Source: Salinisphaera japonica YTM-1
Lineage (GTDB): Bacteria; Pseudomonadota; Gammaproteobacteria; Nevskiales; Salinisphaeraceae
Assembly: GCF_003788585.1 (NCBI RefSeq)
Contig: NZ_AYKG01000012.1
Location: forward strand, 62,001-126,000
DNA length: 64,000 nt
Reading direction: 5' to 3'
The notes beneath the pieces are model-generated. The model had not been told where the DNA came from and did no database searches. It saw nothing but the letters and a program-made list of their open reading frames with translations. Shown piece by piece: positions 1-64,000 of this stretch; the first letter of the stretch is position 1, and every line of letters begins with the position of its first letter. A program made the translations under genes and the position numbers.

Positions 1-566
1 AAGCGCTGCACGACGTGGTCAAAGCCGGCAAGGCCCGTTATATCGGTGCTTCATCCATGTATGCCTGGCAGTTCGCCAAGTGCCAGGAAGTCGCCGAGCG
101 CAACGGCTGGACGAAGTTCGTGACCATGCAGCCGATGGTCAATCTCGTGTATCGCGAGGAAGAACGCGAAATGCTGCCGCTCTGTGCCGATCAGGGCGTG
201 GGCGTGATCCCCTGGAGCCCGTTGGCCCGCGGCGTGCTGGCCGGCAAGAAACAAGGCGCCGACGGCGAGTCCAAGCGCAGCCAGACTGACAACAACACCG
301 AGAAATGGCAGCTCGGTGCGGCCGAGTCGGACGAAAAGGTCATCGCCGCCGTACGCGAAGTCGCCGAGGCGCGTGGCGTGTCCATGGCCCAGGTGGCTCT
401 GGCCTGGGTGGCTGGACATCCGCACGTCACGGCCCCGATCGTAGGCGCCTCGAAAACCCGCCACCTGGACGATGCCATCGCCGCGCTCGATATCGAGCTG
501 AGCGCCGACGAGCGCGAGAAACTCGAAGCGCCCTATGTGCCGCATCGCATCGCCGGGCACGAGTAG
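1..566 (+). CDS. Aldo/keto reductase, C-terminal part (5' end outside window)
   Basis: The reading frame is open from the first bases and ends with TAG at 564-566, so only the C-terminal ~188 residues are present. The segment has the late beta-strands of the AKR TIM barrel: a GASSMYAWQF stretch, the MQPMVNLVYREEE strand and the VIPWSPLARGVLAGK cofactor loop, followed by VAGHPHVTAPIVGASK, which in this family binds the NADP(H) 2'-phosphate region. It probably reduces aldehydes or ketones with NADPH in the cytoplasm; the substrate cannot be read from the sequence. The catalytic Tyr/Lys/Asp lie upstream of the window. A strong terminator follows at about 706-738. Confidence 0.9.
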   Translation, partial: ALHDVVKAGKARYIGASSMYAWQFAKCQEVAERNGWTKFVTMQPMVNLVYREEEREMLPLCADQGVGVIPWSPLARGVLAGKKQGADGESKRSQTDNNTEKWQLGAAESDEKVIAAVREVAEARGVSMAQVALAWVAGHPHVTAPIVGASKTRHLDDAIAALDIELSADEREKLEAPYVPHRIAGHE

Positions 567-574
567 GGTTCTTT

Positions 575-862
575 TTATCCGCCGATGGACGCAGATAGAC
601 GCGGATATAGGCTCGGCGCTGGCTGCCGGTCACACGGCTGGATGAGCGGTTCGCGGTTCGCGGTTCGCGTTGCCTGGACGATGGATTAGAGAAAGACCTG
701 AAATGAAAATGGCGCCACGAAGCTGGCGCCATTTTTTTGCTCATTGATCCGTCTTCAAATCACGCCCGGAACCAGAACGCCCATGGGAGGCGCATTAAGC
801 CGCAAACCACCTGCGGGCGCCCAATCCATCTGCGTAATCTGCGGCCATCTGCGGATAAAAAA
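575..862. repeat. Intergenic region with two copies of the atctgcg-type dispersed repeat
   Basis: No gene is supported between the reductase stop (566) and the transglycosylase stop (863). At 578-604 there is a copy of the form tccgccgatggacgcagat, and at 825-860 an opposite-orientation copy (ccatctgcgtaatctgcgg, then ccatctgcggataaaaaa). A short tandem of cggttcg lies at about 646-670. The same words recur near 10.2, 25.3-25.7, 28.0-28.8 and 35.5-35.9 kb. Confidence 0.7.
706..738. terminator. Rho-independent terminator
   Basis: A perfect 9-bp stem (atggcgcca / tggcgccat) with a cgaagc loop is followed by seven T on the plus strand and preceded by an A-rich run. It can terminate the aldo/keto reductase transcript and may also act on the opposite strand. 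Confidence 0.85.
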
Positions 863-2203
863 TCAGTTCAAGGCAGAAGACACCCGAGCCGCCAGATCCT
901 GAGTCACAAAGCCGTCCGCAGCCAGACCGTGATCGCGTTGGAAGGCGCGGACAGCGTTGTTGGTGTTGGGCCCCAGGATGCCGTCGGGCGTGCCGGCGCC
1001 GTAGCCCAGGCGATTGAGATCGCGTTGCAGGGCACGGGTGTCGGCATTGGACAGCGTGGCCTGGTCGCGCGGCCAGCCGGCCTGTACGCCGGGCTCGCCG
1101 GCGATGCGATCGGACAGAAGGGCTACGCCCAGGGCATAACTCACGGCGTTGTTATAGCGCAGGATCCTGCGGAAGTTGTGCCCGGTCATGAACGCCGGGC
1201 CCGAGGCGCCGGCCGGGGCGATGATGCCGGCATCACGCAGCGATGGCAGGCCGCGCTCGTCAATTGCGCTAACGCCCATCGCCTGCCACTGGGCGCTGGT
1301 TTTCTCGGTCTTGCCGTTGGCCACGGCGTAATCAAATCCGGCCGGCAGACGCACCTCGCGGCCCCAGGTTTCGCCCGTGCGCCAACCGTTCCTGGCCAGA
1401 TAATTCGCGGTTGAAGCCATCGTGTCCGGGATGCTGTCCCAGATATCGCGCCGGCCATCGCCGTCGGCGTCCACCGCGTAAGCCACGAAACTGGTGGGAA
1501 TGAACTGGGTATTGCCCATGGCTCCGGCCCAGGAGCCCTTCATGCGCTCACGCGGGATATCACCGTTGGCCAGGATCTTGAGCGCGGCATAGAGCTGCTC
1601 CTTGGCAAACGACTCGCGACGCCCGTCGTAGCCCAGCGTGGCCAGGGCATCGAGCGTTTCATAGTTGCCGTAGTTGGCCCCGTAATTGGACTCCATGCCC
1701 CAGATGGCCGTGATGATCGTGCCCGGCACGCCGTAGCGGTCGCGGGTGGTTGCTGCTATGTCCTGGTGGGCGGCATATTTCTCGCGCCCATGGGTGACGC
1801 GGGTCTGCGAGACCGCCGTATCCAGATAATCCCAGATCGCCCGATTGAACTCCGGCTGGCGGTTGTCCAGCTCGATCACGCGCGGGATGAGTTCAGCATT
1901 ATCAAAAGCGTTGGCCAGCGTGCCGGCAGCCACCCCGCGGGCGGCGGCCTCGCGCCGGAAATCGGCCAGCCAGCGATTGAAACCGGGCACGTCACGCGTG
2001 CTGTTCGGCGTGGACTCGCGTGGTGCGGGCTGGGCGGGCTCGGCCTGGTTTTCACCCGAGGCCGACGAGGCAGCCGGCACGTCCGTGGGACTGGCCGTGC
2101 CGGTATTGGCGGCGGGCGACTGCCCGGCCGCGGCACCGTCGGTAGCACAGGCGGCCAGCCACAGGCTGGCAGGAACAACGAGTAACGACAGACGGTACGA
2201 CAT
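863..2203 (-). CDS. MltB-type lytic murein transglycosylase with C-terminal peptidoglycan-binding domain, lipoprotein
   Basis: 446 aa. The N-terminus is a lipoprotein signal peptide with lipobox LAAC (lipidated Cys at residue 19), followed by a low-complexity Ala/Pro/Ser linker to about residue 70. The SLT_2/MltB catalytic domain occupies about 72-370, with the catalytic Glu in the WGMESNYG motif (E171). A PG_binding_1 domain closes the protein (about 385-445, LQRDLNRLGYGAGTPDG then AVRAFQRDHGL). The family cleaves the MurNAc-GlcNAc bond to give 1,6-anhydro-muropeptides at the inner face of the outer membrane. An AmpG permease for recycling such products is encoded at 57339-58739. Which member of the MltB family it is cannot be fixed from the sequence. 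Confidence 0.93.
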   Translation of the reverse strand: MSYRLSLLVVPASLWLAACATDGAAAGQSPAANTGTASPTDVPAASSASGENQAEPAQPAPRESTPNSTRDVPGFNRWLADFRREAAARGVAAGTLANAFDNAELIPRVIELDNRQPEFNRAIWDYLDTAVSQTRVTHGREKYAAHQDIAATTRDRYGVPGTIITAIWGMESNYGANYGNYETLDALATLGYDGRRESFAKEQLYAALKILANGDIPRERMKGSWAGAMGNTQFIPTSFVAYAVDADGDGRRDIWDSIPDTMASTANYLARNGWRTGETWGREVRLPAGFDYAVANGKTEKTSAQWQAMGVSAIDERGLPSLRDAGIIAPAGASGPAFMTGHNFRRILRYNNAVSYALGVALLSDRIAGEPGVQAGWPRDQATLSNADTRALQRDLNRLGYGAGTPDGILGPNTNNAVRAFQRDHGLAADGFVTQDLAARVSSALN

Positions 2204-2252
2204 GAGGCGCCGGCGAAAAGAGGATTGCCGTCCAGCCTACGACATCACGCGT

Positions 2253-2465
2253 TTACGGGTCGCCCTGTTCTGGCGTGCCGGTGCGCTTGTCGTCGGTCGA
2301 TGCCTCATCGCCTGCGGTGTCGTCGGCCGCGCGCCGCTGGCTGTCATACCCGCCGGACCCCGCAGCTGCGGCAGCCGGTACCGAGCCGGCGGTGCTACGC
2401 GCGCCACTACAGCCGGCGAGAGCGATCATCAAACCCAGGGCACATAACAAAACAAGGACACGCAT
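2253..2465 (-). CDS. Small putative lipoprotein
   Basis: 70 aa. It begins with a short Leu-rich signal sequence ending in a good lipobox (LAGC, Cys at about residue 19). The rest is a low-complexity Ala/Gly/Asp/Thr tail with no recognisable domain. It starts with ATG and lies between the lytic transglycosylase and the flavoprotein on the same strand, so it could be cotranscribed. The lipobox is the main reason to believe in it. The tail resembles other small lipoproteins of unknown function, so I assign none. Confidence 0.55.
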   Translation of the reverse strand: MRVLVLLCALGLMIALAGCSGARSTAGSVPAAAAAGSGGYDSQRRAADDTAGDEASTDDKRTGTPEQGDP

Positions 2466-2495
2466 GACGCCGGCCTCATCGAATCGACCAAAGTG

Positions 2496-3728
2496 TCAGG
2501 CGACTGTACCTGCCGCGTGACCGGAGGCCCAGGCCCATTGAAAATTGTGCCCGCCGAGATGCCCGGTGACATCCACGACCTCGCCGATGAAATACAGCCC
2601 CGGCACGTCACGCGCGGCCATGGTGGCTGAATCCAGGGCCTTGGTATCCACCCCGCCGAGCATGACTTCGGCGGTCTTGTAACCCTCGGTGCCTTCCGGG
2701 GTGACCGGCCACTGCGCGAGGGCGCCGGCCCACTGCGCGCGTGCCCGGTCGTCGAGCTGCTTCATGCGGCAATCGCTGATCGGGTGATCAGTGCTGATTT
2801 CGGCGCAGAGGCGCTGTGCCAGGCGCTTGGGCAAACGCTCGGCAAGCACGGACGACAGGCGCGCGTTCGGCCGCTCGCCGGCACGCGCGGCCAGCCAGGC
2901 CTCGATATCGTCATCGGGCAGCCAGTCGACGGTCACGGTCTGGCCGGCCTGCCAATACGACGAGACCTGCAGCATGGCCGGCCCGGACAGGCCGCGATGG
3001 GTGAACAACAGGCCGGCATCGAAGACGGCCTCGTTACAACGTGCCTCGACCGTGGCGGCCAGCCCGGACAGGTCCTTGTAAGCCGCCTGGGCTGCGCCGC
3101 CCAGCGTGAACGGCACAAGGGCTGCCCGCGTGTCGCGAATCGGCAGATCAAAGGCCCGTGCGACCGACAGGCCAAAATCGGATGCGCCCATCTTCGGGAT
3201 CGGCAGCCCCCCGGTCGCCACGACCACCGAGGCCGCCCGATACTCGCCCTGGGCGGTGTGCACGACGAAACCGTGTTCGGGGTCCCGCGCGACGCGCTCG
3301 ATAACGATCTCGTTATCAATGGCCGCCCCGACGGCCGCACACTCGTCTAACAGCATCGCCACGATGGCCTTGGCGCTGTGGTCGCAGAACAGCTGGCCTC
3401 GCTCTTTTTCGTGATAGGCGATGCCATGGGCCTCGACCAGCGCGATGAAATCGGCCGGCGTATAGCGCGACAGGGCCGACTTGCAATAGTGCGGATTGGC
3501 CGAGAGGAAATTGTCCGGCGAACAATACAGATTGGTGAAGTTACAGCGCCCGCCCCCGGACATGAGGATCTTCTTGCCACAGCGCCGGGTCTTTTCAAGC
3601 ACCCGCACGCGGCGCCCGCGGGCACCTGCGATGGCCGCACACATCAGGCCGGCCGCCCCGCCACCCAGCACGATGACATCGTCGACCTGAGCCGCCGGGT
3701 CGTGTGGTTTATAAACGCGTTCGCTCAT
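2496..3728 (-). CDS. BaiN/HI0933-family NAD(P)/FAD-dependent oxidoreductase
   Basis: 410 aa, the usual family length. The N-terminus carries the FAD-binding Rossmann motif VIVLGGGAAGLMCA (about residues 19-32) followed by an acidic strand end (VLEK). The family signature GGGRCNFTN is at about 57-65. The C-terminus has the second FAD-contact segment (EVVDVTGHLGGHNFQWAWASG). The HI0933/YhiN/BaiN family contains flavoproteins whose substrates are mostly unknown; BaiN of clostridia acts on bile acid intermediates, but that role should not be carried over here. ATG start at 3728; no close upstream partner. Confidence 0.9.
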   Translation of the reverse strand: MSERVYKPHDPAAQVDDVIVLGGGAAGLMCAAIAGARGRRVRVLEKTRRCGKKILMSGGGRCNFTNLYCSPDNFLSANPHYCKSALSRYTPADFIALVEAHGIAYHEKERGQLFCDHSAKAIVAMLLDECAAVGAAIDNEIVIERVARDPEHGFVVHTAQGEYRAASVVVATGGLPIPKMGASDFGLSVARAFDLPIRDTRAALVPFTLGGAAQAAYKDLSGLAATVEARCNEAVFDAGLLFTHRGLSGPAMLQVSSYWQAGQTVTVDWLPDDDIEAWLAARAGERPNARLSSVLAERLPKRLAQRLCAEISTDHPISDCRMKQLDDRARAQWAGALAQWPVTPEGTEGYKTAEVMLGGVDTKALDSATMAARDVPGLYFIGEVVDVTGHLGGHNFQWAWASGHAAGTVA

Positions 3729-4031
3729 CTCTGTATTGTCTCATGCAGCACGGTGCGTTCTTCGGGCTTGGCGCGGTGCGTGCTAAAAGATATATTTTTA
3801 AAAAAACGCACGTTCACCGGTTGCCCGGCGCGATGCGTTACCGATTCCCGCGACGGCGGAATCGTCACAATCACGAGGAGAGGGCCTTGCACGAATCAAT
3901 CGCTCGAAGACGCTCAGCCGCGTCGTGCCGGCGCATGCCGCATGACCCGGTAGCGCCCTGCCCGGCCGTTGGCCGTGCCCCGACCCGCACTCGGGCCGCG
4001 TGTCCGTGCACCACGCATGCCGGGGGGCGAC
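3729..4031. other. Intergenic region, no gene recognised
   Basis: About 300 bases between the divergent flavoprotein and TRAP permease genes. It contains an AT-rich patch (about 3785-3805, gatatatttttaaaaaaacg) that stands out from the GC-rich surroundings and may hold promoter elements. I see no convincing ORF, RNA gene or repeat. Confidence 0.5.
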
Positions 4032-6161
4032 ATGACTGATCAAACCCAATCGGCCATGCCCTCGGCCTCGGATCCGCACGCCGGCGACAAACCCGTGTCG
4101 TTTCCGGCCTGGCGCGACTGGCTGATCACCGCGCCCGTCGCCGCGCTCCTTCTGCTGGCGATCGCGTTCGGCACCAGTGCCTTCATCCACGGCCAGCTGC
4201 TCAGCCTGGGCGGCAGCATCTGGCACGACTACAACATGCTGCGCTTCGACATGAGCCAGCCCTCGTGTGACCCGAACATGGACCTCGATGCCGAAGTCCA
4301 GCGGCGCATGAGTAATCAGAAAGCCGATGCCGACAGCCTGTTCGATACCGGCCCGGCGGATCCCGAGGCCATTCGGCAATCACTGGCCAGCCAGCGCGAT
4401 CAGTGTCGGGAAAACTTCGAGATCTATCAGTACAACCACGAGCAGACAGGCACGGTTACGCTGCGCGGGTTTCGAAGCGTCGAACTTGCGGCCGGCAAAC
4501 TCAATGCCATCGGCCAGGCCTGGCAGCCTTATATCCTGGTGCTGCTGATCATGTTCGGCGGGATGATCGCGCTGATCAAGAACGAACAGATTTCGCTGCG
4601 CCCGCCCAAAAGCGCGACCGATTATCGGGTCTCGGCCGGCACCCAGCTCATCGTGCATGTGGCCATGGCCGCCAGTGCCATTGCCTGGATTCGTATCGAC
4701 GTGGGCGGCGACACCACGCTTAACTATATCTGGCTCATCGGCTTTCTCGTGCTGGCCGCGGCCAGTCTGTACCGGCTGATCCGCGTACCCGACAACACCG
4801 AACCCAACTCGCCGGCCAAGGCCGGGCTGGCCATGCCGCTGTACTGCGGCCTGGCCTTCATATCGCTGGGCTATTTCTTCTTCTCCGAGAATTATCTGGC
4901 CGGGCCGGTCGTTCAGCTGACGAAGATGATCCGCTTTGCCGATCTGTATACCGGCATCGGGCTGTTCGTATGGGTGGGCATGATGCTCAAGCACACCCGT
5001 ATCGCCGAACTTCTCTTCGGGCTGTTCCGGTCGTGGGAGATGCGGCCCGAGTTCGTGGTCATCATCGTGGTGCTGGCCTCGGCCTGGCCAACGGCCTATA
5101 CCGGCGCCTCGGGCATCTTCGTGCTGGCCATCGGCGCGGTGATCTATCAGGAACTGCGTATTGCCGGTACTTATCGCCAGCTGGCGATCGCCTCGACCGC
5201 CATGTCGGGCAGCATGGGCGTGGTGCTCAATCCGTGTCTGATGGTGGTGATCATCGCGGCACTCAACCGACAGGTCACCACCGATCAGCTGTTTGGCTGG
5301 GGGCTGTATGTCTTTGCGCTGTCCGCGGCCCTGTTCTGTGTGTTCATCTATCTCACGCGCAAGACCCGCCCGCATCTGGCCACGCCGGATGATGCCCTGC
5401 CCAACACGTTGCGGGCGGCCGTACCGATCATTCCGTATGTGCTGCTGGCCATCGCGGTTATCTTGATCTACACGCGTCTGATCGGTCAGAGCTTCAACGA
5501 GTTTTCCGCGCCGGTGATTCTGCCGCTGCTGCTGCTGGTGCTGTTGGTCTATGATCGATGGCGGGCCAATCGCCTCTACGAGGCCGAGATCAAAGCCGCT
5601 GATCGCGGCCAGGCCGAGGCGCCGGACTACAAGCCGGCCGGCTTTGGCAACGCGCTTCGTGCCTCGACCGCCGAAACCGCTACGCTCATCGGTGCACTGC
5701 TGATGTTGATGGTCGGCTCAATCATCTTCGGCGGTGTGATGGAGCGCTCCGGCGTGATGGATCTGTTCCCCAGTGAGCTGGGCAGTATCTGGGTGACCGT
5801 GGCCGCACTCACGGTCATGCTCGTGATCATCGGCATGATCATGGATCCCTACGGGGCGATTATCCTGGTCAGTGCCACGATCGCGCCGGTGGCCTATCAC
5901 AACAACGTCAACCCGGTGCACTTCTGGATGATGGTGCTGGTGGCATTCGAGCTGGGCTATCTCTCACCCCCGGTCGCGCTCAACCAGCTGCTGACGAGAC
6001 AGGTGGTCGGCGAGGCCGAGTTCGAAAAAGCGCGCGAAGAGGTCAAGAACGACCCCAGCTTCTGGCGCCGTCACGAGGCTCTGCTGCTGCCGATCACCGT
6101 GATGGGCACATCGCTGTTGCTGGTGGCTTTTGCACCGCTGGTGTTCATGCACGTGTTCTGA
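4032..6161 (+). CDS. Long TRAP transporter large permease (DctM-like) with N-terminal membrane extension
   Basis: About 709 aa from the ATG at 4032, which has a G-rich ribosome binding site just upstream; an in-frame start at 3969 lacks this. The C-terminal ~450 residues look like a DctM-type TRAP permease with many membrane segments, including YTGASGIFVLAIGAV and the terminal LSPPVALNQLLTRQV motif. The first ~250 residues hold several further membrane helices and a soluble loop with two Cys (PSCDPNMD, RDQC), so a DctQ-like part may be fused in. TRAP systems import organic acids and related solutes with Na+ or H+. No periplasmic binding protein gene is adjacent, so the substrate is unknown. 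Confidence 0.82.
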   Translation: MTDQTQSAMPSASDPHAGDKPVSFPAWRDWLITAPVAALLLLAIAFGTSAFIHGQLLSLGGSIWHDYNMLRFDMSQPSCDPNMDLDAEVQRRMSNQKADADSLFDTGPADPEAIRQSLASQRDQCRENFEIYQYNHEQTGTVTLRGFRSVELAAGKLNAIGQAWQPYILVLLIMFGGMIALIKNEQISLRPPKSATDYRVSAGTQLIVHVAMAASAIAWIRIDVGGDTTLNYIWLIGFLVLAAASLYRLIRVPDNTEPNSPAKAGLAMPLYCGLAFISLGYFFFSENYLAGPVVQLTKMIRFADLYTGIGLFVWVGMMLKHTRIAELLFGLFRSWEMRPEFVVIIVVLASAWPTAYTGASGIFVLAIGAVIYQELRIAGTYRQLAIASTAMSGSMGVVLNPCLMVVIIAALNRQVTTDQLFGWGLYVFALSAALFCVFIYLTRKTRPHLATPDDALPNTLRAAVPIIPYVLLAIAVILIYTRLIGQSFNEFSAPVILPLLLLVLLVYDRWRANRLYEAEIKAADRGQAEAPDYKPAGFGNALRASTAETATLIGALLMLMVGSIIFGGVMERSGVMDLFPSELGSIWVTVAALTVMLVIIGMIMDPYGAIILVSATIAPVAYHNNVNPVHFWMMVLVAFELGYLSPPVALNQLLTRQVVGEAEFEKAREEVKNDPSFWRRHEALLLPITVMGTSLLLVAFAPLVFMHVF

Positions 6162-6294
6162 CGCATGCACCATGCCGCCCGGCCGGGTACACCCGCTTGC
6201 CGGGCGTAGCCGGCGCCAAGCATGTAAGCTGTTGGCCACAAGGCCGGGCCACACGCATGGCTTGGGCGGGGCGATCAAGGGAGTACACGAATCG

Positions 6295-7758
6295 ATGGCG
6301 TGGCTAGAAACGCTCGAACAGGCCATATACGCGGTCATCAATCCGGTGACCAATTTCGTCTGGGGCTATATTCTCACTTATCTGCTCCTCGGCGCGGGCC
6401 TGGTCTTCACCGTGGCCACGCGTTTGCTGCAGTTTCGACTGTTCGGCCACATGGCCCGACTGGTTGTCGCCAAGGTCGGCGAGACCGGCAAGGGCGTGAG
6501 CTCTTTCCAGGCGCTGGCGACCTCGCTGGCTGCTCGTATCGGCACGGGCAACCTGGCCGGCGTGGCGCTGGCGCTGTTCGTGGGCGGGCCGGGTGCCATC
6601 TTCTGGATGTGGATGACAGCGCTCGTGGGCATCACCACGACCTTCATCGAGTGCACGCTGGGTCAAGTCTATAAAGTCCAGCACGGCGACGGGATCTATC
6701 GCGGTGGGCCGGCCTATTACATCGAGCGGGCACTGGGTGCACGCTGGATGAGCATCATATTCGCGGTGTTTCTGATCATCGCCTACGGCTTTGCCTTCTG
6801 CGGCGCCCAGGCCAACACCATCGCCCAGGGGCTAAACGGCGGTTACGGTATTCCCAACTGGGCCACGGCCATCGGGCTGGTCGTTCTGGCCGGCTTGGTG
6901 GTCTATGGCGGGCTGAAATCGATCGCTCGCACGGCCGAGCTGATCGTGCCGGTCATGGCGGTCGGCTATCTGCTGGTGGCCCTGTGGATCATGCTGGCCA
7001 ACGCCTCGGAGGTGCCAGCCATGCTGGCCCTGATCGTGAAATCCGCCTTCGGTTACGGCCCGGTGGCCGGCGGCGCGGCCGGCTATGCCGTGTCGGCTGC
7101 CCTGCGCAACGGCGTGCAGCGCGGGCTGTTCTCCAACGAGGCCGGCATGGGCTCGACGCCCAACGCCGCCGCCACGGCCGAGGTCAAGCACCCGGCCACT
7201 CAGGGCCTGGTTCAGGCTTTTGGCGTGGTCATCGATACGTTGGTCATTTGTACGTGTACGGCCGTGGTCATCCTGTTGTCCGGCGTGTACGACCAGATGC
7301 TTGACGCCCACGCCCAGGGCGCCTCGCTCCAGGGCATCAAGCTGACCCAGGATGCGATGTTCGATCATCTGGGGCTGTTCGGTCAGTATTTCATTGGCGT
7401 GGCGATCCTGTTCTTTGCCTATAGCTCGATTCTGGCGAACTTTGCTTATACCGAGATCAACGTCGAGTATCTGTTTAAAAAGAACGGCCGCCGGGCGATA
7501 GCGATCCTCCGGCCTTTCATTCTGGCGATGGTGGCGATCGGCTCGGTGGCCAGCCTGGATTTCGTCTGGCATTTCGCCGATCTGGCGATGGGCCTGATGG
7601 CCACGACCAACCTGGTGGCTATTCTGTTGTTGTTCCCGATCGCGCTGCGGGTGCTGCGCGACTATGAACGTCAACGCGCTGGGGGCACGCTGCGCCCGGT
7701 GTTCAACAAACGCGTGTTGAAACACCCCGAGCAGGTCGAGCCCGGCATCTGGGACTGA
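6295..7758 (+). CDS. Sodium:alanine symporter family (AGCS) transporter
   Basis: About 487 aa from the ATG at 6295, chosen because aaggGAG lies ~11 bases upstream and the family-typical N-terminus (MAWLETLEQAIYAVIN) begins there; the open frame extends further upstream without family similarity. Around ten to eleven membrane segments are evident. AGCS hallmarks are visible: the conserved ARIGTGNLAGVA stretch near residue 80, GGPAYYIERALG, and the SNEAGMGSTPNAAATA motif. The family imports alanine or glycine with sodium, fitting a saline habitat. Confidence 0.93.
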   Translation: MAWLETLEQAIYAVINPVTNFVWGYILTYLLLGAGLVFTVATRLLQFRLFGHMARLVVAKVGETGKGVSSFQALATSLAARIGTGNLAGVALALFVGGPGAIFWMWMTALVGITTTFIECTLGQVYKVQHGDGIYRGGPAYYIERALGARWMSIIFAVFLIIAYGFAFCGAQANTIAQGLNGGYGIPNWATAIGLVVLAGLVVYGGLKSIARTAELIVPVMAVGYLLVALWIMLANASEVPAMLALIVKSAFGYGPVAGGAAGYAVSAALRNGVQRGLFSNEAGMGSTPNAAATAEVKHPATQGLVQAFGVVIDTLVICTCTAVVILLSGVYDQMLDAHAQGASLQGIKLTQDAMFDHLGLFGQYFIGVAILFFAYSSILANFAYTEINVEYLFKKNGRRAIAILRPFILAMVAIGSVASLDFVWHFADLAMGLMATTNLVAILLLFPIALRVLRDYERQRAGGTLRPVFNKRVLKHPEQVEPGIWD

Positions 7759-7809
7759 CCGGTCGGCGTAATGATATTGCGTTTATCGTGTTTGCTATCG
7801 AGGTCGATC

Positions 7810-8370
7810 ATGTCGCGTTCTGTGATTATCCGCCTGGCCATTATCGGCCTGCTCGTCGTGTCGGCCGGCTGTAGCCTGGCCCCACCCAAAGGGTTTCCGA
7901 CCGCGGATAACGTGGATCTCGACCGGTTCATGGGCAACTGGTATGTCATTGCGCATATTCCGCCGTCGAAGACGAAAAACGCCTATAACGAGATTGAACG
8001 CTACACGCGAGGCGACGACGCCGACACGATCAACGTCAAGTTCACCTACCGCGAAGGCGGCTTCGACGGCCAACAAAAGACCATGCGGCCCTGGGCAACC
8101 GTGCTGGACAATCCGAGCAACGCGCTTTGGGCCATGCATTTTTATTATGTCCTGCGTCTGCAGTACGTGATTTCCTATGTCAGCCGGGACTACGACACCA
8201 CGATCATCGCCCGCGACAAGAAAGACTTCGTGTGGATCATGGCGCGTACGCCCAAGCTCGACGACGCGACCTATCAATCGCTGGTCGATCGCGTGAAAGA
8301 CATCGGCTACGACACGTCCGAGCTGCGCAAGGTGCCCCAGCAGCCGCTGTCCGAGCGCGACGATCTGTGA
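7810..8370 (+). CDS. Lipocalin family outer-membrane lipoprotein (Blc-like)
   Basis: About 186 aa. I start it at 7810, where gagg lies shortly upstream and the protein opens with a lipoprotein signal peptide (VVSAGC, Cys 21); an earlier in-frame ATG at 7771 would bury this signal. The lipocalin signature GNWYVIAHIP follows at about residue 43, then an eight-stranded barrel pattern including YVISYVSRDYDTTIIARD and the WIMARTP strand. Bacterial lipocalins of the Blc type bind lysophospholipids or fatty acids at the outer membrane. It lies 33 bp before the ABC exporter gene and may be cotranscribed. Confidence 0.92.
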   Translation: MSRSVIIRLAIIGLLVVSAGCSLAPPKGFPTADNVDLDRFMGNWYVIAHIPPSKTKNAYNEIERYTRGDDADTINVKFTYREGGFDGQQKTMRPWATVLDNPSNALWAMHFYYVLRLQYVISYVSRDYDTTIIARDKKDFVWIMARTPKLDDATYQSLVDRVKDIGYDTSELRKVPQQPLSERDDL

Positions 8371-8403
8371 TCGATGGCTCGGCCGGGCCGGCCGGCCAAC
8401 TAG

Positions 8404-10200
8404 ATGACCGATAAGACCGCTGCCCGAGACGCCCGTCGGGCCGAATGGCGCCGTCTGGCCGGCCTGACGCCTTACCTGCGCGCGCACGCCACGCGTGTGT
8501 CGATCGCCCTGGGCTTTCTCGTGGCCGCCAAGGGCGCCTCGGTGCTCTTGCCGATCGCTCTGGGGCGTATCGTGGATAGCCTGGATCGCTCCGAGCAGTC
8601 AGCCGCACTGGTGTTGCCGTTGGCCCTGCTTCTGGCCTACGGCGGGCTGCGTCTGATCTCGGTGCTGTTCGGCCAGATCCGTGATCTGGTGTTTGGCCGC
8701 GTCACCGAGCGCACGATGCACCAGATCGCACTCTCGGTGTTCGAGCATCTACACGCGCTGGATCTGGATTTTCATCTGTCGCGGCGGACCGGCGGATTAT
8801 CCCGGGGTATCGAACGCGGGTTGGGCGGTATTCGGTTTTTGTTGCGCTTTGCCCTGTTCAATATCCTGCCCACGGTGCTGGAGATCGCCCTGGTCGCGGG
8901 GATTCTTTTTTATTACTACTCGGCCTGGTTCGCGGTCATCGTGCTGGGTAGCGTGGTGGCCTATGTGCTGGTGACCGCTACGCTGACCGAATGGCGTACC
9001 GGCCACGTGCGCGAGTCCAACCGGCTGGATACGCGGGCCAATACCCGGGCCGTGGATTCGCTGCTCAACTACGAAACGGTCAAGTATTTCGGCAACGAGG
9101 CTTACGAGGCCGATCGCTATGACCGCGCGCTCGACGGCTGGGCCATGGCCATGGGCCGGGCACGCCGCTCGCTGGGGCTGTTGAACACGCTACAGGCGCT
9201 GGTGATCGCCGGGGCCGTAACCGCCATGATGATCCTGGCGGCCGATCGCGTGGTCGCCGGCACCATGAGCCTGGGCGATCTGACGATGGTCAACGCTTAT
9301 ATGCTGCAGATATTTCTGCCGCTGAACGCGCTGGGCTTTGTCTATCGTCAGCTGAAAAAAGCCCTGGCCGACACCGCCCATATGTTCGCACTGCTGGAGA
9401 TCGAGCCGGCCGTGGTCGACGAGCCGGCCACGCAGGCGCTGGCCACACAGCGCCCGACCATCGTGTTCGATAACGTGGCCTTCGACTACAAGGCCGACCG
9501 CGCGATTCTGCGCGACGTGAACCTCACCATTCGGGCCGGTGAAAAAGTGGCCGTTGTCGGGCATAGCGGGGCCGGCAAATCGACGCTGGCCCGGCTGTTG
9601 TTCCGGTTTTACGACGTGAACGAGGGCGCGATTCGGATCGACGATATCGATATTCGCGACATGAGTCTGGCCAGCCTGCGCGCGGGCATCGGCGTGGTGC
9701 CACAGGACACGGTGCTCTTCAACGACAGCATCGCCTATAACATCGCCTACGGCGCACCGACCACGGCCACCCGTGCCGATATCGAAAACGTGGCCCGGCT
9801 GGCCCATCTCGATGATTTCATCGCTCGCCTGCCCGAGGGGTATGACACCGTCGTGGGCGAGCGTGGGCTCAAGCTGTCCGGCGGTGAAAAACAGCGCATC
9901 GCCATCGCCCGGGCGATGCTCAAGAACCCGGCCGTTCTGATCTTCGACGAGGCCACCTCATCGCTGGACACCCAGGCCGAGCAGGCGATCAATCAGGCCC
10001 TGTCCGAACTGGCGGCCGACCACACTACGCTGGTCATCGCCCATCGGTTATCGACCGTGGTCGATGCCGATCGGATTGCAGTCATGGACGCCGGACGCCT
10101 GATCGAAACCGGCACGCACGCCGAACTGCTGGCCCGCGACGGGCTGTATGCCCGGATGTGGCGCCTTCAAGGCGCAGCCGACGCGTCTTCTATGTCGTAG
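8404..10200 (+). CDS. Atm1/ABCB7-like ABC exporter, permease-ATPase fusion
   Basis: 598 aa half-transporter. The N-terminal ~340 residues are a six-helix ABC exporter membrane domain with the Atm1-subfamily stretch NYETVKYFGNEAYE. The C-terminal ATPase has Walker A (GHSGAGKST), the signature LSGGEKQRIAIARAM, Walker B VLIFDEATSSLD and the switch His in IAHRLST. Atm1/HMT1-type exporters act as inner-membrane homodimers moving glutathione-based or metal-thiol compounds. The assignment to this subfamily is from the overall match; the transported compound is not shown by the sequence. Confidence 0.92.
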   Translation: MTDKTAARDARRAEWRRLAGLTPYLRAHATRVSIALGFLVAAKGASVLLPIALGRIVDSLDRSEQSAALVLPLALLLAYGGLRLISVLFGQIRDLVFGRVTERTMHQIALSVFEHLHALDLDFHLSRRTGGLSRGIERGLGGIRFLLRFALFNILPTVLEIALVAGILFYYYSAWFAVIVLGSVVAYVLVTATLTEWRTGHVRESNRLDTRANTRAVDSLLNYETVKYFGNEAYEADRYDRALDGWAMAMGRARRSLGLLNTLQALVIAGAVTAMMILAADRVVAGTMSLGDLTMVNAYMLQIFLPLNALGFVYRQLKKALADTAHMFALLEIEPAVVDEPATQALATQRPTIVFDNVAFDYKADRAILRDVNLTIRAGEKVAVVGHSGAGKSTLARLLFRFYDVNEGAIRIDDIDIRDMSLASLRAGIGVVPQDTVLFNDSIAYNIAYGAPTTATRADIENVARLAHLDDFIARLPEGYDTVVGERGLKLSGGEKQRIAIARAMLKNPAVLIFDEATSSLDTQAEQAINQALSELAADHTTLVIAHRLSTVVDADRIAVMDAGRLIETGTHAELLARDGLYARMWRLQGAADASSMS

Positions 10201-10295
10201 GTGTTGTCATCCCCGGACCGATCATTTAGCCGCCAACCCGCCACGACATCACGCCCATATCGGCGTCATCTGCGGATGAAAAAGAATAGATCCGG
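10201..10295. repeat. Intergenic spacer with an atctgcg-type repeat copy
   Basis: A short gap between convergent genes. At about 10255-10288 the words atatcggcgtcatctgcggatgaaaaa repeat the end of the dispersed repeat family seen elsewhere in the window. No gene is visible. Confidence 0.6.
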
Positions 10296-11489
10296 CTAGA
10301 CGCCCACACCGTATCGCCGCTGGCGTGCCAGCAATATCAGCGCTGACATAAGCGCCAGCAGAGCCACCATGGCGGCGAAACTGATACCGGCCACGACTAG
10401 CCCGTAGCGGGCAGCCATCGCCCCCAGGCCCACCACCGGGATCGAGATGGCGACATAGGCGACCACGAAAAAACTCGAGGCCACCTCGGCGCGTCGCCGG
10501 GGCGGGCTGGCCGCGGTGATCGCGCCCATGCCGGCCCGAAAGGCAGCTCCCTGGCCGGCACCGGCCACCAGCCCGCCGACCACCAACCAGAACAGCGAAG
10601 CCGTGGCGATCGCCGTGATCACCCCGGCCATGCCCAGAATCAGGCCACCGCAGCCGGCCGGCAGGCGTGCGGCCTCGGGCAGGCGGCCCTGCAGGCCTTG
10701 CCCGATGATCGAGCCGATGAACACGCCGAACACCACGGCCCCGGTCAGCGCGTGATTGTCGTGGCCCAGAATATCGTGCATCACGGCCGGTGCCACGGCT
10801 GTGAACAGCCCCATCACCGCGAAGCCGGCAAAGCCGGCGATCGAGGCCGGCACGAACACGCCGAGCACCTCGGGCGGCACCGAGGGCCGGCGGATCGAAA
10901 GCCGCGGTCGTGCCGGGCGCTCGGCGGTTTCCGGAGCCAGCGCCACGGCGATGAACGCCAGCGCTATCGCGGCCAGATCAACCGCGAAACAAAGCCGTAG
11001 CGGCCAGGCCAGATACTCGGCCAGTATGCCGGCCAGAAACGGCCCCAGGCCGAGGCCCCCCATATTGGCTGCGGTGGCAATGAAGGTGGCCTGTGACTTC
11101 CAGGCGCGCGGGGCCATCTCGACCACGGCCACCGTGGCCGTGCCGGTGAAGATACCGGCCGAAAACCCGGACAGCAGACGCCCGGCCAACAGCGGCCATA
11201 GCCCACCGGCCAGCAGAAAACAGGCTGCACTCGCCGCCGACAACACGAGCCCCAATGCCAGCATCGGGCGCCGTCCGATCTGATCCGACCAGGCCCCGGT
11301 CACGATAAGAGCCGCAATCACGCCCACCGCATACACGGCAAAGATCACCGTGATCATCAGCTGGGAGAACCCCATCTCGGCCTGATAGATCGGGTAAAGC
11401 GGCGTGGGCAGCGTGGTGCCCATCATGGTCACGGCAAAGGTGGCCGCAATGGCCACGAACATCAGCGCGCGATTGGTCGAGCCGGTCAT
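10296..11489 (-). CDS. MFS transporter
   Basis: About 397 aa from the ATG at 11489; an upstream TTG at 11504 is in frame but less likely. Twelve hydrophobic segments are evident. The MFS loop 2-3 motif is clear (GAWSDQIGRRPMLALG, about residues 60-75), and GFSAGIFTGTATVAV follows in helix 4. The fold resembles drug or sugar efflux pumps of the DHA1/arabinose-efflux group, but no substrate can be assigned. It is encoded downstream of the betaine operon on the same strand, with a terminator between, so it is probably a separate unit. Confidence 0.88.
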   Translation of the reverse strand: MTGSTNRALMFVAIAATFAVTMMGTTLPTPLYPIYQAEMGFSQLMITVIFAVYAVGVIAALIVTGAWSDQIGRRPMLALGLVLSAASAACFLLAGGLWPLLAGRLLSGFSAGIFTGTATVAVVEMAPRAWKSQATFIATAANMGGLGLGPFLAGILAEYLAWPLRLCFAVDLAAIALAFIAVALAPETAERPARPRLSIRRPSVPPEVLGVFVPASIAGFAGFAVMGLFTAVAPAVMHDILGHDNHALTGAVVFGVFIGSIIGQGLQGRLPEAARLPAGCGGLILGMAGVITAIATASLFWLVVGGLVAGAGQGAAFRAGMGAITAASPPRRRAEVASSFFVVAYVAISIPVVGLGAMAARYGLVVAGISFAAMVALLALMSALILLARQRRYGVGV

Positions 11490-11544
11490 TGAGCGAACCC
11501 GCAAAAATCAGGCCGGCCAGCTTACAGCGCTTTCACCGGCCCAC

Positions 11545-11576
11545 AAAAAAGCCCGACAGACACTGCCTGTCGGGCC
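11545..11576 (-). terminator. Rho-independent terminator of the betaine transport operon
   Basis: The stem gcccgacag / ctgtcgggc (11551-11575) is followed on the minus strand by a run of six T (aaaaaa at 11545-11550). It lies directly downstream of the substrate-binding protein gene ending at 11615. Confidence 0.85.
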
Positions 11577-11614
11577 CTGTCCGCAGGCCGCGTCATCCGC
11601 GGCCTCTCAGCGCA

Positions 11615-12499
11615 TCATTTATCGTCGGCGAACCAGGAATCGACCAGATCGCTGTGCGAATCGACGAAGTCGGCGATCGCCGTGTCGTAGTCGGACTCAC
11701 GTGCGGCATACATCGCGGCCTGCAGGTCGGCCAACGGAATATGCATTTTCGACAACACCCCGGCCAGCTGCGGATAGGCCTCGGAGAAACCTTCGCGCCC
11801 GAGCGCGTCGATATGCTGCGCCTTGCCGAGCGTGCCCTTGGAATCCTTCAGAAAGCGCAGATCCCACTTGCCGAACATCCAGTGCGGCGTCCAACCGGTC
11901 ACCACGATCCAGTCCTTGTTGTCATAGGCCCGCGACAGCGCGGCCGTCATGGCCGCACCGCTGGCCGAGACGAGGCGATACGAATCGCCCAGGCCGTAAG
12001 CATCCATCGTCTTGTTCGACAGCTGCATCAGGCCCGCTCCCGGATCGATGCCCTGGATCTTGCCGGAGAGCTTGTCGGCGATGCCCGGTTTTTTCAGATC
12101 GCTGATCGAGGCCAGCTTGTCTTCAGGCACATAGCTCGGCACGACCCAGCCCAGACGGGCGTCTTCGTATAGCGTGCCCAGGTTCTCGACATCGTTCTCG
12201 AACTTGTCGTAGTAGTCGGCGTGTGTATCCGGCAGCCAGGCCATGAGCATGGCATCCAGATCGCCGTTGGCCACGCCCTGGTACTGCACGCCGATCGCCG
12301 ACATCTGCAGTTTGACCGTGTAATCGGTGCGCGCCTCGACCAGGCTTTTAAACAGCTTGGTCACGAATTCGGCATCCGACCAGGCCGTCCAGCCGATCTT
12401 GACCGTCTTGCCGGACTGCGCAGCCGCCCCCGACACAGCGGCCAGGGCGATACCCGCCGCCAGCAGTGTCGTTGTCGCGATACGTGAAAAAGTTTTCAT
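11615..12499 (-). CDS. proX: Glycine betaine/proline-betaine ABC transporter substrate-binding protein
   Basis: About 294 aa, start at 12499 because a strong ribosome binding site (aaggggga) lies just upstream. A Sec signal peptide ends near AAAQSGK (about residue 24-28). The mature protein is an OpuAC-type binding protein, beginning KIGWTAWSDAEFVTKLFKSL, with several Trp residues that could form the aromatic box for quaternary ammonium ligands (GWTAW, GWTPHWMFGKWDLRF). It is the last gene of a three-gene importer operon after the ATPase and permease. It captures compatible solutes in the periplasm for osmoprotection. The exact ligand (glycine betaine, choline or proline betaine) is not decided by sequence. 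Confidence 0.9.
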   Translation of the reverse strand: MKTFSRIATTTLLAAGIALAAVSGAAAQSGKTVKIGWTAWSDAEFVTKLFKSLVEARTDYTVKLQMSAIGVQYQGVANGDLDAMLMAWLPDTHADYYDKFENDVENLGTLYEDARLGWVVPSYVPEDKLASISDLKKPGIADKLSGKIQGIDPGAGLMQLSNKTMDAYGLGDSYRLVSASGAAMTAALSRAYDNKDWIVVTGWTPHWMFGKWDLRFLKDSKGTLGKAQHIDALGREGFSEAYPQLAGVLSKMHIPLADLQAAMYAARESDYDTAIADFVDSHSDLVDSWFADDK

Positions 12500-12550
12500 G
12501 TTTTCCCCCTTTTGACTGATTGACGATACTGGCAAGTCGATGCAGCAGTA

Positions 12551-13487
<937 letters not shown>

Positions 13488-13495
<8 letters not shown>

Positions 13496-14735
13496 GCTCG
13501 GCCTCCGTCTGCGGCGTGGACTCGCCGGGCTGCTCCTCAGAGCGGTTCAATGCGTGCAGCAGTACAGAACGCGAAACCGTGCCGTAGTAGTCGCCCTCGC
13601 CGTCGACGATGACGACCGGAAACGGCGCGGAAGCCACCGGGGCCAACAGATCGTCCAGCGGCGTATCCGCGGCCAGTGCGGGCACGGCTTCGATGAAGGC
13701 TGTCTCGATGCGACCTTCAGCCTCCGGGCCGATCTCTCGAATACAGCGTTTCAAGGAATCCGCGCTTACGGTGCCGAGATAGCGCTTATGGCGATCATGC
13801 ACCACGGCGTTTTCGCGATCGTGCTGGTCCAGCCGCGACAGTGCAGCGCGCAGACTCATGCCCGGCCGGTCGACGATCGTGACCTGATCACGCCGGGCGA
13901 TATCGCCCGCGGTAAAAACATGCGAGACGTTCACGTCGCGGAAGAATGAACGCACGTAATCGTTGGCCGGGTGGCGCACGATCTCTTCCGGCGTGCCCAC
14001 TTGAACGACCTCGCCGGCCTGCATGATCGCGATACGATCGCCCACCCGCATGGCCTCATCCAGATCGTGGGTGATGAAGACCACCGTGCGGGCCTGCTCG
14101 GACTGCAGCCGCAGCAGCTCGTCCTGCATCTCGGTGCGAATGAGCGGGTCGAGCGCGGAAAAAGCCTCATCCATCAGCAGGATCGACGGGTTGACCGCCA
14201 ACGCGCGTGCCAGCCCCACCCGTTGTTTCATGCCACCAGAGAGCTCATCGGGAAAGCTTTCGGCATTGGCGCCCAGGCCCACGGCCTCGAGTGCCTTGCG
14301 AGCCGCGGCCTCGCGTTCGCTGCGGCCCACGCCGGCGGTTGCCAGCCCGAAGGCCGTGTTCTCCAGCACGCTCTGGTGCGGCATCAGCGCGAACGATTGA
14401 AAGACCATGCTGATTTCGCGACGTCTGAGGGCGATGAGATCGCGCCGGCTCATGGCCACGATATCGCGCCCGTCGATCTTGACCGAGCCGCTGGTCGGGT
14501 CGATCAAACGGTTGAGCATGCGCACCATGGTCGACTTGCCCGACCCCGACAGGCCCATGATCACGAAGATCTCGCCTTCGTTGATATCGAAGCTGGCGTT
14601 GTTCACGCCGACCGTCATGCCGGTCTCGGCAAAGATCTCGTCCTTGCCCTGGCCTTTTCTGACTCGTGTCATCGCGCGCTTGGGCTGCGCGCCGAAAATC
14701 TTGTAGACGTTTTCTACCTTGAGTTTGGCGTCCAA
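13488..14735 (-). CDS. proV: Glycine betaine ABC transporter ATP-binding protein with CBS domains; TTG start
   Basis: 415 aa. It has Walker A (GLSGSGKSTMVRML), signature LSGGMKQRVGLARAL and Walker B LLMDEAFSALDP, then two CBS-like modules in the C-terminal ~130 residues, which in OpuA/ProV systems sense ionic strength or nucleotides. The start appears to be TTG at 14735, placed 7-8 bases after a gggggaa ribosome binding site; a GTG four bases upstream is in another frame. First gene of proV-proW-proX, importing compatible solutes, as expected in a salt-adapted organism. Confidence 0.93.
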
Positions 14736-14975
14736 ACACGTTCCCCCGTTGTTTGATCCACGGGGATACTAGCGTAATTACGACCGATCTTTGAAAGATT
14801 GTGTGCGTTACATTTCCTTACTGCTCATTACACGAAAAACGCTACTGTCGCGCCGCGGGGGCCATTACGGAATGCCGGCACGGCAGTCTTTACGGGCCAT
14901 TTCCGGTGTTTTCATGACCGTCTTTTGAACGTTTCCTTAACAACGTATGACACCCGTGCTGATAGCCTTGCGCGC

Positions 14976-15842
14976 ATGCCGGAACTTCCATCGATGCCTG
15001 CGGAACTGCCTGCGCTTACCGAGCGGCCGGTCTACCCCGTCATGCGGCGTATGCGGCGTGCCGTACTGCGGCGGCTCGGCCGATGGTCACGCGGCGCTTA
15101 CGATGTACGTCTGGTCTATGACCAAGGCCAACCGATCTACAAGAAGGTCGTGTTCAACTCGGACCGTCAGGCGCAGCAGGTGGCAAGCGCCCTGTCTGCG
15201 TTCGGCGAAAGCATCCATGTCCCCACGCTGCGTCATCAGGCCGATAACGCCATCTGGGTCGACTATGTGGCCGGCCATGCGTTTGATCCGCACGCCGCCG
15301 ATCAACCTGAAGGCGTGGCCGAGTGTTTCACCCGTTTTGCGCTTCGCCCCTCGCGGGCTGTTGCGCTCGGCGAGACCGGCCTGGCGGATGAGTCACACCA
15401 GCGCCTGAATTGGCTGTTGAATAATGCGGTCATCGCACCGCGCCTGGCCGACACGCTGGCCGCCCGCATCAATGCTTTCGATGCCGGTCTTGTTCTGAGA
15501 TTCGGCTTTGATTACGCCGACCCGATCGCGGCCAACCTGCTGACGCGCGCCGATACCGGCCAGATTTGCGCCATCGACGTCAAAAACGTGCGCCAGGACG
15601 CGCTGGTCGGGCTGGGCGTGGCCAAGGCCCATGCCCGCTGGCTCGACGACGACGGCCTGCGCCGTATTCTCTCCGACTGGCAATCCCAAGGGCTCGCCGA
15701 TGTGGTGGCCGCATTCGACTTCATACGCCTTTATGAGCGAATCGAGCGGGTCGCGCGCCAAGCAGTGACAGAAAAACGTAGCCGCGGCGCTATCCGCAAA
15801 CAGAACAACAAGGCCGACAAGCTTGAAGCGCTTCTCGACTAG
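14976..15842 (+). CDS. Conserved-looking protein of unknown function, possibly kinase-like fold
   Basis: About 288 aa from the ATG at 14976; the frame stays open back to 14799, but that part looks like non-coding sequence, and no start has a strong ribosome binding site. The protein is soluble, with a basic start (VMRRMRRAVLRRLGRWSRG) and a basic end (EKRSRGAIRKQNNKADK). The middle segment FGFDYADPIAANLLTR followed by ICAIDVKNV resembles the D-x-x-x-x-N / hD arrangement of aminoglycoside-phosphotransferase or LPS-kinase folds, but this is weak. It is followed 10 bp later by a small membrane protein. No function assigned. Confidence 0.7.
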   Translation: MPELPSMPAELPALTERPVYPVMRRMRRAVLRRLGRWSRGAYDVRLVYDQGQPIYKKVVFNSDRQAQQVASALSAFGESIHVPTLRHQADNAIWVDYVAGHAFDPHAADQPEGVAECFTRFALRPSRAVALGETGLADESHQRLNWLLNNAVIAPRLADTLAARINAFDAGLVLRFGFDYADPIAANLLTRADTGQICAIDVKNVRQDALVGLGVAKAHARWLDDDGLRRILSDWQSQGLADVVAAFDFIRLYERIERVARQAVTEKRSRGAIRKQNNKADKLEALLD

Positions 15843-15852
15843 CGACTAGCTA

Positions 15853-16404
15853 ATGCACGTTTTTCCCATGCGTACCCTGCCATGGCGCGCGCTGCTTGCA
15901 GCTCTGGCGCTTTTCACCGTACTGCCGATCGCGGCCGTGGCGCTTGCGCTGGCACTCGCGCCGGTCATGGCCAGCTGGCTGTTCGTGCTGGTCGTGGCGA
16001 CTGCGCTGGGCCTGATGCTCGCCGTGCAGATTGGCTTGATGGCAGCACTCTTGTTCGTGGCCACGCGCAACGAGATCACGCTGCGTGGGGGCACGATGCA
16101 TCTCAAGGGCGGCGAGTTTCACGAACGCGTACCTCTGGATACGGTGGTCGCGGCCACGGTGGTAAAGATAAGCGCCAACAACGGGCTCAAGGGGCTCAAG
16201 TGGCGCAACGGCATCACGCTGCCCGGCTTTCGTGTGGGCTGGTATCAACGCCGCGGCGGGCGCTTCGTGTTCGTGCTCGCTACCCGAGCCTCACCGCTGT
16301 TGCACGTAGTCACCGACAACCGCTTCGATGTGCTGCTGGGTGTGGATGACCCGACAGCATTGGCCGAGCGCCTGCTGGCCAATCGACCCGAGGATCGCGA
16401 CTAG
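15853..16404 (+). CDS. Small membrane protein with PH-like C-terminal domain
   Basis: 183 aa. Two adjacent hydrophobic helices (about residues 8-36 and 38-64) are followed by a beta-rich soluble part (about 70-175) that reads like a bacterial PH-like domain: NEITLRGGTMHLKGGEF, VPLDTVVAATVV, RRGGRFVFVLATRASPLLHV. The function of such proteins is unknown. An alternative ATG at 15868 would remove five residues. Its TAG stop (16402-16404) shares bases with the stop of the convergent sulfotransferase gene. Confidence 0.75.
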   Translation: MHVFPMRTLPWRALLAALALFTVLPIAAVALALALAPVMASWLFVLVVATALGLMLAVQIGLMAALLFVATRNEITLRGGTMHLKGGEFHERVPLDTVVAATVVKISANNGLKGLKWRNGITLPGFRVGWYQRRGGRFVFVLATRASPLLHVVTDNRFDVLLGVDDPTALAERLLANRPEDRD

Positions 16405-17204
16405 CCGATCCCTCGCCAGAGTGCAACGGCCGGCTTGTAGACCGCGTAGCGATACAGCCCGTTAGTGAAGAATCTTCGGTTGTACTGACGTGTCGCCCGG
16501 CCAGCGCTGGCCGTGCCGTTCGCGCCTACGCTCACCCGTGTGGCGGCTTTTTGCTGGCGTGGATAGACCTCGCGCAGGACATAGTCAAAGACTTTCTGAT
16601 CTTCGAGATTGGCATCATGCACGGCCTGCATGGCTGCATCATCCGCCAGCAGCGCATCCCGAATACGCTGGTCGCCGGCCGCGTTCACACGCCGGGTCAG
16701 GGGCGTGAATAATGGCAACTCCAACGCATCCTGCATCAGCGCCAGGGATTCATCGAAACGCTCCATCAAGCCCACGAAGGCTATCCGTGACTCGATTTCC
16801 GCGATGGCTGCGTGGGCATCGGCCACGCCGGCAATCGTTGTCGTCTGAACGTTGCGATAGCTATCGCGCGCGATCCATTGATCGAACGCCCCCTCGCGGC
16901 ACCGGCTCTGAGCCACCGAGTATTGATACTGCGAGACCGCGCGCTTGATCGGATCACGCAGGAAGGTATAGAAGCGCAGATCGGCCACGCCCTGATCAAT
17001 ATCCGAGGTGCTGCGCACGCTATGCCCGGCGATGGACGCTAGCCACGGATTGATCCGCTTGAGGCGTTTCAGATCGGCAGCCGAGAATACGTCGGCATCG
17101 TCCGCCCAGCGTTTGACATCACAATGCGCTGCACCGTAAGCACAACGCATGATGTGCTTGAGCGTTTTGCCCGCGGTTTTCTTGATATGAATCAGTGCGA
17201 TCAT
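16401..17204 (-). CDS. Sulfotransferase family protein
   Basis: About 267 aa from the ATG at 17204. An in-frame extension upstream would run through the tRNA-Phe gene and is rejected. The N-terminus has the PAPS-binding loop of the carbohydrate sulfotransferase families (IHIKKTAGKTLKHI, residues 4-17), and a second PAPS motif follows (FLRDPIKRAVSQYQYS). It probably transfers sulfate from PAPS to a sugar or other surface hydroxyl in the cytoplasm. No glycan genes are adjacent, so the acceptor is unknown. It sits directly downstream of a tRNA gene on the same strand, a common location for acquired genes. Confidence 0.85.
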   Translation of the reverse strand: MIALIHIKKTAGKTLKHIMRCAYGAAHCDVKRWADDADVFSAADLKRLKRINPWLASIAGHSVRSTSDIDQGVADLRFYTFLRDPIKRAVSQYQYSVAQSRCREGAFDQWIARDSYRNVQTTTIAGVADAHAAIAEIESRIAFVGLMERFDESLALMQDALELPLFTPLTRRVNAAGDQRIRDALLADDAAMQAVHDANLEDQKVFDYVLREVYPRQQKAATRVSVGANGTASAGRATRQYNRRFFTNGLYRYAVYKPAVALWRGIG

Positions 17205-17284
17205 GGGCAGGCCCCGATACGATACGCAGCGCGCCGACCGGCTGATTCGAGTGACGACGAACGCGTCAACTAAGGAGAAGGATA

Positions 17285-17360
17285 TGGTGGCCGGAGACAG
17301 AATCGAACTGCCGACACTGCGATTTTCAGTCGCATGCTCTACCAACTGAGCTATCCGGCC
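17285..17360 (-). tRNA. tRNA-Phe (GAA)
   Basis: 76 nt including an encoded CCA. Acceptor stem GGCCGGA pairs with TCCGGCC; the D arm contains AGCTCAGTTGGTAGAGC; the anticodon stem TGCGA/TCGCA encloses loop CTGAAAA with anticodon GAA; the T arm contains GTTCGATTC. All elements are canonical. Confidence 0.97.
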
Positions 17361-17432
17361 ACACACTCGCCGTTGCGGCGAGATGCGTATTAAACCGATA
17401 GTCGGCCCGTGGGTCAACCACCGGTTTGAAAT

Positions 17433-17705
17433 TCACGACTTGGGCGGCACGAAATGCGTCTCGGCCGTCTGGCCCGAGCCGAAGAAATACTCTTCGGTCT
17501 GTTCGGCCAGAAACTCGCGCGCCTTCGGATCGGCCAGATGCAGGCCGTACTCGTTGATCAGGCGCGTCTGCTCCTGCATCCATTGCTGCCAGGCCATCAT
17601 CGAGACGTTGTCGTAGATGCGCTTGCCAAGATCACCCGGCAGGGGCTGGCGCGGCAGGCCTTCGGCTTCGTAGCCGAGCTTCACGCATTGCACGGTATGG
17701 CTCAT
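17433..17705 (-). CDS. yggX: Fe(2+)-trafficking / oxidative damage protection protein YggX
   Basis: 90 aa, the normal YggX length. It opens MSHTVQCVKLGYEAEGL with the conserved Cys at residue 7 and continues with the helical family core (MMAWQQWMQEQTRLINEY). YggX protects iron-sulfur enzymes and has been linked to iron trafficking. Its start overlaps the mutY stop by 4 bp (ATGA). mutY-yggX is a common gammaproteobacterial pair, and MutY itself carries an iron-sulfur cluster. I place the start at 17705; longer in-frame starts lie inside mutY. Confidence 0.95.
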   Translation of the reverse strand: MSHTVQCVKLGYEAEGLPRQPLPGDLGKRIYDNVSMMAWQQWMQEQTRLINEYGLHLADPKAREFLAEQTEEYFFGSGQTAETHFVPPKS

Positions 17706-18784
17706 AGATTCAGATCCGATTGCGGTGTATCCAGAAGACGCGCGATCACGGCCGGCACGCCGGGGCGTGCATCCGGGGCGAACCACGCGAGATTGGCATC
17801 CATGATACGAGTCATGCCCCGGCCCTGCACCCGATAGGCGTGAATATGCAGCACGAAGTGCGTAAAGCCGTGGCTGATCGGGGCAAGGCGTGTCTGTGAT
17901 TGCATCTCCAGGCCAAGACGCTCGCGACAAAAACTCGCGAGATCGTGATCTGCGCTAAGCTCGGGCAGACTCCACAGGCCGCCCCAGATGCCGCTCGGCG
18001 GGCGTTTCTCCAGCAACAGCCGCCCGGCCCCGTCTTCGACCACGAGCATGGTGGTCGTACGCTCCGGCCGTGTCTTCTTCTTGCGCGGTGCCGGAATCGC
18101 GTCTTGTATGCCGGCCTCGCGTGCCAGGCAGCCGTCGGCCAGCGGGCAGCCTCCGCACCTCGGCCGCCGGCGCGTGCACAACGTGGCCCCCAGATCCATG
18201 ATCGCCTGGGTGTAATCGGTGACGCGCGTGGCCGGCGTATAACGCTCGGCCAGCGGCCACAGGCTGTTTTCGTAGGCGCTGGTGCCGGGTGTAGCGGTAA
18301 CGCCGGCCAGGCGGGCGATCACACGCTTGGCATTGCCATCGAGAATCGGCGCCCAGATGCCAAACGCCTGGGCCACGATCGCACCGGCCGTGGAGCGCCC
18401 GATACCCGGCAAGGCCATGAGCCCGTCGACCGAGCGCGGGAAAGCGCCCTCGTGCTCATGGACCACCGTGCAGGCCGCGGCATGCAGGTTGCGCGCCCGG
18501 GCGTAATAGCCAAGCCCGGCCCAGTAAGCCATCACCGTGTCGTTATCAGCTGCGGCCAGCGTGGCTACATCGGGGAAACGGGCCATGAAGGCATTGAAGT
18601 AGTCGATGACCGTCGTGACCTGGGTCTGTTGCAGCATGATCTCGGCCACCCACACGCGATACGCCGTGCGCGGGTGTTGCCAGGGCAGATCATGCCGGCC
18701 GTGTTGATCGAACCATTCCAGCAGGCGATCAGCGATGGCCGCGGGCGGCTGTTGCGCCAGAATCTGGGCCGGGGTCTGGGTCAT
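17702..18784 (-). CDS. mutY: A/G-specific adenine DNA glycosylase MutY
   Basis: 360 aa. The helix-hairpin-helix reads LMALPGIGRSTAGAI, and the catalytic Asp lies in ILDGNAKRVIARL. The 4Fe-4S cluster has C-x6-C-x2-C-x5-C spacing (CTRRRPRCGGCPLADGC). A C-terminal MutT-like domain (about residues 235-355) contains LVVEDGAGRLLLEKRP and recognises 8-oxoG. MutY removes adenine mispaired with 8-oxoguanine. It is coupled by 4-bp overlaps to the SRPBCC gene upstream and to yggX downstream. Confidence 0.96.
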   Translation of the reverse strand: MTQTPAQILAQQPPAAIADRLLEWFDQHGRHDLPWQHPRTAYRVWVAEIMLQQTQVTTVIDYFNAFMARFPDVATLAAADNDTVMAYWAGLGYYARARNLHAAACTVVHEHEGAFPRSVDGLMALPGIGRSTAGAIVAQAFGIWAPILDGNAKRVIARLAGVTATPGTSAYENSLWPLAERYTPATRVTDYTQAIMDLGATLCTRRRPRCGGCPLADGCLAREAGIQDAIPAPRKKKTRPERTTTMLVVEDGAGRLLLEKRPPSGIWGGLWSLPELSADHDLASFCRERLGLEMQSQTRLAPISHGFTHFVLHIHAYRVQGRGMTRIMDANLAWFAPDARPGVPAVIARLLDTPQSDLNL

Positions 18785-19413
18785 GGCGAAGAGACGGATT
18801 CAGGGTTTCGCCGCCGAGCATTGGGGCGCATGGCCGCTTGTGCCACCGCCTCATCGGACAGGCCGGCGGCGACCTGTTCGATCGCGCGGCCGGTATCCAG
18901 CACCTGGCCGGCCAACGCCCGCCGGATAGCCCAGCTGCCGATCAGCGGCGGCACCCAGAAATCCGGCACGAGCGTGGCATCGAACACGATATGGGTGTGG
19001 CCGGGGCCCGCCGGCATGAACCGCCAGTGCGCCCGGCCTGTCTTGAAATCACCGGCGCCGGGCACGAAAGCCATATCCAGCTCGGTGGGCGGCATGCGCG
19101 ATAGGTTGGCGACCTGGCGCACTGTCTTGCAATAGAAGGCAACACACATCGACAGGCGCGAATCCAGTCGATCAGGGCCAACCAGGCGGCTGGACTCAAT
19201 CAGCTCGGCGGCCGCGGCCAGAGCTTCGAAGCGCGTGGCCGCGGCGTAGGCCCGGGACACGCCGAGATCTACATCCAGGCTGCCCTCGACCACGAAGGTC
19301 TTGGCATCGGGGGTATCCCTAGTCTCTACCGATAACGAGCCAAGCGCCGCCGCGCCCGCATGACCTGTCGCCAGCAGCAACAGCAGGCCGGCCACCCGTT
19401 TAAGAGCCGGCAT
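18781..19413 (-). CDS. SRPBCC-like exported protein of unknown function
   Basis: 210 aa with a Sec signal peptide (about 1-22, LLLLLATGHAGAAA). The rest resembles a START/SRPBCC ligand-binding fold: a long central strand region (LSMCVAFYCKTVRQVANLSRM), ...AHWRFMPAGPGHTHIVFDATLVPDFWVPPLIG, and a terminal helix (WAIRRALAGQVLDTGRAIEQVA). The VP..W.PP.IG arrangement is typical of such lipid-cavity proteins in proteobacteria. It sits between the AsmA-like protein and MutY with overlapping ends, so it is in the same transcript. A role in lipid handling is plausible but unproven. Confidence 0.72.
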   Translation of the reverse strand: MPALKRVAGLLLLLATGHAGAAALGSLSVETRDTPDAKTFVVEGSLDVDLGVSRAYAAATRFEALAAAAELIESSRLVGPDRLDSRLSMCVAFYCKTVRQVANLSRMPPTELDMAFVPGAGDFKTGRAHWRFMPAGPGHTHIVFDATLVPDFWVPPLIGSWAIRRALAGQVLDTGRAIEQVAAGLSDEAVAQAAMRPNARRRNPESVSSP

Positions 19414-21406
19414 CGGCGGATTGCGCGTTGTCAGGGGCCTTGATCACCGATAGATTAGGCGTCGGCGCGCCCAACGGGCCTTTCAGGCGTATCAGGATGG
19501 GCGGCTGAGCGCTCTTGCGCGGCGTGATACGAAACCGGTAGTCCAGCGTGTCGCCGTCCAACACATAGCGCCCTTTGCCCTCGCCGTGAAAACGTGTGTT
19601 CTGCCAGGCCATCTGTGTCGTGCGGGCAGTGCCCTGCTCGAAGACCGCAGTGGCCGCGAGTGCCTTGATCGGTGTCACGGACGTGCTGCTCTGCCCGGTG
19701 GCCTCGGCGCCACTCAGCCTCTTGATCGCACCGTCCAGATCGTAGCCGGCCAGGCGACCGTCAGTTAACGAGGCCGACAACGTGCCGTCCAGCGCTCCAA
19801 GCCGCTGGGCATCGGTTTCGCCACGGGTCGTGACTCGTGCATCGATATCAGCCAGCCCGGTCAAGCGCTGATCGCCCACCAGGTCGGATAACAACGCACC
19901 GATCGCGATATGGCGCAGCTGTGTGTCCAGGCTGTATATCGTGCTCTGGTCACGACGCTGGATACGCGCGCTGGCAGCCAGTCGACCGTTGTAGGCTGCT
20001 GCGGTGAGGCGCTCGATTCTCGCCTCGTTCGGACGTGCCGACAGGCTGGCTTCGGCATCAGCCAGGCGCAGCCCGGCGGCATCCAGATAATCCACGCGCA
20101 GCGTGCCGTGGAAACGACTGCGATCCAGCGCCGGCCAGAGCTGGTCCAGAGCGTGATCGTCGTCGCCGGCGGTGTCTTCTACCGAGACAGCCGCGCCGGA
20201 CTTGTCCACGGGTGGCAGATAATGATCGGCGTCCAGCCGATCGAGTTGCAGATCGAAACGCACCAGCGGATCGCCGAACTGGGCGATCGACGCACTGCCG
20301 GTCAGATGACTCTCGTCGAGCTGGGCGGCGATCTGCTTGAAACGCACGTGTTGCTCGTTGCCCTCGAACTGGGCATCGAAGCCGGCGTGGCCCAGGGCGG
20401 CCGTATCACGAATCAGCGGCGGGCGGATCCGCAGCTGCTGCAACACCGAGCGCGGCGAGAACGGCTTGATCGTCAGGCGCCCGTTATAGTGGGTGTGGCC
20501 GTTCAAATCCTTGCCGTCGATCTTGCCGGCCACGGCCAGACCGCCGCTCTGCAACAGAAAATCAGACAACGAATAACGCCCGGCCGCGAAATCCGCCTCG
20601 CCGCTGGCCGAGATGCTGGCCTCCTGCATCCCGCCCGGCACACTGTTGCCATCGATCAGCAGGTTCAGGTTTAACCGGGAGAACCGATAGAACCGATCCG
20701 CCAGATGGGGCTCGACTCGGGTCATCAGATACACCTCGGCACGTACCGCACTGTCTGCGCGGCGCAGCCGGCCGGTGATTTCCAGACGAAACGGCGAGCC
20801 GTCGGTCATGCGCCCGGTCTGGACGCGCCCGCCGCGCCATTGCCAGGTCCGGTCGCGTACGCCGTCGACATAGCGAATCCTGGCGTCGTTGATCTCCAGC
20901 GCGCTGACCGACATCGAAGACAGTGGCAGCTCTGATGTGGCGACACCACTGCGAACAGCCGCATTCGGCGCGCCCAGCGCCTGGCCCGGGCCGGCCGCCA
21001 GCGCGTCGATGATGCCTTGCCAGTTGTTCTGGCCGTCGCGGTTGCGGGCCAGCATCATCTCCAATCCGGAAATGGTCACCGTGCCCACGGCCAGTTTGCC
21101 GGCCATCAGCGACAGCGGGCGCGGGCTCACGTCGACGCGTTTGATACGCGCCAGCTGCCTGGCGCCGATATCGCCGGGGTTGTCGATCTCGATGGTTTTC
21201 AACACCACGGCCGGGAAAGGCAGCAGATTCAGCTCGATCGGGCCCTGAATACGGACCTGTCGCCCCACCGCCTCGGTGGCCAGGGCCTCGATCCGGCTGC
21301 GATACGCGCCGGGATCGAAACTGACGTACAGCCAAGTGAGCGTGGCCGCCCCGGCCAGGCCCACGGCAGCGACGACGCCCAGCGCCCATCGATGCCAGCG
21401 TTTCAT
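19400..21406 (-). CDS. AsmA family protein
   Basis: About 668 aa from the ATG at 21406 ([19 protein letters not shown]), which gives one N-terminal membrane anchor (about 6-28). The AsmA pattern follows directly: [31 protein letters not shown], and later the C-terminal AsmA_2 part ([21 protein letters not shown]...). AsmA-like proteins form long beta-groove structures thought to move phospholipid between inner and outer membrane. It heads the asmA-SRPBCC-mutY-yggX series; its end overlaps the next gene by 14 bp. Confidence 0.9.
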
Positions 21407-21585
21407 CGGACGGTCGCGCCCGTGTTGTGATTGGTCATGTCTCGTCCTGCAAGCACGCCCGGCTCGGGTTATTCTATCGCCCCGCCGAGGGTCATGGATC
21501 AGTGCGTATGCCGCCAGCCCACCCACCGGTGGTGACAACATACAAGGGTTCGCTCATACCCGGGCTGATGCGGCGATCCGCACCA

Positions 21586-22602
21586 ATGAACATCGATACT
21601 ATGCAGATAGAAGTCAACGGCCAGACCATCGCGTGCGCTGACGATGCCACACTCGCCGGCGTGCTGACTGAACTGGGCTACGGCGGCCAGCGGGTTGCCG
21701 TGGAACACAACGGCCGGATCGTGCCGAGCACCGAGCACGACACCACGTCGATCGCCGCGGGCGACCGGCTCGAGATCGTGCACGCCATCGGCGGCGGCCA
21801 GGCCGAAAGCGTGGCCGACACGTTTACCGTGGCTGGGCGTACGTTTGCCTCGCGTCTATTGGTCGGCACCGGCAAATATGCCGATCTGGACGAGACCGAT
21901 GCCGCCATCACGGCCTCGGGGGCCGAGATCGTGACGCTGGCTATTCGTCGCACGCCGGCATTGACCGATCCGGAGGCGCGCGCCGCGCGCAACCTGCTGG
22001 ACGTGGTGCCGCCCGAGAAATACACCCTGTTGCCCAATACCGCGGGCTGTTACAGCGCCGACGAGGCCGTGCGCACCTGTCGCATGGCGCGCGAACTGCT
22101 GGGTGGGCACAGCCTGGTCAAGCTGGAAGTCATCGGCGACGAGAAGACATTGTATCCCGATGTGGCCGAAACGCTGGTCGCCGCCCGCGAGCTGGTGGCC
22201 GACGGGTTCGACGTGATGGTCTATACCAGCGACGACCCGATCATCGCGCGCAAACTCGAAGACATCGGCTGCTGCGCGATCATGCCGCTGGCCGGGCCGA
22301 TCGGCTCCGGGCTGGGGATTCAGAACCGCTACAACGTGGCCGAAATCGTGGCCCATGCCAATGTGCCGGTGCTGGTTGATGCCGGCGTGGGCACCGCCTC
22401 GGATGCCGCGATTGCCATGGAGCTGGGCTGCGACGGCGTGTTGCTCAACACCGCCATCGCCAGCGCCGGCAAGCCGGTCTTGATGGCCCAGGCCATGCGT
22501 CATGCCGTGATTGCCGGGCGCCAGGCCTATCTGGCCGGGCGCATGCCGCGGCGGCGTTATGCCTCGGCGTCCTCGCCCATGACCGATCTGCCGTTCCAAT
22601 GA
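21586..22602 (+). CDS. thiG: Bifunctional sulfur carrier ThiS - thiazole synthase ThiG fusion
   Basis: About 338 aa. Residues 1-71 are a ubiquitin-like ThiS domain ending in the Gly-Gly that normally receives the thiocarboxylate (HAIGGG, 67-71). Residues ~78-330 are Thi[13 protein letters not shown], the catalytic Lys in [11 protein letters not shown] (K179) and the phosphate-binding [15 protein letters not shown]. It builds the thiazole phosphate of thiamine from deoxyxylulose phosphate. The start is ATG 21586 (21601 also possible). ThiSG fusions are known, but the internal Gly-Gly raises the question of how the carrier end is freed. It overlaps trmB by ATGA. Confidence 0.93.
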
Positions 22603-23300
22603 GCCAGACCGATCAGGCGCCGCGCGACACCCCGCGCCGTATCAAGAGCTTCGTCAAGCGCGAAGGCCGGCTCACGTCGGGCCAGGAAAAGAACCTGGCC
22701 GCGCTGTGGCCGCGCTACGGGTTGAATAAACCCGACACGCCGCTCGACTGGGCGGGTGTTTTCGGCCGCGATGCGCATCGCACGCTAGAGATCGGCTTCG
22801 GTGCCGGCGAGGTCCTGGCCGATCTGGCCATCAACGACGCCGCGCGCGATTTCATCGGTATCGAGGTCTATCGCAACGGCGTGGGCCGCCTGCTGGGCGC
22901 GCTAGATGCTGCCGGGGCCACCAACGCGCGTGTCTTTCAGGATGACGCAGTCGAGGTGCTGGCCGCCGGCTTTGCCGATGATTCATTGCACGAAGTCCTG
23001 CTCTATTTTCCCGATCCCTGGCCGAAGAAACGCCACCACAAGCGCCGGATCGTCCAACCTGTCTTCGCCGACGAGATTGCGCGCGTGCTGGCCCCGGGCG
23101 GGATATGGCGGCTGGCGACCGACTGGGAGAACTACGCCCGGCACATGCGTGAGGTGCTGGATGTGCATCCTGCGTTCGACAACATCGGCGATGCCAACGG
23201 CTATGTCAGCGCCCCGCCGCGCCGTGATACACGCTTTGAAAACCGCGGGATCAACAAAGGCCACGTCGTACACGATATGGCTTATCGCCGGCGCGGCTAG
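22599..23300 (+). CDS. trmB: tRNA (guanine-N7-)-methyltransferase
   Basis: 233 aa. The SAM-binding motif [14 protein letters not shown] lies at about residues 63-76, and the family signature [15 protein letters not shown] at about 137-151. It methylates G46 of the variable loop of many tRNAs. It is translationally coupled to the ThiSG gene by a 4-bp overlap, a common gammaproteobacterial arrangement. A hairpin with a T-rich tail follows at 23390-23416. Confidence 0.96.
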
Positions 23301-23389
23301 CGGCATGCTTTTTGCCTTTCGATTCGGGTTCGACCAACGGCGCGTGGTCTGTTGCAGCCCGAGGCGCTAGCGTAGCCACGGTCGAAGTT

Positions 23390-23416
23390 GCCGCAGGTGC
23401 GGCTTTTCGTTTTTTG
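23390..23416 (+). terminator. Rho-independent terminator after trmB
   Basis: Stem gccgc / gcggc with a 4-base loop, followed by ttttcgtttttt. It lies between trmB and the TRAP small permease gene. Confidence 0.7.
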
Positions 23417-23426
23417 GGGGAATGGC

Positions 23427-24026
23427 ATGACCGAGGGATCGCAAGCGGGCCGACGCTCACCCGTGCTCGTCGTACTCGAGGCTGTCGACCGCGTGCTCGG
23501 GTGGGCCGAGCGGGTGATCGTGGCAGGCAGCGTGCTGGTCATGGCGCTGCTCATGGCCGCCCACGTGGTGGGCAATCTTGTCTTTGGCTCGGGCATTCCC
23601 GGCACGTACGAGATCACCGAGCTTTTGATCGTGGTCATGACGTTCGTGGGCGTGGGCTATGCCACGCGCTGTGCCCGCCATATCAGCATGTCGGCCATCT
23701 ACGACACCCTGTCCGGCGCGCCGCGCAAGGCGCTGTTAATCCTCATCAGCCTGGGCACCGGGGCGCTGATGTTCTATTTCGCCTACAAGTCGGCCCAGTA
23801 CGATCTTCAGATCTTCGATCGGGGCCGGGTCAGCTCGTCGGTTGGCATTCCACTATGGATGGTCTATCTGGCCTTGCCGATCGGCTTCTCGCTGGCCGGA
23901 CTCCAGTATCTGTTGACCATCGTGCGCAACTTGGCAAGCCCCGGCACCTGGCGCTCGTTTCGTGAGCGCGAGGGCTATGCCGATGTCCCCGACTCGGGTG
24001 ATGCCACCGACGGGGGCCTGTCATGA
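23427..24026 (+). CDS. TRAP transporter small permease (DctQ-like)
   Basis: About 199 aa from the ATG at 23427, preceded by a gggggaa ribosome binding site. It has four membrane helices (about 32-53, 65-85, 107-128 and 148-168) as expected for DctQ, including the family-typical CARHISMSAIYDTL segment. It is the small membrane partner of the DctM permease, whose start overlaps its stop by 4 bp. The likely binding protein gene lies on the other strand, across a repeat region. Confidence 0.92.
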   Translation: MTEGSQAGRRSPVLVVLEAVDRVLGWAERVIVAGSVLVMALLMAAHVVGNLVFGSGIPGTYEITELLIVVMTFVGVGYATRCARHISMSAIYDTLSGAPRKALLILISLGTGALMFYFAYKSAQYDLQIFDRGRVSSSVGIPLWMVYLALPIGFSLAGLQYLLTIVRNLASPGTWRSFREREGYADVPDSGDATDGGLS

Positions 24027-25309
24027 CGCTTTGGCTGGGCTTGATCATGCTGGTGCTGCTGCTCATGGGCTTTCCCATGATGGTGCCGCTGGCCGTGGGA
24101 ACATTGTTCATGATGTTCACGGGCATGACGTTTTTCGGCCCCGATCAGATGGTCTCGTGGATGATCACGGGCGTGGGCAGCTGGGTGCTGGCGGCGGTTC
24201 CGATGTTCATCTTCGCCGCGGATATCCTCACCAAGGGTCATACCGCCAACCGCTTGCTAGATCTGGTGGATTCGTTCACGCGCCACCTGCGCGGCGGCCT
24301 GCCGATCACCACCGCCGTCTCCTGTGCTCTGTTTGGTGCCGTGTCGGGCTCCACGCAGGCCACGGTGGTGGCCATGGGCGGGCCCATGCGCCCGCGCCTG
24401 CTCGCCAAGGGTTATTCCGATAGTTTTGCCCTGGCGCTGATCATCAACGCCTCCGATGTGGCCCTGCTGATTCCACCGTCCATCGGCTTCATCGTCTACG
24501 GCGTGGTGATGAAGACCTCGATCGGCGATCTGTTTCTGGCCGGTATCCTCCCCGGCCTGCTGATCATGCTGCTGTTCGCGCTCTATTGTTATATCGGCGC
24601 GCGGATCCAGAAGATCACGCCCGAGCCCAAGGCCAGCTGGGGCAACCGGCTGGTCGCATTACGGCGTACCCTGCTGCCGCTGGGCTTTCCGGTTCTGGTC
24701 GTCGGCGGCATCTACGGCGGTTATTTCAGCGCGGTGGAGGCCTCGGCCGTAGCCGTGGCCTATGCCTTCGTGCTGGAAGTCATCATCTATCGCCAGGTCA
24801 GTATCCGGGATCTGGGATCCATCGCGCTTTCGACCGGGCTGATCACCGCCGTAGTCTTCGTGCTCGTGGCCATGGGCGCTGCGTTTTCCCAGACCATCGG
24901 CACCGCGGGCATCCCCGAGGCCGTGCTGGGCCCGGCGATCGATGCCATTGGCACCAACCAGTTTTTGGCGCTTCTGTTGATCGCTGCCGCTTTCTTCGTC
25001 GGCTGTATGTTCGTCGACCCGATCGTGGTGATCCTGATTCTGGTGCCGATCTTCAAACCGCTGGTGGAATCCGCGGGGCTGGACCCGGTCCACGTTGGCG
25101 TGATCGTTACCCTGCAAGCCGCCATCGGCTCGGCCACGCCGCCGTTCGGCTGTGACATCTTCACCGCCATCGCCGTCTTTCGCCGACCGTACATGGATGT
25201 CATCCGCGGCACCCCGCCGTTCATCGCCATTCTCATGCTCGCGACCCTGATCCTTATCCTCTTCCCGCAGATCTCGTTGCTGCTGCCCTCGCTTGGGGGT
25301 GCTTCGTAG
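24023..25309 (+). CDS. TRAP transporter large permease (DctM-like)
   Basis: 428 aa, standard DctM length, with about 11-12 membrane segments. Conserved family features include GGLPITTAVSCALFGAVSGS near residue 92, LLIPPSIGFIVYG near 152, and the C-terminal SATPPFGCDIFTA motif. It forms the ion-coupled transport channel with the DctQ subunit encoded immediately upstream. The substrate is not visible from the sequence; the binding protein encoded at 25792-26808 probably defines it. Confidence 0.94.
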   Translation: MTLWLGLIMLVLLLMGFPMMVPLAVGTLFMMFTGMTFFGPDQMVSWMITGVGSWVLAAVPMFIFAADILTKGHTANRLLDLVDSFTRHLRGGLPITTAVSCALFGAVSGSTQATVVAMGGPMRPRLLAKGYSDSFALALIINASDVALLIPPSIGFIVYGVVMKTSIGDLFLAGILPGLLIMLLFALYCYIGARIQKITPEPKASWGNRLVALRRTLLPLGFPVLVVGGIYGGYFSAVEASAVAVAYAFVLEVIIYRQVSIRDLGSIALSTGLITAVVFVLVAMGAAFSQTIGTAGIPEAVLGPAIDAIGTNQFLALLLIAAAFFVGCMFVDPIVVILILVPIFKPLVESAGLDPVHVGVIVTLQAAIGSATPPFGCDIFTAIAVFRRPYMDVIRGTPPFIAILMLATLILILFPQISLLLPSLGGAS

Positions 25310-25340
25310 ATCGGGGGCTTCGTTCTTTTAGGACTATCCG

Positions 25341-25405
25341 CAGATTTCGCAGATTTCGCAGATTTCGCAGATTTCGCAGATTTCGCAGATTTCGCAGATT
25401 GCACA
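25341..25405. repeat. Tandem array of cagatttcg, six perfect 9-bp units plus degenerate ends
   Basis: Six exact copies run from 25341 to 25394, followed by cagattg and cacagatttt variants, with tccg in front. The 9-bp period keeps the reading frame, so the array reads as repeated tripeptides on both strands, but no gene signals accompany it. Confidence 0.95.
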
Positions 25406-25483
25406 GATTTTGCGGTTTGGCGGACGAATCGATGCGGACACGGGGCGCCTTTTGCCTCGTGCGCTTCGTTCCGCAAAGCATTT

Positions 25484-25699
25484 GTCCGCAGATGGACGCA
25501 GATTTACGCAGATGGCGGTTCGGCTTGTATGGCGCAGCAGAATCAAGGCGCCACGACTCTTGTCGGCTACGATTCCGCTTTCAAAAAACCAAGCTCTTCA
25601 CAAGAGTCATCAAACGAGCACCGAAAGCCGTAGCGCCCGGATTTCTCTAGCGCGCCGCAGAGCAACCGCATCTGCGTAAATCTGCGTCCATCTGCGGAT
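25484..25699. mobile_element. MITE-like element with ~35-bp terminal inverted repeats
   Basis: Left end tccgcagatggacgcagatt... (25484-25519); right end (25664-25699) is its near-perfect reverse complement. The ~145-bp interior is non-coding and has a diverged relative at about 28267-28480 with shared words (gagcaccgaa, gtggcgcccg / gtagcgcccg, accgcat). No transposase is encoded, and I could not identify target-site duplications. Confidence 0.55.
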
Positions 25700-25738
25700 T
25701 GCCCTAAAGAACGAAGCCCCACACCAAATCGCGGGCAC

Positions 25739-25766
25739 AAAAAAGCCGGGCCACGAAGGCCCGGCT
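25739..25766 (-). terminator. Rho-independent terminator after dctP
   Basis: A 9-bp stem agccgggcc / ggcccggct with loop acgaa, followed on the minus strand by six T (25738-25743). It lies downstream of the binding protein gene that ends at 25792. Confidence 0.88.
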
Positions 25767-25791
25767 GGCTTTGGCGGCGCGTGGCGCTTGA

Positions 25792-26808
25792 TCAGTTTTT
25801 GGCGTTATCGAACTCGCGCAGCAGGATGTTCAGGGCTTCCTTGCCCTGGGCGCCGGTGTCTTTCACGAACGTCTGGCGCACCGGCTGGGCCAGTTTGCGG
25901 AAGGCGTTGCGCTGGGCATCGTCGAGTTTGATGACCTTGATATCCGACTTGGATTTGATGGTATCCAGGCGTTTTTCATTGAACTCGGACTGGATATCGT
26001 AGCCGGTCTTGACCAGACCCTGGGTCACGCTCTTGACCATTTTCTGCTGGTCGGCGGTGAGGTCTTGCCACCAGTCGAGGTTGCTCATCAGCGTGGCCAC
26101 GAACTGCGACTGGTCGGCGAAGATCATGTAGTCCTGGACTTCATAAAAGCCCATTTCTTCATGCGCGAACACCGGCTGGATATTGCCCTCGGCCTGGCCC
26201 TGCTGCAGCGCGCTGTAGAGTTCGCCGTAGGCGATGCTGATGGGACTGGCGCCGTAGGCCTTGTAAGTGGCGCGCAAAAGGCTGTTGTCCATGACCCGAA
26301 TCTGCAGGTTCTTCATATCGGCCGGTGTCTCGATCGCCTTGTTGGCGGTCCAGACCTGATAGCCCTCGGGCAGCTCGGCCAGCGGCTTCAGGCCGCGCTT
26401 GGCGAACGCATCCTGCCAGGGCTTGCTTTCGAGAAACGCCGGCGAGTTCAGAACCTGGGCGGTCTTCCACTGATCCGACGGCATGACGAAGTTCAGCGAG
26501 AGCAGCTGGGATTCAGGCACCGTACCGCCCAGCGCGCCCGAGCCGAAGCCGATCTGGATCGCCCCGCTCTGTACCGCGTCATACAGCGCGGAATAGGTTG
26601 ACCCCCATTTGCCGTAAGGCAGCAGCTGCACGGTGATATCGCCGTCGCTCTTGGCCTCGATCTGTTTCTTGAACGCTTCGGCGTAGGCGTATTGCACGCT
26701 GGTCTTGGTCTCTTCCAGACCCACGCGCCAGGTTTCTGCCTGAGCCAGTGTGCTCATGCCGGCCAGGCCAAGCGCGGCTGCCGTGAATACGAATTGACGT
26801 AGTTTCAT
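25792..26808 (-). CDS. TRAP transporter substrate-binding protein (DctP-like)
   Basis: About 338 aa from the ATG at 26808 (MKLRQFVFTAAALGL); the ribosome binding site aaaggggg sits 6 bases upstream, and a further ATG directly before it is also possible. A Sec signal peptide ends near TLAQAETW. The mature protein has DctP features: an N-terminal ligand lobe, the LQIRVMDNSLLRATYKAYGASP hinge, and the GELYSALQQGQAEGNIQP segment, where an Arg commonly binds a carboxylate. It probably feeds the DctQM permease at 23427-25309, although it is on the opposite strand. Confidence 0.92.
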   Translation of the reverse strand: MKLRQFVFTAAALGLAGMSTLAQAETWRVGLEETKTSVQYAYAEAFKKQIEAKSDGDITVQLLPYGKWGSTYSALYDAVQSGAIQIGFGSGALGGTVPESQLLSLNFVMPSDQWKTAQVLNSPAFLESKPWQDAFAKRGLKPLAELPEGYQVWTANKAIETPADMKNLQIRVMDNSLLRATYKAYGASPISIAYGELYSALQQGQAEGNIQPVFAHEEMGFYEVQDYMIFADQSQFVATLMSNLDWWQDLTADQQKMVKSVTQGLVKTGYDIQSEFNEKRLDTIKSKSDIKVIKLDDAQRNAFRKLAQPVRQTFVKDTGAQGKEALNILLREFDNAKN

Positions 26809-26990
26809 CATTGTCCCCCTTTGGATTGCAACGGCCTCAGATAAGAGCAAGGACGATGCCATGTCAACTGGGCGGGCTTTGTTTGGCCATACAACGACCG
26901 GCCTGATACGACGCCATATCCTGGTTTAAACTGCCGCGCATCCATACCGGCCGGGCCGTATCGCGACTCCGGCCATGACAAGGAATCCGC

Positions 26991-28037
26991 ATGGAATATC
27001 GCCCGCTCGGCCAGACCGATATCAACGTCAGTGCCATCTGCCTCGGCACGATGACGTTCGGCGAGCAGAACACAGAAAGCCAAGCCCACGAGCAGCTCGA
27101 TTACGCGACCGCCCACGGCGTTAACTTCATTGATGCCGCCGAGATGTATCCCGTGCCGCCCAAGGCCGACACTCAGGGCCGCACCGAGCAATATATCGGC
27201 AGCTGGCTGGCCAGGACCGGCAAGCGCTCTGATGTGGTGCTGGCCAGCAAGGTGACCGGGCATGCCCGCACCAATATGGATTATGTGCGCGACGGCGAAA
27301 CCCCGCGCCTCAGCCCCGCCCATGTCCGGCGTGCCATCGAAGGCAGCCTGGCGCGTCTCCAGACCGATTATCTGGATCTCTACCAGCTGCACTGGCCGGA
27401 TCGTTACACCAATTTCTTCGGCCAGCTCGGCTATTCTCATGACGCGGGCGAAACGCCGGTGGCCATCGAGGACACATTGGCCGAGCTCGGCAAGCTGGTC
27501 GACGAAGGCAAGATTCGTCATGTGGGCCTGTCCAACGAAAGCCCGTGGGGCACAATGCGCTTTCTGCGCGCGGCCGAAGTGCACGGCCTGCCGCGGGCCG
27601 TATCGATCCAGAACCCGTATTCCCTGCTCAACCGCACCTTCGAGATCGGGCTATCGGAGGTCGCGATTCGTGAACGGGTCGGCCTGCTGGCCTACTCGCC
27701 GCTGGCCTTCGGTATGCTCACCGGCAAGTATGAAAACGGCGCCAAGCCCGAAGGCGCGCGTCTGACCAAGTGGGAACGCTTTGCCCGCTATAACGGCGAG
27801 CGCGGCGTGGATGCCACCGCCCGCTACGTGGCCATCGCCCGCGAATACGGCCTCGACCCGGCCCAGATGGCGCTGGCCTTCGTCACCTCGCGCGATTTCG
27901 TCACCTCGAACATCATCGGGGCCACGACCATGGACCAGCTTAAGTCGAACATCGACTCTGCCGAGCTCACCCTGACCGACGAAATCCTCGAGAAAATCGA
28001 GGCCGTGCATGCGGCCAATCCTAATCCCTGTCCTTAG
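26991..28037 (+). CDS. NADP(H)-dependent aldo/keto reductase, Tas-like
   Basis: 348 aa, the length of the Tas/YdhF-like AKR group. It begins MEYRPLGQTDINVSAICLGTMTFGEQN, with the catalytic tetrad region visible as FIDAAEMY (Asp and Tyr), a Lys in VVLASKVTG and a His in LYQLHWPD. The C-terminus has SNIIGATTMDQLKSNID for cofactor binding. Substrate unknown. An aaggaa ribosome binding site precedes the ATG. It lies next to the divergent dctP gene. Confidence 0.93.
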   Translation: MEYRPLGQTDINVSAICLGTMTFGEQNTESQAHEQLDYATAHGVNFIDAAEMYPVPPKADTQGRTEQYIGSWLARTGKRSDVVLASKVTGHARTNMDYVRDGETPRLSPAHVRRAIEGSLARLQTDYLDLYQLHWPDRYTNFFGQLGYSHDAGETPVAIEDTLAELGKLVDEGKIRHVGLSNESPWGTMRFLRAAEVHGLPRAVSIQNPYSLLNRTFEIGLSEVAIRERVGLLAYSPLAFGMLTGKYENGAKPEGARLTKWERFARYNGERGVDATARYVAIAREYGLDPAQMALAFVTSRDFVTSNIIGATTMDQLKSNIDSAELTLTDEILEKIEAVHAANPNPCP

Positions 28038-28783
28038 CGGGTTTGGCGGGTTGTTCTTTCAAGGCAATCCGCCGATGGCCGCCGATGAGCGCAGATAGCG
28101 GTTGAGCCACCGCGTGATTGATGGATCGGGGCGCTACGACTTGTAGCGCTCTGATTCGGCTTTTTTTGAAGACTATCCGCAGATTTCACAGATTGCGCAG
28201 ATTTTGCGGTTAGGATGCCGAGACGCTGCGGGCACGGGGCGCTTCTTGTTTATATGCTTTGTTCGTGAAGGCAATCCGCAGATAGACGCCAATAAACACA
28301 GATGGCGCTTAGGCTTGCGGGGCGTTGCAGTATTGGTGGTGCCAAGACTTGGGTTACCTGCGACTCGGCCGACAAAGATCATTTCAAAAAAGCATTGATC
28401 GAGCACCGAAGGGCCGTGGCGCCCGAATTTTTCCAGCGCACGGCAGCCCAACCGCATTTGCGCTCATTGGCGTTCATTTGCGGATTATCTTAAGGAACGG
28501 AGACGCAGACCCGAGAAGCGCGTCAACCCAGTGACGACGCCTCGGCCAGACCGCCAAATCTGCGAAATCTGCGGATAAAAAAGCCATCAATCGAGCGCCA
28601 AGAGCGGTAACGCCCGTATCTTTCTAACGCACGGCGGATTAACCGCATCTGCGTAAATCGGCGTCCATCTGCGGATTGCCCTAAAGAACAAAGCCCCCGA
28701 CCTGAGAGGCGCCCCGAGTCAGTAACAACGCCTCAGTCGAACCGCAGAATCTGTGCAACCTGTGAATTCTGCGGATAAAAAAA
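28038..28783. repeat. Long intergenic repeat block with at least seven atctgcg-type copies
   Basis: About 750 bases without a supportable gene, between the convergent aldo/keto reductase and HMG-CoA synthase genes. Copies of the repeat lie near 28063-28098, 28167-28208, 28264-28302, 28446-28490, 28547-28580, 28645-28684 and 28731-28780, in both orientations. Stretches between them resemble segments of the 25.3-25.7 kb block and each other, as if composite elements had been duplicated and had decayed. Confidence 0.8.
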
Positions 28784-28809
28784 AGAGCCAGCTCGCACGA
28801 ACCGGCTCT
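28777..28809 (-). terminator. Terminator after HMG-CoA synthase
   Basis: Stem agagcc / ggctct (28784-28789 with 28804-28809) with an imperfect inner extension, followed on the minus strand by a run of T (28777-28784 reads aaaaaaaa). It lies downstream of the gene ending at 28836. Confidence 0.75.
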
Positions 28810-28835
28810 CTGGCACTCACGCTTACGGCGAACGA

Positions 28836-30353
28836 TCAGCCGGCGGCTTGCTGTGCCGTTGTCGGATGTTCGCTGTTGGCCTCGGCGGCCGGGACATAGC
28901 GATAGTATTCGATGCCCACGTCGCGGAAGTCGGCACGATCGGTTTCGCCGATGAAGTCGACCACGAATTCGTCGCTGGCCGGGGCCGGTTCGACGTCGGC
29001 CGGGTGGCCGTCGTGGAGGGCGGCGTATTGGGTTTCGTCGAGGTTGAGCGGCTCCCCCAGTGCGGCCTGGAAATTGATCTTCGCCGCAGCGGCTTCCCAG
29101 CCTTCGACTACCCGCATCGGCAGGGCCTCGGCCGCGTCGCCACTGCCATAGCCTAGCGCCAGCCAGTGCTGGCCGCCCAGAGCCAACGTGGATTCATGCG
29201 CTTCGGTAAAGCCAGCGGCCAGCCAGGCCGGCAAGGCCGCGGTATACAGATTGCCCAGATCGCGCATGGTGTCGCTGCCCAGGCCCAGCTTGCCCGAAAC
29301 CAGGTTGGTCCAGAGCTCGGTCTTGCGCAGATAACGCATCAAGTCGCCGGCCAGCGGAAAGGCATCGTCGCCCGAGGCCCCGGCCGCCACGCGCTCACGC
29401 ATATTGGGTGAGGCACCGGCGATCTCGGCCAGTAGATCGTCAAAATCCACGCCCGCGCCATTGGCATATTCGGCCAACTCGGCGTGGTTGTCGGTATCGC
29501 CGTCGGCCAGGGCGAACAGATAGGCCATAGCCCAGCCCGCCGAGGGCATGCGGTGATACGGCCGGTGCATGAACACCGCGTCCACGGTATGGAAATAGTC
29601 CGCACGACGCCCGCCGCCCTGGCGGGCGAGCATGGCGTTCATGGCAGACCGCGTGGCGTCTACGTAGCAGCTGGTGGAATAACGGCCGTTGAAAACCGGC
29701 AGATCCTGCATCTGGCCGTCCGAGCGCTGGGGCTGATCCCGAAAGCGTGCAAAGGGCTTGCGGAAATCGACCATGCGATAGTCCGAGGCACTGCCCGAAC
29801 GCGCCAAATCGATATGCAACAGTTTGGGTTCGGCTTCCAGCAGAATCGCCACGGCCCCCGCGCCCTGGGTCGGCTCACCGGTGGAGCCGCGTCCGTATTC
29901 GGCGATATCCGAACACACGACAATCGCCTTACGATGCGCGCCGTCGGTGGCCAGATAGCGCAACGCGCCCTTCATGGCATACACGCCGCCCAGACAGGCG
30001 TGCTTGAACTCGGGCACTTCGCACTCGCGCGACATGGCGGCTTTGCCGTGCGTGGCCAGCGCGTCGTCGAGCATGCCCTTGACGATCACGGCACCGGCCG
30101 AGTTGTCCGAGGACGACTCGGTGCCCAACGCCAGATAGCCGATATCCTGCGGGTCGATATCGTAGGCCTGAATCAAGCGCCAGACGGCGTTGGCGGCAAG
30201 CGTATAAACGCTCTGCTCGGGCCCGCGCATGCGAAAACTGTGACCCACGACCTTGCGGATTTTGTCCCACGGCTGGTTATTCCACTGACACCAGTCTTCG
30301 AGATTGACGCGATACGGCGGCAGATAAAGCGCCAGTCCACTGATACCCGGCAT
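28836..30353 (-). CDS. Hydroxymethylglutaryl-CoA synthase
   Basis: 505 aa, longer than typical bacterial HMGS (~390 aa); the extra length is spread over the C-terminal half. The thiolase-fold catalytic triad is visible: Glu in LALGTESSSDNSAG (E79), the nucleophilic Cys in EFKHACLGGVYAM (C120) and His in FMHRPYHRMPSAGW (about H263). It condenses acetyl-CoA with acetoacetyl-CoA to HMG-CoA, the first committed step of the mevalonate route. It is divergent from mvaD with 158 bp between, which may hold a shared control region. No acetoacetyl-CoA thiolase is present in the window. Confidence 0.93.
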   Translation of the reverse strand: MPGISGLALYLPPYRVNLEDWCQWNNQPWDKIRKVVGHSFRMRGPEQSVYTLAANAVWRLIQAYDIDPQDIGYLALGTESSSDNSAGAVIVKGMLDDALATHGKAAMSRECEVPEFKHACLGGVYAMKGALRYLATDGAHRKAIVVCSDIAEYGRGSTGEPTQGAGAVAILLEAEPKLLHIDLARSGSASDYRMVDFRKPFARFRDQPQRSDGQMQDLPVFNGRYSTSCYVDATRSAMNAMLARQGGGRRADYFHTVDAVFMHRPYHRMPSAGWAMAYLFALADGDTDNHAELAEYANGAGVDFDDLLAEIAGASPNMRERVAAGASGDDAFPLAGDLMRYLRKTELWTNLVSGKLGLGSDTMRDLGNLYTAALPAWLAAGFTEAHESTLALGGQHWLALGYGSGDAAEALPMRVVEGWEAAAAKINFQAALGEPLNLDETQYAALHDGHPADVEPAPASDEFVVDFIGETDRADFRDVGIEYYRYVPAAEANSEHPTTAQQAAG

Positions 30354-30511
30354 GGCATGCCTCGTCGGTTTGACGTCGCGCTGGGCGCGGCGATGGGTTT
30401 TAAGACCGCCATGCTAGCAAAGCGCGCCCTTGCACGCTCGCGGTGCACCGAGCAGTGCACGCCAAGATGCCGTATCCTTTCGCGCGAAACCGCCCTGCCG
30501 AGCCTGCCGAC

Positions 30512-31480
30512 ATGAGCCAAGCCAGTGCCCGCGCGCACAGCAACATCGCGCTGATCAAATACTGGGGCAAGCGCCAGACGCGGCTGAACCTGCCAGCGGT
30601 CGGCTCGATTTCAGTCACGCTGGACGATCTCTATACCGATACCACGGTCGTCTTCGACGAGGCCCTGCCCGCTGACCGGGCCCGTATCGGCGAGGCCGAG
30701 GTCGATACGGCACGTTTTTCCGAATTCGTGGATATCGTGCGCGAGGCCGCCGGCATCACCACGCGCGTGGATATCGCCTCAACCAACAATTTTCCGACCG
30801 GCGCGGGCCTGGCCTCCTCGGCCTCGGGTTTTGCCGCACTGGCGCTGGCCACGACACGCGCGGCAGGGCTTGATCTGTCGGCCCGTGAATTATCGATTCT
30901 GGCCCGGCGGGGTTCAGGCTCGGCCGCGCGCTCGATCTTTGGCGGCCTGGTGGAAATGCATCGCGGTGAGCGCACCGACGGCCAAGACGCCTTCGCCGAG
31001 CCGATGTTGACCGCCGATGCCTGGCCGCTGGAAGTCGTCGTCGCCATCACCGATACCGGTACGAAAAAGATCAACTCCACGGCCGGCATGAGCAGTCTGG
31101 ATACCCGCTCAGATTACTACGAGGCCTGGGTGAATCGCGCCGAGGATGATCTGGCCGATATGCGCGCCGCGATTGCGGCCCGTGATTTCACCACCGTGGG
31201 CGCCCTGTCCGAGATGAGCTGCCTGAAGCTGCATGCGCTGATGCTCTCGACCCGCCCCGGGCTGATCTACTGGAACGCGGCCACGGTATCGGCCATGCAC
31301 GCCGTGCGCGAAATGCGCGACAACGGCCTGGAGGCTTATTTCACGATCGATGCCGGCCCCCAGGTCAAGGCGCTGTGTGCCCCCGGCCAGGGCGCGGCGG
31401 TGGCCGCCGAGCTGGCCCGTGTGCCGGGCGTCATCGAAACCCGCCGGACGGGCCTGGGCCCCGACGCCCACTCTCAATGA
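30512..31480 (+). CDS. mvaD: Diphosphomevalonate decarboxylase
   Basis: 322 aa from the ATG at 30512 (MSQASARAHSNIALIKYWGK). GHMP-kinase features include the ATP loop PTGAGLASSASGFAALA (95-111), RRGSGSAARSIFGG (132-145) and the catalytic Asp in YFTIDAGPQVK (D280). It converts mevalonate diphosphate to IPP with ATP, CO2 release and phosphate elimination. First gene of a plus-strand set mvaD - phosphomevalonate kinase - HMGR/mevalonate kinase - idi; its stop overlaps the next start (ATGA). Confidence 0.95.
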   Translation: MSQASARAHSNIALIKYWGKRQTRLNLPAVGSISVTLDDLYTDTTVVFDEALPADRARIGEAEVDTARFSEFVDIVREAAGITTRVDIASTNNFPTGAGLASSASGFAALALATTRAAGLDLSARELSILARRGSGSAARSIFGGLVEMHRGERTDGQDAFAEPMLTADAWPLEVVVAITDTGTKKINSTAGMSSLDTRSDYYEAWVNRAEDDLADMRAAIAARDFTTVGALSEMSCLKLHALMLSTRPGLIYWNAATVSAMHAVREMRDNGLEAYFTIDAGPQVKALCAPGQGAAVAAELARVPGVIETRRTGLGPDAHSQ

Positions 31481-32529
31481 ACAGCGAGTCGATGACCGCC
31501 GGATCAATGAGCGCGGACACGATCCACGTCAGCGCGCCGGGCAAGCTGTTTCTGCTCGGCGAATACGCCGTGCTGGAAGGCGCACCCGCGCTGCTGACCG
31601 CCGTGGATCGGCGCGCGCATGTCCACGCCACCGTCATCGACGGGCCCGCCTGGCAGATCAGCGCGCCCAACCTCGGTATTCATGATCTGGTACTCGGCGC
31701 GCACGGAAAGCTGCCGGCCGAGCTGGATCCCGCGATGGTCGCGCATCTGAAAGTCTTCGATGCCGTGCGTGCCCTGGTGCAGGCTCGCGCCACGGCCGCC
31801 CTGCCCGCGCTTTGTCTTCATATCGATACGCGTGATTTTGCCGCCGACGGCTACAAGCTGGGCCTGGGCTCGAGTGCAGCCGTGGCGGCAGCACTCACCG
31901 CGGCCCTGACCACGGCAGCCGGCATGACATTGGCCCGGGCCGAGCTGGCCGCCTGGGCCATCGCAGCCCATCGCGCGGCCCAGAACGGCACCGGCAGCGG
32001 CGGCGATGTGGCTGTCTCGGTCTATGGCGGCGTGATCAGCTATGTACGCGATACGCCGCCCGTATCGCTGGCCTGGCCAGAACGATTGATCGGCCGTGCT
32101 GTCGTGACCGGCCAAGGGGCGAGCACGCCGGATCTGGTCGGCCGCGTCTATGCCTACGGCGAACGCGATGCCGCCGGTTTTGCCCGTGATATCCAGCGTC
32201 TGGCCACGCTGGCCGACAGCGCGGCCGCCGCAGTTGATGACACGCCCGCGTTCCTCGATCTCGCGACGCAGTATTTCAGCGCCCTGAAAACACTCGACGC
32301 GCACGCCGCAGCCGGTATCGTCAGCCCGCGCCACGATACCCTGGCCGCACTGGCCGAGACACACGGTGGCCGCTTCAAAAGCTCCGGCGCCGGCGGCGGC
32401 GATGTCGGGCTCTTGTTTGCGGATCGCTCGATCATGCGTGCCCGTCTGTTCGAGGCGTTCCATGAGGCCGGCGCCGACGTGCTGGATCTCGGCTTTGCCG
32501 CGCCCGGCCTGATCCACGAGCCGCGCTGA
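31477..32529 (+). CDS. Phosphomevalonate kinase (GHMP family)
   Basis: 350 aa from the ATG at 31477 that overlaps the mvaD stop. GHMP motifs: SAPGKLFLLGEYAVLEGAPA at the N-terminus, LGLGSSAAVAAALTAAL (about 128-144), GTGSGGDVAVSVYGG and KSSGAGGGDVGLLF near the C-terminus. The motif-1 form and length fit phosphomevalonate kinase. A separate mevalonate kinase module is fused to HMGR just downstream, so this protein most likely performs the second phosphorylation, mevalonate 5-phosphate to diphosphate. About 90 bp separate it from the HMGR gene, where a weak promoter cannot be excluded. Confidence 0.88.
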   Translation: MNSESMTAGSMSADTIHVSAPGKLFLLGEYAVLEGAPALLTAVDRRAHVHATVIDGPAWQISAPNLGIHDLVLGAHGKLPAELDPAMVAHLKVFDAVRALVQARATAALPALCLHIDTRDFAADGYKLGLGSSAAVAAALTAALTTAAGMTLARAELAAWAIAAHRAAQNGTGSGGDVAVSVYGGVISYVRDTPPVSLAWPERLIGRAVVTGQGASTPDLVGRVYAYGERDAAGFARDIQRLATLADSAAAAVDDTPAFLDLATQYFSALKTLDAHAAAGIVSPRHDTLAALAETHGGRFKSSGAGGGDVGLLFADRSIMRARLFEAFHEAGADVLDLGFAAPGLIHEPR

Positions 32530-32620
32530 GCCTCTTGCGGCATACGGCGTTAGACTACTGTATTCGACACCGATCGCTGTCCCCGGCCTCGATCGTTTTT
32601 TCGCAGAGGACTTCACCGGC

Positions 32621-34906
32621 ATGAGCCATTCCCGCATCCCGCAGTTCTACAAGTTCTCGGTGGCCGATCGGCTGCGTGCCCTGCTCGAGCGCGAGGTCAT
32701 CAGCGAGATCGAATACGATGCGCTGATGGACGGCACCCATCTACTGGATGCTGATACCGCCGACCGGCTGATCGAGAACGTCATCGGCGCCTTTGGCCTG
32801 CCGATGGGCCTGGGGCTCAATTTTCAGATCAACGAGCGGGATTATCTGATCCCCATGGTCGTCGAAGAGCCCTCGATCATCGCCGCCGTGTCGTCGGCGG
32901 CCAAGCTGATCCGGCGCTCGGGCGGGTTTTCGTCGGTGGCCGAACGGCCGATGCTCATCGGCCAGATTCAGGTGGTCAACGTTCCGCACGCCGCCCATGC
33001 CAAGCAGGCCGTGCTGCATGCCAAGGAAGAGATCCTCAATCTGGCCAACAGCCTGCACCCGAACATGGTCGCCCGCGGCGGCGGCGCGCATGACGTCGAG
33101 GTCGTCACCCACGGGGCCACGGCCAACCACGGCGAAATGCTGGTGGTGCATCTGGTGGTCGATACGCGTGACGCCATGGGCGCGAATCTCGTCAACACCA
33201 TGTGTGAGGGCGCAGCCCCCCTGGTGGAAAAGATCACCGGCGGCGAAGTGTTCCTGCGGATTCTGTCGAACCTGACCGACCGGGCGCTGGTACGCGCGCG
33301 GGCCGTGATCGCGCCCGAGTCCCTGGCTACGGGCGATCGCGCGGGTACCGAAGTACGCGACTCGATCATCCTGGCCAACGAATTCGCCGAGATGGATCCT
33401 TATCGGGCCACGACCCATAACAAGGGCATCATGAACGGCATCGATGCCGTGGCGATCGCCACCGGCAACGATTGGCGGGCCATCGAGGCCGCTGCCCATG
33501 CCTATGCCGCGCGCACCGGGCGGTATCGCTCGTTGACCCGCTGGTTTGCCGACGCCGAGGGCAATCTCGTGGGCGAGCTGGAAATGCCGCTCAAGGTGGG
33601 CACGGTCGGCGGCCAGGTCGAGTCCAACCAGGCGGTCAAGATCGCCCATCGCGTATTGAACATCGCCTCGGCGGCCGAGCTGGCCGAGGTGATCTGTGCC
33701 GTGGGCCTGGCTCAGAACTTCGCGGCCATCAAGGCGCTGTCGACCGACGGCATTCAGCGCGGGCACATGACCCTGCACGCGCGCAGTGTGGCCATGGCCG
33801 CGGGGGCCACCGAGGCCAATTTCGACGATGTGGTCGACCGGCTGGTGGCCGGCGGTGATATCAAGGTCTGGAAAGCCCGCGAGATCATCGCCGAGCTGGA
33901 CGGTGAGCACCCGTCAAGCGACAAGGCGGCCCAGACACAGCCCAAGACCGATATCGTGGGCCACGGCGACGCCACGGGTGATTTCGGCTACGGCAAGATC
34001 ATCGTGCTGGGTGAGCATTCCGTGGTCTATGGCCGGCATGCCATTGCCGCCCCGATACCGCTGAACGTACGCGCCGAGGTTCGGCCACAGGATCAGGATA
34101 TCGATCTGTTGATTCCGCGCTGGGGCGTGGAAATGCGCTTTTCCGAGCCCGAGGGCAAGATCAGCTCGTTGCACGAATCGATCACGTTGATTGCCGAGCG
34201 CCTGGGTGTGGCCGATCGCGGCATGCGTATCGATGTGTTCCCACGGGTGCCGCGCGCCAACGGCCTGGGGGCATCGGCTGCCCTGGCCGTGGCCGTGATT
34301 CGGGCCATGGCGCGTGCGTTTTCAATCGAGATGTCCGATCGCGAGATTTCGAACCTGGCCTACGACGTCGAAAAGATCGCCCACGGCACCCCCAGCGGCA
34401 TCGACAACACGCTGGCCACCTTCGGCCGGCCGATTCTGTTCCGCAAGGACAACCCCCAGGCCCGCGCCGAGATTCGTGATCTGGCCACATCGCGCCCGAT
34501 CCCCGTGGTCATCGGCCTGTCCGGCGTGGCGACATTGACCGCCCAGACCGTGGGCAACGTGCGCGCGGCCTGGCAGAAGAACCCGGCCCGCTACGAAGCC
34601 ATCTTCGACCAGATTGATGGCCTGGCGCTGGCCGGCGTGGATGCCCTGGCCCGCGGCGATATCGCCGAGCTGGGGGACTTGATGAATATCGATCACGGCC
34701 TGCTCAACGCCCTGCAAGTCTCCTCCTGGGAGATCGAGGAACTGGTCGAGATCGCCCGCTCCAACGGCGCGCTGGGCGCCAAGCTCACCGGCGGCGGCGG
34801 CGGCGGCGCGATGATCGCGGTGGCCGAAAGCGATCGCGTCGAGGGCGTGGCTGCTGCCATGCGCGCAGCCGGCTACAATAGCTTCATTACGGAAATCCGC
34901 TCATGA
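32621..34906 (+). CDS. Bifunctional HMG-CoA reductase (class II) - mevalonate kinase fusion
   Basis: 761 aa in one uninterrupted frame. Residues 1-425 are a class II HMG-CoA reductase with its four catalytic residues: E83 (VVEEPSIIAA), K268 (THNKGIMNG), D284 (ATGNDWRAIE) and H382 (RGHMTLHARS), plus the nucleotide-binding DTRDAMGAN (181-189). A polar linker (about 427-453) leads to a complete mevalonate kinase, 455-761: YGKIIVLGEHSVVYG, PRANGLGASAALAVA (542-556) and LTGGGGGGAMIA. The two halves catalyse consecutive steps, HMG-CoA to mevalonate to mevalonate 5-phosphate. Class II reductases include degradative enzymes, but the context says biosynthesis. Its stop overlaps idi by ATGA. I know of HMGR-thiolase fusions (MvaE), but not of this one as a studied enzyme. 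Confidence 0.95.
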   Translation: MSHSRIPQFYKFSVADRLRALLEREVISEIEYDALMDGTHLLDADTADRLIENVIGAFGLPMGLGLNFQINERDYLIPMVVEEPSIIAAVSSAAKLIRRSGGFSSVAERPMLIGQIQVVNVPHAAHAKQAVLHAKEEILNLANSLHPNMVARGGGAHDVEVVTHGATANHGEMLVVHLVVDTRDAMGANLVNTMCEGAAPLVEKITGGEVFLRILSNLTDRALVRARAVIAPESLATGDRAGTEVRDSIILANEFAEMDPYRATTHNKGIMNGIDAVAIATGNDWRAIEAAAHAYAARTGRYRSLTRWFADAEGNLVGELEMPLKVGTVGGQVESNQAVKIAHRVLNIASAAELAEVICAVGLAQNFAAIKALSTDGIQRGHMTLHARSVAMAAGATEANFDDVVDRLVAGGDIKVWKAREIIAELDGEHPSSDKAAQTQPKTDIVGHGDATGDFGYGKIIVLGEHSVVYGRHAIAAPIPLNVRAEVRPQDQDIDLLIPRWGVEMRFSEPEGKISSLHESITLIAERLGVADRGMRIDVFPRVPRANGLGASAALAVAVIRAMARAFSIEMSDREISNLAYDVEKIAHGTPSGIDNTLATFGRPILFRKDNPQARAEIRDLATSRPIPVVIGLSGVATLTAQTVGNVRAAWQKNPARYEAIFDQIDGLALAGVDALARGDIAELGDLMNIDHGLLNALQVSSWEIEELVEIARSNGALGAKLTGGGGGGAMIAVAESDRVEGVAAAMRAAGYNSFITEIRS

Positions 34907-35505
34907 GTCATGCCATGAACGAATCAAGCGCCAGCGGCCAGGCCCGCATCGTGTCTTTCGACGACGAGCCGCTCATCCTGGTCGACGCCGACGACAACGT
35001 CATCGGCCATATGGAAAAAGCCCGGGCCCATGAGGGCGAAGGCGTACTGCACCGCGCGTTCTCTATCTTCCTGTTCAACAGCGATGGCCACGTGCTCATG
35101 CAGCAACGCGCGGCCGGCAAGCAGCTCTGGGGCGGGTTCTGGTCCAACAGCGTATGCAGCCATCCGCGCCGCGGCGAAACCGTGGCTGATGCCGCCCGGC
35201 GACGCCTGGAGGAAGAGATCGGTGTCGTGGCCGACGTGCATTATCTCTATACGTTCGAGTATCACGCCCAGTTCGGCGAGATCGGCGCCGAGCACGAGAT
35301 GTGCGCCGTGTTCTTTGCCCGGTCAGACATGGCCGTCACCGGCAACCCGACCGAGATCGCGGATTTCGCCTTCATGGCGCCCGAAACGCTGGACGACGCC
35401 CTCGCCACTGACCCGGAGCGCTATACCCCGTGGCTGAAGATGGAATGGCCACGTATTCGCGACGCCCACTGGGACGAAGTCACTGCCCCACCCCGGGCGG
35501 GCTGA
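34903..35505 (+). CDS. idi: Isopentenyl-diphosphate delta-isomerase, type I
   Basis: 200 aa, Nudix fold. Active-site features of type I IDI: the Cys in SNSVCSHPRRGE, the Nudix-like RRRLEEEIGV, the metal/proton-transfer Glu pair in IGAEHEMCAVF, and the C-terminal PWLKMEWPRIRD. It interconverts IPP and DMAPP, which a mevalonate-pathway organism needs because that pathway makes only IPP. Last gene of the mevalonate set, coupled by ATGA to the HMGR-kinase fusion, and followed by a strong terminator at 35525-35549. Confidence 0.95.
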   Translation: MSHAMNESSASGQARIVSFDDEPLILVDADDNVIGHMEKARAHEGEGVLHRAFSIFLFNSDGHVLMQQRAAGKQLWGGFWSNSVCSHPRRGETVADAARRRLEEEIGVVADVHYLYTFEYHAQFGEIGAEHEMCAVFFARSDMAVTGNPTEIADFAFMAPETLDDALATDPERYTPWLKMEWPRIRDAHWDEVTAPPRAG

Positions 35506-35524
35506 CGCATCGTCCAAACGAATC

Positions 35525-35549
35525 AAGCCGGCTACATGCCGGCTTTTTT
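35525..35549 (+). terminator. Rho-independent terminator of the mevalonate gene set
   Basis: Stem aagccggc / gccggctt with loop tacat, followed by tttt, 20 bases after the idi stop. Confidence 0.88.
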
Positions 35550-35900
35550 GTTGGCCCGCGCGTGAACAAGACAATCCGCCGGTGATCACCGATGGCCGCC
35601 GATGAAAAGCCGGAGAAGTCGAGGGGAAAACGCTCGTGTTCCGGCACGAACCAGCGGTTATTCCGTCCGCAAATGAACGCGAATACGCGCGAATTAATAC
35701 AGGCATTTGTCCGCAGATGACAGCCGATAAATACCGACTGAAGATGACATATTTTAGGGCGTGTCTTTCATCCGAGCGACGAGGCAACTCGGCTTCCAAT
35801 GCCCCGCATCATCTTCATCTGCATCAATCGGCGTCCATCTGCGGATTGTCTACTTCTTTATTATCCGCGTGTGTTCGCGTCCATTTACGAACGCTAAAAA
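35550..35900. repeat. Intergenic repeat block between idi and hpnM
   Basis: About 350 bases without a supportable gene between convergent idi and hpnM. Repeat-family words occur near 35571-35605 (aatccgccggtgatcaccgatgg), 35664-35735 (gtccgcaaatgaacgcgaat, then gtccgcagatgacagccgat) and 35815-35890 (catctgcatcaatcggcgtcc, then cgtccatttacgaacgc). The copies are more diverged than those at 25 kb. Confidence 0.7.
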
Positions 35901-36647
35901 TCAGCTCTCGTCAGCCTCGTCGGTCTTGTCCAGCACGCTATCGCTGGCCGGCGCTTCGCCGCTACCGCCCTTGGCCTCGAGTGCGGCTGACGGGCGGGTG
36001 CTGGTGTCCGAGCTTTCGGCCACGGCGACGTTGGGGATCGACGGATACTTGGCCAGCTGTTTCTGATACTGATCCAAAAACCCCTCGGGGCCGTTTTCAC
36101 GGATCGAGCTGGTGTACTGGCCGCGTTTGAGGGCCAGGTCGCTTACGCCCTTGGCCACGACGTTGACGATCTTCCACTCCCCGCTGCTATGGTCCAGTAC
36201 GTAATTGATCGGGATGGTTTTGCCGTCGGCATGGATGACGGTATTGACCTGGGCACGCCCGCCGGGAGCATCGCCCGTGCTCTTGATCTCGAACGACTGG
36301 CCGGAAAAACTCTTGAAGCGCGAGGCATACGTCGCGATCGTGTCCTTGCGGAACATGGCCTGATACTGGGTGCGCTGCTCGGCGTTGAGTTTGCTCCAGG
36401 CGCTGCCCAGCGCCAGGCGCGCGATGCGGTCCAGGTCGAAGGCATCATCAATCACCGGGGCCAGTTTCTTGTAGCGCCCGTCGAACCCCAGGCTGTCGGC
36501 CTGTTTCATCGTGGCGATCAGCGTGTCGTCCAGGTTCTGAACCACGCTTTTGGCCGGGGCCGCCGCCGCCGCAGTCCAGACACTGATGCTGGCACACAAC
36601 ACGGTGAGGCCGATCAGGCCCTTGAGCAGACGTGTCGCTGACTTCAT
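35901..36647 (-). CDS. hpnM: Hopanoid-associated MlaC/Ttg2C-family periplasmic protein HpnM
   Basis: 248 aa from the ATG at 36647, which has an aaggaaat ribosome binding site and a clear signal peptide (about 1-29, ending TAAAAAPAK). The rest is an MlaC-like fold: VVQNLDDTLIATMKQAD, DDAFDLDRIARLALGSAWSKL, FRKDTIATYASRFKSF, followed by an acidic Ser/Ala-rich tail of ~45 residues. MlaC proteins carry lipids across the periplasm. HpnM homologues sit in hopanoid clusters and are thought to help move hopanoids. The open frame extends upstream into hpnB, but that part is not MlaC-like. Confidence 0.85.
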   Translation of the reverse strand: MKSATRLLKGLIGLTVLCASISVWTAAAAAPAKSVVQNLDDTLIATMKQADSLGFDGRYKKLAPVIDDAFDLDRIARLALGSAWSKLNAEQRTQYQAMFRKDTIATYASRFKSFSGQSFEIKSTGDAPGGRAQVNTVIHADGKTIPINYVLDHSSGEWKIVNVVAKGVSDLALKRGQYTSSIRENGPEGFLDQYQKQLAKYPSIPNVAVAESSDTSTRPSAALEAKGGSGEAPASDSVLDKTDEADES

Positions 36648-36781
36648 AAGATTTCCTTGGCTTGGTTCCCGGCGACCCATAAGGCCTTGGATTGTTCGAG
36701 CCCTGTATATGGGGTTCTGGCCGGCATCAACAAGCGAATTACATCGCGTACAACGTGTCTGCCTGCTGAACACCCCGCCAC

Positions 36782-37915
36782 TCACGGGTCGCGCTGATAA
36801 TCCCGCCCGCGCCACGCGCTGCGCAGGCCGCGCCAGTAGCGGGCTGCCGATGACCAGGTCATGACCAGATAGACCGTGCCGATGATCGGCATGGCCAGCG
36901 CCCAAGCCCCGGCCTGGCGATAGAACAACAGCGTGGGCAGATAACTGATCGCCATGAGAATCCACGCCAGCGCGCCCAACGCATCGGTCACCGGCCCGCC
37001 GACCAAGAGCGCGACCGGCGGCACCCAGAACATCACGATCATGGCCACGGTGCAGATCCCCAGCAACCACCGCGAATAGCGCAGCTGGCTATAAGCCGAG
37101 CGCGCGACCATCCCGTGAATGCCCGAGATGTCATCGTAGCCGCGCAGGCTGATCGCCGAGCGCGTCACGCCAACCCAGGTTCGCCCGCCGGCGTTTCTGA
37201 CACAGCGTGCTAGCGTGCAGTCGTCGATGATCGCATCATGAAGTGCACCAAAGCCGCCGATACGCGATAGCGTGGCCCGCTCGATGAGCACACAGCCGCC
37301 CGCCGAGGCCGCGATCCAGCGTGAGCCGGCGTTGGACAGGGCAAACGGATACAACAGTTTGAAGAAATAGATGAAGGCCGGGATGAGCAGCTTCTCGGCC
37401 AGGCTGGCCATGCGCAAATGCGCCATGAGCGAGACCAGCGCCCGATCTTCGGCGATCGCCTTGTGCTTCAAACCGGCGATGGTGCCGGGGGCGATCTTGA
37501 TATCGGCGTCCAGCAACACCACGCGCGGCGTGGTGACGTGCTGGCGGGCCTGTTCCAGCGCCCAGAGCTTGCCGGTCCAGCCGTCGGCCAGCGGCGCGCC
37601 GGTCAGCACGTGTAGACGCTCGAGCCCGCTGGCGCGTGCGATATCCGCCGTGCCGTCGGTGGAGTTATCGTCGACGAGGATCACCGACAGCCCCTGGCCT
37701 TGCGCCCGCAGCGCCGCCAGCGTCTCGTGAATGGACTCGGCCTCGTTGCGGGCGGGCACGATCACCGTGGTATCCGATAAATCGGCGCCTTCGGCGTCGC
37801 GCGGCTCGGCGGCAAAGCGCTCACGCATGAGCCACGGCAGCCAGGGCTGTAGAACAACGCCCAGCCAGATGACCAGCGAAGCCACGGCCAGCCACAAAAG
37901 GATCGAGTCGAACAT
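36782..37915 (-). CDS. hpnB: Hopanoid-associated glycosyltransferase HpnB
   Basis: 377 aa. The GT2 domain begins TVIVPARNEAESIHETLAAL, with the nucleotide-sugar motifs LVDDNSTDGTADIA and a DXD-type LLDADIKIAPGT. One helix precedes it (about 5-25) and three or four membrane helices follow (about 180-205 and 285-365). HpnB is a predicted membrane glycosyltransferase of hopanoid clusters; its acceptor and sugar are not established. It lies between hpnH and hpnM on the same strand, separated from hpnH by a terminator-like hairpin. Confidence 0.88.
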   Translation of the reverse strand: MFDSILLWLAVASLVIWLGVVLQPWLPWLMRERFAAEPRDAEGADLSDTTVIVPARNEAESIHETLAALRAQGQGLSVILVDDNSTDGTADIARASGLERLHVLTGAPLADGWTGKLWALEQARQHVTTPRVVLLDADIKIAPGTIAGLKHKAIAEDRALVSLMAHLRMASLAEKLLIPAFIYFFKLLYPFALSNAGSRWIAASAGGCVLIERATLSRIGGFGALHDAIIDDCTLARCVRNAGGRTWVGVTRSAISLRGYDDISGIHGMVARSAYSQLRYSRWLLGICTVAMIVMFWVPPVALLVGGPVTDALGALAWILMAISYLPTLLFYRQAGAWALAMPIIGTVYLVMTWSSAARYWRGLRSAWRGRDYQRDP

Positions 37916-37945
37916 CGTGTTTTTCGGGTTGGCCCGCCGCCCATG

Positions 37946-37979
37946 AAAAAGGCCGCCGGTCCCCCGACGGCCTTTGTTT
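37946..37979. terminator. Terminator-like hairpin between hpnH and hpnB
   Basis: A 9-bp stem with one mismatch (37951-37959 with 37964-37972), flanked by aaaaa on the left and tttgttt on the right. On the minus strand it follows the hpnH stop and precedes the hpnB start, so it could terminate or attenuate transcription between them. Confidence 0.75.
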
Positions 37980-38001
37980 CAGGCAGCGACTGCGTGATCG
38001 C

Positions 38002-39150
38002 CTAGCTGATTTCTTTTTCCTTGCCCGCGTCGCTGGCGCTACGCCGCCCGATCGAGGAAATCGGGATACGCGTGGCCGTGGCCTGGGCACGATCGCCGTA
38101 GAGAATCGGCAGCTCTTCGGCGAAGTCGCCGGTCAGATCCGGGCCTTTCATCATGACCTTGAGCGCCTTCAGCGGGTGCTTGAAGGTGTCTTCGACGGCC
38201 GTGCCTTCGTAGCCACAGTGCGCCATGCAGTTGTCGCATTTCGGGTTGCGGCCCACGCCGTAGTTTTCCCACTGCGTGTTTTCCATCAAGCCCTTGTAGG
38301 TCTTCTCGTAACCTTCGTCGACGAGCAGATAGCACGGCTTCTGCCAGCCAAAGACGTTGTAGGTCACGTTCGACCAGGGCGTGCACTGGTAGGTTTCGTT
38401 GCCGGCCAGGAAGTTCAAAAACAGCGAGCTGTGGTTGAGCTTCCAGTCCGAGCCGCGCTCGCGGCCCTTGGCAAAGATGTCACGGAACAGGTTCTTGGCC
38501 TTCGAGCGGCCCAGGAACACGTCCTGACGCGGGGCATGCTCGTAGGAGTAGCCCGGCGAGACCATGATGCCTTCCACGCCCAGATCGGTGACGTAGTCGA
38601 AGAAGTCGGCGACCTCTTCCGGCACTTCGCCGTCGAACAGCGTGCAGTTGATGGTCACGCGGAAGCCGCGGTCGCGGGCCATTTCGATGGCCTCGACGGC
38701 TTTTTCGAACACGCCTTCCTGACAGACGGATTCATCGTGACGCTCTTTCAGACCGTCCAGATGCACCGACCACGTGAAGTAGGGCGACGGCTCGTAGTCG
38801 TCCATCTTCTTCTTCATGAGCAGGGCGTTGGTGCACAGATAGACAAACTTCTTGCGCGCCACGATGCCCTTGATGATCTCGGGCATGCCCTTGTGGATCA
38901 GCGGCTCGCCGCCGGGAATAGACACCATCGGCGCATCGCATTCGTCCACCGCGTTCAGAGCATCCTCAACGCTCATGCGTTGTTTCAGAATGTCCTTGGG
39001 GTGATCGATCTTGCCGCAGCCGGCACAGGCCAGATTGCACTGGAACAACGGCTCCAGCATCAGCACCAGCGGATAGCGTTCGACGCGGGCGAGCTTCTGT
39101 TTCATCAGATAGCTGGCCACACGGTACTGTTGAATCAGCGGTACGGACAT
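38002..39150 (-). CDS. hpnH: Adenosyl-hopene transferase HpnH, radical SAM
   Basis: 382 aa. The radical SAM cluster motif C-x3-C-x2-C is in FQCNLACAGCGK (C38, C42, C45), followed by GGEPLIH for SAM binding. The C-terminal region carries further conserved Cys (NPKCDNCMAHCGYEG). HpnH adds a 5'-deoxyadenosyl group to diploptene to make adenosylhopane, the first step of side-chain extension. HpnG, encoded at 51092-51832, then removes adenine. It lies just downstream of the AEP operon on the same strand, 124 bp after phnW. Confidence 0.96.
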   Translation of the reverse strand: MSVPLIQQYRVASYLMKQKLARVERYPLVLMLEPLFQCNLACAGCGKIDHPKDILKQRMSVEDALNAVDECDAPMVSIPGGEPLIHKGMPEIIKGIVARKKFVYLCTNALLMKKKMDDYEPSPYFTWSVHLDGLKERHDESVCQEGVFEKAVEAIEMARDRGFRVTINCTLFDGEVPEEVADFFDYVTDLGVEGIMVSPGYSYEHAPRQDVFLGRSKAKNLFRDIFAKGRERGSDWKLNHSSLFLNFLAGNETYQCTPWSNVTYNVFGWQKPCYLLVDEGYEKTYKGLMENTQWENYGVGRNPKCDNCMAHCGYEGTAVEDTFKHPLKALKVMMKGPDLTGDFAEELPILYGDRAQATATRIPISSIGRRSASDAGKEKEIS

Positions 39151-39274
39151 TTGAACCTCTTGTTTGCACCCGGCGCATTAAAGACGACGCAGGGGTTACG
39201 GCACATATCGATCAGCCGTCGTGCTGCGGCTGCATTATACATACAGACGGACAATCAAACCGTATTGTTGCATA

Positions 39275-40348
39275 TCACGGCGCTATGATCTCGTCGAAGG
39301 CGGCAAGCAGTTCAGCCATGTCGCGCGTGTCCAGATCGCCCATGGTCGAAATACGAAAGATATCGTCGGCCAGCGCGCCCTGCCCGGCATAGATCACGAA
39401 CCCCGCCTGTTTCAAGTGATCGTGCAGCCGCGCGTAGGACACCCCCGACGGTAGCCTATAGCTGCGCAGCACACAGGAAACGGCTTCGCGGGCCACGATT
39501 TCGGTGATGCCGCGTGCAGCCAGGCCATCACCCACCTGATCGGCCAGGGCGCGGTAATGGGTGCGGCGTACCGGCCAGCCGCCGGCCTCGGCGTGTTCGG
39601 CGAGGGCAGCATCCAGCCCATAGAACGCCGGAATACCCGGCGTGAACGGCGTGCCGCGCTCGGCCTGCTTGGCCGCGTATCCGGCCAGATCCAGATACAG
39701 CGCCCGGGTGGTGGCGTCGGCCAGCGCGCTATGGCGCACGATGACGAATGCCGCCCCCGGCGCGCCGTGCAGGCATTTATTGGCCGTGGCGGCTACAGCG
39801 CTCACGGCCGGGGCGAACGCGATCGCCTCGGCGCCGAAGCTTGAGACCGCATCGACCAACAAGGCCACGCCGCGCGTCTCGCAGACTGCGGCAATCGCGG
39901 CGATATCGTTCAAACGCCCGGTGGTGGTTTCGTGATGCACCACGGCCACGTGCGTGGGCGCGTGCGCCTGAATCATCTTGGCCAGCTGTCGATCATCGAT
40001 CGCCTGGCCCCAGGCCAGATGCCACGCCACGTGCGCGATGCCGTGAACCTCGGCCATGCGCGTCATGCGCTCGCCGTAGACGCCGTTTTCGATCACCAGC
40101 AGCTTGTCATTGGGCCCGGGCAACGAGGCGATCATCGCTTCCACCGCCGACGTGCCCGAGCCGCTGATCAATACCGGCGCCCAGGTGGCGCCGTCGTTGT
40201 CATAGACCGCCAGCAGGCGGGCGCGAATCCGGTCCTGCATGTCGAAGAACTCGGGTTCGCGATGACACAGATCGGGCCCGGCAAGCGCGTCTCGCACGCG
40301 CGGGGTCAGCGTCACCGGGCCGGGATTGAGCAATCGCAGGCCGTTCAT
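39275..40348 (-). CDS. phnW: 2-aminoethylphosphonate--pyruvate transaminase
   Basis: 357 aa class V aminotransferase. It opens LRLLNPGPVTLTPRVRDAL with the CHREPEF stretch typical of PhnW. The PLP-binding Lys is in AATANKCLHGAPG, and HHETTTGRLNDI is also conserved. Next to PEP mutase and phosphonopyruvate decarboxylase it most likely runs in the biosynthetic direction, converting phosphonoacetaldehyde to AEP. A degradative role would need phnX (phosphonatase), which is absent here. Its start overlaps the decarboxylase stop (ATGA). Confidence 0.93.
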   Translation of the reverse strand: MNGLRLLNPGPVTLTPRVRDALAGPDLCHREPEFFDMQDRIRARLLAVYDNDGATWAPVLISGSGTSAVEAMIASLPGPNDKLLVIENGVYGERMTRMAEVHGIAHVAWHLAWGQAIDDRQLAKMIQAHAPTHVAVVHHETTTGRLNDIAAIAAVCETRGVALLVDAVSSFGAEAIAFAPAVSAVAATANKCLHGAPGAAFVIVRHSALADATTRALYLDLAGYAAKQAERGTPFTPGIPAFYGLDAALAEHAEAGGWPVRRTHYRALADQVGDGLAARGITEIVAREAVSCVLRSYRLPSGVSYARLHDHLKQAGFVIYAGQGALADDIFRISTMGDLDTRDMAELLAAFDEIIAP

Positions 40349-41508
40349 GGCGATACCGCGCCGATATGGGCCATCAGTCGGTCCTTGATCTCGACCGGCG
40401 AGGCCGCGGGCCGCGGCAGGCCGGCGGCGGCGATACCCGGCTCGATATGCAGATGCGCGAACGCCGGGCCCTGCGAGCTGCCGGCCAGCATCTGATCGAT
40501 GATCGTCCGATCGTGGCCTTCATGAACCGTGCGATAACCACAGGCGGCTGCGATGGCGCCGAACGACAGCCCGTCAGAGACCGTGGCCTGGCCGCCGGTG
40601 GACTCGTGCATGCCGTTATCCAGCAGCAGATGCGCCAGGTTGGTCGGCCCGTAGGCAGCCAGCGTGGCCATGGCCCCCAGACGCATGAGTGCCGCCCCGT
40701 CGCCGTCGATGACGATGATCTTCAGATCCGGCCGGGCCAGCGCCAGCCCCAGGCCCAGGGCCGGCGCGCAGCCCATCGAGCCGACCATGTAAAGATGATT
40801 GGCCCGATCGGCCAGGCCATAAAGCGCGCGCCCGGCATAGCCGGTCGAGGCAATGACGACCGTGTCAGTCTCGTCGGTGCGCGCCACGAGATGGCCCAGG
40901 GCATCGTCTCGCGTCAAAGCCGGCAGATCGGGACGACGGCGCGGCGCCGGCCGATAAGTGATCGCGCCGCGGCTCTGGCTGGGTGAGCCGGTCTCACACA
41001 GCGCGGCCGGCGCCACGGTGTCTTTTTTCATGATCAGACAGTACGGGCGGCCCGTGGCCTGCATATGCGCCTCGGCACGAGCAAGCGCCGGTTCGATAGC
41101 CTCTGCCTCATCGGGAAAGAATTCCCAGGGGATCTCCATCGTTGTCAGCATGTCGGTGGTGATCTGGCCCATCAGTTCATGCTGGGGCTCGTCGGCGACC
41201 TCCGGCGCACCGCGCCAGGTGACGATGAGCAGGATCGGCAGGCGAAAGACCCAGTTCAACGAGGTCAACGGGCTGACCGCGTTGCCCAGCCCCGAATTCT
41301 GCATCATGGCCACCGCGCGCTTGCCCGCCAGCGCCTGGCCGGCGGCGATGGCCACGGCATCGCCCTCATTGGCCGCCGAGATATAAGACAGCTCGTCGGC
41401 ATCGATCACGGTATTGATGAACGGTGTCAGAAACGAGCACGGCACGCCGGCATAGTGGCCGTAGCCGTAGGCCGCGGCGGCGTCGATGAAATCACGGGCT
41501 TGGATCAT
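40345..41508 (-). CDS. Phosphonopyruvate decarboxylase
   Basis: 387 aa TPP enzyme. The N-terminal pyrimidine-binding part has [11 protein letters not shown]-like residues and [15 protein letters not shown] with the catalytic Glu. The diphosphate-binding motif is [20 protein letters not shown]...NLAHLLLDN. It decarboxylates phosphonopyruvate to phosphonoacetaldehyde, which drives the unfavourable PEP mutase step. It overlaps both neighbours by 4 bp, so the three proteins are translated from one coupled message. Confidence 0.94.
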
Positions 41509-43154
41509 CGGTGGTCTCCGTAGGCAAAGGCCTGGGCCGCACGCAGATCGTCCAGATCGTTGACGTCCAGCCAGTGGCCGGTGATGTAAATGACGTTCAC
41601 ACGTCGTCCGGCGGCCAGCAAGGTATTGAGTAGATCGGGCACGCCGGCGGTTTCGAACCGGCCCTGGCCGCGTAGTGTCTCGAGTGCCTCGGCAATCCAG
41701 GCCCGGCCGATGCCGCGGCTGCGCATGATGCCGATCCAGCGCCCCTCCGGCGGGCGCGCCGGCGCATCGGTGGCCCCGACGTGTTCGAGGGTCACGCTTT
41801 GCGCGAACAACGAGCGATCATCGGCTGCGCTGCACCAGGCCGGATCACGCGCCGGGGCGCGGGTATCCCGCGGCTGGGAATCGACCACCACGGTGATCTC
41901 GTGATCGGTTTCCAGTAAATCCGTGAGTACGTGGCGCCGGAACAACAGATCGCCGTAGATGATCAGATTGTCATCGCCGAAATGGTCGCGGGCACAGTTC
42001 AGGGAGGCCAGCTCGCCGGTGGTTTCATAAGCCGGGTTCTCCACGATCTTCACGCCGGCCACATCGATCGTTTCCGCCCGGTAGCCGGCCACGGCCGTGA
42101 TGTCATGCAGCCCGTGCTGCTTGAAGACATCGACCAGATGCCTCAAGAGCGGCTTGCCGGCGACTTCCAGCATGGCCTTGGGCCGGCCTTCGGTCACCGA
42201 TTCCAGCCCCTCGCCGCGTGCGGCCGCCAGCACGAGTGCATGGGTGGCGGCACCGGCATCGCCGCCGTAGCGCTTCTCGGCTTCGCGCAGTTCGGGATCC
42301 CCCTGCAGTCGAAAGATCTCGGATACCGGGGCGATCCGATCCTCCACGCCGGTCAGCGTTTCGGTCTCGCGAATCTCGCGCACGGTGCGCTGCATGGCCG
42401 TGACCGCCGAGCGCACGGTGTGATTGGCCCAGATGACCAGGCTGATACCGGCCTTGCGAAAGACATCGGTCGGGGTGGAGTAATACTTCGTGGGCACGAT
42501 GACGAGCGGACAGGAGCCGTCCCAGGCCGCCGCAAAGCGCTGGATATTGTCGAAGCTGCGTGCCTTGTCGTGGATCAGGACCGCATCGGCCCCGGCCGCC
42601 TGATAGGCCTTGGCCCGATCCAGTGCCTCCTCGACCGACCAGCCGGCGATCAACGCTTCCACCCGGGCCACGATGCAGAAATCGGGATCCGCCTGGGCAT
42701 CCTTGCCGGCCCGGATCTTGCCGCAGAACTCATCGACATCGGCCAGAGGCTGGCGCTCGCCGTCGATGAAACTGTTGGTCTTGGGAAACAGCTTGTCCTC
42801 GATGCATACCCCGGCCACGCCGCGAGACTCGAGCTTGGTGACCAGCCGGCGCAGGTTGTTGAAGTTGCCATAGCCGGTATCGCCGTCCAGCAGAATCGGC
42901 ACCTCGGTGGCATCGGCCATGAACTCCACGGCTTCCAGCACCTGGGTCCAGCTCGCCTCGTTGGAATCGCGCACACCAAAAGCCGCCGACAGCGCCAGGC
43001 CCGACGCCCAGATACCGGCAAATCCGGCCTCCTCGACGATCCGCGCCGACAAACCGTTATGGGCTTCCATGATGAATTCGAGCTGGCCACTGTCCAGCAG
43101 CTGACGCAGGGCACGGGCTTTTGAGGGTCGCTTGGGCATGCGCGTTGTCGTCAT
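41505..43154 (-). CDS. Phosphoenolpyruvate mutase fused to a nucleotidylyltransferase domain
   Basis: 549 aa. Residues ~10-298 are a PEP mutase of the isocitrate-lyase superfamily with the diagnostic EDK-x5-NS motif ([10 protein letters not shown], 119-128) and [10 protein letters not shown] for Mg2+. Residues ~305-549 are a sugar-phosphate/choline-phosphate type nucleotidylyltransferase: [33 protein letters not shown], and the metal-binding [11 protein letters not shown] mutase makes the C-P bond. The second domain probably activates the downstream AEP with CTP to CMP-AEP, as PntC-type cytidylyltransferases do, but the nucleotide and substrate are inferred. First of three ATGA-coupled genes. 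Confidence 0.93.
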
Positions 43155-43167
43155 CGGTGGTCACCGG

Positions 43168-43929
43168 TCATGAGATTGCTTCAAGCGTGGGCAGGATGTC
43201 GTCCATGGCTCGGTCGACGTCGGCCGGATAATCGACCTCGATCCACGGCGTGCCGGCGATATCGATCGCCTGGAAGACTCCATCGCCCGCGGTCATCAAC
43301 GTCTGCAACGCCTGCTCGTGCGGCGCGTGGGAATCCGCGGCATGCGCCGTTTCGCAGGCCAGCAGCAGCCCGTCGGCGCTGGCCGGTGACAGCCGGAAGA
43401 AGCCCACGGACTCGCCCACGCGGTCATAGGTCAAATCGGCAGCCAGGGTCTTGTCGAAGGCAACGATTCGGGCATCGGCCAGGGCCACTTTTACGGCCTC
43501 GGCGTCGTCGGCGCCGACCCGCGTATCGATAGCCACGCGATCGGCTGCGCCCTCGCCCGTGAAAACAGCCATGAGGCGCGCGTCATAGAGCACGTCGGCG
43601 TCCATGAGCAGCACGTCGTCATCGGCCTCGAGCACATCGCGTGCTGCCAGTACCGAGGCCGTGCTGCCTTCTCTAAAGGCCGGGTTATGACGCGTATCCA
43701 CCGTCATTTCCGGGGCGATCTCGTGGACCATCGACGACAGCGCCTGTTCGATCTGCATGGCCTCGTTGCCCACCACCACGGTCAGACGATGCACGCCGGC
43801 CGTGTTCAGCAAACGGATATGACGTTCCAGCAGGCTCATTTCGCCAAACGGCAACAGGCATTTCGGCCCACCGCCGGTGATCTCTTCCAGGCGACGACCG
43901 ACCCCGGCCGCCAACAATACTGCGTGCAT
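43168..43929 (-). CDS. Stand-alone nucleotidylyltransferase (NTP transferase domain)
   Basis: 253 aa. The signature is MHAVLLAAGVGRRLEEITG...PKCLLPFGEMSLLERHI, with metal-binding Asp residues in VLLMDADVLYD and a final PWIEVDYPADVDRA. It has the short form of choline-phosphate or inositol-phosphate cytidylyltransferases, without a left-handed helix domain. It starts with a good aggag ribosome binding site 13 bp before the PEP mutase fusion gene. It may activate AEP or another alcohol phosphate for the CDP-alcohol phosphotransferase encoded at 47828-48463. The C-terminal domain of the PEP mutase protein is a candidate for the same job. Confidence 0.87.
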   Translation of the reverse strand: MHAVLLAAGVGRRLEEITGGGPKCLLPFGEMSLLERHIRLLNTAGVHRLTVVVGNEAMQIEQALSSMVHEIAPEMTVDTRHNPAFREGSTASVLAARDVLEADDDVLLMDADVLYDARLMAVFTGEGAADRVAIDTRVGADDAEAVKVALADARIVAFDKTLAADLTYDRVGESVGFFRLSPASADGLLLACETAHAADSHAPHEQALQTLMTAGDGVFQAIDIAGTPWIEVDYPADVDRAMDDILPTLEAIS

Positions 43930-43961
43930 GCTGCACTCCTGATGATGATTCGGATGAATGG

Positions 43962-44954
43962 TTATATGGCCGGGCGCGCGCTGCGTGCCCGGCCCGAGAC
44001 GCTGCGGCCTTCAGCCACCTGCCAGGCGATGAGGCCGGGCACGCCGAAGGCCAGCTCGCGCACGCGCTTGACCAACGAGATCGCCACGCCGGTCTCCATC
44101 GACAGCCCCACCAGGGGAGCGAGCAGTGCGAATCCGCCCTCTTGCACCCCCAGCGCGCCGGGAATGGCGAATGCGGCACCGCGAATGGCCTGGCCGAGCG
44201 CTTCGAGCATCAAGGCATCATCAAGCCCGACCGGCTCGCCGAGAAAATACAGGGCCAACCAGACCTCACCGATACCGACGAACCAGCCCACCAGACGCCA
44301 GGCCAGACCGCGCAACACCACGCCGGGCGCGCCGTAAATCCGCCCGATGGCGGTATCCAGTGCGCCCGCCCCGCCCACGAAATCAAAGGTGTGACGCCCG
44401 CCGGCGATCTTTTTGAGCGCCCGGGCAAGCAGCACGAACAACCCGCCCCGTTGCAACCGATAAAACAGCGCCAGCAGGCCCAGCATTACAGCGATACCGA
44501 TGCCGATCGCCCAGGCCAGGTCGGGCCGGGCCATGAGTGCGACCAGCATCAACAGCCCGGCGATGGCGAACAGCATCTGGCCGATGGCCGCCAGCGTGGT
44601 GTCGACCACGACCGTGGCCCCGGTTTGCGCCGCCGGCAGTTGTCGCTTGATCAACAACCGTGCCTTGGCGATATCGCCGCCGATCTGGGCGACCGGCAAC
44701 AGGCCGTTGACCGATTCGCCGATCCATCGCGCCCAGATGATGCGCCATACCGGCGGGCGCGGTTTCTGGAACAGGAGCCGCCAGGCATGGGAATCAATCA
44801 CCAACGGCACGATATGCCAAGCCGTGACCGCTGCCAGCCCCAGCCAGCCAACCGCCGACATGGCACGCGCCACAGCGCCAAAGCCCTGCCAGGCAAGCAC
44901 CGCAGTGAACAGGGCGATGCCGATGACCAGCATCAAGACGGCGGTGCGTTTCAT
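43962..44954 (-). CDS. hpnL: HpnL-type flippase-like membrane protein
   Basis: 330 aa with about eight membrane helices. Family features include GWLGLAAVTAWHIVPLVIDSHAW, WARWIGESVNGLLPVAQIGG near residue 80, and GQAIRGAAFAIPGALGVQEGG near residue 245. This fits the HpnL hopanoid-associated branch of the lysylphosphatidylglycerol synthase membrane-region superfamily. It may help translocate a modified lipid. It precedes the AEP genes on the same strand by only ~33 bp, so it links the hopanoid and phosphonate parts. Confidence 0.85.
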   Translation of the reverse strand: MKRTAVLMLVIGIALFTAVLAWQGFGAVARAMSAVGWLGLAAVTAWHIVPLVIDSHAWRLLFQKPRPPVWRIIWARWIGESVNGLLPVAQIGGDIAKARLLIKRQLPAAQTGATVVVDTTLAAIGQMLFAIAGLLMLVALMARPDLAWAIGIGIAVMLGLLALFYRLQRGGLFVLLARALKKIAGGRHTFDFVGGAGALDTAIGRIYGAPGVVLRGLAWRLVGWFVGIGEVWLALYFLGEPVGLDDALMLEALGQAIRGAAFAIPGALGVQEGGFALLAPLVGLSMETGVAISLVKRVRELAFGVPGLIAWQVAEGRSVSGRARSARPAI

Positions 44955-44980
44955 ATCGTTTTATAAAGAAAAGCGAAGGC

Positions 44981-45151
44981 TCAGCGCGGGGTGCGCTTGA
45001 ATACCTGCTTGAAGCCGAAATACGCGATCGAGTCTTTCATGTTCGACACGCGGCGCTGCGGGGTCGTCGCGCCAGCCAAGGATTCGACGCAGACCGCGTG
45101 ATCGCGGGCATCAACATCGGCAATCGCGTCGTTGATGGTGGCAGTGCTCAA
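44981..45151 (-). CDS. Possible small protein of unknown function
   Basis: About 56 aa if read from a TTG at 45151, which has ggagcgaag upstream. The sequence (MSTATINDAIADVDARD at the start and YFGFKQVFKRTPR at the end) looks like normal protein, but no family is recognised. It fills the gap between the catalase-like operon's terminator and hpnL, on the same strand. It could also be chance. Confidence 0.3.
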   Translation of the reverse strand: MSTATINDAIADVDARDHAVCVESLAGATTPQRRVSNMKDSIAYFGFKQVFKRTPR

Positions 45152-45195
45152 TCTTCGCTCCACGCACGGTGATGGATTCAAGGAACAAGGAAGAA

Positions 45196-45220
45196 CGAAC
45201 CGGCCACGCGGGCCGGTTCG
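45196..45220 (-). terminator. Terminator-like hairpin after the catalase-like gene
   Basis: A perfect 10-bp stem cgaaccggcc / ggccggttcg with loop acgcg, followed on the minus strand by ttcttccttg. The T-tract is interrupted, so strength is uncertain. It lies 20 bases downstream of the stop at 45240. Confidence 0.65.
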
Positions 45221-45239
45221 GGCTCACGGATGGTTTTGA

Positions 45240-46292
45240 CTAGTCGGGCACGTCGGCGATCGAGGTCGGCTCGAACTCGGCGCGCTGGTTCAGGTGATGA
45301 CGCATCTTCGACGACGAGCGATACGCCTTGGCCCGCACGCGATTGATCGAGCCCAGCGGGCGCAGGTCGGCCCGGCCCAGCCAGCCGTCAAAGCCCAGCA
45401 CGTCGTCACAGAACACGCGCCGGGCCGGCGTGTACGGATTCTGTGGCGACAGGGTCAAGGTGGCGACCTTGCGATAGGCGCTCTCGCCCACGTCCCAGTC
45501 CACCGAGGCATCCTCGATCGGCATACGCTCTGGATCGGTCTGAAGCTGGATACAGAAATCAAAACCGGCTTCGTTGTCGGCCATGAATTCGGTCAGCCAC
45601 TCGGTGAGTACGCCGGGCGAGTCATCGTCGGTGACCGGCCGTGCAGCCAATGCGCGCTGGGCCTCGCGGTTGGGCATGAGCGCGTACTTGCAGACATAGT
45701 CGCCGAACCGAAACGCCGACTGGCTGTAATAGCTGTTGGCCAGCAGATCGATATTGGGCAGGCGCTCGAACAGCGTCTGCAGATCCGCGTCATCGCGCTC
45801 GCCGATCTTTTGAGCCAGCAGCTCGGGGTCATGCCCGTACTCGGCTTTCAGATAATGGATCTCGCGATACGTCGGCACGTCGGTCAGCGGCAGCACCGGG
45901 CAGTTGTTGAACGTGAAATCCTGGGTGGTGCGCCCGTCGTTGCCGAGCTTGTCGCCGTCGACGTCAAAGATCTTGAGGCCCAGGCCACGAGCGGCCGGCT
46001 GGCGGTCGTCCAGCATGGCGCCCGGCTCGGTAGCGAACCGCAGCACAGCATCGTGCGCGCCCGGTGTTGCGAACAGGCTCTGGGCCAGTTCCTCGGGCAG
46101 ATCGGCCTCGATGGTGAACCGGCCTTTCAGAAACCCCTGCCCCTTGGCGTGGGTATCCCGTGTGGCATGACGGCGCTCGTCAAAGGTGCGCTTCTGGGTG
46201 GTCTGCAGATAACGCACGATGTCGTTGATCTGGGCATCCTCGTTCTCGGGCACCACTTCCAGGTCATCGCTGTAGGTCACGTAATCGGTCAT
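45240..46292 (-). CDS. Catalase family protein
   Basis: 350 aa, shorter than true catalases (~480 or more). It shows the catalase-like haem fold start: the distal His region DTHAKGQGFLKGRF, FATEPGAMLDDRQPAARGLGLKIF, and QDFTFNNCPVLPLTD with the conserved Asn. A proximal Tyr could lie in the C-terminal AKAYRSSSKMRHH. Members of this short group are often annotated as catalase-like or lipid-acting haem enzymes. It starts with an aggag ribosome binding site and follows DUF2147 in the hpnN-hpnA operon, so an oxidative function on a lipid is possible but untested. Confidence 0.82.
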   Translation of the reverse strand: MTDYVTYSDDLEVVPENEDAQINDIVRYLQTTQKRTFDERRHATRDTHAKGQGFLKGRFTIEADLPEELAQSLFATPGAHDAVLRFATEPGAMLDDRQPAARGLGLKIFDVDGDKLGNDGRTTQDFTFNNCPVLPLTDVPTYREIHYLKAEYGHDPELLAQKIGERDDADLQTLFERLPNIDLLANSYYSQSAFRFGDYVCKYALMPNREAQRALAARPVTDDDSPGVLTEWLTEFMADNEAGFDFCIQLQTDPERMPIEDASVDWDVGESAYRKVATLTLSPQNPYTPARRVFCDDVLGFDGWLGRADLRPLGSINRVRAKAYRSSSKMRHHLNQRAEFEPTSIADVPD

Positions 46293-46306
46293 GTATCAGA
46301 CTCCTG

Positions 46307-46819
46307 TCACGATTCGGGCAAGACCGGGCCGCGCTGATTCGGGTCGGGCACGCGGGTCCACGTTGTGGTCTTGCCGAGCAGCGGCACGCCGATATAGCCG
46401 TGGACCCTCAGATGATCGGCGTCGGCAAGCCATAGATTGCAGTCGTACCACTTGCCGTGCTCGGTGTCGTAGATCCGGCCATCGACCCAGCGTGCCCGGT
46501 CGTTGTCGGATACATGATAATGCAGATTCTTGAGTAGCTGCAGACCGATTAACGGTCGGGCCTGTTTCGCCGGGTCCGGGTTATAGCGATCGACCACCGG
46601 CTGGCCGCCCATGCCCTTGGGGTCATCGCCGGGATAATGATCCTCGGCCAGCCACACGATCGTGCCCGGAAAACGATGCCCGTCGACGGCAATACGAATG
46701 ACGGCCTCATCGCCCTCCGTCTGCCAGAAACCGGCGATGGCCTCGGGCGGCTGCGGGGCCGCCAGCGCGGCTGCCGGCCCCAGAAAACACAATAGGAGCG
46801 CGATCTTGGCGTAACGCAT
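46307..46819 (-). CDS. DUF2147 family exported protein
   Basis: 170 aa with a signal peptide (1-20, ending ALAAP). The DUF2147 pattern is clear: IAGFWQTEGDEAVIRI near the start, LIGLQLLKNLHYHV in the middle, and WVDGRIYDTEHGKWYDCNLWL followed by LRVHGYIGVPLLGKTTTWTRV. The function of this periplasmic beta-rich family is unknown. It lies 5 bp after hpnA and 14 bp before the catalase-like gene, in the same operon. Confidence 0.9.
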   Translation of the reverse strand: MRYAKIALLLCFLGPAAALAAPQPPEAIAGFWQTEGDEAVIRIAVDGHRFPGTIVWLAEDHYPGDDPKGMGGQPVVDRYNPDPAKQARPLIGLQLLKNLHYHVSDNDRARWVDGRIYDTEHGKWYDCNLWLADADHLRVHGYIGVPLLGKTTTWTRVPDPNQRGPVLPES

Positions 46820-46824
46820 GAGGC

Positions 46825-47826
46825 TTATGGGCGTTTGCCACCCGGCAGGTAGCGATGAGCGTAATACCAGGCCACGGCATCGGCCAGCGCATCGCGGGCC
46901 GGGCGGGCGCGATAACCCAGCTCCTGTGCCGCCCGGGCATGCGAAAAGAACATATGCTTTTTGGCCAGCTTGACGCCGTCGACCGTCACCCGCGGCGGCC
47001 TGCCGGTCATGCGCGCTACACGCTCGGCCACGTGGGCGATCGGCAATACCAGGTTATGGGGCAGCCGGATCTTCGGCGCCGGGCGCTCGACGATCTCGGC
47101 GACCATGTTCAGAATCTCGGCCAGCGTCATGTCCGCCCCGCCCAGCACGTAGCGCCGCCCGGCCTGGCCCTTGGCGTAGGCCTGCAAGTGCCCGCGTGCC
47201 ACGTCATCCACATGAGCCACGTTCAGGCCCGTGTCGACAAAAGCCGGCATGCGCCCGGCCGCGGCTTCCAGCACCATCTGGCCTGTCGGCGTGGGCTTGT
47301 GATCTCGGGGGCCGATAGGCGCCGAGGGATTGACGATGACGATATCCAGGCCGGCGTCGGCATATTCACGGGCCACTTCTTCGGCCAGATACTTCGAGCG
47401 CTTGTAGTGGCCGATCATGTCGGCCAGGCCCACCGGCGTGGTCTCGTCGCCGGGCGAGCCGTCCTTGGGAATGCCCAGCGTGGCAACGCTCGAGGTATAG
47501 ACCACGCGCGTGACCCCGGCGGCAAGCGCGGCCTCGCAGACCCGACGCGTCCCTTCGACGTTGTTCTCGTACAGCTCGTTGGGATCAGCCGCCCAGAGAC
47601 GATAATCCGCTGCGACATGAAACACCGCGTCACAGCCGGCCATCGCCTGAGTCAGAGCCTCGGTATCGGATAGATCCACCGTCACGGTCTCGACCTCGAG
47701 GCCGTCGAGTGCACGCATATCGCTGGCGCCGCGCCGCGTCACGCGTACCTGCCAGCCGTCGCGCAGTGCCGCGCGCACCACGGCACTGCCCACGAATCCG
47801 GTTGCCCCGGTGATCAAACACTGCAT
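46825..47826 (-). CDS. hpnA: Hopanoid-associated sugar epimerase HpnA
   Basis: 333 aa from the ATG at 47826. An extended SDR: NAD motif LITGATGFVGSAVV at the N-terminus, the catalytic YxxxK in HYKRSKYLAEE, and NPSAPIGPRDHKPTPTG, which is typical of HpnA. It is predicted to modify a nucleotide sugar used in hopanoid head-group assembly; its substrate is not established. It starts one base after the CDP-alcohol phosphotransferase stop, inside the hpnG-hpnN-hpnA operon. Confidence 0.9.
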   Translation of the reverse strand: MQCLITGATGFVGSAVVRAALRDGWQVRVTRRGASDMRALDGLEVETVTVDLSDTEALTQAMAGCDAVFHVAADYRLWAADPNELYENNVEGTRRVCEAALAAGVTRVVYTSSVATLGIPKDGSPGDETTPVGLADMIGHYKRSKYLAEEVAREYADAGLDIVIVNPSAPIGPRDHKPTPTGQMVLEAAAGRMPAFVDTGLNVAHVDDVARGHLQAYAKGQAGRRYVLGGADMTLAEILNMVAEIVERPAPKIRLPHNLVLPIAHVAERVARMTGRPPRVTVDGVKLAKKHMFFSHARAAQELGYRARPARDALADAVAWYYAHRYLPGGKRP

Positions 47827-47827
47827 A

Positions 47828-48463
47828 TCAATAGCCCTTGCTGCGGCGGGCCCGCAGCGTGCGGAAATACCAGCCCAGCCACAGCGCGAACGCGGGGGCA
47901 CCGATGAAGGCCGCGATCAGAAACGGCTCGCGCACGCCAAAGAGTGTGACCAGCGGAAACAGATACAGCACGTCCTCGATCTCGAACCAGCCGGCCGAGG
48001 GCAGTTTGGCCCCGGCCTTGCCGAGCTCTTCCTCCATCATCATATGCCGCCAGAAGATGAACGCCACCGCCCCGCCGGCCACCAGCCCCATGACGGGCGC
48101 GGCCATGCCCAGAACCGTTTGCTCCAAACCCCAGCCGATCGCCACAAAAAGCAGCGTATGGATGATCGCATCACAGACCAGATCATAGACATGGCCGAAA
48201 CGGCTGGACGCACCCGTGATACGGGCCAGCTCGCCGTCGGTGTGGTCGACGAAGTTCGACAAAGCGAACACGAAAGCCCCGATATTGGCCACGGCCAGGC
48301 TTTCGTAAGATACACACCACGCTGCGATCAGCCCCAGGGCCAAACGCAGTGTCGTCAGATGGTTCGGCCGGGCCGCGGTGTCTTCGAGCGGCCGGACCAA
48401 CGCCCGGGCCAGCCGCGCATCCAGCGGGCGAGCCGTATCAGGTTGATCAACGTGCTCGGTCAT
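47828..48463 (-). CDS. CDP-alcohol phosphatidyltransferase family protein
   Basis: 211 aa integral membrane enzyme with about five or six helices. The family catalytic signature D-x2-D-G-x2-A-R-x8-G-x3-D-x3-D is intact (DHTDGELARIT, then GHVYDLVCD). These enzymes transfer the phosphoalcohol or phosphatidyl part of a CDP-substrate to a hydroxyl. It overlaps hpnN by 17 bp and abuts hpnA, so it belongs to the hopanoid operon. With a CMP-AEP route encoded nearby, it is the best candidate to move AEP onto a lipid alcohol, though phosphatidylinositol- or phosphatidylglycerol-type synthesis remains possible. Confidence 0.9.
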   Translation of the reverse strand: MTEHVDQPDTARPLDARLARALVRPLEDTAARPNHLTTLRLALGLIAAWCVSYESLAVANIGAFVFALSNFVDHTDGELARITGASSRFGHVYDLVCDAIIHTLLFVAIGWGLEQTVLGMAAPVMGLVAGGAVAFIFWRHMMMEEELGKAGAKLPSAGWFEIEDVLYLFPLVTLFGVREPFLIAAFIGAPAFALWLGWYFRTLRARRSKGY

Positions 48464-51095
48464 GCGGCCTCCTTTGATCGGGGCTGCGAATCGGAAAGAG
48501 CGCCGGCACCAGAATGAGCGTGGTGGCTAGAATAGCCAGCATACCGATGGTCAACAGCATCCCCATACTGGCCGTGCCGGCATGACGCGAGAACGCCAGG
48601 CTGCCGAAACCGGCCATCGTCGTGGCCGACGACAACAACACCGCACGCGCGGTGCTGGTGGCCAGAAACGCGCGATTACGCAGATCCCCGCGCAGGCGAT
48701 GCACCACATGGATACCGCTGTCCACGCCCACGCCAAGCAGCAACGGGAGCGCGATGACGTTGGCGAAATTGAACGGCAGACCGAACCAGACCGTCGCCGC
48801 GCTTAGAATCAGCCCAGACAAGATTAGCGGGGCCAGCACACGAAGCGTATCCGCAATACTGCGTAGCAGAATCATCAGGAACAGGCTGATGAATACGCCG
48901 GCATAGATGAAGGCCATCATGAAGGCATGCGATACCGTGGCCCCGGCAGACAGCTCCAGCACCGGTGCCCCCGTGATATCCGGGGCCACCTGTTGCACCG
49001 AGGCCACGAAATCGGCCATCGCGGCGTTGTCCGACAGATCGCCTTCGGGCGTGACCTCCACGCGATAGGTGCCCGAGCCGGTGGCCCAGCGCTGTTTCAG
49101 ATCGGCCGGCAGACCGTCCAGCGACACCGATGACGCTGACAACGAGCGCGACAGCTGATCGATCTGTCGCGGCAGGCCATCAAGAATCCGGTGGCGCAGA
49201 TCAGTGAGCACCCGGGCCTGGCGCTGGGCCGGCTGCTGCTCGAACCAGCTCTGCCAGGCCGCCAGCGTAGCCGCTAAGCGTTTGGCCGCCGGGCGTGAGT
49301 CGTCTTGTCGCTTGCGGTAATCAGCCAACGCCGCCGCAAAATCCGCCACGGCCGCGCGCTGGGCCGGCGTATCGGCGTGCTGGCGCATGTCCGGGGGCAT
49401 CAACGCCAGCGTGAGGGCCAGATCGCCGATGATAGCGAGCTTGTCGTCCTGATCGGTCGGCACATAGCTCTCGACCGTAATCGCCGAGGACACATGCGGC
49501 TGGTCGGCGATCCGCGCGGCCAGCGCGTTGGCCCCGGCCAGGGAATCACGCGTGGCGACCAGCGTGAGGGGCGAGCGATCACTGGTGGCCAGCAGATCGC
49601 GATAGGTCTTGACCGATTCGGCGTTCGGATTCTTCAGATCCAGCGCACTCGGATTGAACGACACGAACGGCAAGGCCGCCGCCGAGACAAGTGTGGCCGC
49701 GATCGCCACCGCCCAGATCACCCGCTGTGCACGCGGGCCGATGAACGGCGCCCGCGAGGCACGCCCGGCTGCAGTCGGCGTCCAGGGTTTGACCAGCGCG
49801 ATGGCTGCCGGCAGGAAGGTCAGGCTCACCAGCAGGCTGATGAACATTCCGGCCCCTGAAATCAGGCCCAGCTCACCCACCCCGGAATACGAGGTGGGCA
49901 GGAACGCGAAGAACCCGGCGGCGGTCGTCACCGCGCACAGGCCAAGCGAGACCCCGACGTCGCTGATCGCCGTGGCCAGCGCGGCCCGCACGCCGGCCGC
50001 GCGATCAGCCACACCGGCGCCCATTTCACCGAGCGCTTCGCGATAGCGCAGACAGACGTGAATGGCGTAATCGATACCCAGGCCGATATAGAGCACGGCA
50101 AACGCGATCGAGATCAGATTGAGCCGGCCGACCGCGAAGGCCGCGAAGGCCGCCGTACCGACCAGCCCGGCCAGCAGGCTGACCAGCGATACGCCCATCA
50201 AACGCCAGGAGCGCAGGCCGACATAAAGCAGGATCGCGACGATCGTGAGTGCCAGTGCCGCCCCCCAGGCCGCGCCCTGGGTCACGCTTTCCAGCTCCTC
50301 GTCGGAGAGCGCCACCTCGCCGGTCTGGCGCACGGTCACGCCGTGCGCGCTATCCAGATCCAGCCGAGCGGCGGCCGTGTCAACGGCCTTCATGGCCGGC
50401 TCGCCGGGCAACAGCCGGTTATAATCCAGCTTCGGCTTGGCGATGATGAAGCGCCGATCCGATACGCCCGGCTGATCGCCGCCGATAAGCTGTTGCCAGG
50501 ACAGCTGGCCGAAATCCTGCGCCCTGGACGCCGCAAAAACGCCGCTAAGCTCGTTGAAGACCGGCGACAGATTCAGATCCACCGGCGCATCGGGCGCCAT
50601 CGCCTGATCCAGCAGATCGAAGAACGTGACCAGCGTGGGATCGGTGGTCAGCCGGCCGAGAAACGGCTGGAGCCGGTTCAGACGATCCGACAGATCCGCC
50701 AATTCCGGCGTGTCCAGATAGAGCAAGCCGTTCTCGGCGAAAAACGCCCCACCGCCCGGCTCATAGATCGAGGCAAACAGATCCGGCTTGTCCCGCAGGG
50801 CATCGGCCAAGCGATCGGTGGCCGCGGCAGCCACGTCGGCATTGGCCCCGTCGACGACGATGACGAGATTGTCGGTATAGACCGGGAACGCGTCCTGATA
50901 GGCGATATAGGTCTGGCGCCAGTCCACGTCACGGCTGATCAGATCCGCGTCGTCGGTATCCATCGATAGATGGGTGGCGGCGTAGCCGCCGGCGAGTGTC
51001 GTGAGCACCAGGCCGAACAACACCACCCAGATCGCATGGCGTGTCATCAGATCGACCCACGCCGCCAGGCCCCGTGTCAGGCGCGAGCGGCTCAT
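48447..51095 (-). CDS. hpnN: Hopanoid-associated RND transporter HpnN
   Basis: 882 aa MMPL/RND-type protein with two repeats, each with a large periplasmic loop and a membrane block (about 250-450 and 710-870). Conserved stretches include FAVLYIGLGIDYAIHVCLRYREA in the first block and LPLLLGVGVDSGIHVVHRLRG in the second, with the intramembrane Asp pattern of the family. HpnN is needed to move hopanoids to the outer membrane in studied bacteria. It is coupled to hpnG by ATGA and overlaps the CDP-alcohol phosphotransferase by 17 bp. Confidence 0.94.
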   Translation of the reverse strand: MSRSRLTRGLAAWVDLMTRHAIWVVLFGLVLTTLAGGYAATHLSMDTDDADLISRDVDWRQTYIAYQDAFPVYTDNLVIVVDGANADVAAAATDRLADALRDKPDLFASIYEPGGGAFFAENGLLYLDTPELADLSDRLNRLQPFLGRLTTDPTLVTFFDLLDQAMAPDAPVDLNLSPVFNELSGVFAASRAQDFGQLSWQQLIGGDQPGVSDRRFIIAKPKLDYNRLLPGEPAMKAVDTAAARLDLDSAHGVTVRQTGEVALSDEELESVTQGAAWGAALALTIVAILLYVGLRSWRLMGVSLVSLLAGLVGTAAFAAFAVGRLNLISIAFAVLYIGLGIDYAIHVCLRYREALGEMGAGVADRAAGVRAALATAISDVGVSLGLCAVTTAAGFFAFLPTSYSGVGELGLISGAGMFISLLVSLTFLPAAIALVKPWTPTAAGRASRAPFIGPRAQRVIWAVAIAATLVSAAALPFVSFNPSALDLKNPNAESVKTYRDLLATSDRSPLTLVATRDSLAGANALAARIADQPHVSSAITVESYVPTDQDDKLAIIGDLALTLALMPPDMRQHADTPAQRAAVADFAAALADYRKRQDDSRPAAKRLAATLAAWQSWFEQQPAQRQARVLTDLRHRILDGLPRQIDQLSRSLSASSVSLDGLPADLKQRWATGSGTYRVEVTPEGDLSDNAAMADFVASVQQVAPDITGAPVLELSAGATVSHAFMMAFIYAGVFISLFLMILLRSIADTLRVLAPLILSGLILSAATVWFGLPFNFANVIALPLLLGVGVDSGIHVVHRLRGDLRNRAFLATSTARAVLLSSATTMAGFGSLAFSRHAGTASMGMLLTIGMLAILATTLILVPALFPIRSPDQRRPHDRAR

Positions 51096-51832
51096 GCGGG
51101 TGGCGTATCGGCCGGGGCATTGGCCAGCGCATCGGCCACACGCTCGAGCGTGATGCGTGCCGCGCGATAAGCCACGGCCAGCTGTTTCAGCCCGCGCAGC
51201 TGGTGATGCAGGGCCAGAGGCGCACGCACCAGGCTGCGCGCCAGGGCCACCGGCTGTAGGTGCCCGGCCTCATCCATGGCCACTCGCGCGGCGGCCGGCA
51301 GGCCGGTGTTGGCATCATCCAGCACCACACGTATGGCGACAAACGCCGCGCCGTGTTCGGCGGCCACGCGCGCGATGGCCGCACTTTCCATATCCAGAGC
51401 ATCGGCACCGGTGGCCGCATGCAGCGTGTGCTTGGCCGCGGGGTCGGCGATCACGTCGCGCGCCTCGGTGATCGTGACGCCCGGCGCGGCCAGACCCATC
51501 GGCAGAGACGCCGCGATCGCAGCCCGCCAGGTCTTGTCCACGGCCAGCAGCCGGCCATCGGCGCTGCGCACGCCATCGGCCAACAACAGATCACCCGCCG
51601 CCAGGCCCGGGGCCAGTGCCGCGGCCACGCCCCAACTGACCAGCGCGCTCGCCCCGTCGGCGATCGCGGCCCGAGCGGCCGCCTCGGCCCGCTCGGGCCC
51701 CATGCCGCCCAGGCGCACACGGCTGCCGTCGGGCCGGCGCGCCCGGCCGAGCGCGGGCAGGCGTGCCAGCGCCCGTGCCTCACCGGGCAGGGCCGCGATA
51801 TAAGCGATTTGGTCACACGCCGGGTGTGTCAT
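51092..51832 (-). CDS. hpnG: Hopanoid-associated phosphorylase HpnG
   Basis: About 246 aa from the ATG at 51832. A nucleoside-phosphorylase fold: IAYIAALPGEARAL at the start, VRLGGMGPERAEAAARAAI, and DALDMESAAIARVAAEHG in the active-site region. HpnG removes adenine from adenosylhopane to give (phospho)ribosylhopane, following HpnH. Its start overlaps the cyclase fusion stop by 4 bp and its stop overlaps hpnN by 4 bp. Confidence 0.93.
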   Translation of the reverse strand: MTHPACDQIAYIAALPGEARALARLPALGRARRPDGSRVRLGGMGPERAEAAARAAIADGASALVSWGVAAALAPGLAAGDLLLADGVRSADGRLLAVDKTWRAAIAASLPMGLAAPGVTITEARDVIADPAAKHTLHAATGADALDMESAAIARVAAEHGAAFVAIRVVLDDANTGLPAAARVAMDEAGHLQPVALARSLVRAPLALHHQLRGLKQLAVAYRAARITLERVADALANAPADTPPA

Positions 51833-54800
51833 GTGTCGTATTCGAGCGGCTCGCTGACCGGCGAGGCCACGCCCGCCCGGCTGTTGCGATAGCGCGCCAG
51901 CGCCCACATCGGGAAATAATGCGTATAGCCGTGATACTTGAGATAGAACACGCGCGGGAAGCCCGGCGCGGTGTGTTCCGGGTCATGCCAGGCGCCGTCC
52001 TCGCCCTGGGCTGCGATCAGCCAGGCCGCGCCGCGTGCCAGGGCCCGGCTGTCGCGCTCCCCGGCGGCCATCAGGGCCAGCATGGCCCAGGCGGTCTGAA
52101 AGCTGGTCGCGATATCGGCGCGCCCACGCGGCGGGTTCCAGTAGCTGCCCTGATCCTCGCCCCAGCTGCCATCGGCGCGCTGCATGCCCTTGATATAAGC
52201 CACGCCGCGCTGGATCCAGTCCTGGCGCATGTCCTCGCCGAGCGTTTCGGCGGCCGTCAGGACCGACCAGGTGCCATAGATATAGTTGGTGCCCCAACGC
52301 CCGAACCAGGAGCCATCGGCCTCCTGCTCGCGCTTGATATAAGCCAGCGCGCGGCGAATGAACGGCCCGTCCTGGGCCCGGCGCAGGCGCCCGGCCAGAG
52401 CCAGCACGCGCGCGGTCACGTCGGCCGTGGGCGGATCCAGCAGTGCGCCGTGGTCGGCAAACGGTATGGCGTTGAGATATTCGTGGTTGTTGTCGGAGTC
52501 GAACGCCGCGATGCCGCCGTTTTTCGACTGCATGCCGATCAGCCAGTCGATGGCGCGGGTGATCGCCCGGCCATAGGTGGCGTGATCGCCGGTGTTGTAC
52601 ATGGCCCAGGCCACCGCGGCCGTGTCGTCCAGATCGGGATAATGATCGTTGGCGTACTGGAAAGGCCAGCCACCGCCGGGCAGATCGGGATGGAAATCGC
52701 GCCAGTCGCCCGGCCCGTCACAGACTTGGCGCGCGGCCAGCCAGTCCAGCCCGGCGCGTACGGCCGGGGTATCGCCGGTGGCCGCGGCTTCCTGCAGGGC
52801 CAGCCCGCCCAGACAGGTATCCCAGACCGGCGAGACACAGGGCTGGACGTTGGCCGCGTCCCCGTGGTCGAAAATCAGATCGTCGATGGCCTTGCGGGTA
52901 TCGGCCCGGTACGGATGATCGGCGGCATAACCCAGCTCGCCGAGCGCCTCGTAGACATTGACCATCGCCGGGAAGATCGCGCCGATGCCGTCGGTGCCGT
53001 TCAGGCGTTCGATGATCCAGGTCTCAGCTTTCTTGATCGCTCGCCGGCGAATGAACTGCGGGATCAGGGGCTCGAAACTGCGCCCGACGGCGTCCAGGCC
53101 CTTGAAGAAATGCTGGAGCGGCGAGTCCACCGGCACGAAATCGCGTTGTTGCTCGGGCGGCACGGTGAACAGCTCGCGCACGTTGACCCCGGCCGGGTTC
53201 TTGGCCATCACGCGCAGGCTGGTCAGGATGAACAACGGCACCATCACCGTGCGCGACCAGTAGGACACCTTGCTCAGGTGGAACGGCGAGGCTTCGGGCA
53301 TGAGCATCACCTCCACCGGGATGAAGGGCACCGCACGCCAGGGCACCTGGCCGAACTGGGCCAGCGCGATCAACGTGAAGACATTGACGTTGCCGGCCCC
53401 GCCGCGGGCACGAATCGCTTCGCGCGCATGCACCATGTGGGGCGCGTCCACGTCGTCGCCGGCCAGCTTGAGCGCGTAATAGCTCTTCACCGAGGCCGAC
53501 TGATCCAGATCGCCGCCGTAATAGAGCGGCCAGCCGCCGTGGGCAGCCTGCTTGGCGCGAATGAAGCGGGCGATACGGGCCTGCAGTGCCTGATCCACAT
53601 CGCCGATGAAGTGCATCATCAGGATATATTCGGACGGAATGGTGCAATCGGCCTCGCACTCGTAGCACCAGTGCCCGTCGGGCTTCTGGTCGGCGTGCAG
53701 CCGTGCAACCGCGGCGCCGATCGCCTCTTCCAGGCCGGGCGGGGCCTCGGCCTGCAATGTCTCGTTGGCCGGCAGCTCCACCAGATCGTTGATCGGCGCG
53801 CCGGGATCCGCGGCCACCTTGGGCGTGAGCGCGGGCAGATCCGCAGCCGTCATATGAAACAGATGCCGCAGGCGATCATCATCGGAGACGGCCAGGTTGG
53901 TCGTGAGCACCGTGGCCTGCACGCTGCGCCGTGAGACTTTCACCTGGCGCGAATCGGTGAAACGCGGGTTGTTCTGGATCTTGCGCAGCGTCAATAGCGC
54001 CAGGCCGATCGCCCACAGGCAGAACCGACGAATACCCTTCTGGTGGCCGGGAATCGTCAACGTGTACTCGAGCGCGTTGCGCAGATGCCCATGCGCCAGG
54101 CCGATCAGCTCGGACAGGCCGGCCGCAAAGGCCGGATCCGAACTGCCGCCGGCGGTCAGCGTGGACAGATCGAAACCGTGGCGGGCAAACACATCGCGCG
54201 GCAGCCAGCACACGCCGCGCCCCCGGTCGGTCCAGATATCCTTGAGGATATTGGTCATCTGCAGCCCTTGCCCGAACGACACCGCCAAACGATTGAGCTC
54301 GGCGTCGTGTTCGCCCATGCCCGGCTCGTAGTCGGTGAACAGCGTGGTGAGCATCTCGCCCACGACACCGGCCACGAAATAACAGTAGCGGTCCAGATGC
54401 ACGAGCGTGGGCAGGCCGTCTACCGTGGCCGCCCCTTCGTATTCGGGCATGCCGTCGCACATGATGCGCACACAGCGCGCCACGGCCTGCTGACGCGTGG
54501 CCCCCAACCCCTGGGTGACGGTCATCACCTCATCGGTGTTTTCGACCAGGCGGCGTTCTTCAGCCAGCGTTTCGTCACACAGCAGCGGGGCCAGGCGGGC
54601 GCCGAAATCGCTCGCGCCCTGCCCGGTTTCGACCACGGCCACGAAGGCGGCATGCCAGGCGGCCTTGTCGGCCCGCCCCATCTCGGCGTCGTCTTCGATC
54701 GTGTCCGCGATGCGACACAACAGATACGCATTGCCGATGGCCACCCGCAGCGGCTCGGGCAGCTCGGGAATGGTCAGGGCAAACGTGCGCGACACGCTCG

Positions 54801-54867
54801 GCAGGATCTCGTCCTGAAAGGCCAACGCCCGGCGAGCCGAATGCGTCTGAAGAGGTGCTTGTGACAT
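51829..54867 (-). CDS. Bifunctional squalene synthase - squalene-hopene cyclase fusion
   Basis: About 1012 aa from the ATG at 54867 (a longer start at 54960 is in frame). Residues 1-345 are a squalene synthase of the FDFT1-like kind: SVSRTFALTIPEL, the first Asp motif DTIEDD (55-60), HLDRYCYFVAGVVGEML (158-174), the second motif DIWTD (210-214) and GVCWLPRDVFARHG. Residues ~376-1010 are a complete squalene-hopene cyclase: catalytic YPDLDDTA with the general-acid Asp (745-748), QW-type repeats (DGSWFGRWG, DGSWGEDQGSYW) and the C-terminal YLKYHGYTHYFP. One polypeptide should therefore turn FPP into squalene and then hopene/hopanol. No hpnC, hpnD or hpnE is present in the window. I know of no characterised enzyme with this architecture. 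Confidence 0.95.
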   Translation of the reverse strand: MSQAPLQTHSARRALAFQDEILPSVSRTFALTIPELPEPLRVAIGNAYLLCRIADTIEDDAEMGRADKAAWHAAFVAVVETGQGASDFGARLAPLLCDETLAEERRLVENTDEVMTVTQGLGATRQQAVARCVRIMCDGMPEYEGAATVDGLPTLVHLDRYCYFVAGVVGEMLTTLFTDYEPGMGEHDAELNRLAVSFGQGLQMTNILKDIWTDRGRGVCWLPRDVFARHGFDLSTLTAGGSSDPAFAAGLSELIGLAHGHLRNALEYTLTIPGHQKGIRRFCLWAIGLALLTLRKIQNNPRFTDSRQVKVSRRSVQATVLTTNLAVSDDDRLRHLFHMTAADLPALTPKVAADPGAPINDLVELPANETLQAEAPPGLEEAIGAAVARLHADQKPDGHWCYECEADCTIPSEYILMMHFIGDVDQALQARIARFIRAKQAAHGGWPLYYGGDLDQSASVKSYYALKLAGDDVDAPHMVHAREAIRARGGAGNVNVFTLIALAQFGQVPWRAVPFIPVEVMLMPEASPFHLSKVSYWSRTVMVPLFILTSLRVMAKNPAGVNVRELFTVPPEQQRDFVPVDSPLQHFFKGLDAVGRSFEPLIPQFIRRRAIKKAETWIIERLNGTDGIGAIFPAMVNVYEALGELGYAADHPYRADTRKAIDDLIFDHGDAANVQPCVSPVWDTCLGGLALQEAAATGDTPAVRAGLDWLAARQVCDGPGDWRDFHPDLPGGGWPFQYANDHYPDLDDTAAVAWAMYNTGDHATYGRAITRAIDWLIGMQSKNGGIAAFDSDNNHEYLNAIPFADHGALLDPPTADVTARVLALAGRLRRAQDGPFIRRALAYIKREQEADGSWFGRWGTNYIYGTWSVLTAAETLGEDMRQDWIQRGVAYIKGMQRADGSWGEDQGSYWNPPRGRADIATSFQTAWAMLALMAAGERDSRALARGAAWLIAAQGEDGAWHDPEHTAPGFPRVFYLKYHGYTHYFPMWALARYRNSRAGVASPVSEPLEYDT

Positions 54868-55030
54868 GAACGAGCGACTTCCCAGTTTTTGAGCGGCCAA
54901 GATAGAGCTGGCCGGCGGTCGGATCGTCGAAGCGGCTTGCTTGACGCTTTCCGGGATCAATGGCTAGCTAGCCCGCCACCGACTTCGCCGACGGCTTGTC
55001 CCGGCCGGCGGCAACAGTGATGAACCGCCG

Positions 55031-55921
55031 ATGGAACCCAATCAAGCGACGCATTATAGCCAACGCATCGAGCACGTGCTTGCTGCCTGCCTGCCGACCG
55101 ACGATCGCGCGCCAGCGCGCCTGCATGAAGCCATGCGCTACGGCGCGCTCTCACCGGGCAAACGGGTGCGTCCGCGCCTGGTCTATGCCACGGCCACGGC
55201 CCTGGGTGTGCCGTTATCTCGTGTCGACGGGGCCGCGGCCGCCATCGAGCTGATCCATGCCTACTCGCTGATCCACGACGACCTGCCCGCCATGGACGAC
55301 GACGATCTGCGCCGCGGCCGGCCCACCACGCATAAAGCCTTTGATGACGCCACGGCGATTCTGGCCGGTGATGCCCTGCAATCGCTGGCGTTTGAAATCG
55401 TGGCCACGCACGGTGGTCTGGATGATCGCCCCGCCGCTCGTGTGGCCGTCATGCGCTGTCTGGCCGCGGCGGTGGGCTCGCGCGGCATGGTCGGCGGCCA
55501 GGCCCTGGATATGGCCAGTGAGGCACGGACCGATGTGACCCTCGAGGATCTGGAAACCATCCATAACCTCAAGACCGGCGCTCTGCTCTCGGCCTGCGTG
55601 ATGATGGCGGCCTCGGCGGCCGATGATCTGTCAGCCGATGTCATCGACTGCCTGGAGATCTTCGCCCAGCGGATCGGCCTGGCCTTTCAGGTTCGTGACG
55701 ACGTGCTGGACATCGAGGCCACCACCGAGCAGCTGGGCAAGCAACAAGGCGCCGATCTGGCCCACGACAAGGCCACCTACCCGGCGCTGATGGGCCTTGC
55801 CGAGGCCAAGGCCTTCGCCGACCGGCTCTACACCGAAGCCACCGCCGCTCTTGACGTTCTAGGCGCACCGGCCGACGACCTGCGCGCCCTGGCCGCGGAG
55901 ATCGTCAAACGCGATCACTGA
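55031..55921 (+). CDS. ispA: Farnesyl diphosphate synthase
   Basis: 296 aa. First Asp-rich motif IHDDLPAMDDDDLRRGRPT (82-100) and second DDVLD (223-227); GGQALDMASE is also typical of IspA-type short-chain synthases. It condenses DMAPP with two IPP to FPP, supplying the squalene synthase half of the divergently encoded fusion protein. The 163-bp gap between the two starts probably holds both promoters. Confidence 0.94.
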   Translation: MEPNQATHYSQRIEHVLAACLPTDDRAPARLHEAMRYGALSPGKRVRPRLVYATATALGVPLSRVDGAAAAIELIHAYSLIHDDLPAMDDDDLRRGRPTTHKAFDDATAILAGDALQSLAFEIVATHGGLDDRPAARVAVMRCLAAAVGSRGMVGGQALDMASEARTDVTLEDLETIHNLKTGALLSACVMMAASAADDLSADVIDCLEIFAQRIGLAFQVRDDVLDIEATTEQLGKQQGADLAHDKATYPALMGLAEAKAFADRLYTEATAALDVLGAPADDLRALAAEIVKRDH

Positions 55922-55937
55922 CGCCAGCGCCAGCGAT

Positions 55938-55984
55938 CAGCCCTGGCAGCCCTGGCAGCCCTGGTCAGCCCTGGTCAGTCCTGG
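55938..55984. repeat. Short tandem repeat of cagccctgg
   Basis: Three exact 9-bp units (55938-55964) are followed by a cagccctgg and a cagtcctgg, each after an extra t, ending at 55984. The array starts 17 bases after the ispA stop and runs into the last codons of the convergent gene. Confidence 0.9.
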
Positions 55985-57342
55985 TCGATGACGAACCGAT
56001 ACGAGAACTCGGTCTGACCACCGGCCGGTATCGTCACCTGCCAGATCGGTGCCCCCTCGGTCCGCCCGGACGGTTTCGGCGTGCCCGGCGCCAGAAGCGC
56101 GTTATCCGGCAGGCGCTCGACGATACGCACCTGGCGTGACGTCCGGCTGGCGTTGAACAGCGTCATGCGCACACGACGCTCGCCGCTTGTCTCGGTGGCC
56201 GCGATCTCTCGCGTGGCCGTGATATCAAAGGCCTCGCCCAGCGTGAGATCGATCGGCGCGCCGTCGGGCACATCGTCCAGCGTGTCGCCGCCGAGAAGCT
56301 GGGCTCGGGCATCGGCGTCATAGATACGAATCAGGCCGGCCGGTAACGGCTTGTTCGTGCTGTTGTTGGCATGCAGGGCCAGCGTGGCGTGCTCGCGCGC
56401 GCCGCGCCCGGCGGCCGTGGCGTAGTGCGTGAACGTGGTGCGTCGTTTGGCATCCAACGTGAACGGCGCCATCAACGTCATGCCACGCGTGGCGCCAGCC
56501 GCGATATGCAGCCCGTTTTTCAGCGGGTAGCGATACAGCCCGCCCGTGGCCTCCGGCGCGCCGGGCTGAGCGTCGCCGGCCGCCCGGGATTTGCTGGCCA
56601 TCATCATGACCGGCTGCGGCGCGTTGTAATCAGCCCGCTGGGGCTGACCGGCCACCAGCCAGGCCTGATCCGCATCGAGCGGACTGTCGCTCTGGTTGTC
56701 GATGATCGCCGAGGCGTTGACACGCAACGCGCCGGTCTTGGCATCGAAGGTGCCGGTATAGCTGGCCTGCCAAGCCGGGGCGGCCCGCTGATACAGCAAT
56801 GCCGCGGTCTGTTGGCCGCCGGTCTGGGCAGCGATATCCAGCGAGACCGCGCGCCGCGCGTCGTCCTCGGCCGCGGGCCAGCCGATCACCATCGGCGAGG
56901 ACAGCGCGATACGCTCGATGCGGCCATCCACCCGAACCAGGGCCGCATCACCTTCCAGCGCTACAAGCGTTGCCTCGCGCCTCGTCTGACCCTCATCGCC
57001 GGCGCCGAGCGTGACGCGTTGGCCGATACGCGTGGCCAGGCCGCGGCCCGCGCTGGCCGCCACGTCAAAACCGGTCAATCGAAGCCCGTCGCCAACCAGC
57101 GCCAGGCTGGATGTTTCAGGCAGGGCCGCGACCGGCCAGCGCACGGTCTGGGTGCCTTGTTCCAGTGTCAGCGAGCGCTGTGTCTGCATCACGGCCATGC
57201 CCTGGCTATACAACGTCATGGCCGTGCGGGTCGGGTCGCCAGCCGGGCCTTTAGTCTGGCCCGTCGCCTCGGGTGCGGCCTGTGCCGCCGCCAGGCCGCC
57301 GAGCGCGAGCGCGCCGGCCGTGAATAACGTCTTCGCCGTCAT
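55975..57342 (-). CDS. Exported DUF4139-like protein
   Basis: About 455 aa from the ATG at 57342, which gives a Sec signal peptide (about 1-22, ALGGLAAAQAAPE) and a 4-bp overlap with the ampG stop. Beta-rich: MTLYSQGMAVMQTQRSLTLEQGTQTVRWP near the start, APAWQASYTGTFDAKTGALRVNASAIIDNQS in the middle and a terminal VERLPDNALL...GGQTEFSYRFVID. This fits the DUF4139 mucoidy-inhibitor-like group without the coiled coil. Function unknown. The open frame continues 31 codons upstream inside ampG. Confidence 0.75.
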   Translation of the reverse strand: MTAKTLFTAGALALGGLAAAQAAPEATGQTKGPAGDPTRTAMTLYSQGMAVMQTQRSLTLEQGTQTVRWPVAALPETSSLALVGDGLRLTGFDVAASAGRGLATRIGQRVTLGAGDEGQTRREATLVALEGDAALVRVDGRIERIALSSPMVIGWPAAEDDARRAVSLDIAAQTGGQQTAALLYQRAAPAWQASYTGTFDAKTGALRVNASAIIDNQSDSPLDADQAWLVAGQPQRADYNAPQPVMMMASKSRAAGDAQPGAPEATGGLYRYPLKNGLHIAAGATRGMTLMAPFTLDAKRRTTFTHYATAAGRGAREHATLALHANNSTNKPLPAGLIRIYDADARAQLLGGDTLDDVPDGAPIDLTLGEAFDITATREIAATETSGERRVRMTLFNASRTSRQVRIVERLPDNALLAPGTPKPSGRTEGAPIWQVTIPAGGQTEFSYRFVIDQD

Positions 57343-58739
57343 GTCGTGTCCTTGTTTCGTGGCTGGAAGATGACCAGCCCGGTAAGCAGGATGATTACCG
57401 GCAGGCCGATAAGCGCGGTATCGAAAAAGAACCACCCGTAACCGAACCGCTCGACCACCCAGCCCGAGAACCCGCCGACGAACTTGCCCGGCAAGGTCAT
57501 CAACGAAGAAAACAGCGCGTATTGGGTCGCCGTGTAAGCGACATTAGTCAGGCTGGATAAATAAGCGATGAACGCGGTCATGGCCATGCCGTTGGCCAGG
57601 TTCTCGATCGAGATCGTGGCCGCCAGATCCACAATGCCGGGCGCGCTCTGCAACGACAGCCACACGAACACCAGATTGGAGGCCGGCGAGATCACCGCCC
57701 CCACGAGTGCCGCGCGCAATACCCCGATACGCGCGACCAGCACGCCGCCCAGTGCGGCCCCGGCCAGCACCATGATCAAGCCGAAGATCTTGGTCACGCT
57801 GGCGATCTGTTCCGGGCTGTAGCCGGCATCCAGATAGAACGGATTGGACATGACCGCCAGCGTGATTTCACAGGCCCGGTACAGCCCCACCACAGCCAGA
57901 ATGACCAGTGCTGCGCGCCCGTAGCGCGCCAGAAAATCCCAGAACGGACAGATCACCGCACCGATGATCCAGCGCTGGGTGCGCTGGAGCCAGGCCGGCT
58001 GATGGGTGCGCGCGGCCAGCCAGTCCACGGCCCACTGCTCGCGCACGGCCATTTCGCCCTCCGCATCGACATCCGGCTCGCCGAGCAGCAGAACGGTGAT
58101 CATGCCGATGCCCACGAGCGCGGCCATCACGACATAAGCCGTGGGCCAGGACGCACCGGCCGCGATATAGAACGAGCCCGCGCCGGCCACGAGCATGGCG
58201 ATGCGATAACCCGCCAGGTAGGTCGCCGCCATCGCCCCCTGCTGATCGGTGGCCACGGCCTCGATGCGCCAGGCATCGATAGCGATATCCTGAATCGAGG
58301 AGGCAAAGGCCACCAGCAGACCGAACCAGGCCAGCGTGGACAAGGCCTCGACCGGATCGGTACCGGCCATCGAGAACAGCCCGAACATCAGCCCGGCCTG
58401 GGCGATGAGCATCCAGGAGCGTCGCTTGCCGAGCCATCGGCCCAGCCCCGGCACTCGGAACCGATCGATGAACGGTGCCAGCAGAAACTTGAACGAGTAG
58501 GTCAGCCCCAGCCACGAAAACAGCCCGATCGTGGTCTTGGACACGCCCACCGTGGCCAGCCACGCCGACAGCGTGGAAAAGACGAGCAGGAACGGCAGCC
58601 CCGAGGAAAACCCCAGAAACCCCATGCCTACGACACGCGGGCGGGTATAGGTGAACAGCGCCGCCCGCCAGTCTCGTTTTCCGGCCTGAGCCGACGGTGC
58701 GCCGGCGTGCCCGCTCACACGAAACTCAGAGCGGGGCAT
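57339..58739 (-). CDS. ampG: AmpG family muropeptide MFS transporter
   Basis: 466 aa with about twelve to fourteen membrane helices. AmpG hallmarks at the N-terminus: LGFSSGLPFLLVFSTLSAWLA, GLFSWLGLTYSFKFLLAPFIDR and RRSWMLIAQAGL. It imports GlcNAc-anhydroMurNAc peptides for wall recycling, products that the transglycosylase at 863-2203 can release. Its start overlaps the end of xth by 14 bp, and the DUF4139-like gene follows with a 4-bp overlap. Confidence 0.92.
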   Translation of the reverse strand: MPRSEFRVSGHAGAPSAQAGKRDWRAALFTYTRPRVVGMGFLGFSSGLPFLLVFSTLSAWLATVGVSKTTIGLFSWLGLTYSFKFLLAPFIDRFRVPGLGRWLGKRRSWMLIAQAGLMFGLFSMAGTDPVEALSTLAWFGLLVAFASSIQDIAIDAWRIEAVATDQQGAMAATYLAGYRIAMLVAGAGSFYIAAGASWPTAYVVMAALVGIGMITVLLLGEPDVDAEGEMAVREQWAVDWLAARTHQPAWLQRTQRWIIGAVICPFWDFLARYGRAALVILAVVGLYRACEITLAVMSNPFYLDAGYSPEQIASVTKIFGLIMVLAGAALGGVLVARIGVLRAALVGAVISPASNLVFVWLSLQSAPGIVDLAATISIENLANGMAMTAFIAYLSSLTNVAYTATQYALFSSLMTLPGKFVGGFSGWVVERFGYGWFFFDTALIGLPVIILLTGLVIFQPRNKDTT

Positions 58740-59517
58740 CGTAATCGATCGTCAGCGGGGCATGATCGGACAGCCGGGTTTCACGATAGACGTGCTCGGC
58801 CGTGGCCGTGGCAGCCAGGCCCGGTGTCGCCACGTGATAATCGATACGCCAGCCCACGTTGTTGTCCCAGGCCGCGCCGCGCTGGGACCACCAGGTGAAC
58901 TGATCCTCGTTCGGATTGACCCCGCGAAAGACATCCACCAGGCCGATCTCGTCGAACAGGCGATCCATCCAGGCGCGCTCGTGCGGCAAGAAACCGGAAT
59001 TCTTCTTGTTGTTCTTCCAGTTCTTCAGATCGATTTCCTTGTGCGCGATATTCCAGTCGCCACAGACCAGATACTCGCCGGGGGCCGCGGCCTTGGCCTG
59101 CAACACATCGATGAAGTGCACCAGATAGCGCACCTTGGAATCCTGGCGATGATCGCCCGAGGAACCCGAAGGCGCATAGAGACTGGCGATACGCAGCGGG
59201 CCGTTGTCCTGCTCGAACACAGCCTCGATATACCGACCCTCGGCATCGAACTCCGGATGATCCATGCCGCGAATGACCTGATCCGGCGCGCGCTTGGTAT
59301 AGATCGCCACGCCGGAATAGCCCTTGCGCGAGGTCGCCTCTTCATAGAAACAGTGATAGCCAACCGGCCAGAAGGCCTCGATGCCCGCCAGCTGATGCTG
59401 TTGTGCCTTCAACTCCTGAATACAGACCACGTCCGGATCCTGGGCGGCCATCCACTCGAAAAAGCCTTTGCGCTGGGCGGCACGTATGCCGTTGGCGTTG
59501 AAGGACATCACCCGCAT
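58726..59517 (-). CDS. xth: Exodeoxyribonuclease III
   Basis: 263 aa from the ATG at 59517. EEP nuclease motifs: VMSFNANGIRAAQRKG, CIQELKAQ with the Mg2+-binding Glu, SLYAPSG, VCGDWNIAHKEIDL with the catalytic Asp and Asn, and the final TRLSDHAPLTIDYD with the Asp-His pair. It acts as an AP endonuclease and 3'-exonuclease in base excision repair. It overlaps ampG, and pyrE is divergent. Confidence 0.95.
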   Translation of the reverse strand: MRVMSFNANGIRAAQRKGFFEWMAAQDPDVVCIQELKAQQHQLAGIEAFWPVGYHCFYEEATSRKGYSGVAIYTKRAPDQVIRGMDHPEFDAEGRYIEAVFEQDNGPLRIASLYAPSGSSGDHRQDSKVRYLVHFIDVLQAKAAAPGEYLVCGDWNIAHKEIDLKNWKNNKKNSGFLPHERAWMDRLFDEIGLVDVFRGVNPNEDQFTWWSQRGAAWDNNVGWRIDYHVATPGLAATATAEHVYRETRLSDHAPLTIDYDAPL

Positions 59518-59601
59518 GACGCGTCTTCCTGTTGCTCGTGACTGACGTGATACGGCTCGCCGCATCGTCTCAAGGCTCTTATCATACGTGCTTGCCCATC
59601 G

Positions 59602-60270
59602 ATGACGGACCCCGTGCCCATGCCCGACACCGCCCGCGATCATGCCCAGGATTTCCTGGCGCTGGCCGATGACTACAACGCGCTCAAATTTGGTGAATTC
59701 ACGCTGAAATCCGGCCGTGTCAGCCCGTATTTCTTCAATATGGGCGAGATCGCCTCCGGCGCCGGCATGAAACGCCTGGCCGCGGCCTACGCCGCGACGC
59801 TGGCCGAGGCCGGCATCGACTACGACAGCCTGTTCGGCCCGGCCTACAAGGGCATCCCGCTGGTGGCCACCGTGGCCACCGCCCTGGCCGATCACGGTCA
59901 TGACGTGGCGTTCACCTACAACCGCAAGGAAGCCAAGACCCACGGCGAAGGCGGAACCCTCGTCGGGGCGCCGCTGGGCACGCGCGTGGTCATCGTCGAT
60001 GACGTGATCACCGCCGGCACGGCCGTGCGCGAGGCCATCGCCACCATCCGCGCCGCCGGCGCCGAGATCGCCGGCGTGCTCATCGCTCTGGATCGTCAGG
60101 AACGCGGTTCCGACGGCCGCTCCCCACTGGCAGCACTCGCCGAGGACGAAGGCATCCCGACGATCGCCGTGGCCACCCTGGCCGACGTGATCGCCTATGC
60201 CCGTGTCAACGGCCTGGGCGCGGAACAGATCGAGGCGATCGAAGGCTATCGCGCACGCTACGGCGTGTGA
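59602..60270 (+). CDS. pyrE: Orotate phosphoribosyltransferase
   Basis: 222 aa (a start at 59620 is also possible). The PRPP-binding motif VVIVDDVITAGTAVREAI is at about residues 132-149, and FTLKSGRVSPYFFN near the start is typical of PyrE. It forms OMP from orotate and PRPP in pyrimidine synthesis. Its stop directly abuts the stop of the convergent argB. Confidence 0.96.
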   Translation: MTDPVPMPDTARDHAQDFLALADDYNALKFGEFTLKSGRVSPYFFNMGEIASGAGMKRLAAAYAATLAEAGIDYDSLFGPAYKGIPLVATVATALADHGHDVAFTYNRKEAKTHGEGGTLVGAPLGTRVVIVDDVITAGTAVREAIATIRAAGAEIAGVLIALDRQERGSDGRSPLAALAEDEGIPTIAVATLADVIAYARVNGLGAEQIEAIEGYRARYGV

Positions 60271-61646
<1,376 letters not shown>

Positions 61647-61675
61647 GCGGCTCGGCAACGGGTGTTTGAAAAGAT

Positions 61676-62896
61676 TCAGGCGCGCTGGCCGGTTTTGTCG
61701 GCCAGGCGCTCGGCGATCTGGGCTATCAGGCGCTCGGCCAGCGCTGCCTTGGTGTCACGCTCGTAATACTGCGCGCCGGCCGCGTCGACCACGAACAGCG
61801 CGTTGTCGTCGCGGCCGAAGGCATCGTTGGGGCCCACGACGTTGCCGGCGATCATGGTCAGCCCCTTGCGGGCACGCTTGTCGCGGGCCGCGGCCTCCAT
61901 ATCGGTGGTCTCGGCGGCAAAGCCCAGGGTGAAAACCCGTGGGTAGTCGCGGGCGACGTCGGCGATGATGTCACGGGTGCGCACCAGACGGATCTCGGCA
62001 TCGCCGTCGGATTTCTTGATCTTGTCGGTCGCGATATCGGCCGGGCGATAATCGGCCACGGCCGCGGCCCCGATGAAGACATCGGCGGCCTCGATTTCAG
62101 CCATCACCGCCGCGTGCATATCCGCGGCCGATTGCACATCGACCCGGCGTACGCCTGCCGGCACGGCCAGCGTGGTCGGCCCGGACACCAGACAGACATG
62201 CGCCCCGGCGTGCGCCGCCGCGGCGGCCAGCGCATAGCCCATGCGCCCGGATGAGTGATTGGTCAGATAACGCACCGGATCCAGCGCTTCGCGGGTCGGC
62301 CCGGCGCTCACCAATACGTGCTGCCCGGCAAGCGGCCTGGCACCGGCCGGCGCCATCCTCTCGGCGAGGGCGGCCACGATCGTGTCCGGCTCGCTCATGC
62401 GCCCGGCCCCGCTTTCGCGCTCGGCCAATGCGCCGGTATCCGGGCCGATACAGCTCACCCCGCGGGCGATGAGCGTATCCATATTGGCGCGCGTGGCCGG
62501 ATGCGCCCACATGACGTGGTTCATGGCCGGGGCGACGATGATCGGCGCGGTGGTGGCCAGTGCGATCGTGGTGGCCAGGTCATCGGCCAGGCCGTTTGCC
62601 AGACGGGCCAGCACGTCGGCACTGGCCGGAGCCACGAGCATCACATCCGCCCAGCGCGCCAGCTCGATATGGCCCATGTTGAGCTCGGCCGTCTCGTCCC
62701 AGAGATCATCGCGCACCGCGTGGGCGGACACTGCGGCCAGGGCCATGGGAGCCACGAAACGCTTGGCCGCAGCGGTCATCACCACCTGAACCTCAGCGCC
62801 GGCCGCAATCAGCTGGCGCACGAGGATCGGTGTCTTGTAGGCGGCGATGCTGCCGGTGATGGCCAGCAGCACCCGTTGTCGAGTCAGGCTTTGCAT
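61676..62896 (-). CDS. coaBC: Bifunctional phosphopantothenoylcysteine decarboxylase / phosphopantothenate--cysteine ligase
   Basis: 406 aa from the ATG at 62896. The CoaC flavodoxin-like half opens [12 protein letters not shown] with the [17 protein letters not shown] substrate motif. The CoaB half follows from about residue 190, with [26 protein letters not shown] for CTP binding and [15 protein letters not shown]. It catalyses two steps of coenzyme A synthesis, and the mevalonate and cyclase genes in this window depend on CoA precursors. Divergent from radC. Confidence 0.96.
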
Positions 62897-62961
62897 GGCT
62901 TGATTGTACCCGGCGACGCGCCGTGGGGGATCGTCGTGACACAAACGATCGGGGGGAATCC

Positions 62962-63636
62962 ATGGGAATCAGAGACTGGCCGGCCAGCGAGCGGCCACGA
63001 GAGAAACTGCTGGCCCGCGGCGCTGGCGCGCTGTCCGACGCCGAGCTGCTGGCGATCTTCCTGCGCACCGGCGTGGCCGGCACGAGCGCGGTCGATCTGG
63101 CGCGTCAGATGCTCGTCGAATACGGCAGCCTGGATGCCTTGCTGGCGGCCGATTTGAAACGCTTCAGCGCGACCCGCGGGCTGGGTACGGCCAAGTTCGC
63201 CCAGCTTCAGGCCGTGCTCGAGATGGCACGGCGCCATGCCGGTGAAGCCTTCATGAGCCGCGATGTCCTGAGTGATCCCCAGGCCACGCGGGCCTACTTG
63301 TCGATGCATATGGCCCGCAGCGAACACGAGATCTTTGCCTGCCTGTTTCTGGACAACCGTAATCGCGTGATCGTGTTCGAGGAGCTGTTTCGCGGCACCA
63401 TCGACGGCGCGGCCGTTTACCCGCGCGAAGTCGTCAAGGCGGCTTTAAGGCATAATGCCGCCGCCGTGATTCTGGCCCACAACCACCCGTCGGGCGTTGC
63501 CGAGCCCTCCGGGGCCGATCGCGATATCACGAAACGCCTGATCGCCGCCCTGGATCTGGTGGATATTCGCGTGCTGGATCACCTGGTTATCGGGCGTGAG
63601 AGCATCACCAGCCTGGCCGAGCGCGGAATGATGTAA
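62962..63636 (+). CDS. radC: RadC family JAB/MPN-domain protein
   Basis: 224 aa from the ATG at 62962, preceded by gggggaa. A helix-hairpin-helix-like N-terminal half ([28 protein letters not shown]) is followed by the JAB domain with the zinc site HNHPSG...PSGADRD. Despite the name, the role of RadC in DNA repair is not established. It lies next to coaBC, as in many proteobacteria. Confidence 0.95.
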
Positions 63637-63678
63637 ACGACAACCTTGAAGCTATCGAAACGATTGCTTAATTTTTCG

Positions 63679-63707
63679 TTGACATTGTCGAAGCGGCTTT
63701 CTATATT
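63679..63707 (+). promoter_or_regulatory. Sigma-70 promoter of the outer-membrane-type gene
   Basis: A perfect TTGACA (63679-63684) is separated by 17 bases from TATATT (63702-63707). A gene with a ggag ribosome binding site starts 47 bases downstream at 63754. Confidence 0.75.
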
Positions 63708-63753
63708 TCTAGTCGCTGGATTCCCCCTATCCGGCAACGAATTGGAGACCACC

Positions 63754-64000
63754 ATGAAAAAAGCCGCGTTTATCATTGGCGCCAGCATGATTCCCGCCGC
63801 TGCCTCGTTTGCAGCGCCGAGTTTCTTCACGTCAAGCGAAGACACAGACGGCCCGGGTTACACCTACGTTCAGGGACAATATATTCCGCAGGGCAAGCTT
63901 GAGAATGCCCAAGGCGGCGACGACAAGGATTACGACGGCTACGGCTTCGACGTGTCCTACGAGTTTCCCGCCAACCTGATCCTTCAGGGCGGCTATGATC
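63754..64000 (+). CDS. Exported outer-membrane beta-barrel-like protein, N-terminal part (runs off window)
   Basis: 82 residues are visible. A Sec signal peptide (about 1-20, MKKAAFIIGASMIPAAASFA) is followed by a segment with alternating polar and aromatic residues: GPGYTYVQGQYIP, YDGYGFDVSYEFPANLILQGGYD. This is the pattern of a small outer-membrane beta barrel. The gene continues past position 64000. A consensus promoter upstream suggests strong expression. Confidence 0.75.
   Translation, partial: MKKAAFIIGASMIPAAASFAAPSFFTSSEDTDGPGYTYVQGQYIPQGKLENAQGGDDKDYDGYGFDVSYEFPANLILQGGYD

Follow-up and report, generated by a model that had tools for sequence, protein, structure and literature searches.

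A single gene carries squalene synthase-like and squalene-hopene cyclase domains

In the stretch of DNA that we analysed (64,000 nucleotides from Salinisphaera, a halophilic bacterium; hereafter the window), a single gene on the minus strand combines a squalene synthase-like (SQS) domain with a squalene-hopene cyclase (SHC) domain. Its features are the following.

51829..54867, minus strand: fused squalene synthase - squalene-hopene cyclase gene (open frame and translation; Pfam; NCBIfam)
53926..54801, minus strand: SQS domain (SQS_PSY, PF00494), residues 23-314 (Pfam E 1.6e-57)
54688..54705, minus strand: DTIEDD, the first Asp motif, at residues 55-60 (opposite D80-D84 of human SQS in the alignment)
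54226..54240, minus strand: DIWTD, the second Asp motif, at residues 210-214 (opposite D219-D223 of human SQS in the alignment)
53929..53940, minus strand: KVSR segment, residues 310-313 (position of the human SQS K315-R317 loop)
53743..53832, minus strand: inter-domain linker, residues 346-375 (bounds and comparison among fusions; pLDDT)
51883..53718, minus strand: SHC domain, residues 384-995, made up of SQHop_cyclase N and C (Pfam; TIGR01507; fold match to 1sqc)
52624..52635, minus strand: DXDD motif (DLDD), residues 745-748 (aligned to Alicyclobacillus acidocaldarius SHC D374-D377)

The frame runs without interruption from an ATG at 54867 to a stop at 51831-51829 and comprises 1012 codons (1012 amino acids). 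Within the cyclase domain of the fused protein, Pfam delimited SQHop_cyclase_N at residues 384-668 (E 3.2e-113) and SQHop_cyclase_C at residues 678-995 (E 6.9e-129). The SQS_PSY and SHC matches are far beyond chance and both domains are complete. The initial annotation had proposed that the two enzymes share this one frame, SQS coming before a complete SHC, and the open frame and the Pfam matches bear this out; it had also placed all three motifs correctly, though it named no strand. Its further suggestion of two consecutive reactions, from farnesyl diphosphate (FPP) to squalene and from squalene to hopene, holds as judged from the domain families.

The SHC half scored 759.6 bits against the curated squalene-hopene cyclase model of NCBIfam (TIGR01507, cut-off 431.1), and the SQS half 195.7 bits against PF00494 (gathering cut-off 26). 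The top-scoring NCBIfam model for the SQS half was the squalene synthase equivalog TIGR01559, although the score of 107.2 bits fell under the curated cut-off of 286.75. Scores were also under the cut-offs for HpnD (TIGR03465, 76.6 versus 278.6 bits) and HpnC (TIGR03464, 36.2 versus 250.45 bits). Since the TIGR01559 cut-off was missed, we name the N-terminal half SQS-like by its likely function and not as a member of that family.

Active-site residues and predicted fold

The SQS half was aligned to human SQS, in which we take Y171 to be the catalytic tyrosine, F288 the second-step phenylalanine and K315 the lysine of the NADPH loop, the latter presumably formed by K315-R317. Residues S51, R52, R77, D80, D84, Y171, N215, D219, D223, F288, C289 and K315 of the human enzyme are all kept, the key positions being D55-D59, D210-D214, Y161, F282 and K310 in the numbering of the fused protein. 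Three residues are changed: R317 is replaced by Ser (with an adjoining Arg), F286 by Arg and Q283 by Lys. The consensus of the NADPH-loop segment is VKVSR in an alignment of 15 rows that includes fused and separate bacterial SQS. For the SHC half the reference was the A. acidocaldarius enzyme, whose DXDD sequence we assume to be the catalytic acid motif and whose aromatic residues listed here we assume to line the pocket. D374, D376, D377, W169, W312, F365, W489, F601, F605, Y609 and Y612 are kept (D745, D747, D748, W537, W682, F736, W858, F970, F974, Y978 and Y981 in the fused protein), and Y420 and H451 are changed to Phe and Arg, respectively. Judged from these alignments, most of the residues expected for the two predicted activities are present.

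The AlphaFold2 model of the fused protein had a mean pLDDT of 88 and a pTM of 0.71. Its SHC half matched the fold of 1sqc with a Z score of 45.6. The SQS half matched trypanosomal and human squalene synthases with Z scores of 33-36 (35.9 for TcSQS), whereas dehydrosqualene synthase (CrtM-type) folds gave a lower score of 27.

These data bear on the possibility that the N-terminal half is an incomplete SQS, which would halt at presqualene diphosphate or yield dehydrosqualene. The missed TIGR01559 cut-off and the changes at R317, F286 and Q283 would fit such an enzyme, but the retention of F288, C289, K315 and the VKVSR segment, the lower score of the CrtM-type folds and the lack of any further SQS_PSY gene in the genome (see below) that could complete the synthesis make it improbable.

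Copy number and genomic neighbourhood

The assembly (3.26 Mb) is 99.93% complete. A profile search of the whole assembly recovered the fused gene as the only SQS_PSY gene of the genome, and it was also the sole match to its own sequence and the sole SHC match. As no second SQS_PSY gene was found in this search, separate genes for HpnC and HpnD are absent from the genome; the initial annotation had reported them missing from the window, and their absence extends to the genome as a whole. The genes found around the fused gene include the following.

51092..51832, minus strand: hpnG-like gene (TIGR03468, E 8.4e-47; 159.5 bits versus a cut-off of 187.1, the score being that of the longer frame 51092-51907)
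48447..51095, minus strand: hpnN hopanoid transporter-like gene (TIGR03480, 916.4 bits versus a cut-off of 751.85)
38002..39150, minus strand: hpnH, adenosyl-hopene transferase (TIGR03470, 548 bits, over the cut-off)
55031..55921, plus strand: farnesyl diphosphate synthase (NF045485, 337.2 bits versus a cut-off of 275)

The stop of the fused gene and an ATG of the hpnG-like gene overlap (ATGA), and there is a 4-base overlap between the hpnG-like gene and hpnN, which stayed under the cut-off of a second model (NF052374). HpnH was found above its cut-off once in the genome, inside the window. The farnesyl diphosphate synthase gene is the divergent upstream neighbour of the fused gene. The window also contains hpnM, an hpnB-like gene scoring slightly below its cut-off (377.8 versus 379.25 bits) and what looks like a full set of mevalonate genes, two members of which, one HMG-CoA synthase-like and one phosphomevalonate kinase-like, score below their cut-offs. 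These surroundings place the fused gene in a hopanoid cluster, beside the genes that supply its precursor.

Distribution of fused and separate genes

The fused gene was found in 10 of the 17 genomes of the family in our genome set. The other seven gave no SHC match, so that every family genome having SHC (10 of 10) has it in fused form. Across the order, defined as in our genome set (NCBI taxonomy splits Salinisphaera and Nevskia into two orders), matches were obtained in 32 of 85 genomes: 13 with a fused gene, 16 with separate adjacent genes, two unclassed and one weak partial match. Neither G059, whose genes lie at contig ends, nor G075, with genes on different contigs and a divergent SHC, was counted as fused or separate. 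Eight of the 13 fusions belong to the genus of the window, two to a second genus of the family, one to genus g20 and two to genus g13 (Nevskia-like); the lowest identity to the protein of the window among them is 52% for the SQS part and 56% for the SHC part.

Separate adjacent SQS and SHC pairs with the same gene order occur in many Gammaproteobacteria. Of the SQS relatives in named genomes, which number at least 554, the 80 best were examined: three are fused, 32 are followed immediately downstream by SHC on their own strand, and the remaining 45 show no SHC in the locus examined, some of these loci being short. To look for the fusion outside the order, we drew 369 genomes from the class, of which 67 matched at E<=1e-60 (the window's own included); apart from the latter, two matches reached across both domains, and an in-frame TGA interrupts each of them. 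Of 398 genomes drawn from the phylum, 46 matched at 1e-150 (own included), one of them (G758) over residues 153-1005 with a TGA inside. At most two of the best candidates per genome were scored in these draws, which could miss a rare fusion. In the order of G289 (57 genomes in our set), eight matches at 1e-265 crossed both domains, each with a stop inside. Read at the junction, these eight genomes, of one other gammaproteobacterial genus, have SQS and SHC in the same frame, separated by a single stop (two in L179), a geometry from which the loss of a stop would yield a fusion.

We considered whether a sequencing or assembly error had deleted a stop between two genes. The relatives with separate adjacent genes, and in particular the genus with both genes in frame around a stop, lend this idea some plausibility. 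However, the joined frame is open in 12 further genomes, which makes 13 of the 85 genomes of the order, and one of these is a single contig of 4,141,708 bases (4.14 Mb). Because the joined frame recurs in 13 separate assemblies, we reject a local artefact, whose probability we regard as negligible. The initial annotation had named relatives with two separate genes as something that would count against the fusion. Such relatives do exist at a greater distance (the 16 adjacent pairs among the 85 genomes), but they likely represent the ancestral state and do not refute the fusion.

Origins of the fusion

Trees were built on the concatenated domains, a quick one with 58 rows and a careful one with 35 rows; the root was not inferred. 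Four changes between the fused and the separate state were needed, all of them forced by starred branches in both trees; in the 35-row analysis, 200 bootstrap trees gave a 5-95% range of 4-4. A single clade of all 13 fusions was rejected (p-AU 5.3e-28), as was one clade of the fusions without L114 and L116 (p-AU 7.7e-5). A clade of L114 and L116 that leaves out L113 was also rejected (p-AU 1.1e-4), despite a linker motif common to the first two; several rows and outgroup branches are long in these trees, a weakness that the AU tests share. The AU rejections and the four forced changes together indicate at least three fusion events. The simplest history comprises four fusions, or three with one subsequent split. 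In g13, two fusions and a single fusion that was later split in L113 explain the data equally well. With long outgroup branches and no inferred root, the order of gains and losses is less certain than their count. Most likely, the fusion arose through the loss of a stop between neighbouring genes of the same order.

The linker and the relation between the two halves

The linker is predicted to be flexible, its pLDDT falling below 50 at residues 364-371 of the AlphaFold2 model, and it is more variable than either domain among the 13 fusions. Identity to the linker of the window's protein, measured over residues 341-378 in an alignment that is rough across so variable a stretch, was 90% for L002, the closest relative. 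The remaining eight family members reach 37-63% here and 67-93% in their domains, and the three fusions that lie outside the family reach 13-26% in the linker region. The two g13 linkers (L114 and L116), which have a visible motif in common, are 47-49 residues longer than that of the window. A short, variable and predicted flexible linker fits a flexible tether and not a rigid, conserved interface.

Two proteins might also be produced from the gene, through an internal start or through cleavage in the linker. Eleven of the 13 fusions have ATG, GTG or TTG codons inside the linker, but L005 and L009 have no start-like codon there, and among the in-linker starts a Shine-Dalgarno-like match precedes one ATG only (L011). 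An ATG situated just ahead of the linker (residue 339 here) in 9 of the 10 family members likewise has no Shine-Dalgarno-like match. We consider the production of two proteins very unlikely.

A different question is whether the fusion is a mere by-product of stop loss, the halves being independently active and squalene being released to the membrane with no channelling. This explanation competes with channelling and not with bifunctionality, and we give it slightly better than even odds. The properties of the linker, the lack of an apparent conserved interface and the adjacent gene pair as likely ancestral state all favour it. On the other side, the presence of the fusion in all 10 SHC-bearing genomes of the family and its three or more origins hint at an advantage, for which dosage alone could suffice.

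Proposed function

The most economical reading of the fused gene is a bifunctional hopene synthase. We propose, with a probability of about 0.88, that it encodes a predicted bifunctional hopanoid enzyme converting FPP to squalene and squalene to hopene, and that fusions of adjacent genes produced such a gene at least three times. Hopene is the core of the bacterial sterol-like lipids. In the proposed pathway, the N-terminal half would condense two FPP into presqualene diphosphate and reduce it with NADPH to squalene, after which the DXDD aspartate of the C-terminal half would protonate squalene and start its cyclisation to hopene. The divergent FPP synthase may supply the substrate, while HpnH, the HpnG-like protein and HpnN may extend and export the product; we infer these roles of the neighbours, as well as a membrane position of the fused enzyme. 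The fusion itself goes back to a pair of neighbouring genes already arranged in this sequence, probably through loss of the stop that separated them, and took place at least three times in this order of Gammaproteobacteria.

The benefit of the fusion would presumably lie in a 1:1 dosage and in the production of squalene where it is used. Direct passage of squalene between the two sites is possible. A stronger version, in which a convergently repeated bifunctional enzyme would hand squalene over at the membrane with little of it set free, taking FPP to a pentacyclic triterpene in one enzyme, is tentative and in our view rather unlikely. If the bifunctional reading is true, the protein would be a ready-made FPP-to-hopene enzyme and a handle for asking whether insoluble squalene is channelled. 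With three or more origins of one enzyme fusion, and with unfused relatives alongside, its cause and benefit can be compared. Genomes that bear the fusion could be misread in surveys that rely on finding HpnC/D/E or a stand-alone gene for squalene synthase.

Comparison with known systems

We found no description of a natural SQS-SHC fusion in the open-access literature, which we searched through titles and the starts of abstracts. As far as this search shows, each half is of a known kind and the joined chain is undescribed. The SHC half is 36% identical over 615 residues to A. acidocaldarius SHC (1sqc; TIGR01507), with the same fold, the DXDD motif and most of the aromatic pocket residues; that enzyme stands alone, whereas here SHC forms the C-terminal half of a larger protein. 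The human (1ezf) and Trypanosoma cruzi (3wca) squalene synthases have the fold, both Asp motifs and the Y171, F288 and K315 equivalents in common with the SQS half, at about 24% identity. Eukaryotic SQS ends in a C-terminal membrane anchor, which has no counterpart in the fused protein, where the cyclase comes after SQS instead. Other bacteria, for example Dyella and metagenome-assembled genomes of Methylococcales, possess the same two proteins in the same order and on the same strand, at about 48-62% identity, but encode them as separate adjacent genes, the first ending in its own stop.

Alphaproteobacteria are reported to make squalene from FPP for SHC with three enzymes, HpnC, HpnD and HpnE (PMC12583986, PMC6439483). 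These enzymes are separate, and the first two are absent here. The nearest published idea that we found is that of the fungal triterpene synthases TvTS and MpMS, chimeras of a prenyltransferase and a terpene cyclase for which channelling by proximity is discussed (PMC9177416). As proposed for the protein described here, they carry out consecutive terpene steps in one chain; they differ in being class I enzymes with another cyclase that act through hexaprenyl diphosphate and not squalene, and, by the residue numbers given, in having the cyclase domain first (PMC9177416).

Mevalonate genes and the distribution of hopanoid synthesis

Adjoining the hopanoid genes, the window carries an apparently complete mevalonate gene set, whose members encode an HMG-CoA synthase-like protein, diphosphomevalonate decarboxylase, a phosphomevalonate kinase-like protein, a fused HMG-CoA reductase (HMGR)-mevalonate kinase and type 1 IPP isomerase. 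The fused protein is, besides SQS-SHC, the second in the window to join consecutive steps.

28836-35505, mevalonate gene set
32621-34906, + strand, HMGR-mevalonate kinase fusion (761 aa; reductase 1-387, kinase 458-733)

Of the order's 85 genomes, 36 gave a match to this fusion, and in 33 the match was unbroken across almost the full length; genomes without SHC were among those matching. A brief literature search on this fusion yielded no papers. When whole genomes of the family were searched, 7 of 17 gave no SHC match, yet all 7 contained the HMGR-mevalonate kinase fusion. This result indicates that hopanoid synthesis was either lost or gained within the family.

Phosphonate genes in the hopanoid cluster

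The genes at 39275-43929 encode two nucleotidyltransferases, one of them MobA-like and fused to PEP mutase, as well as 2-aminoethylphosphonate aminotransferase and phosphonopyruvate decarboxylase. Together with the accompanying phosphatidyltransferase, they may produce a phosphonolipid.

39275-43929, - strand, phosphonate genes, within the hopanoid cluster
47828-48463, CDP-alcohol phosphatidyltransferase

SQS-SHC junctions in other genera

In genus g13, the long linkers of the two fused proteins (L114 and L116) have a motif in common, GGWSP...LA.AGA..AF...NR.EFRG, which spans roughly 30-40 residues and was not seen in L113, their unfused relative. In eight genomes of genus g204 (L122 and L179-L185), SQS and SHC share one frame across a short gap, interrupted by a single stop, or by two in L179. 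This in-frame arrangement comes close to a one-step precursor of a fusion.
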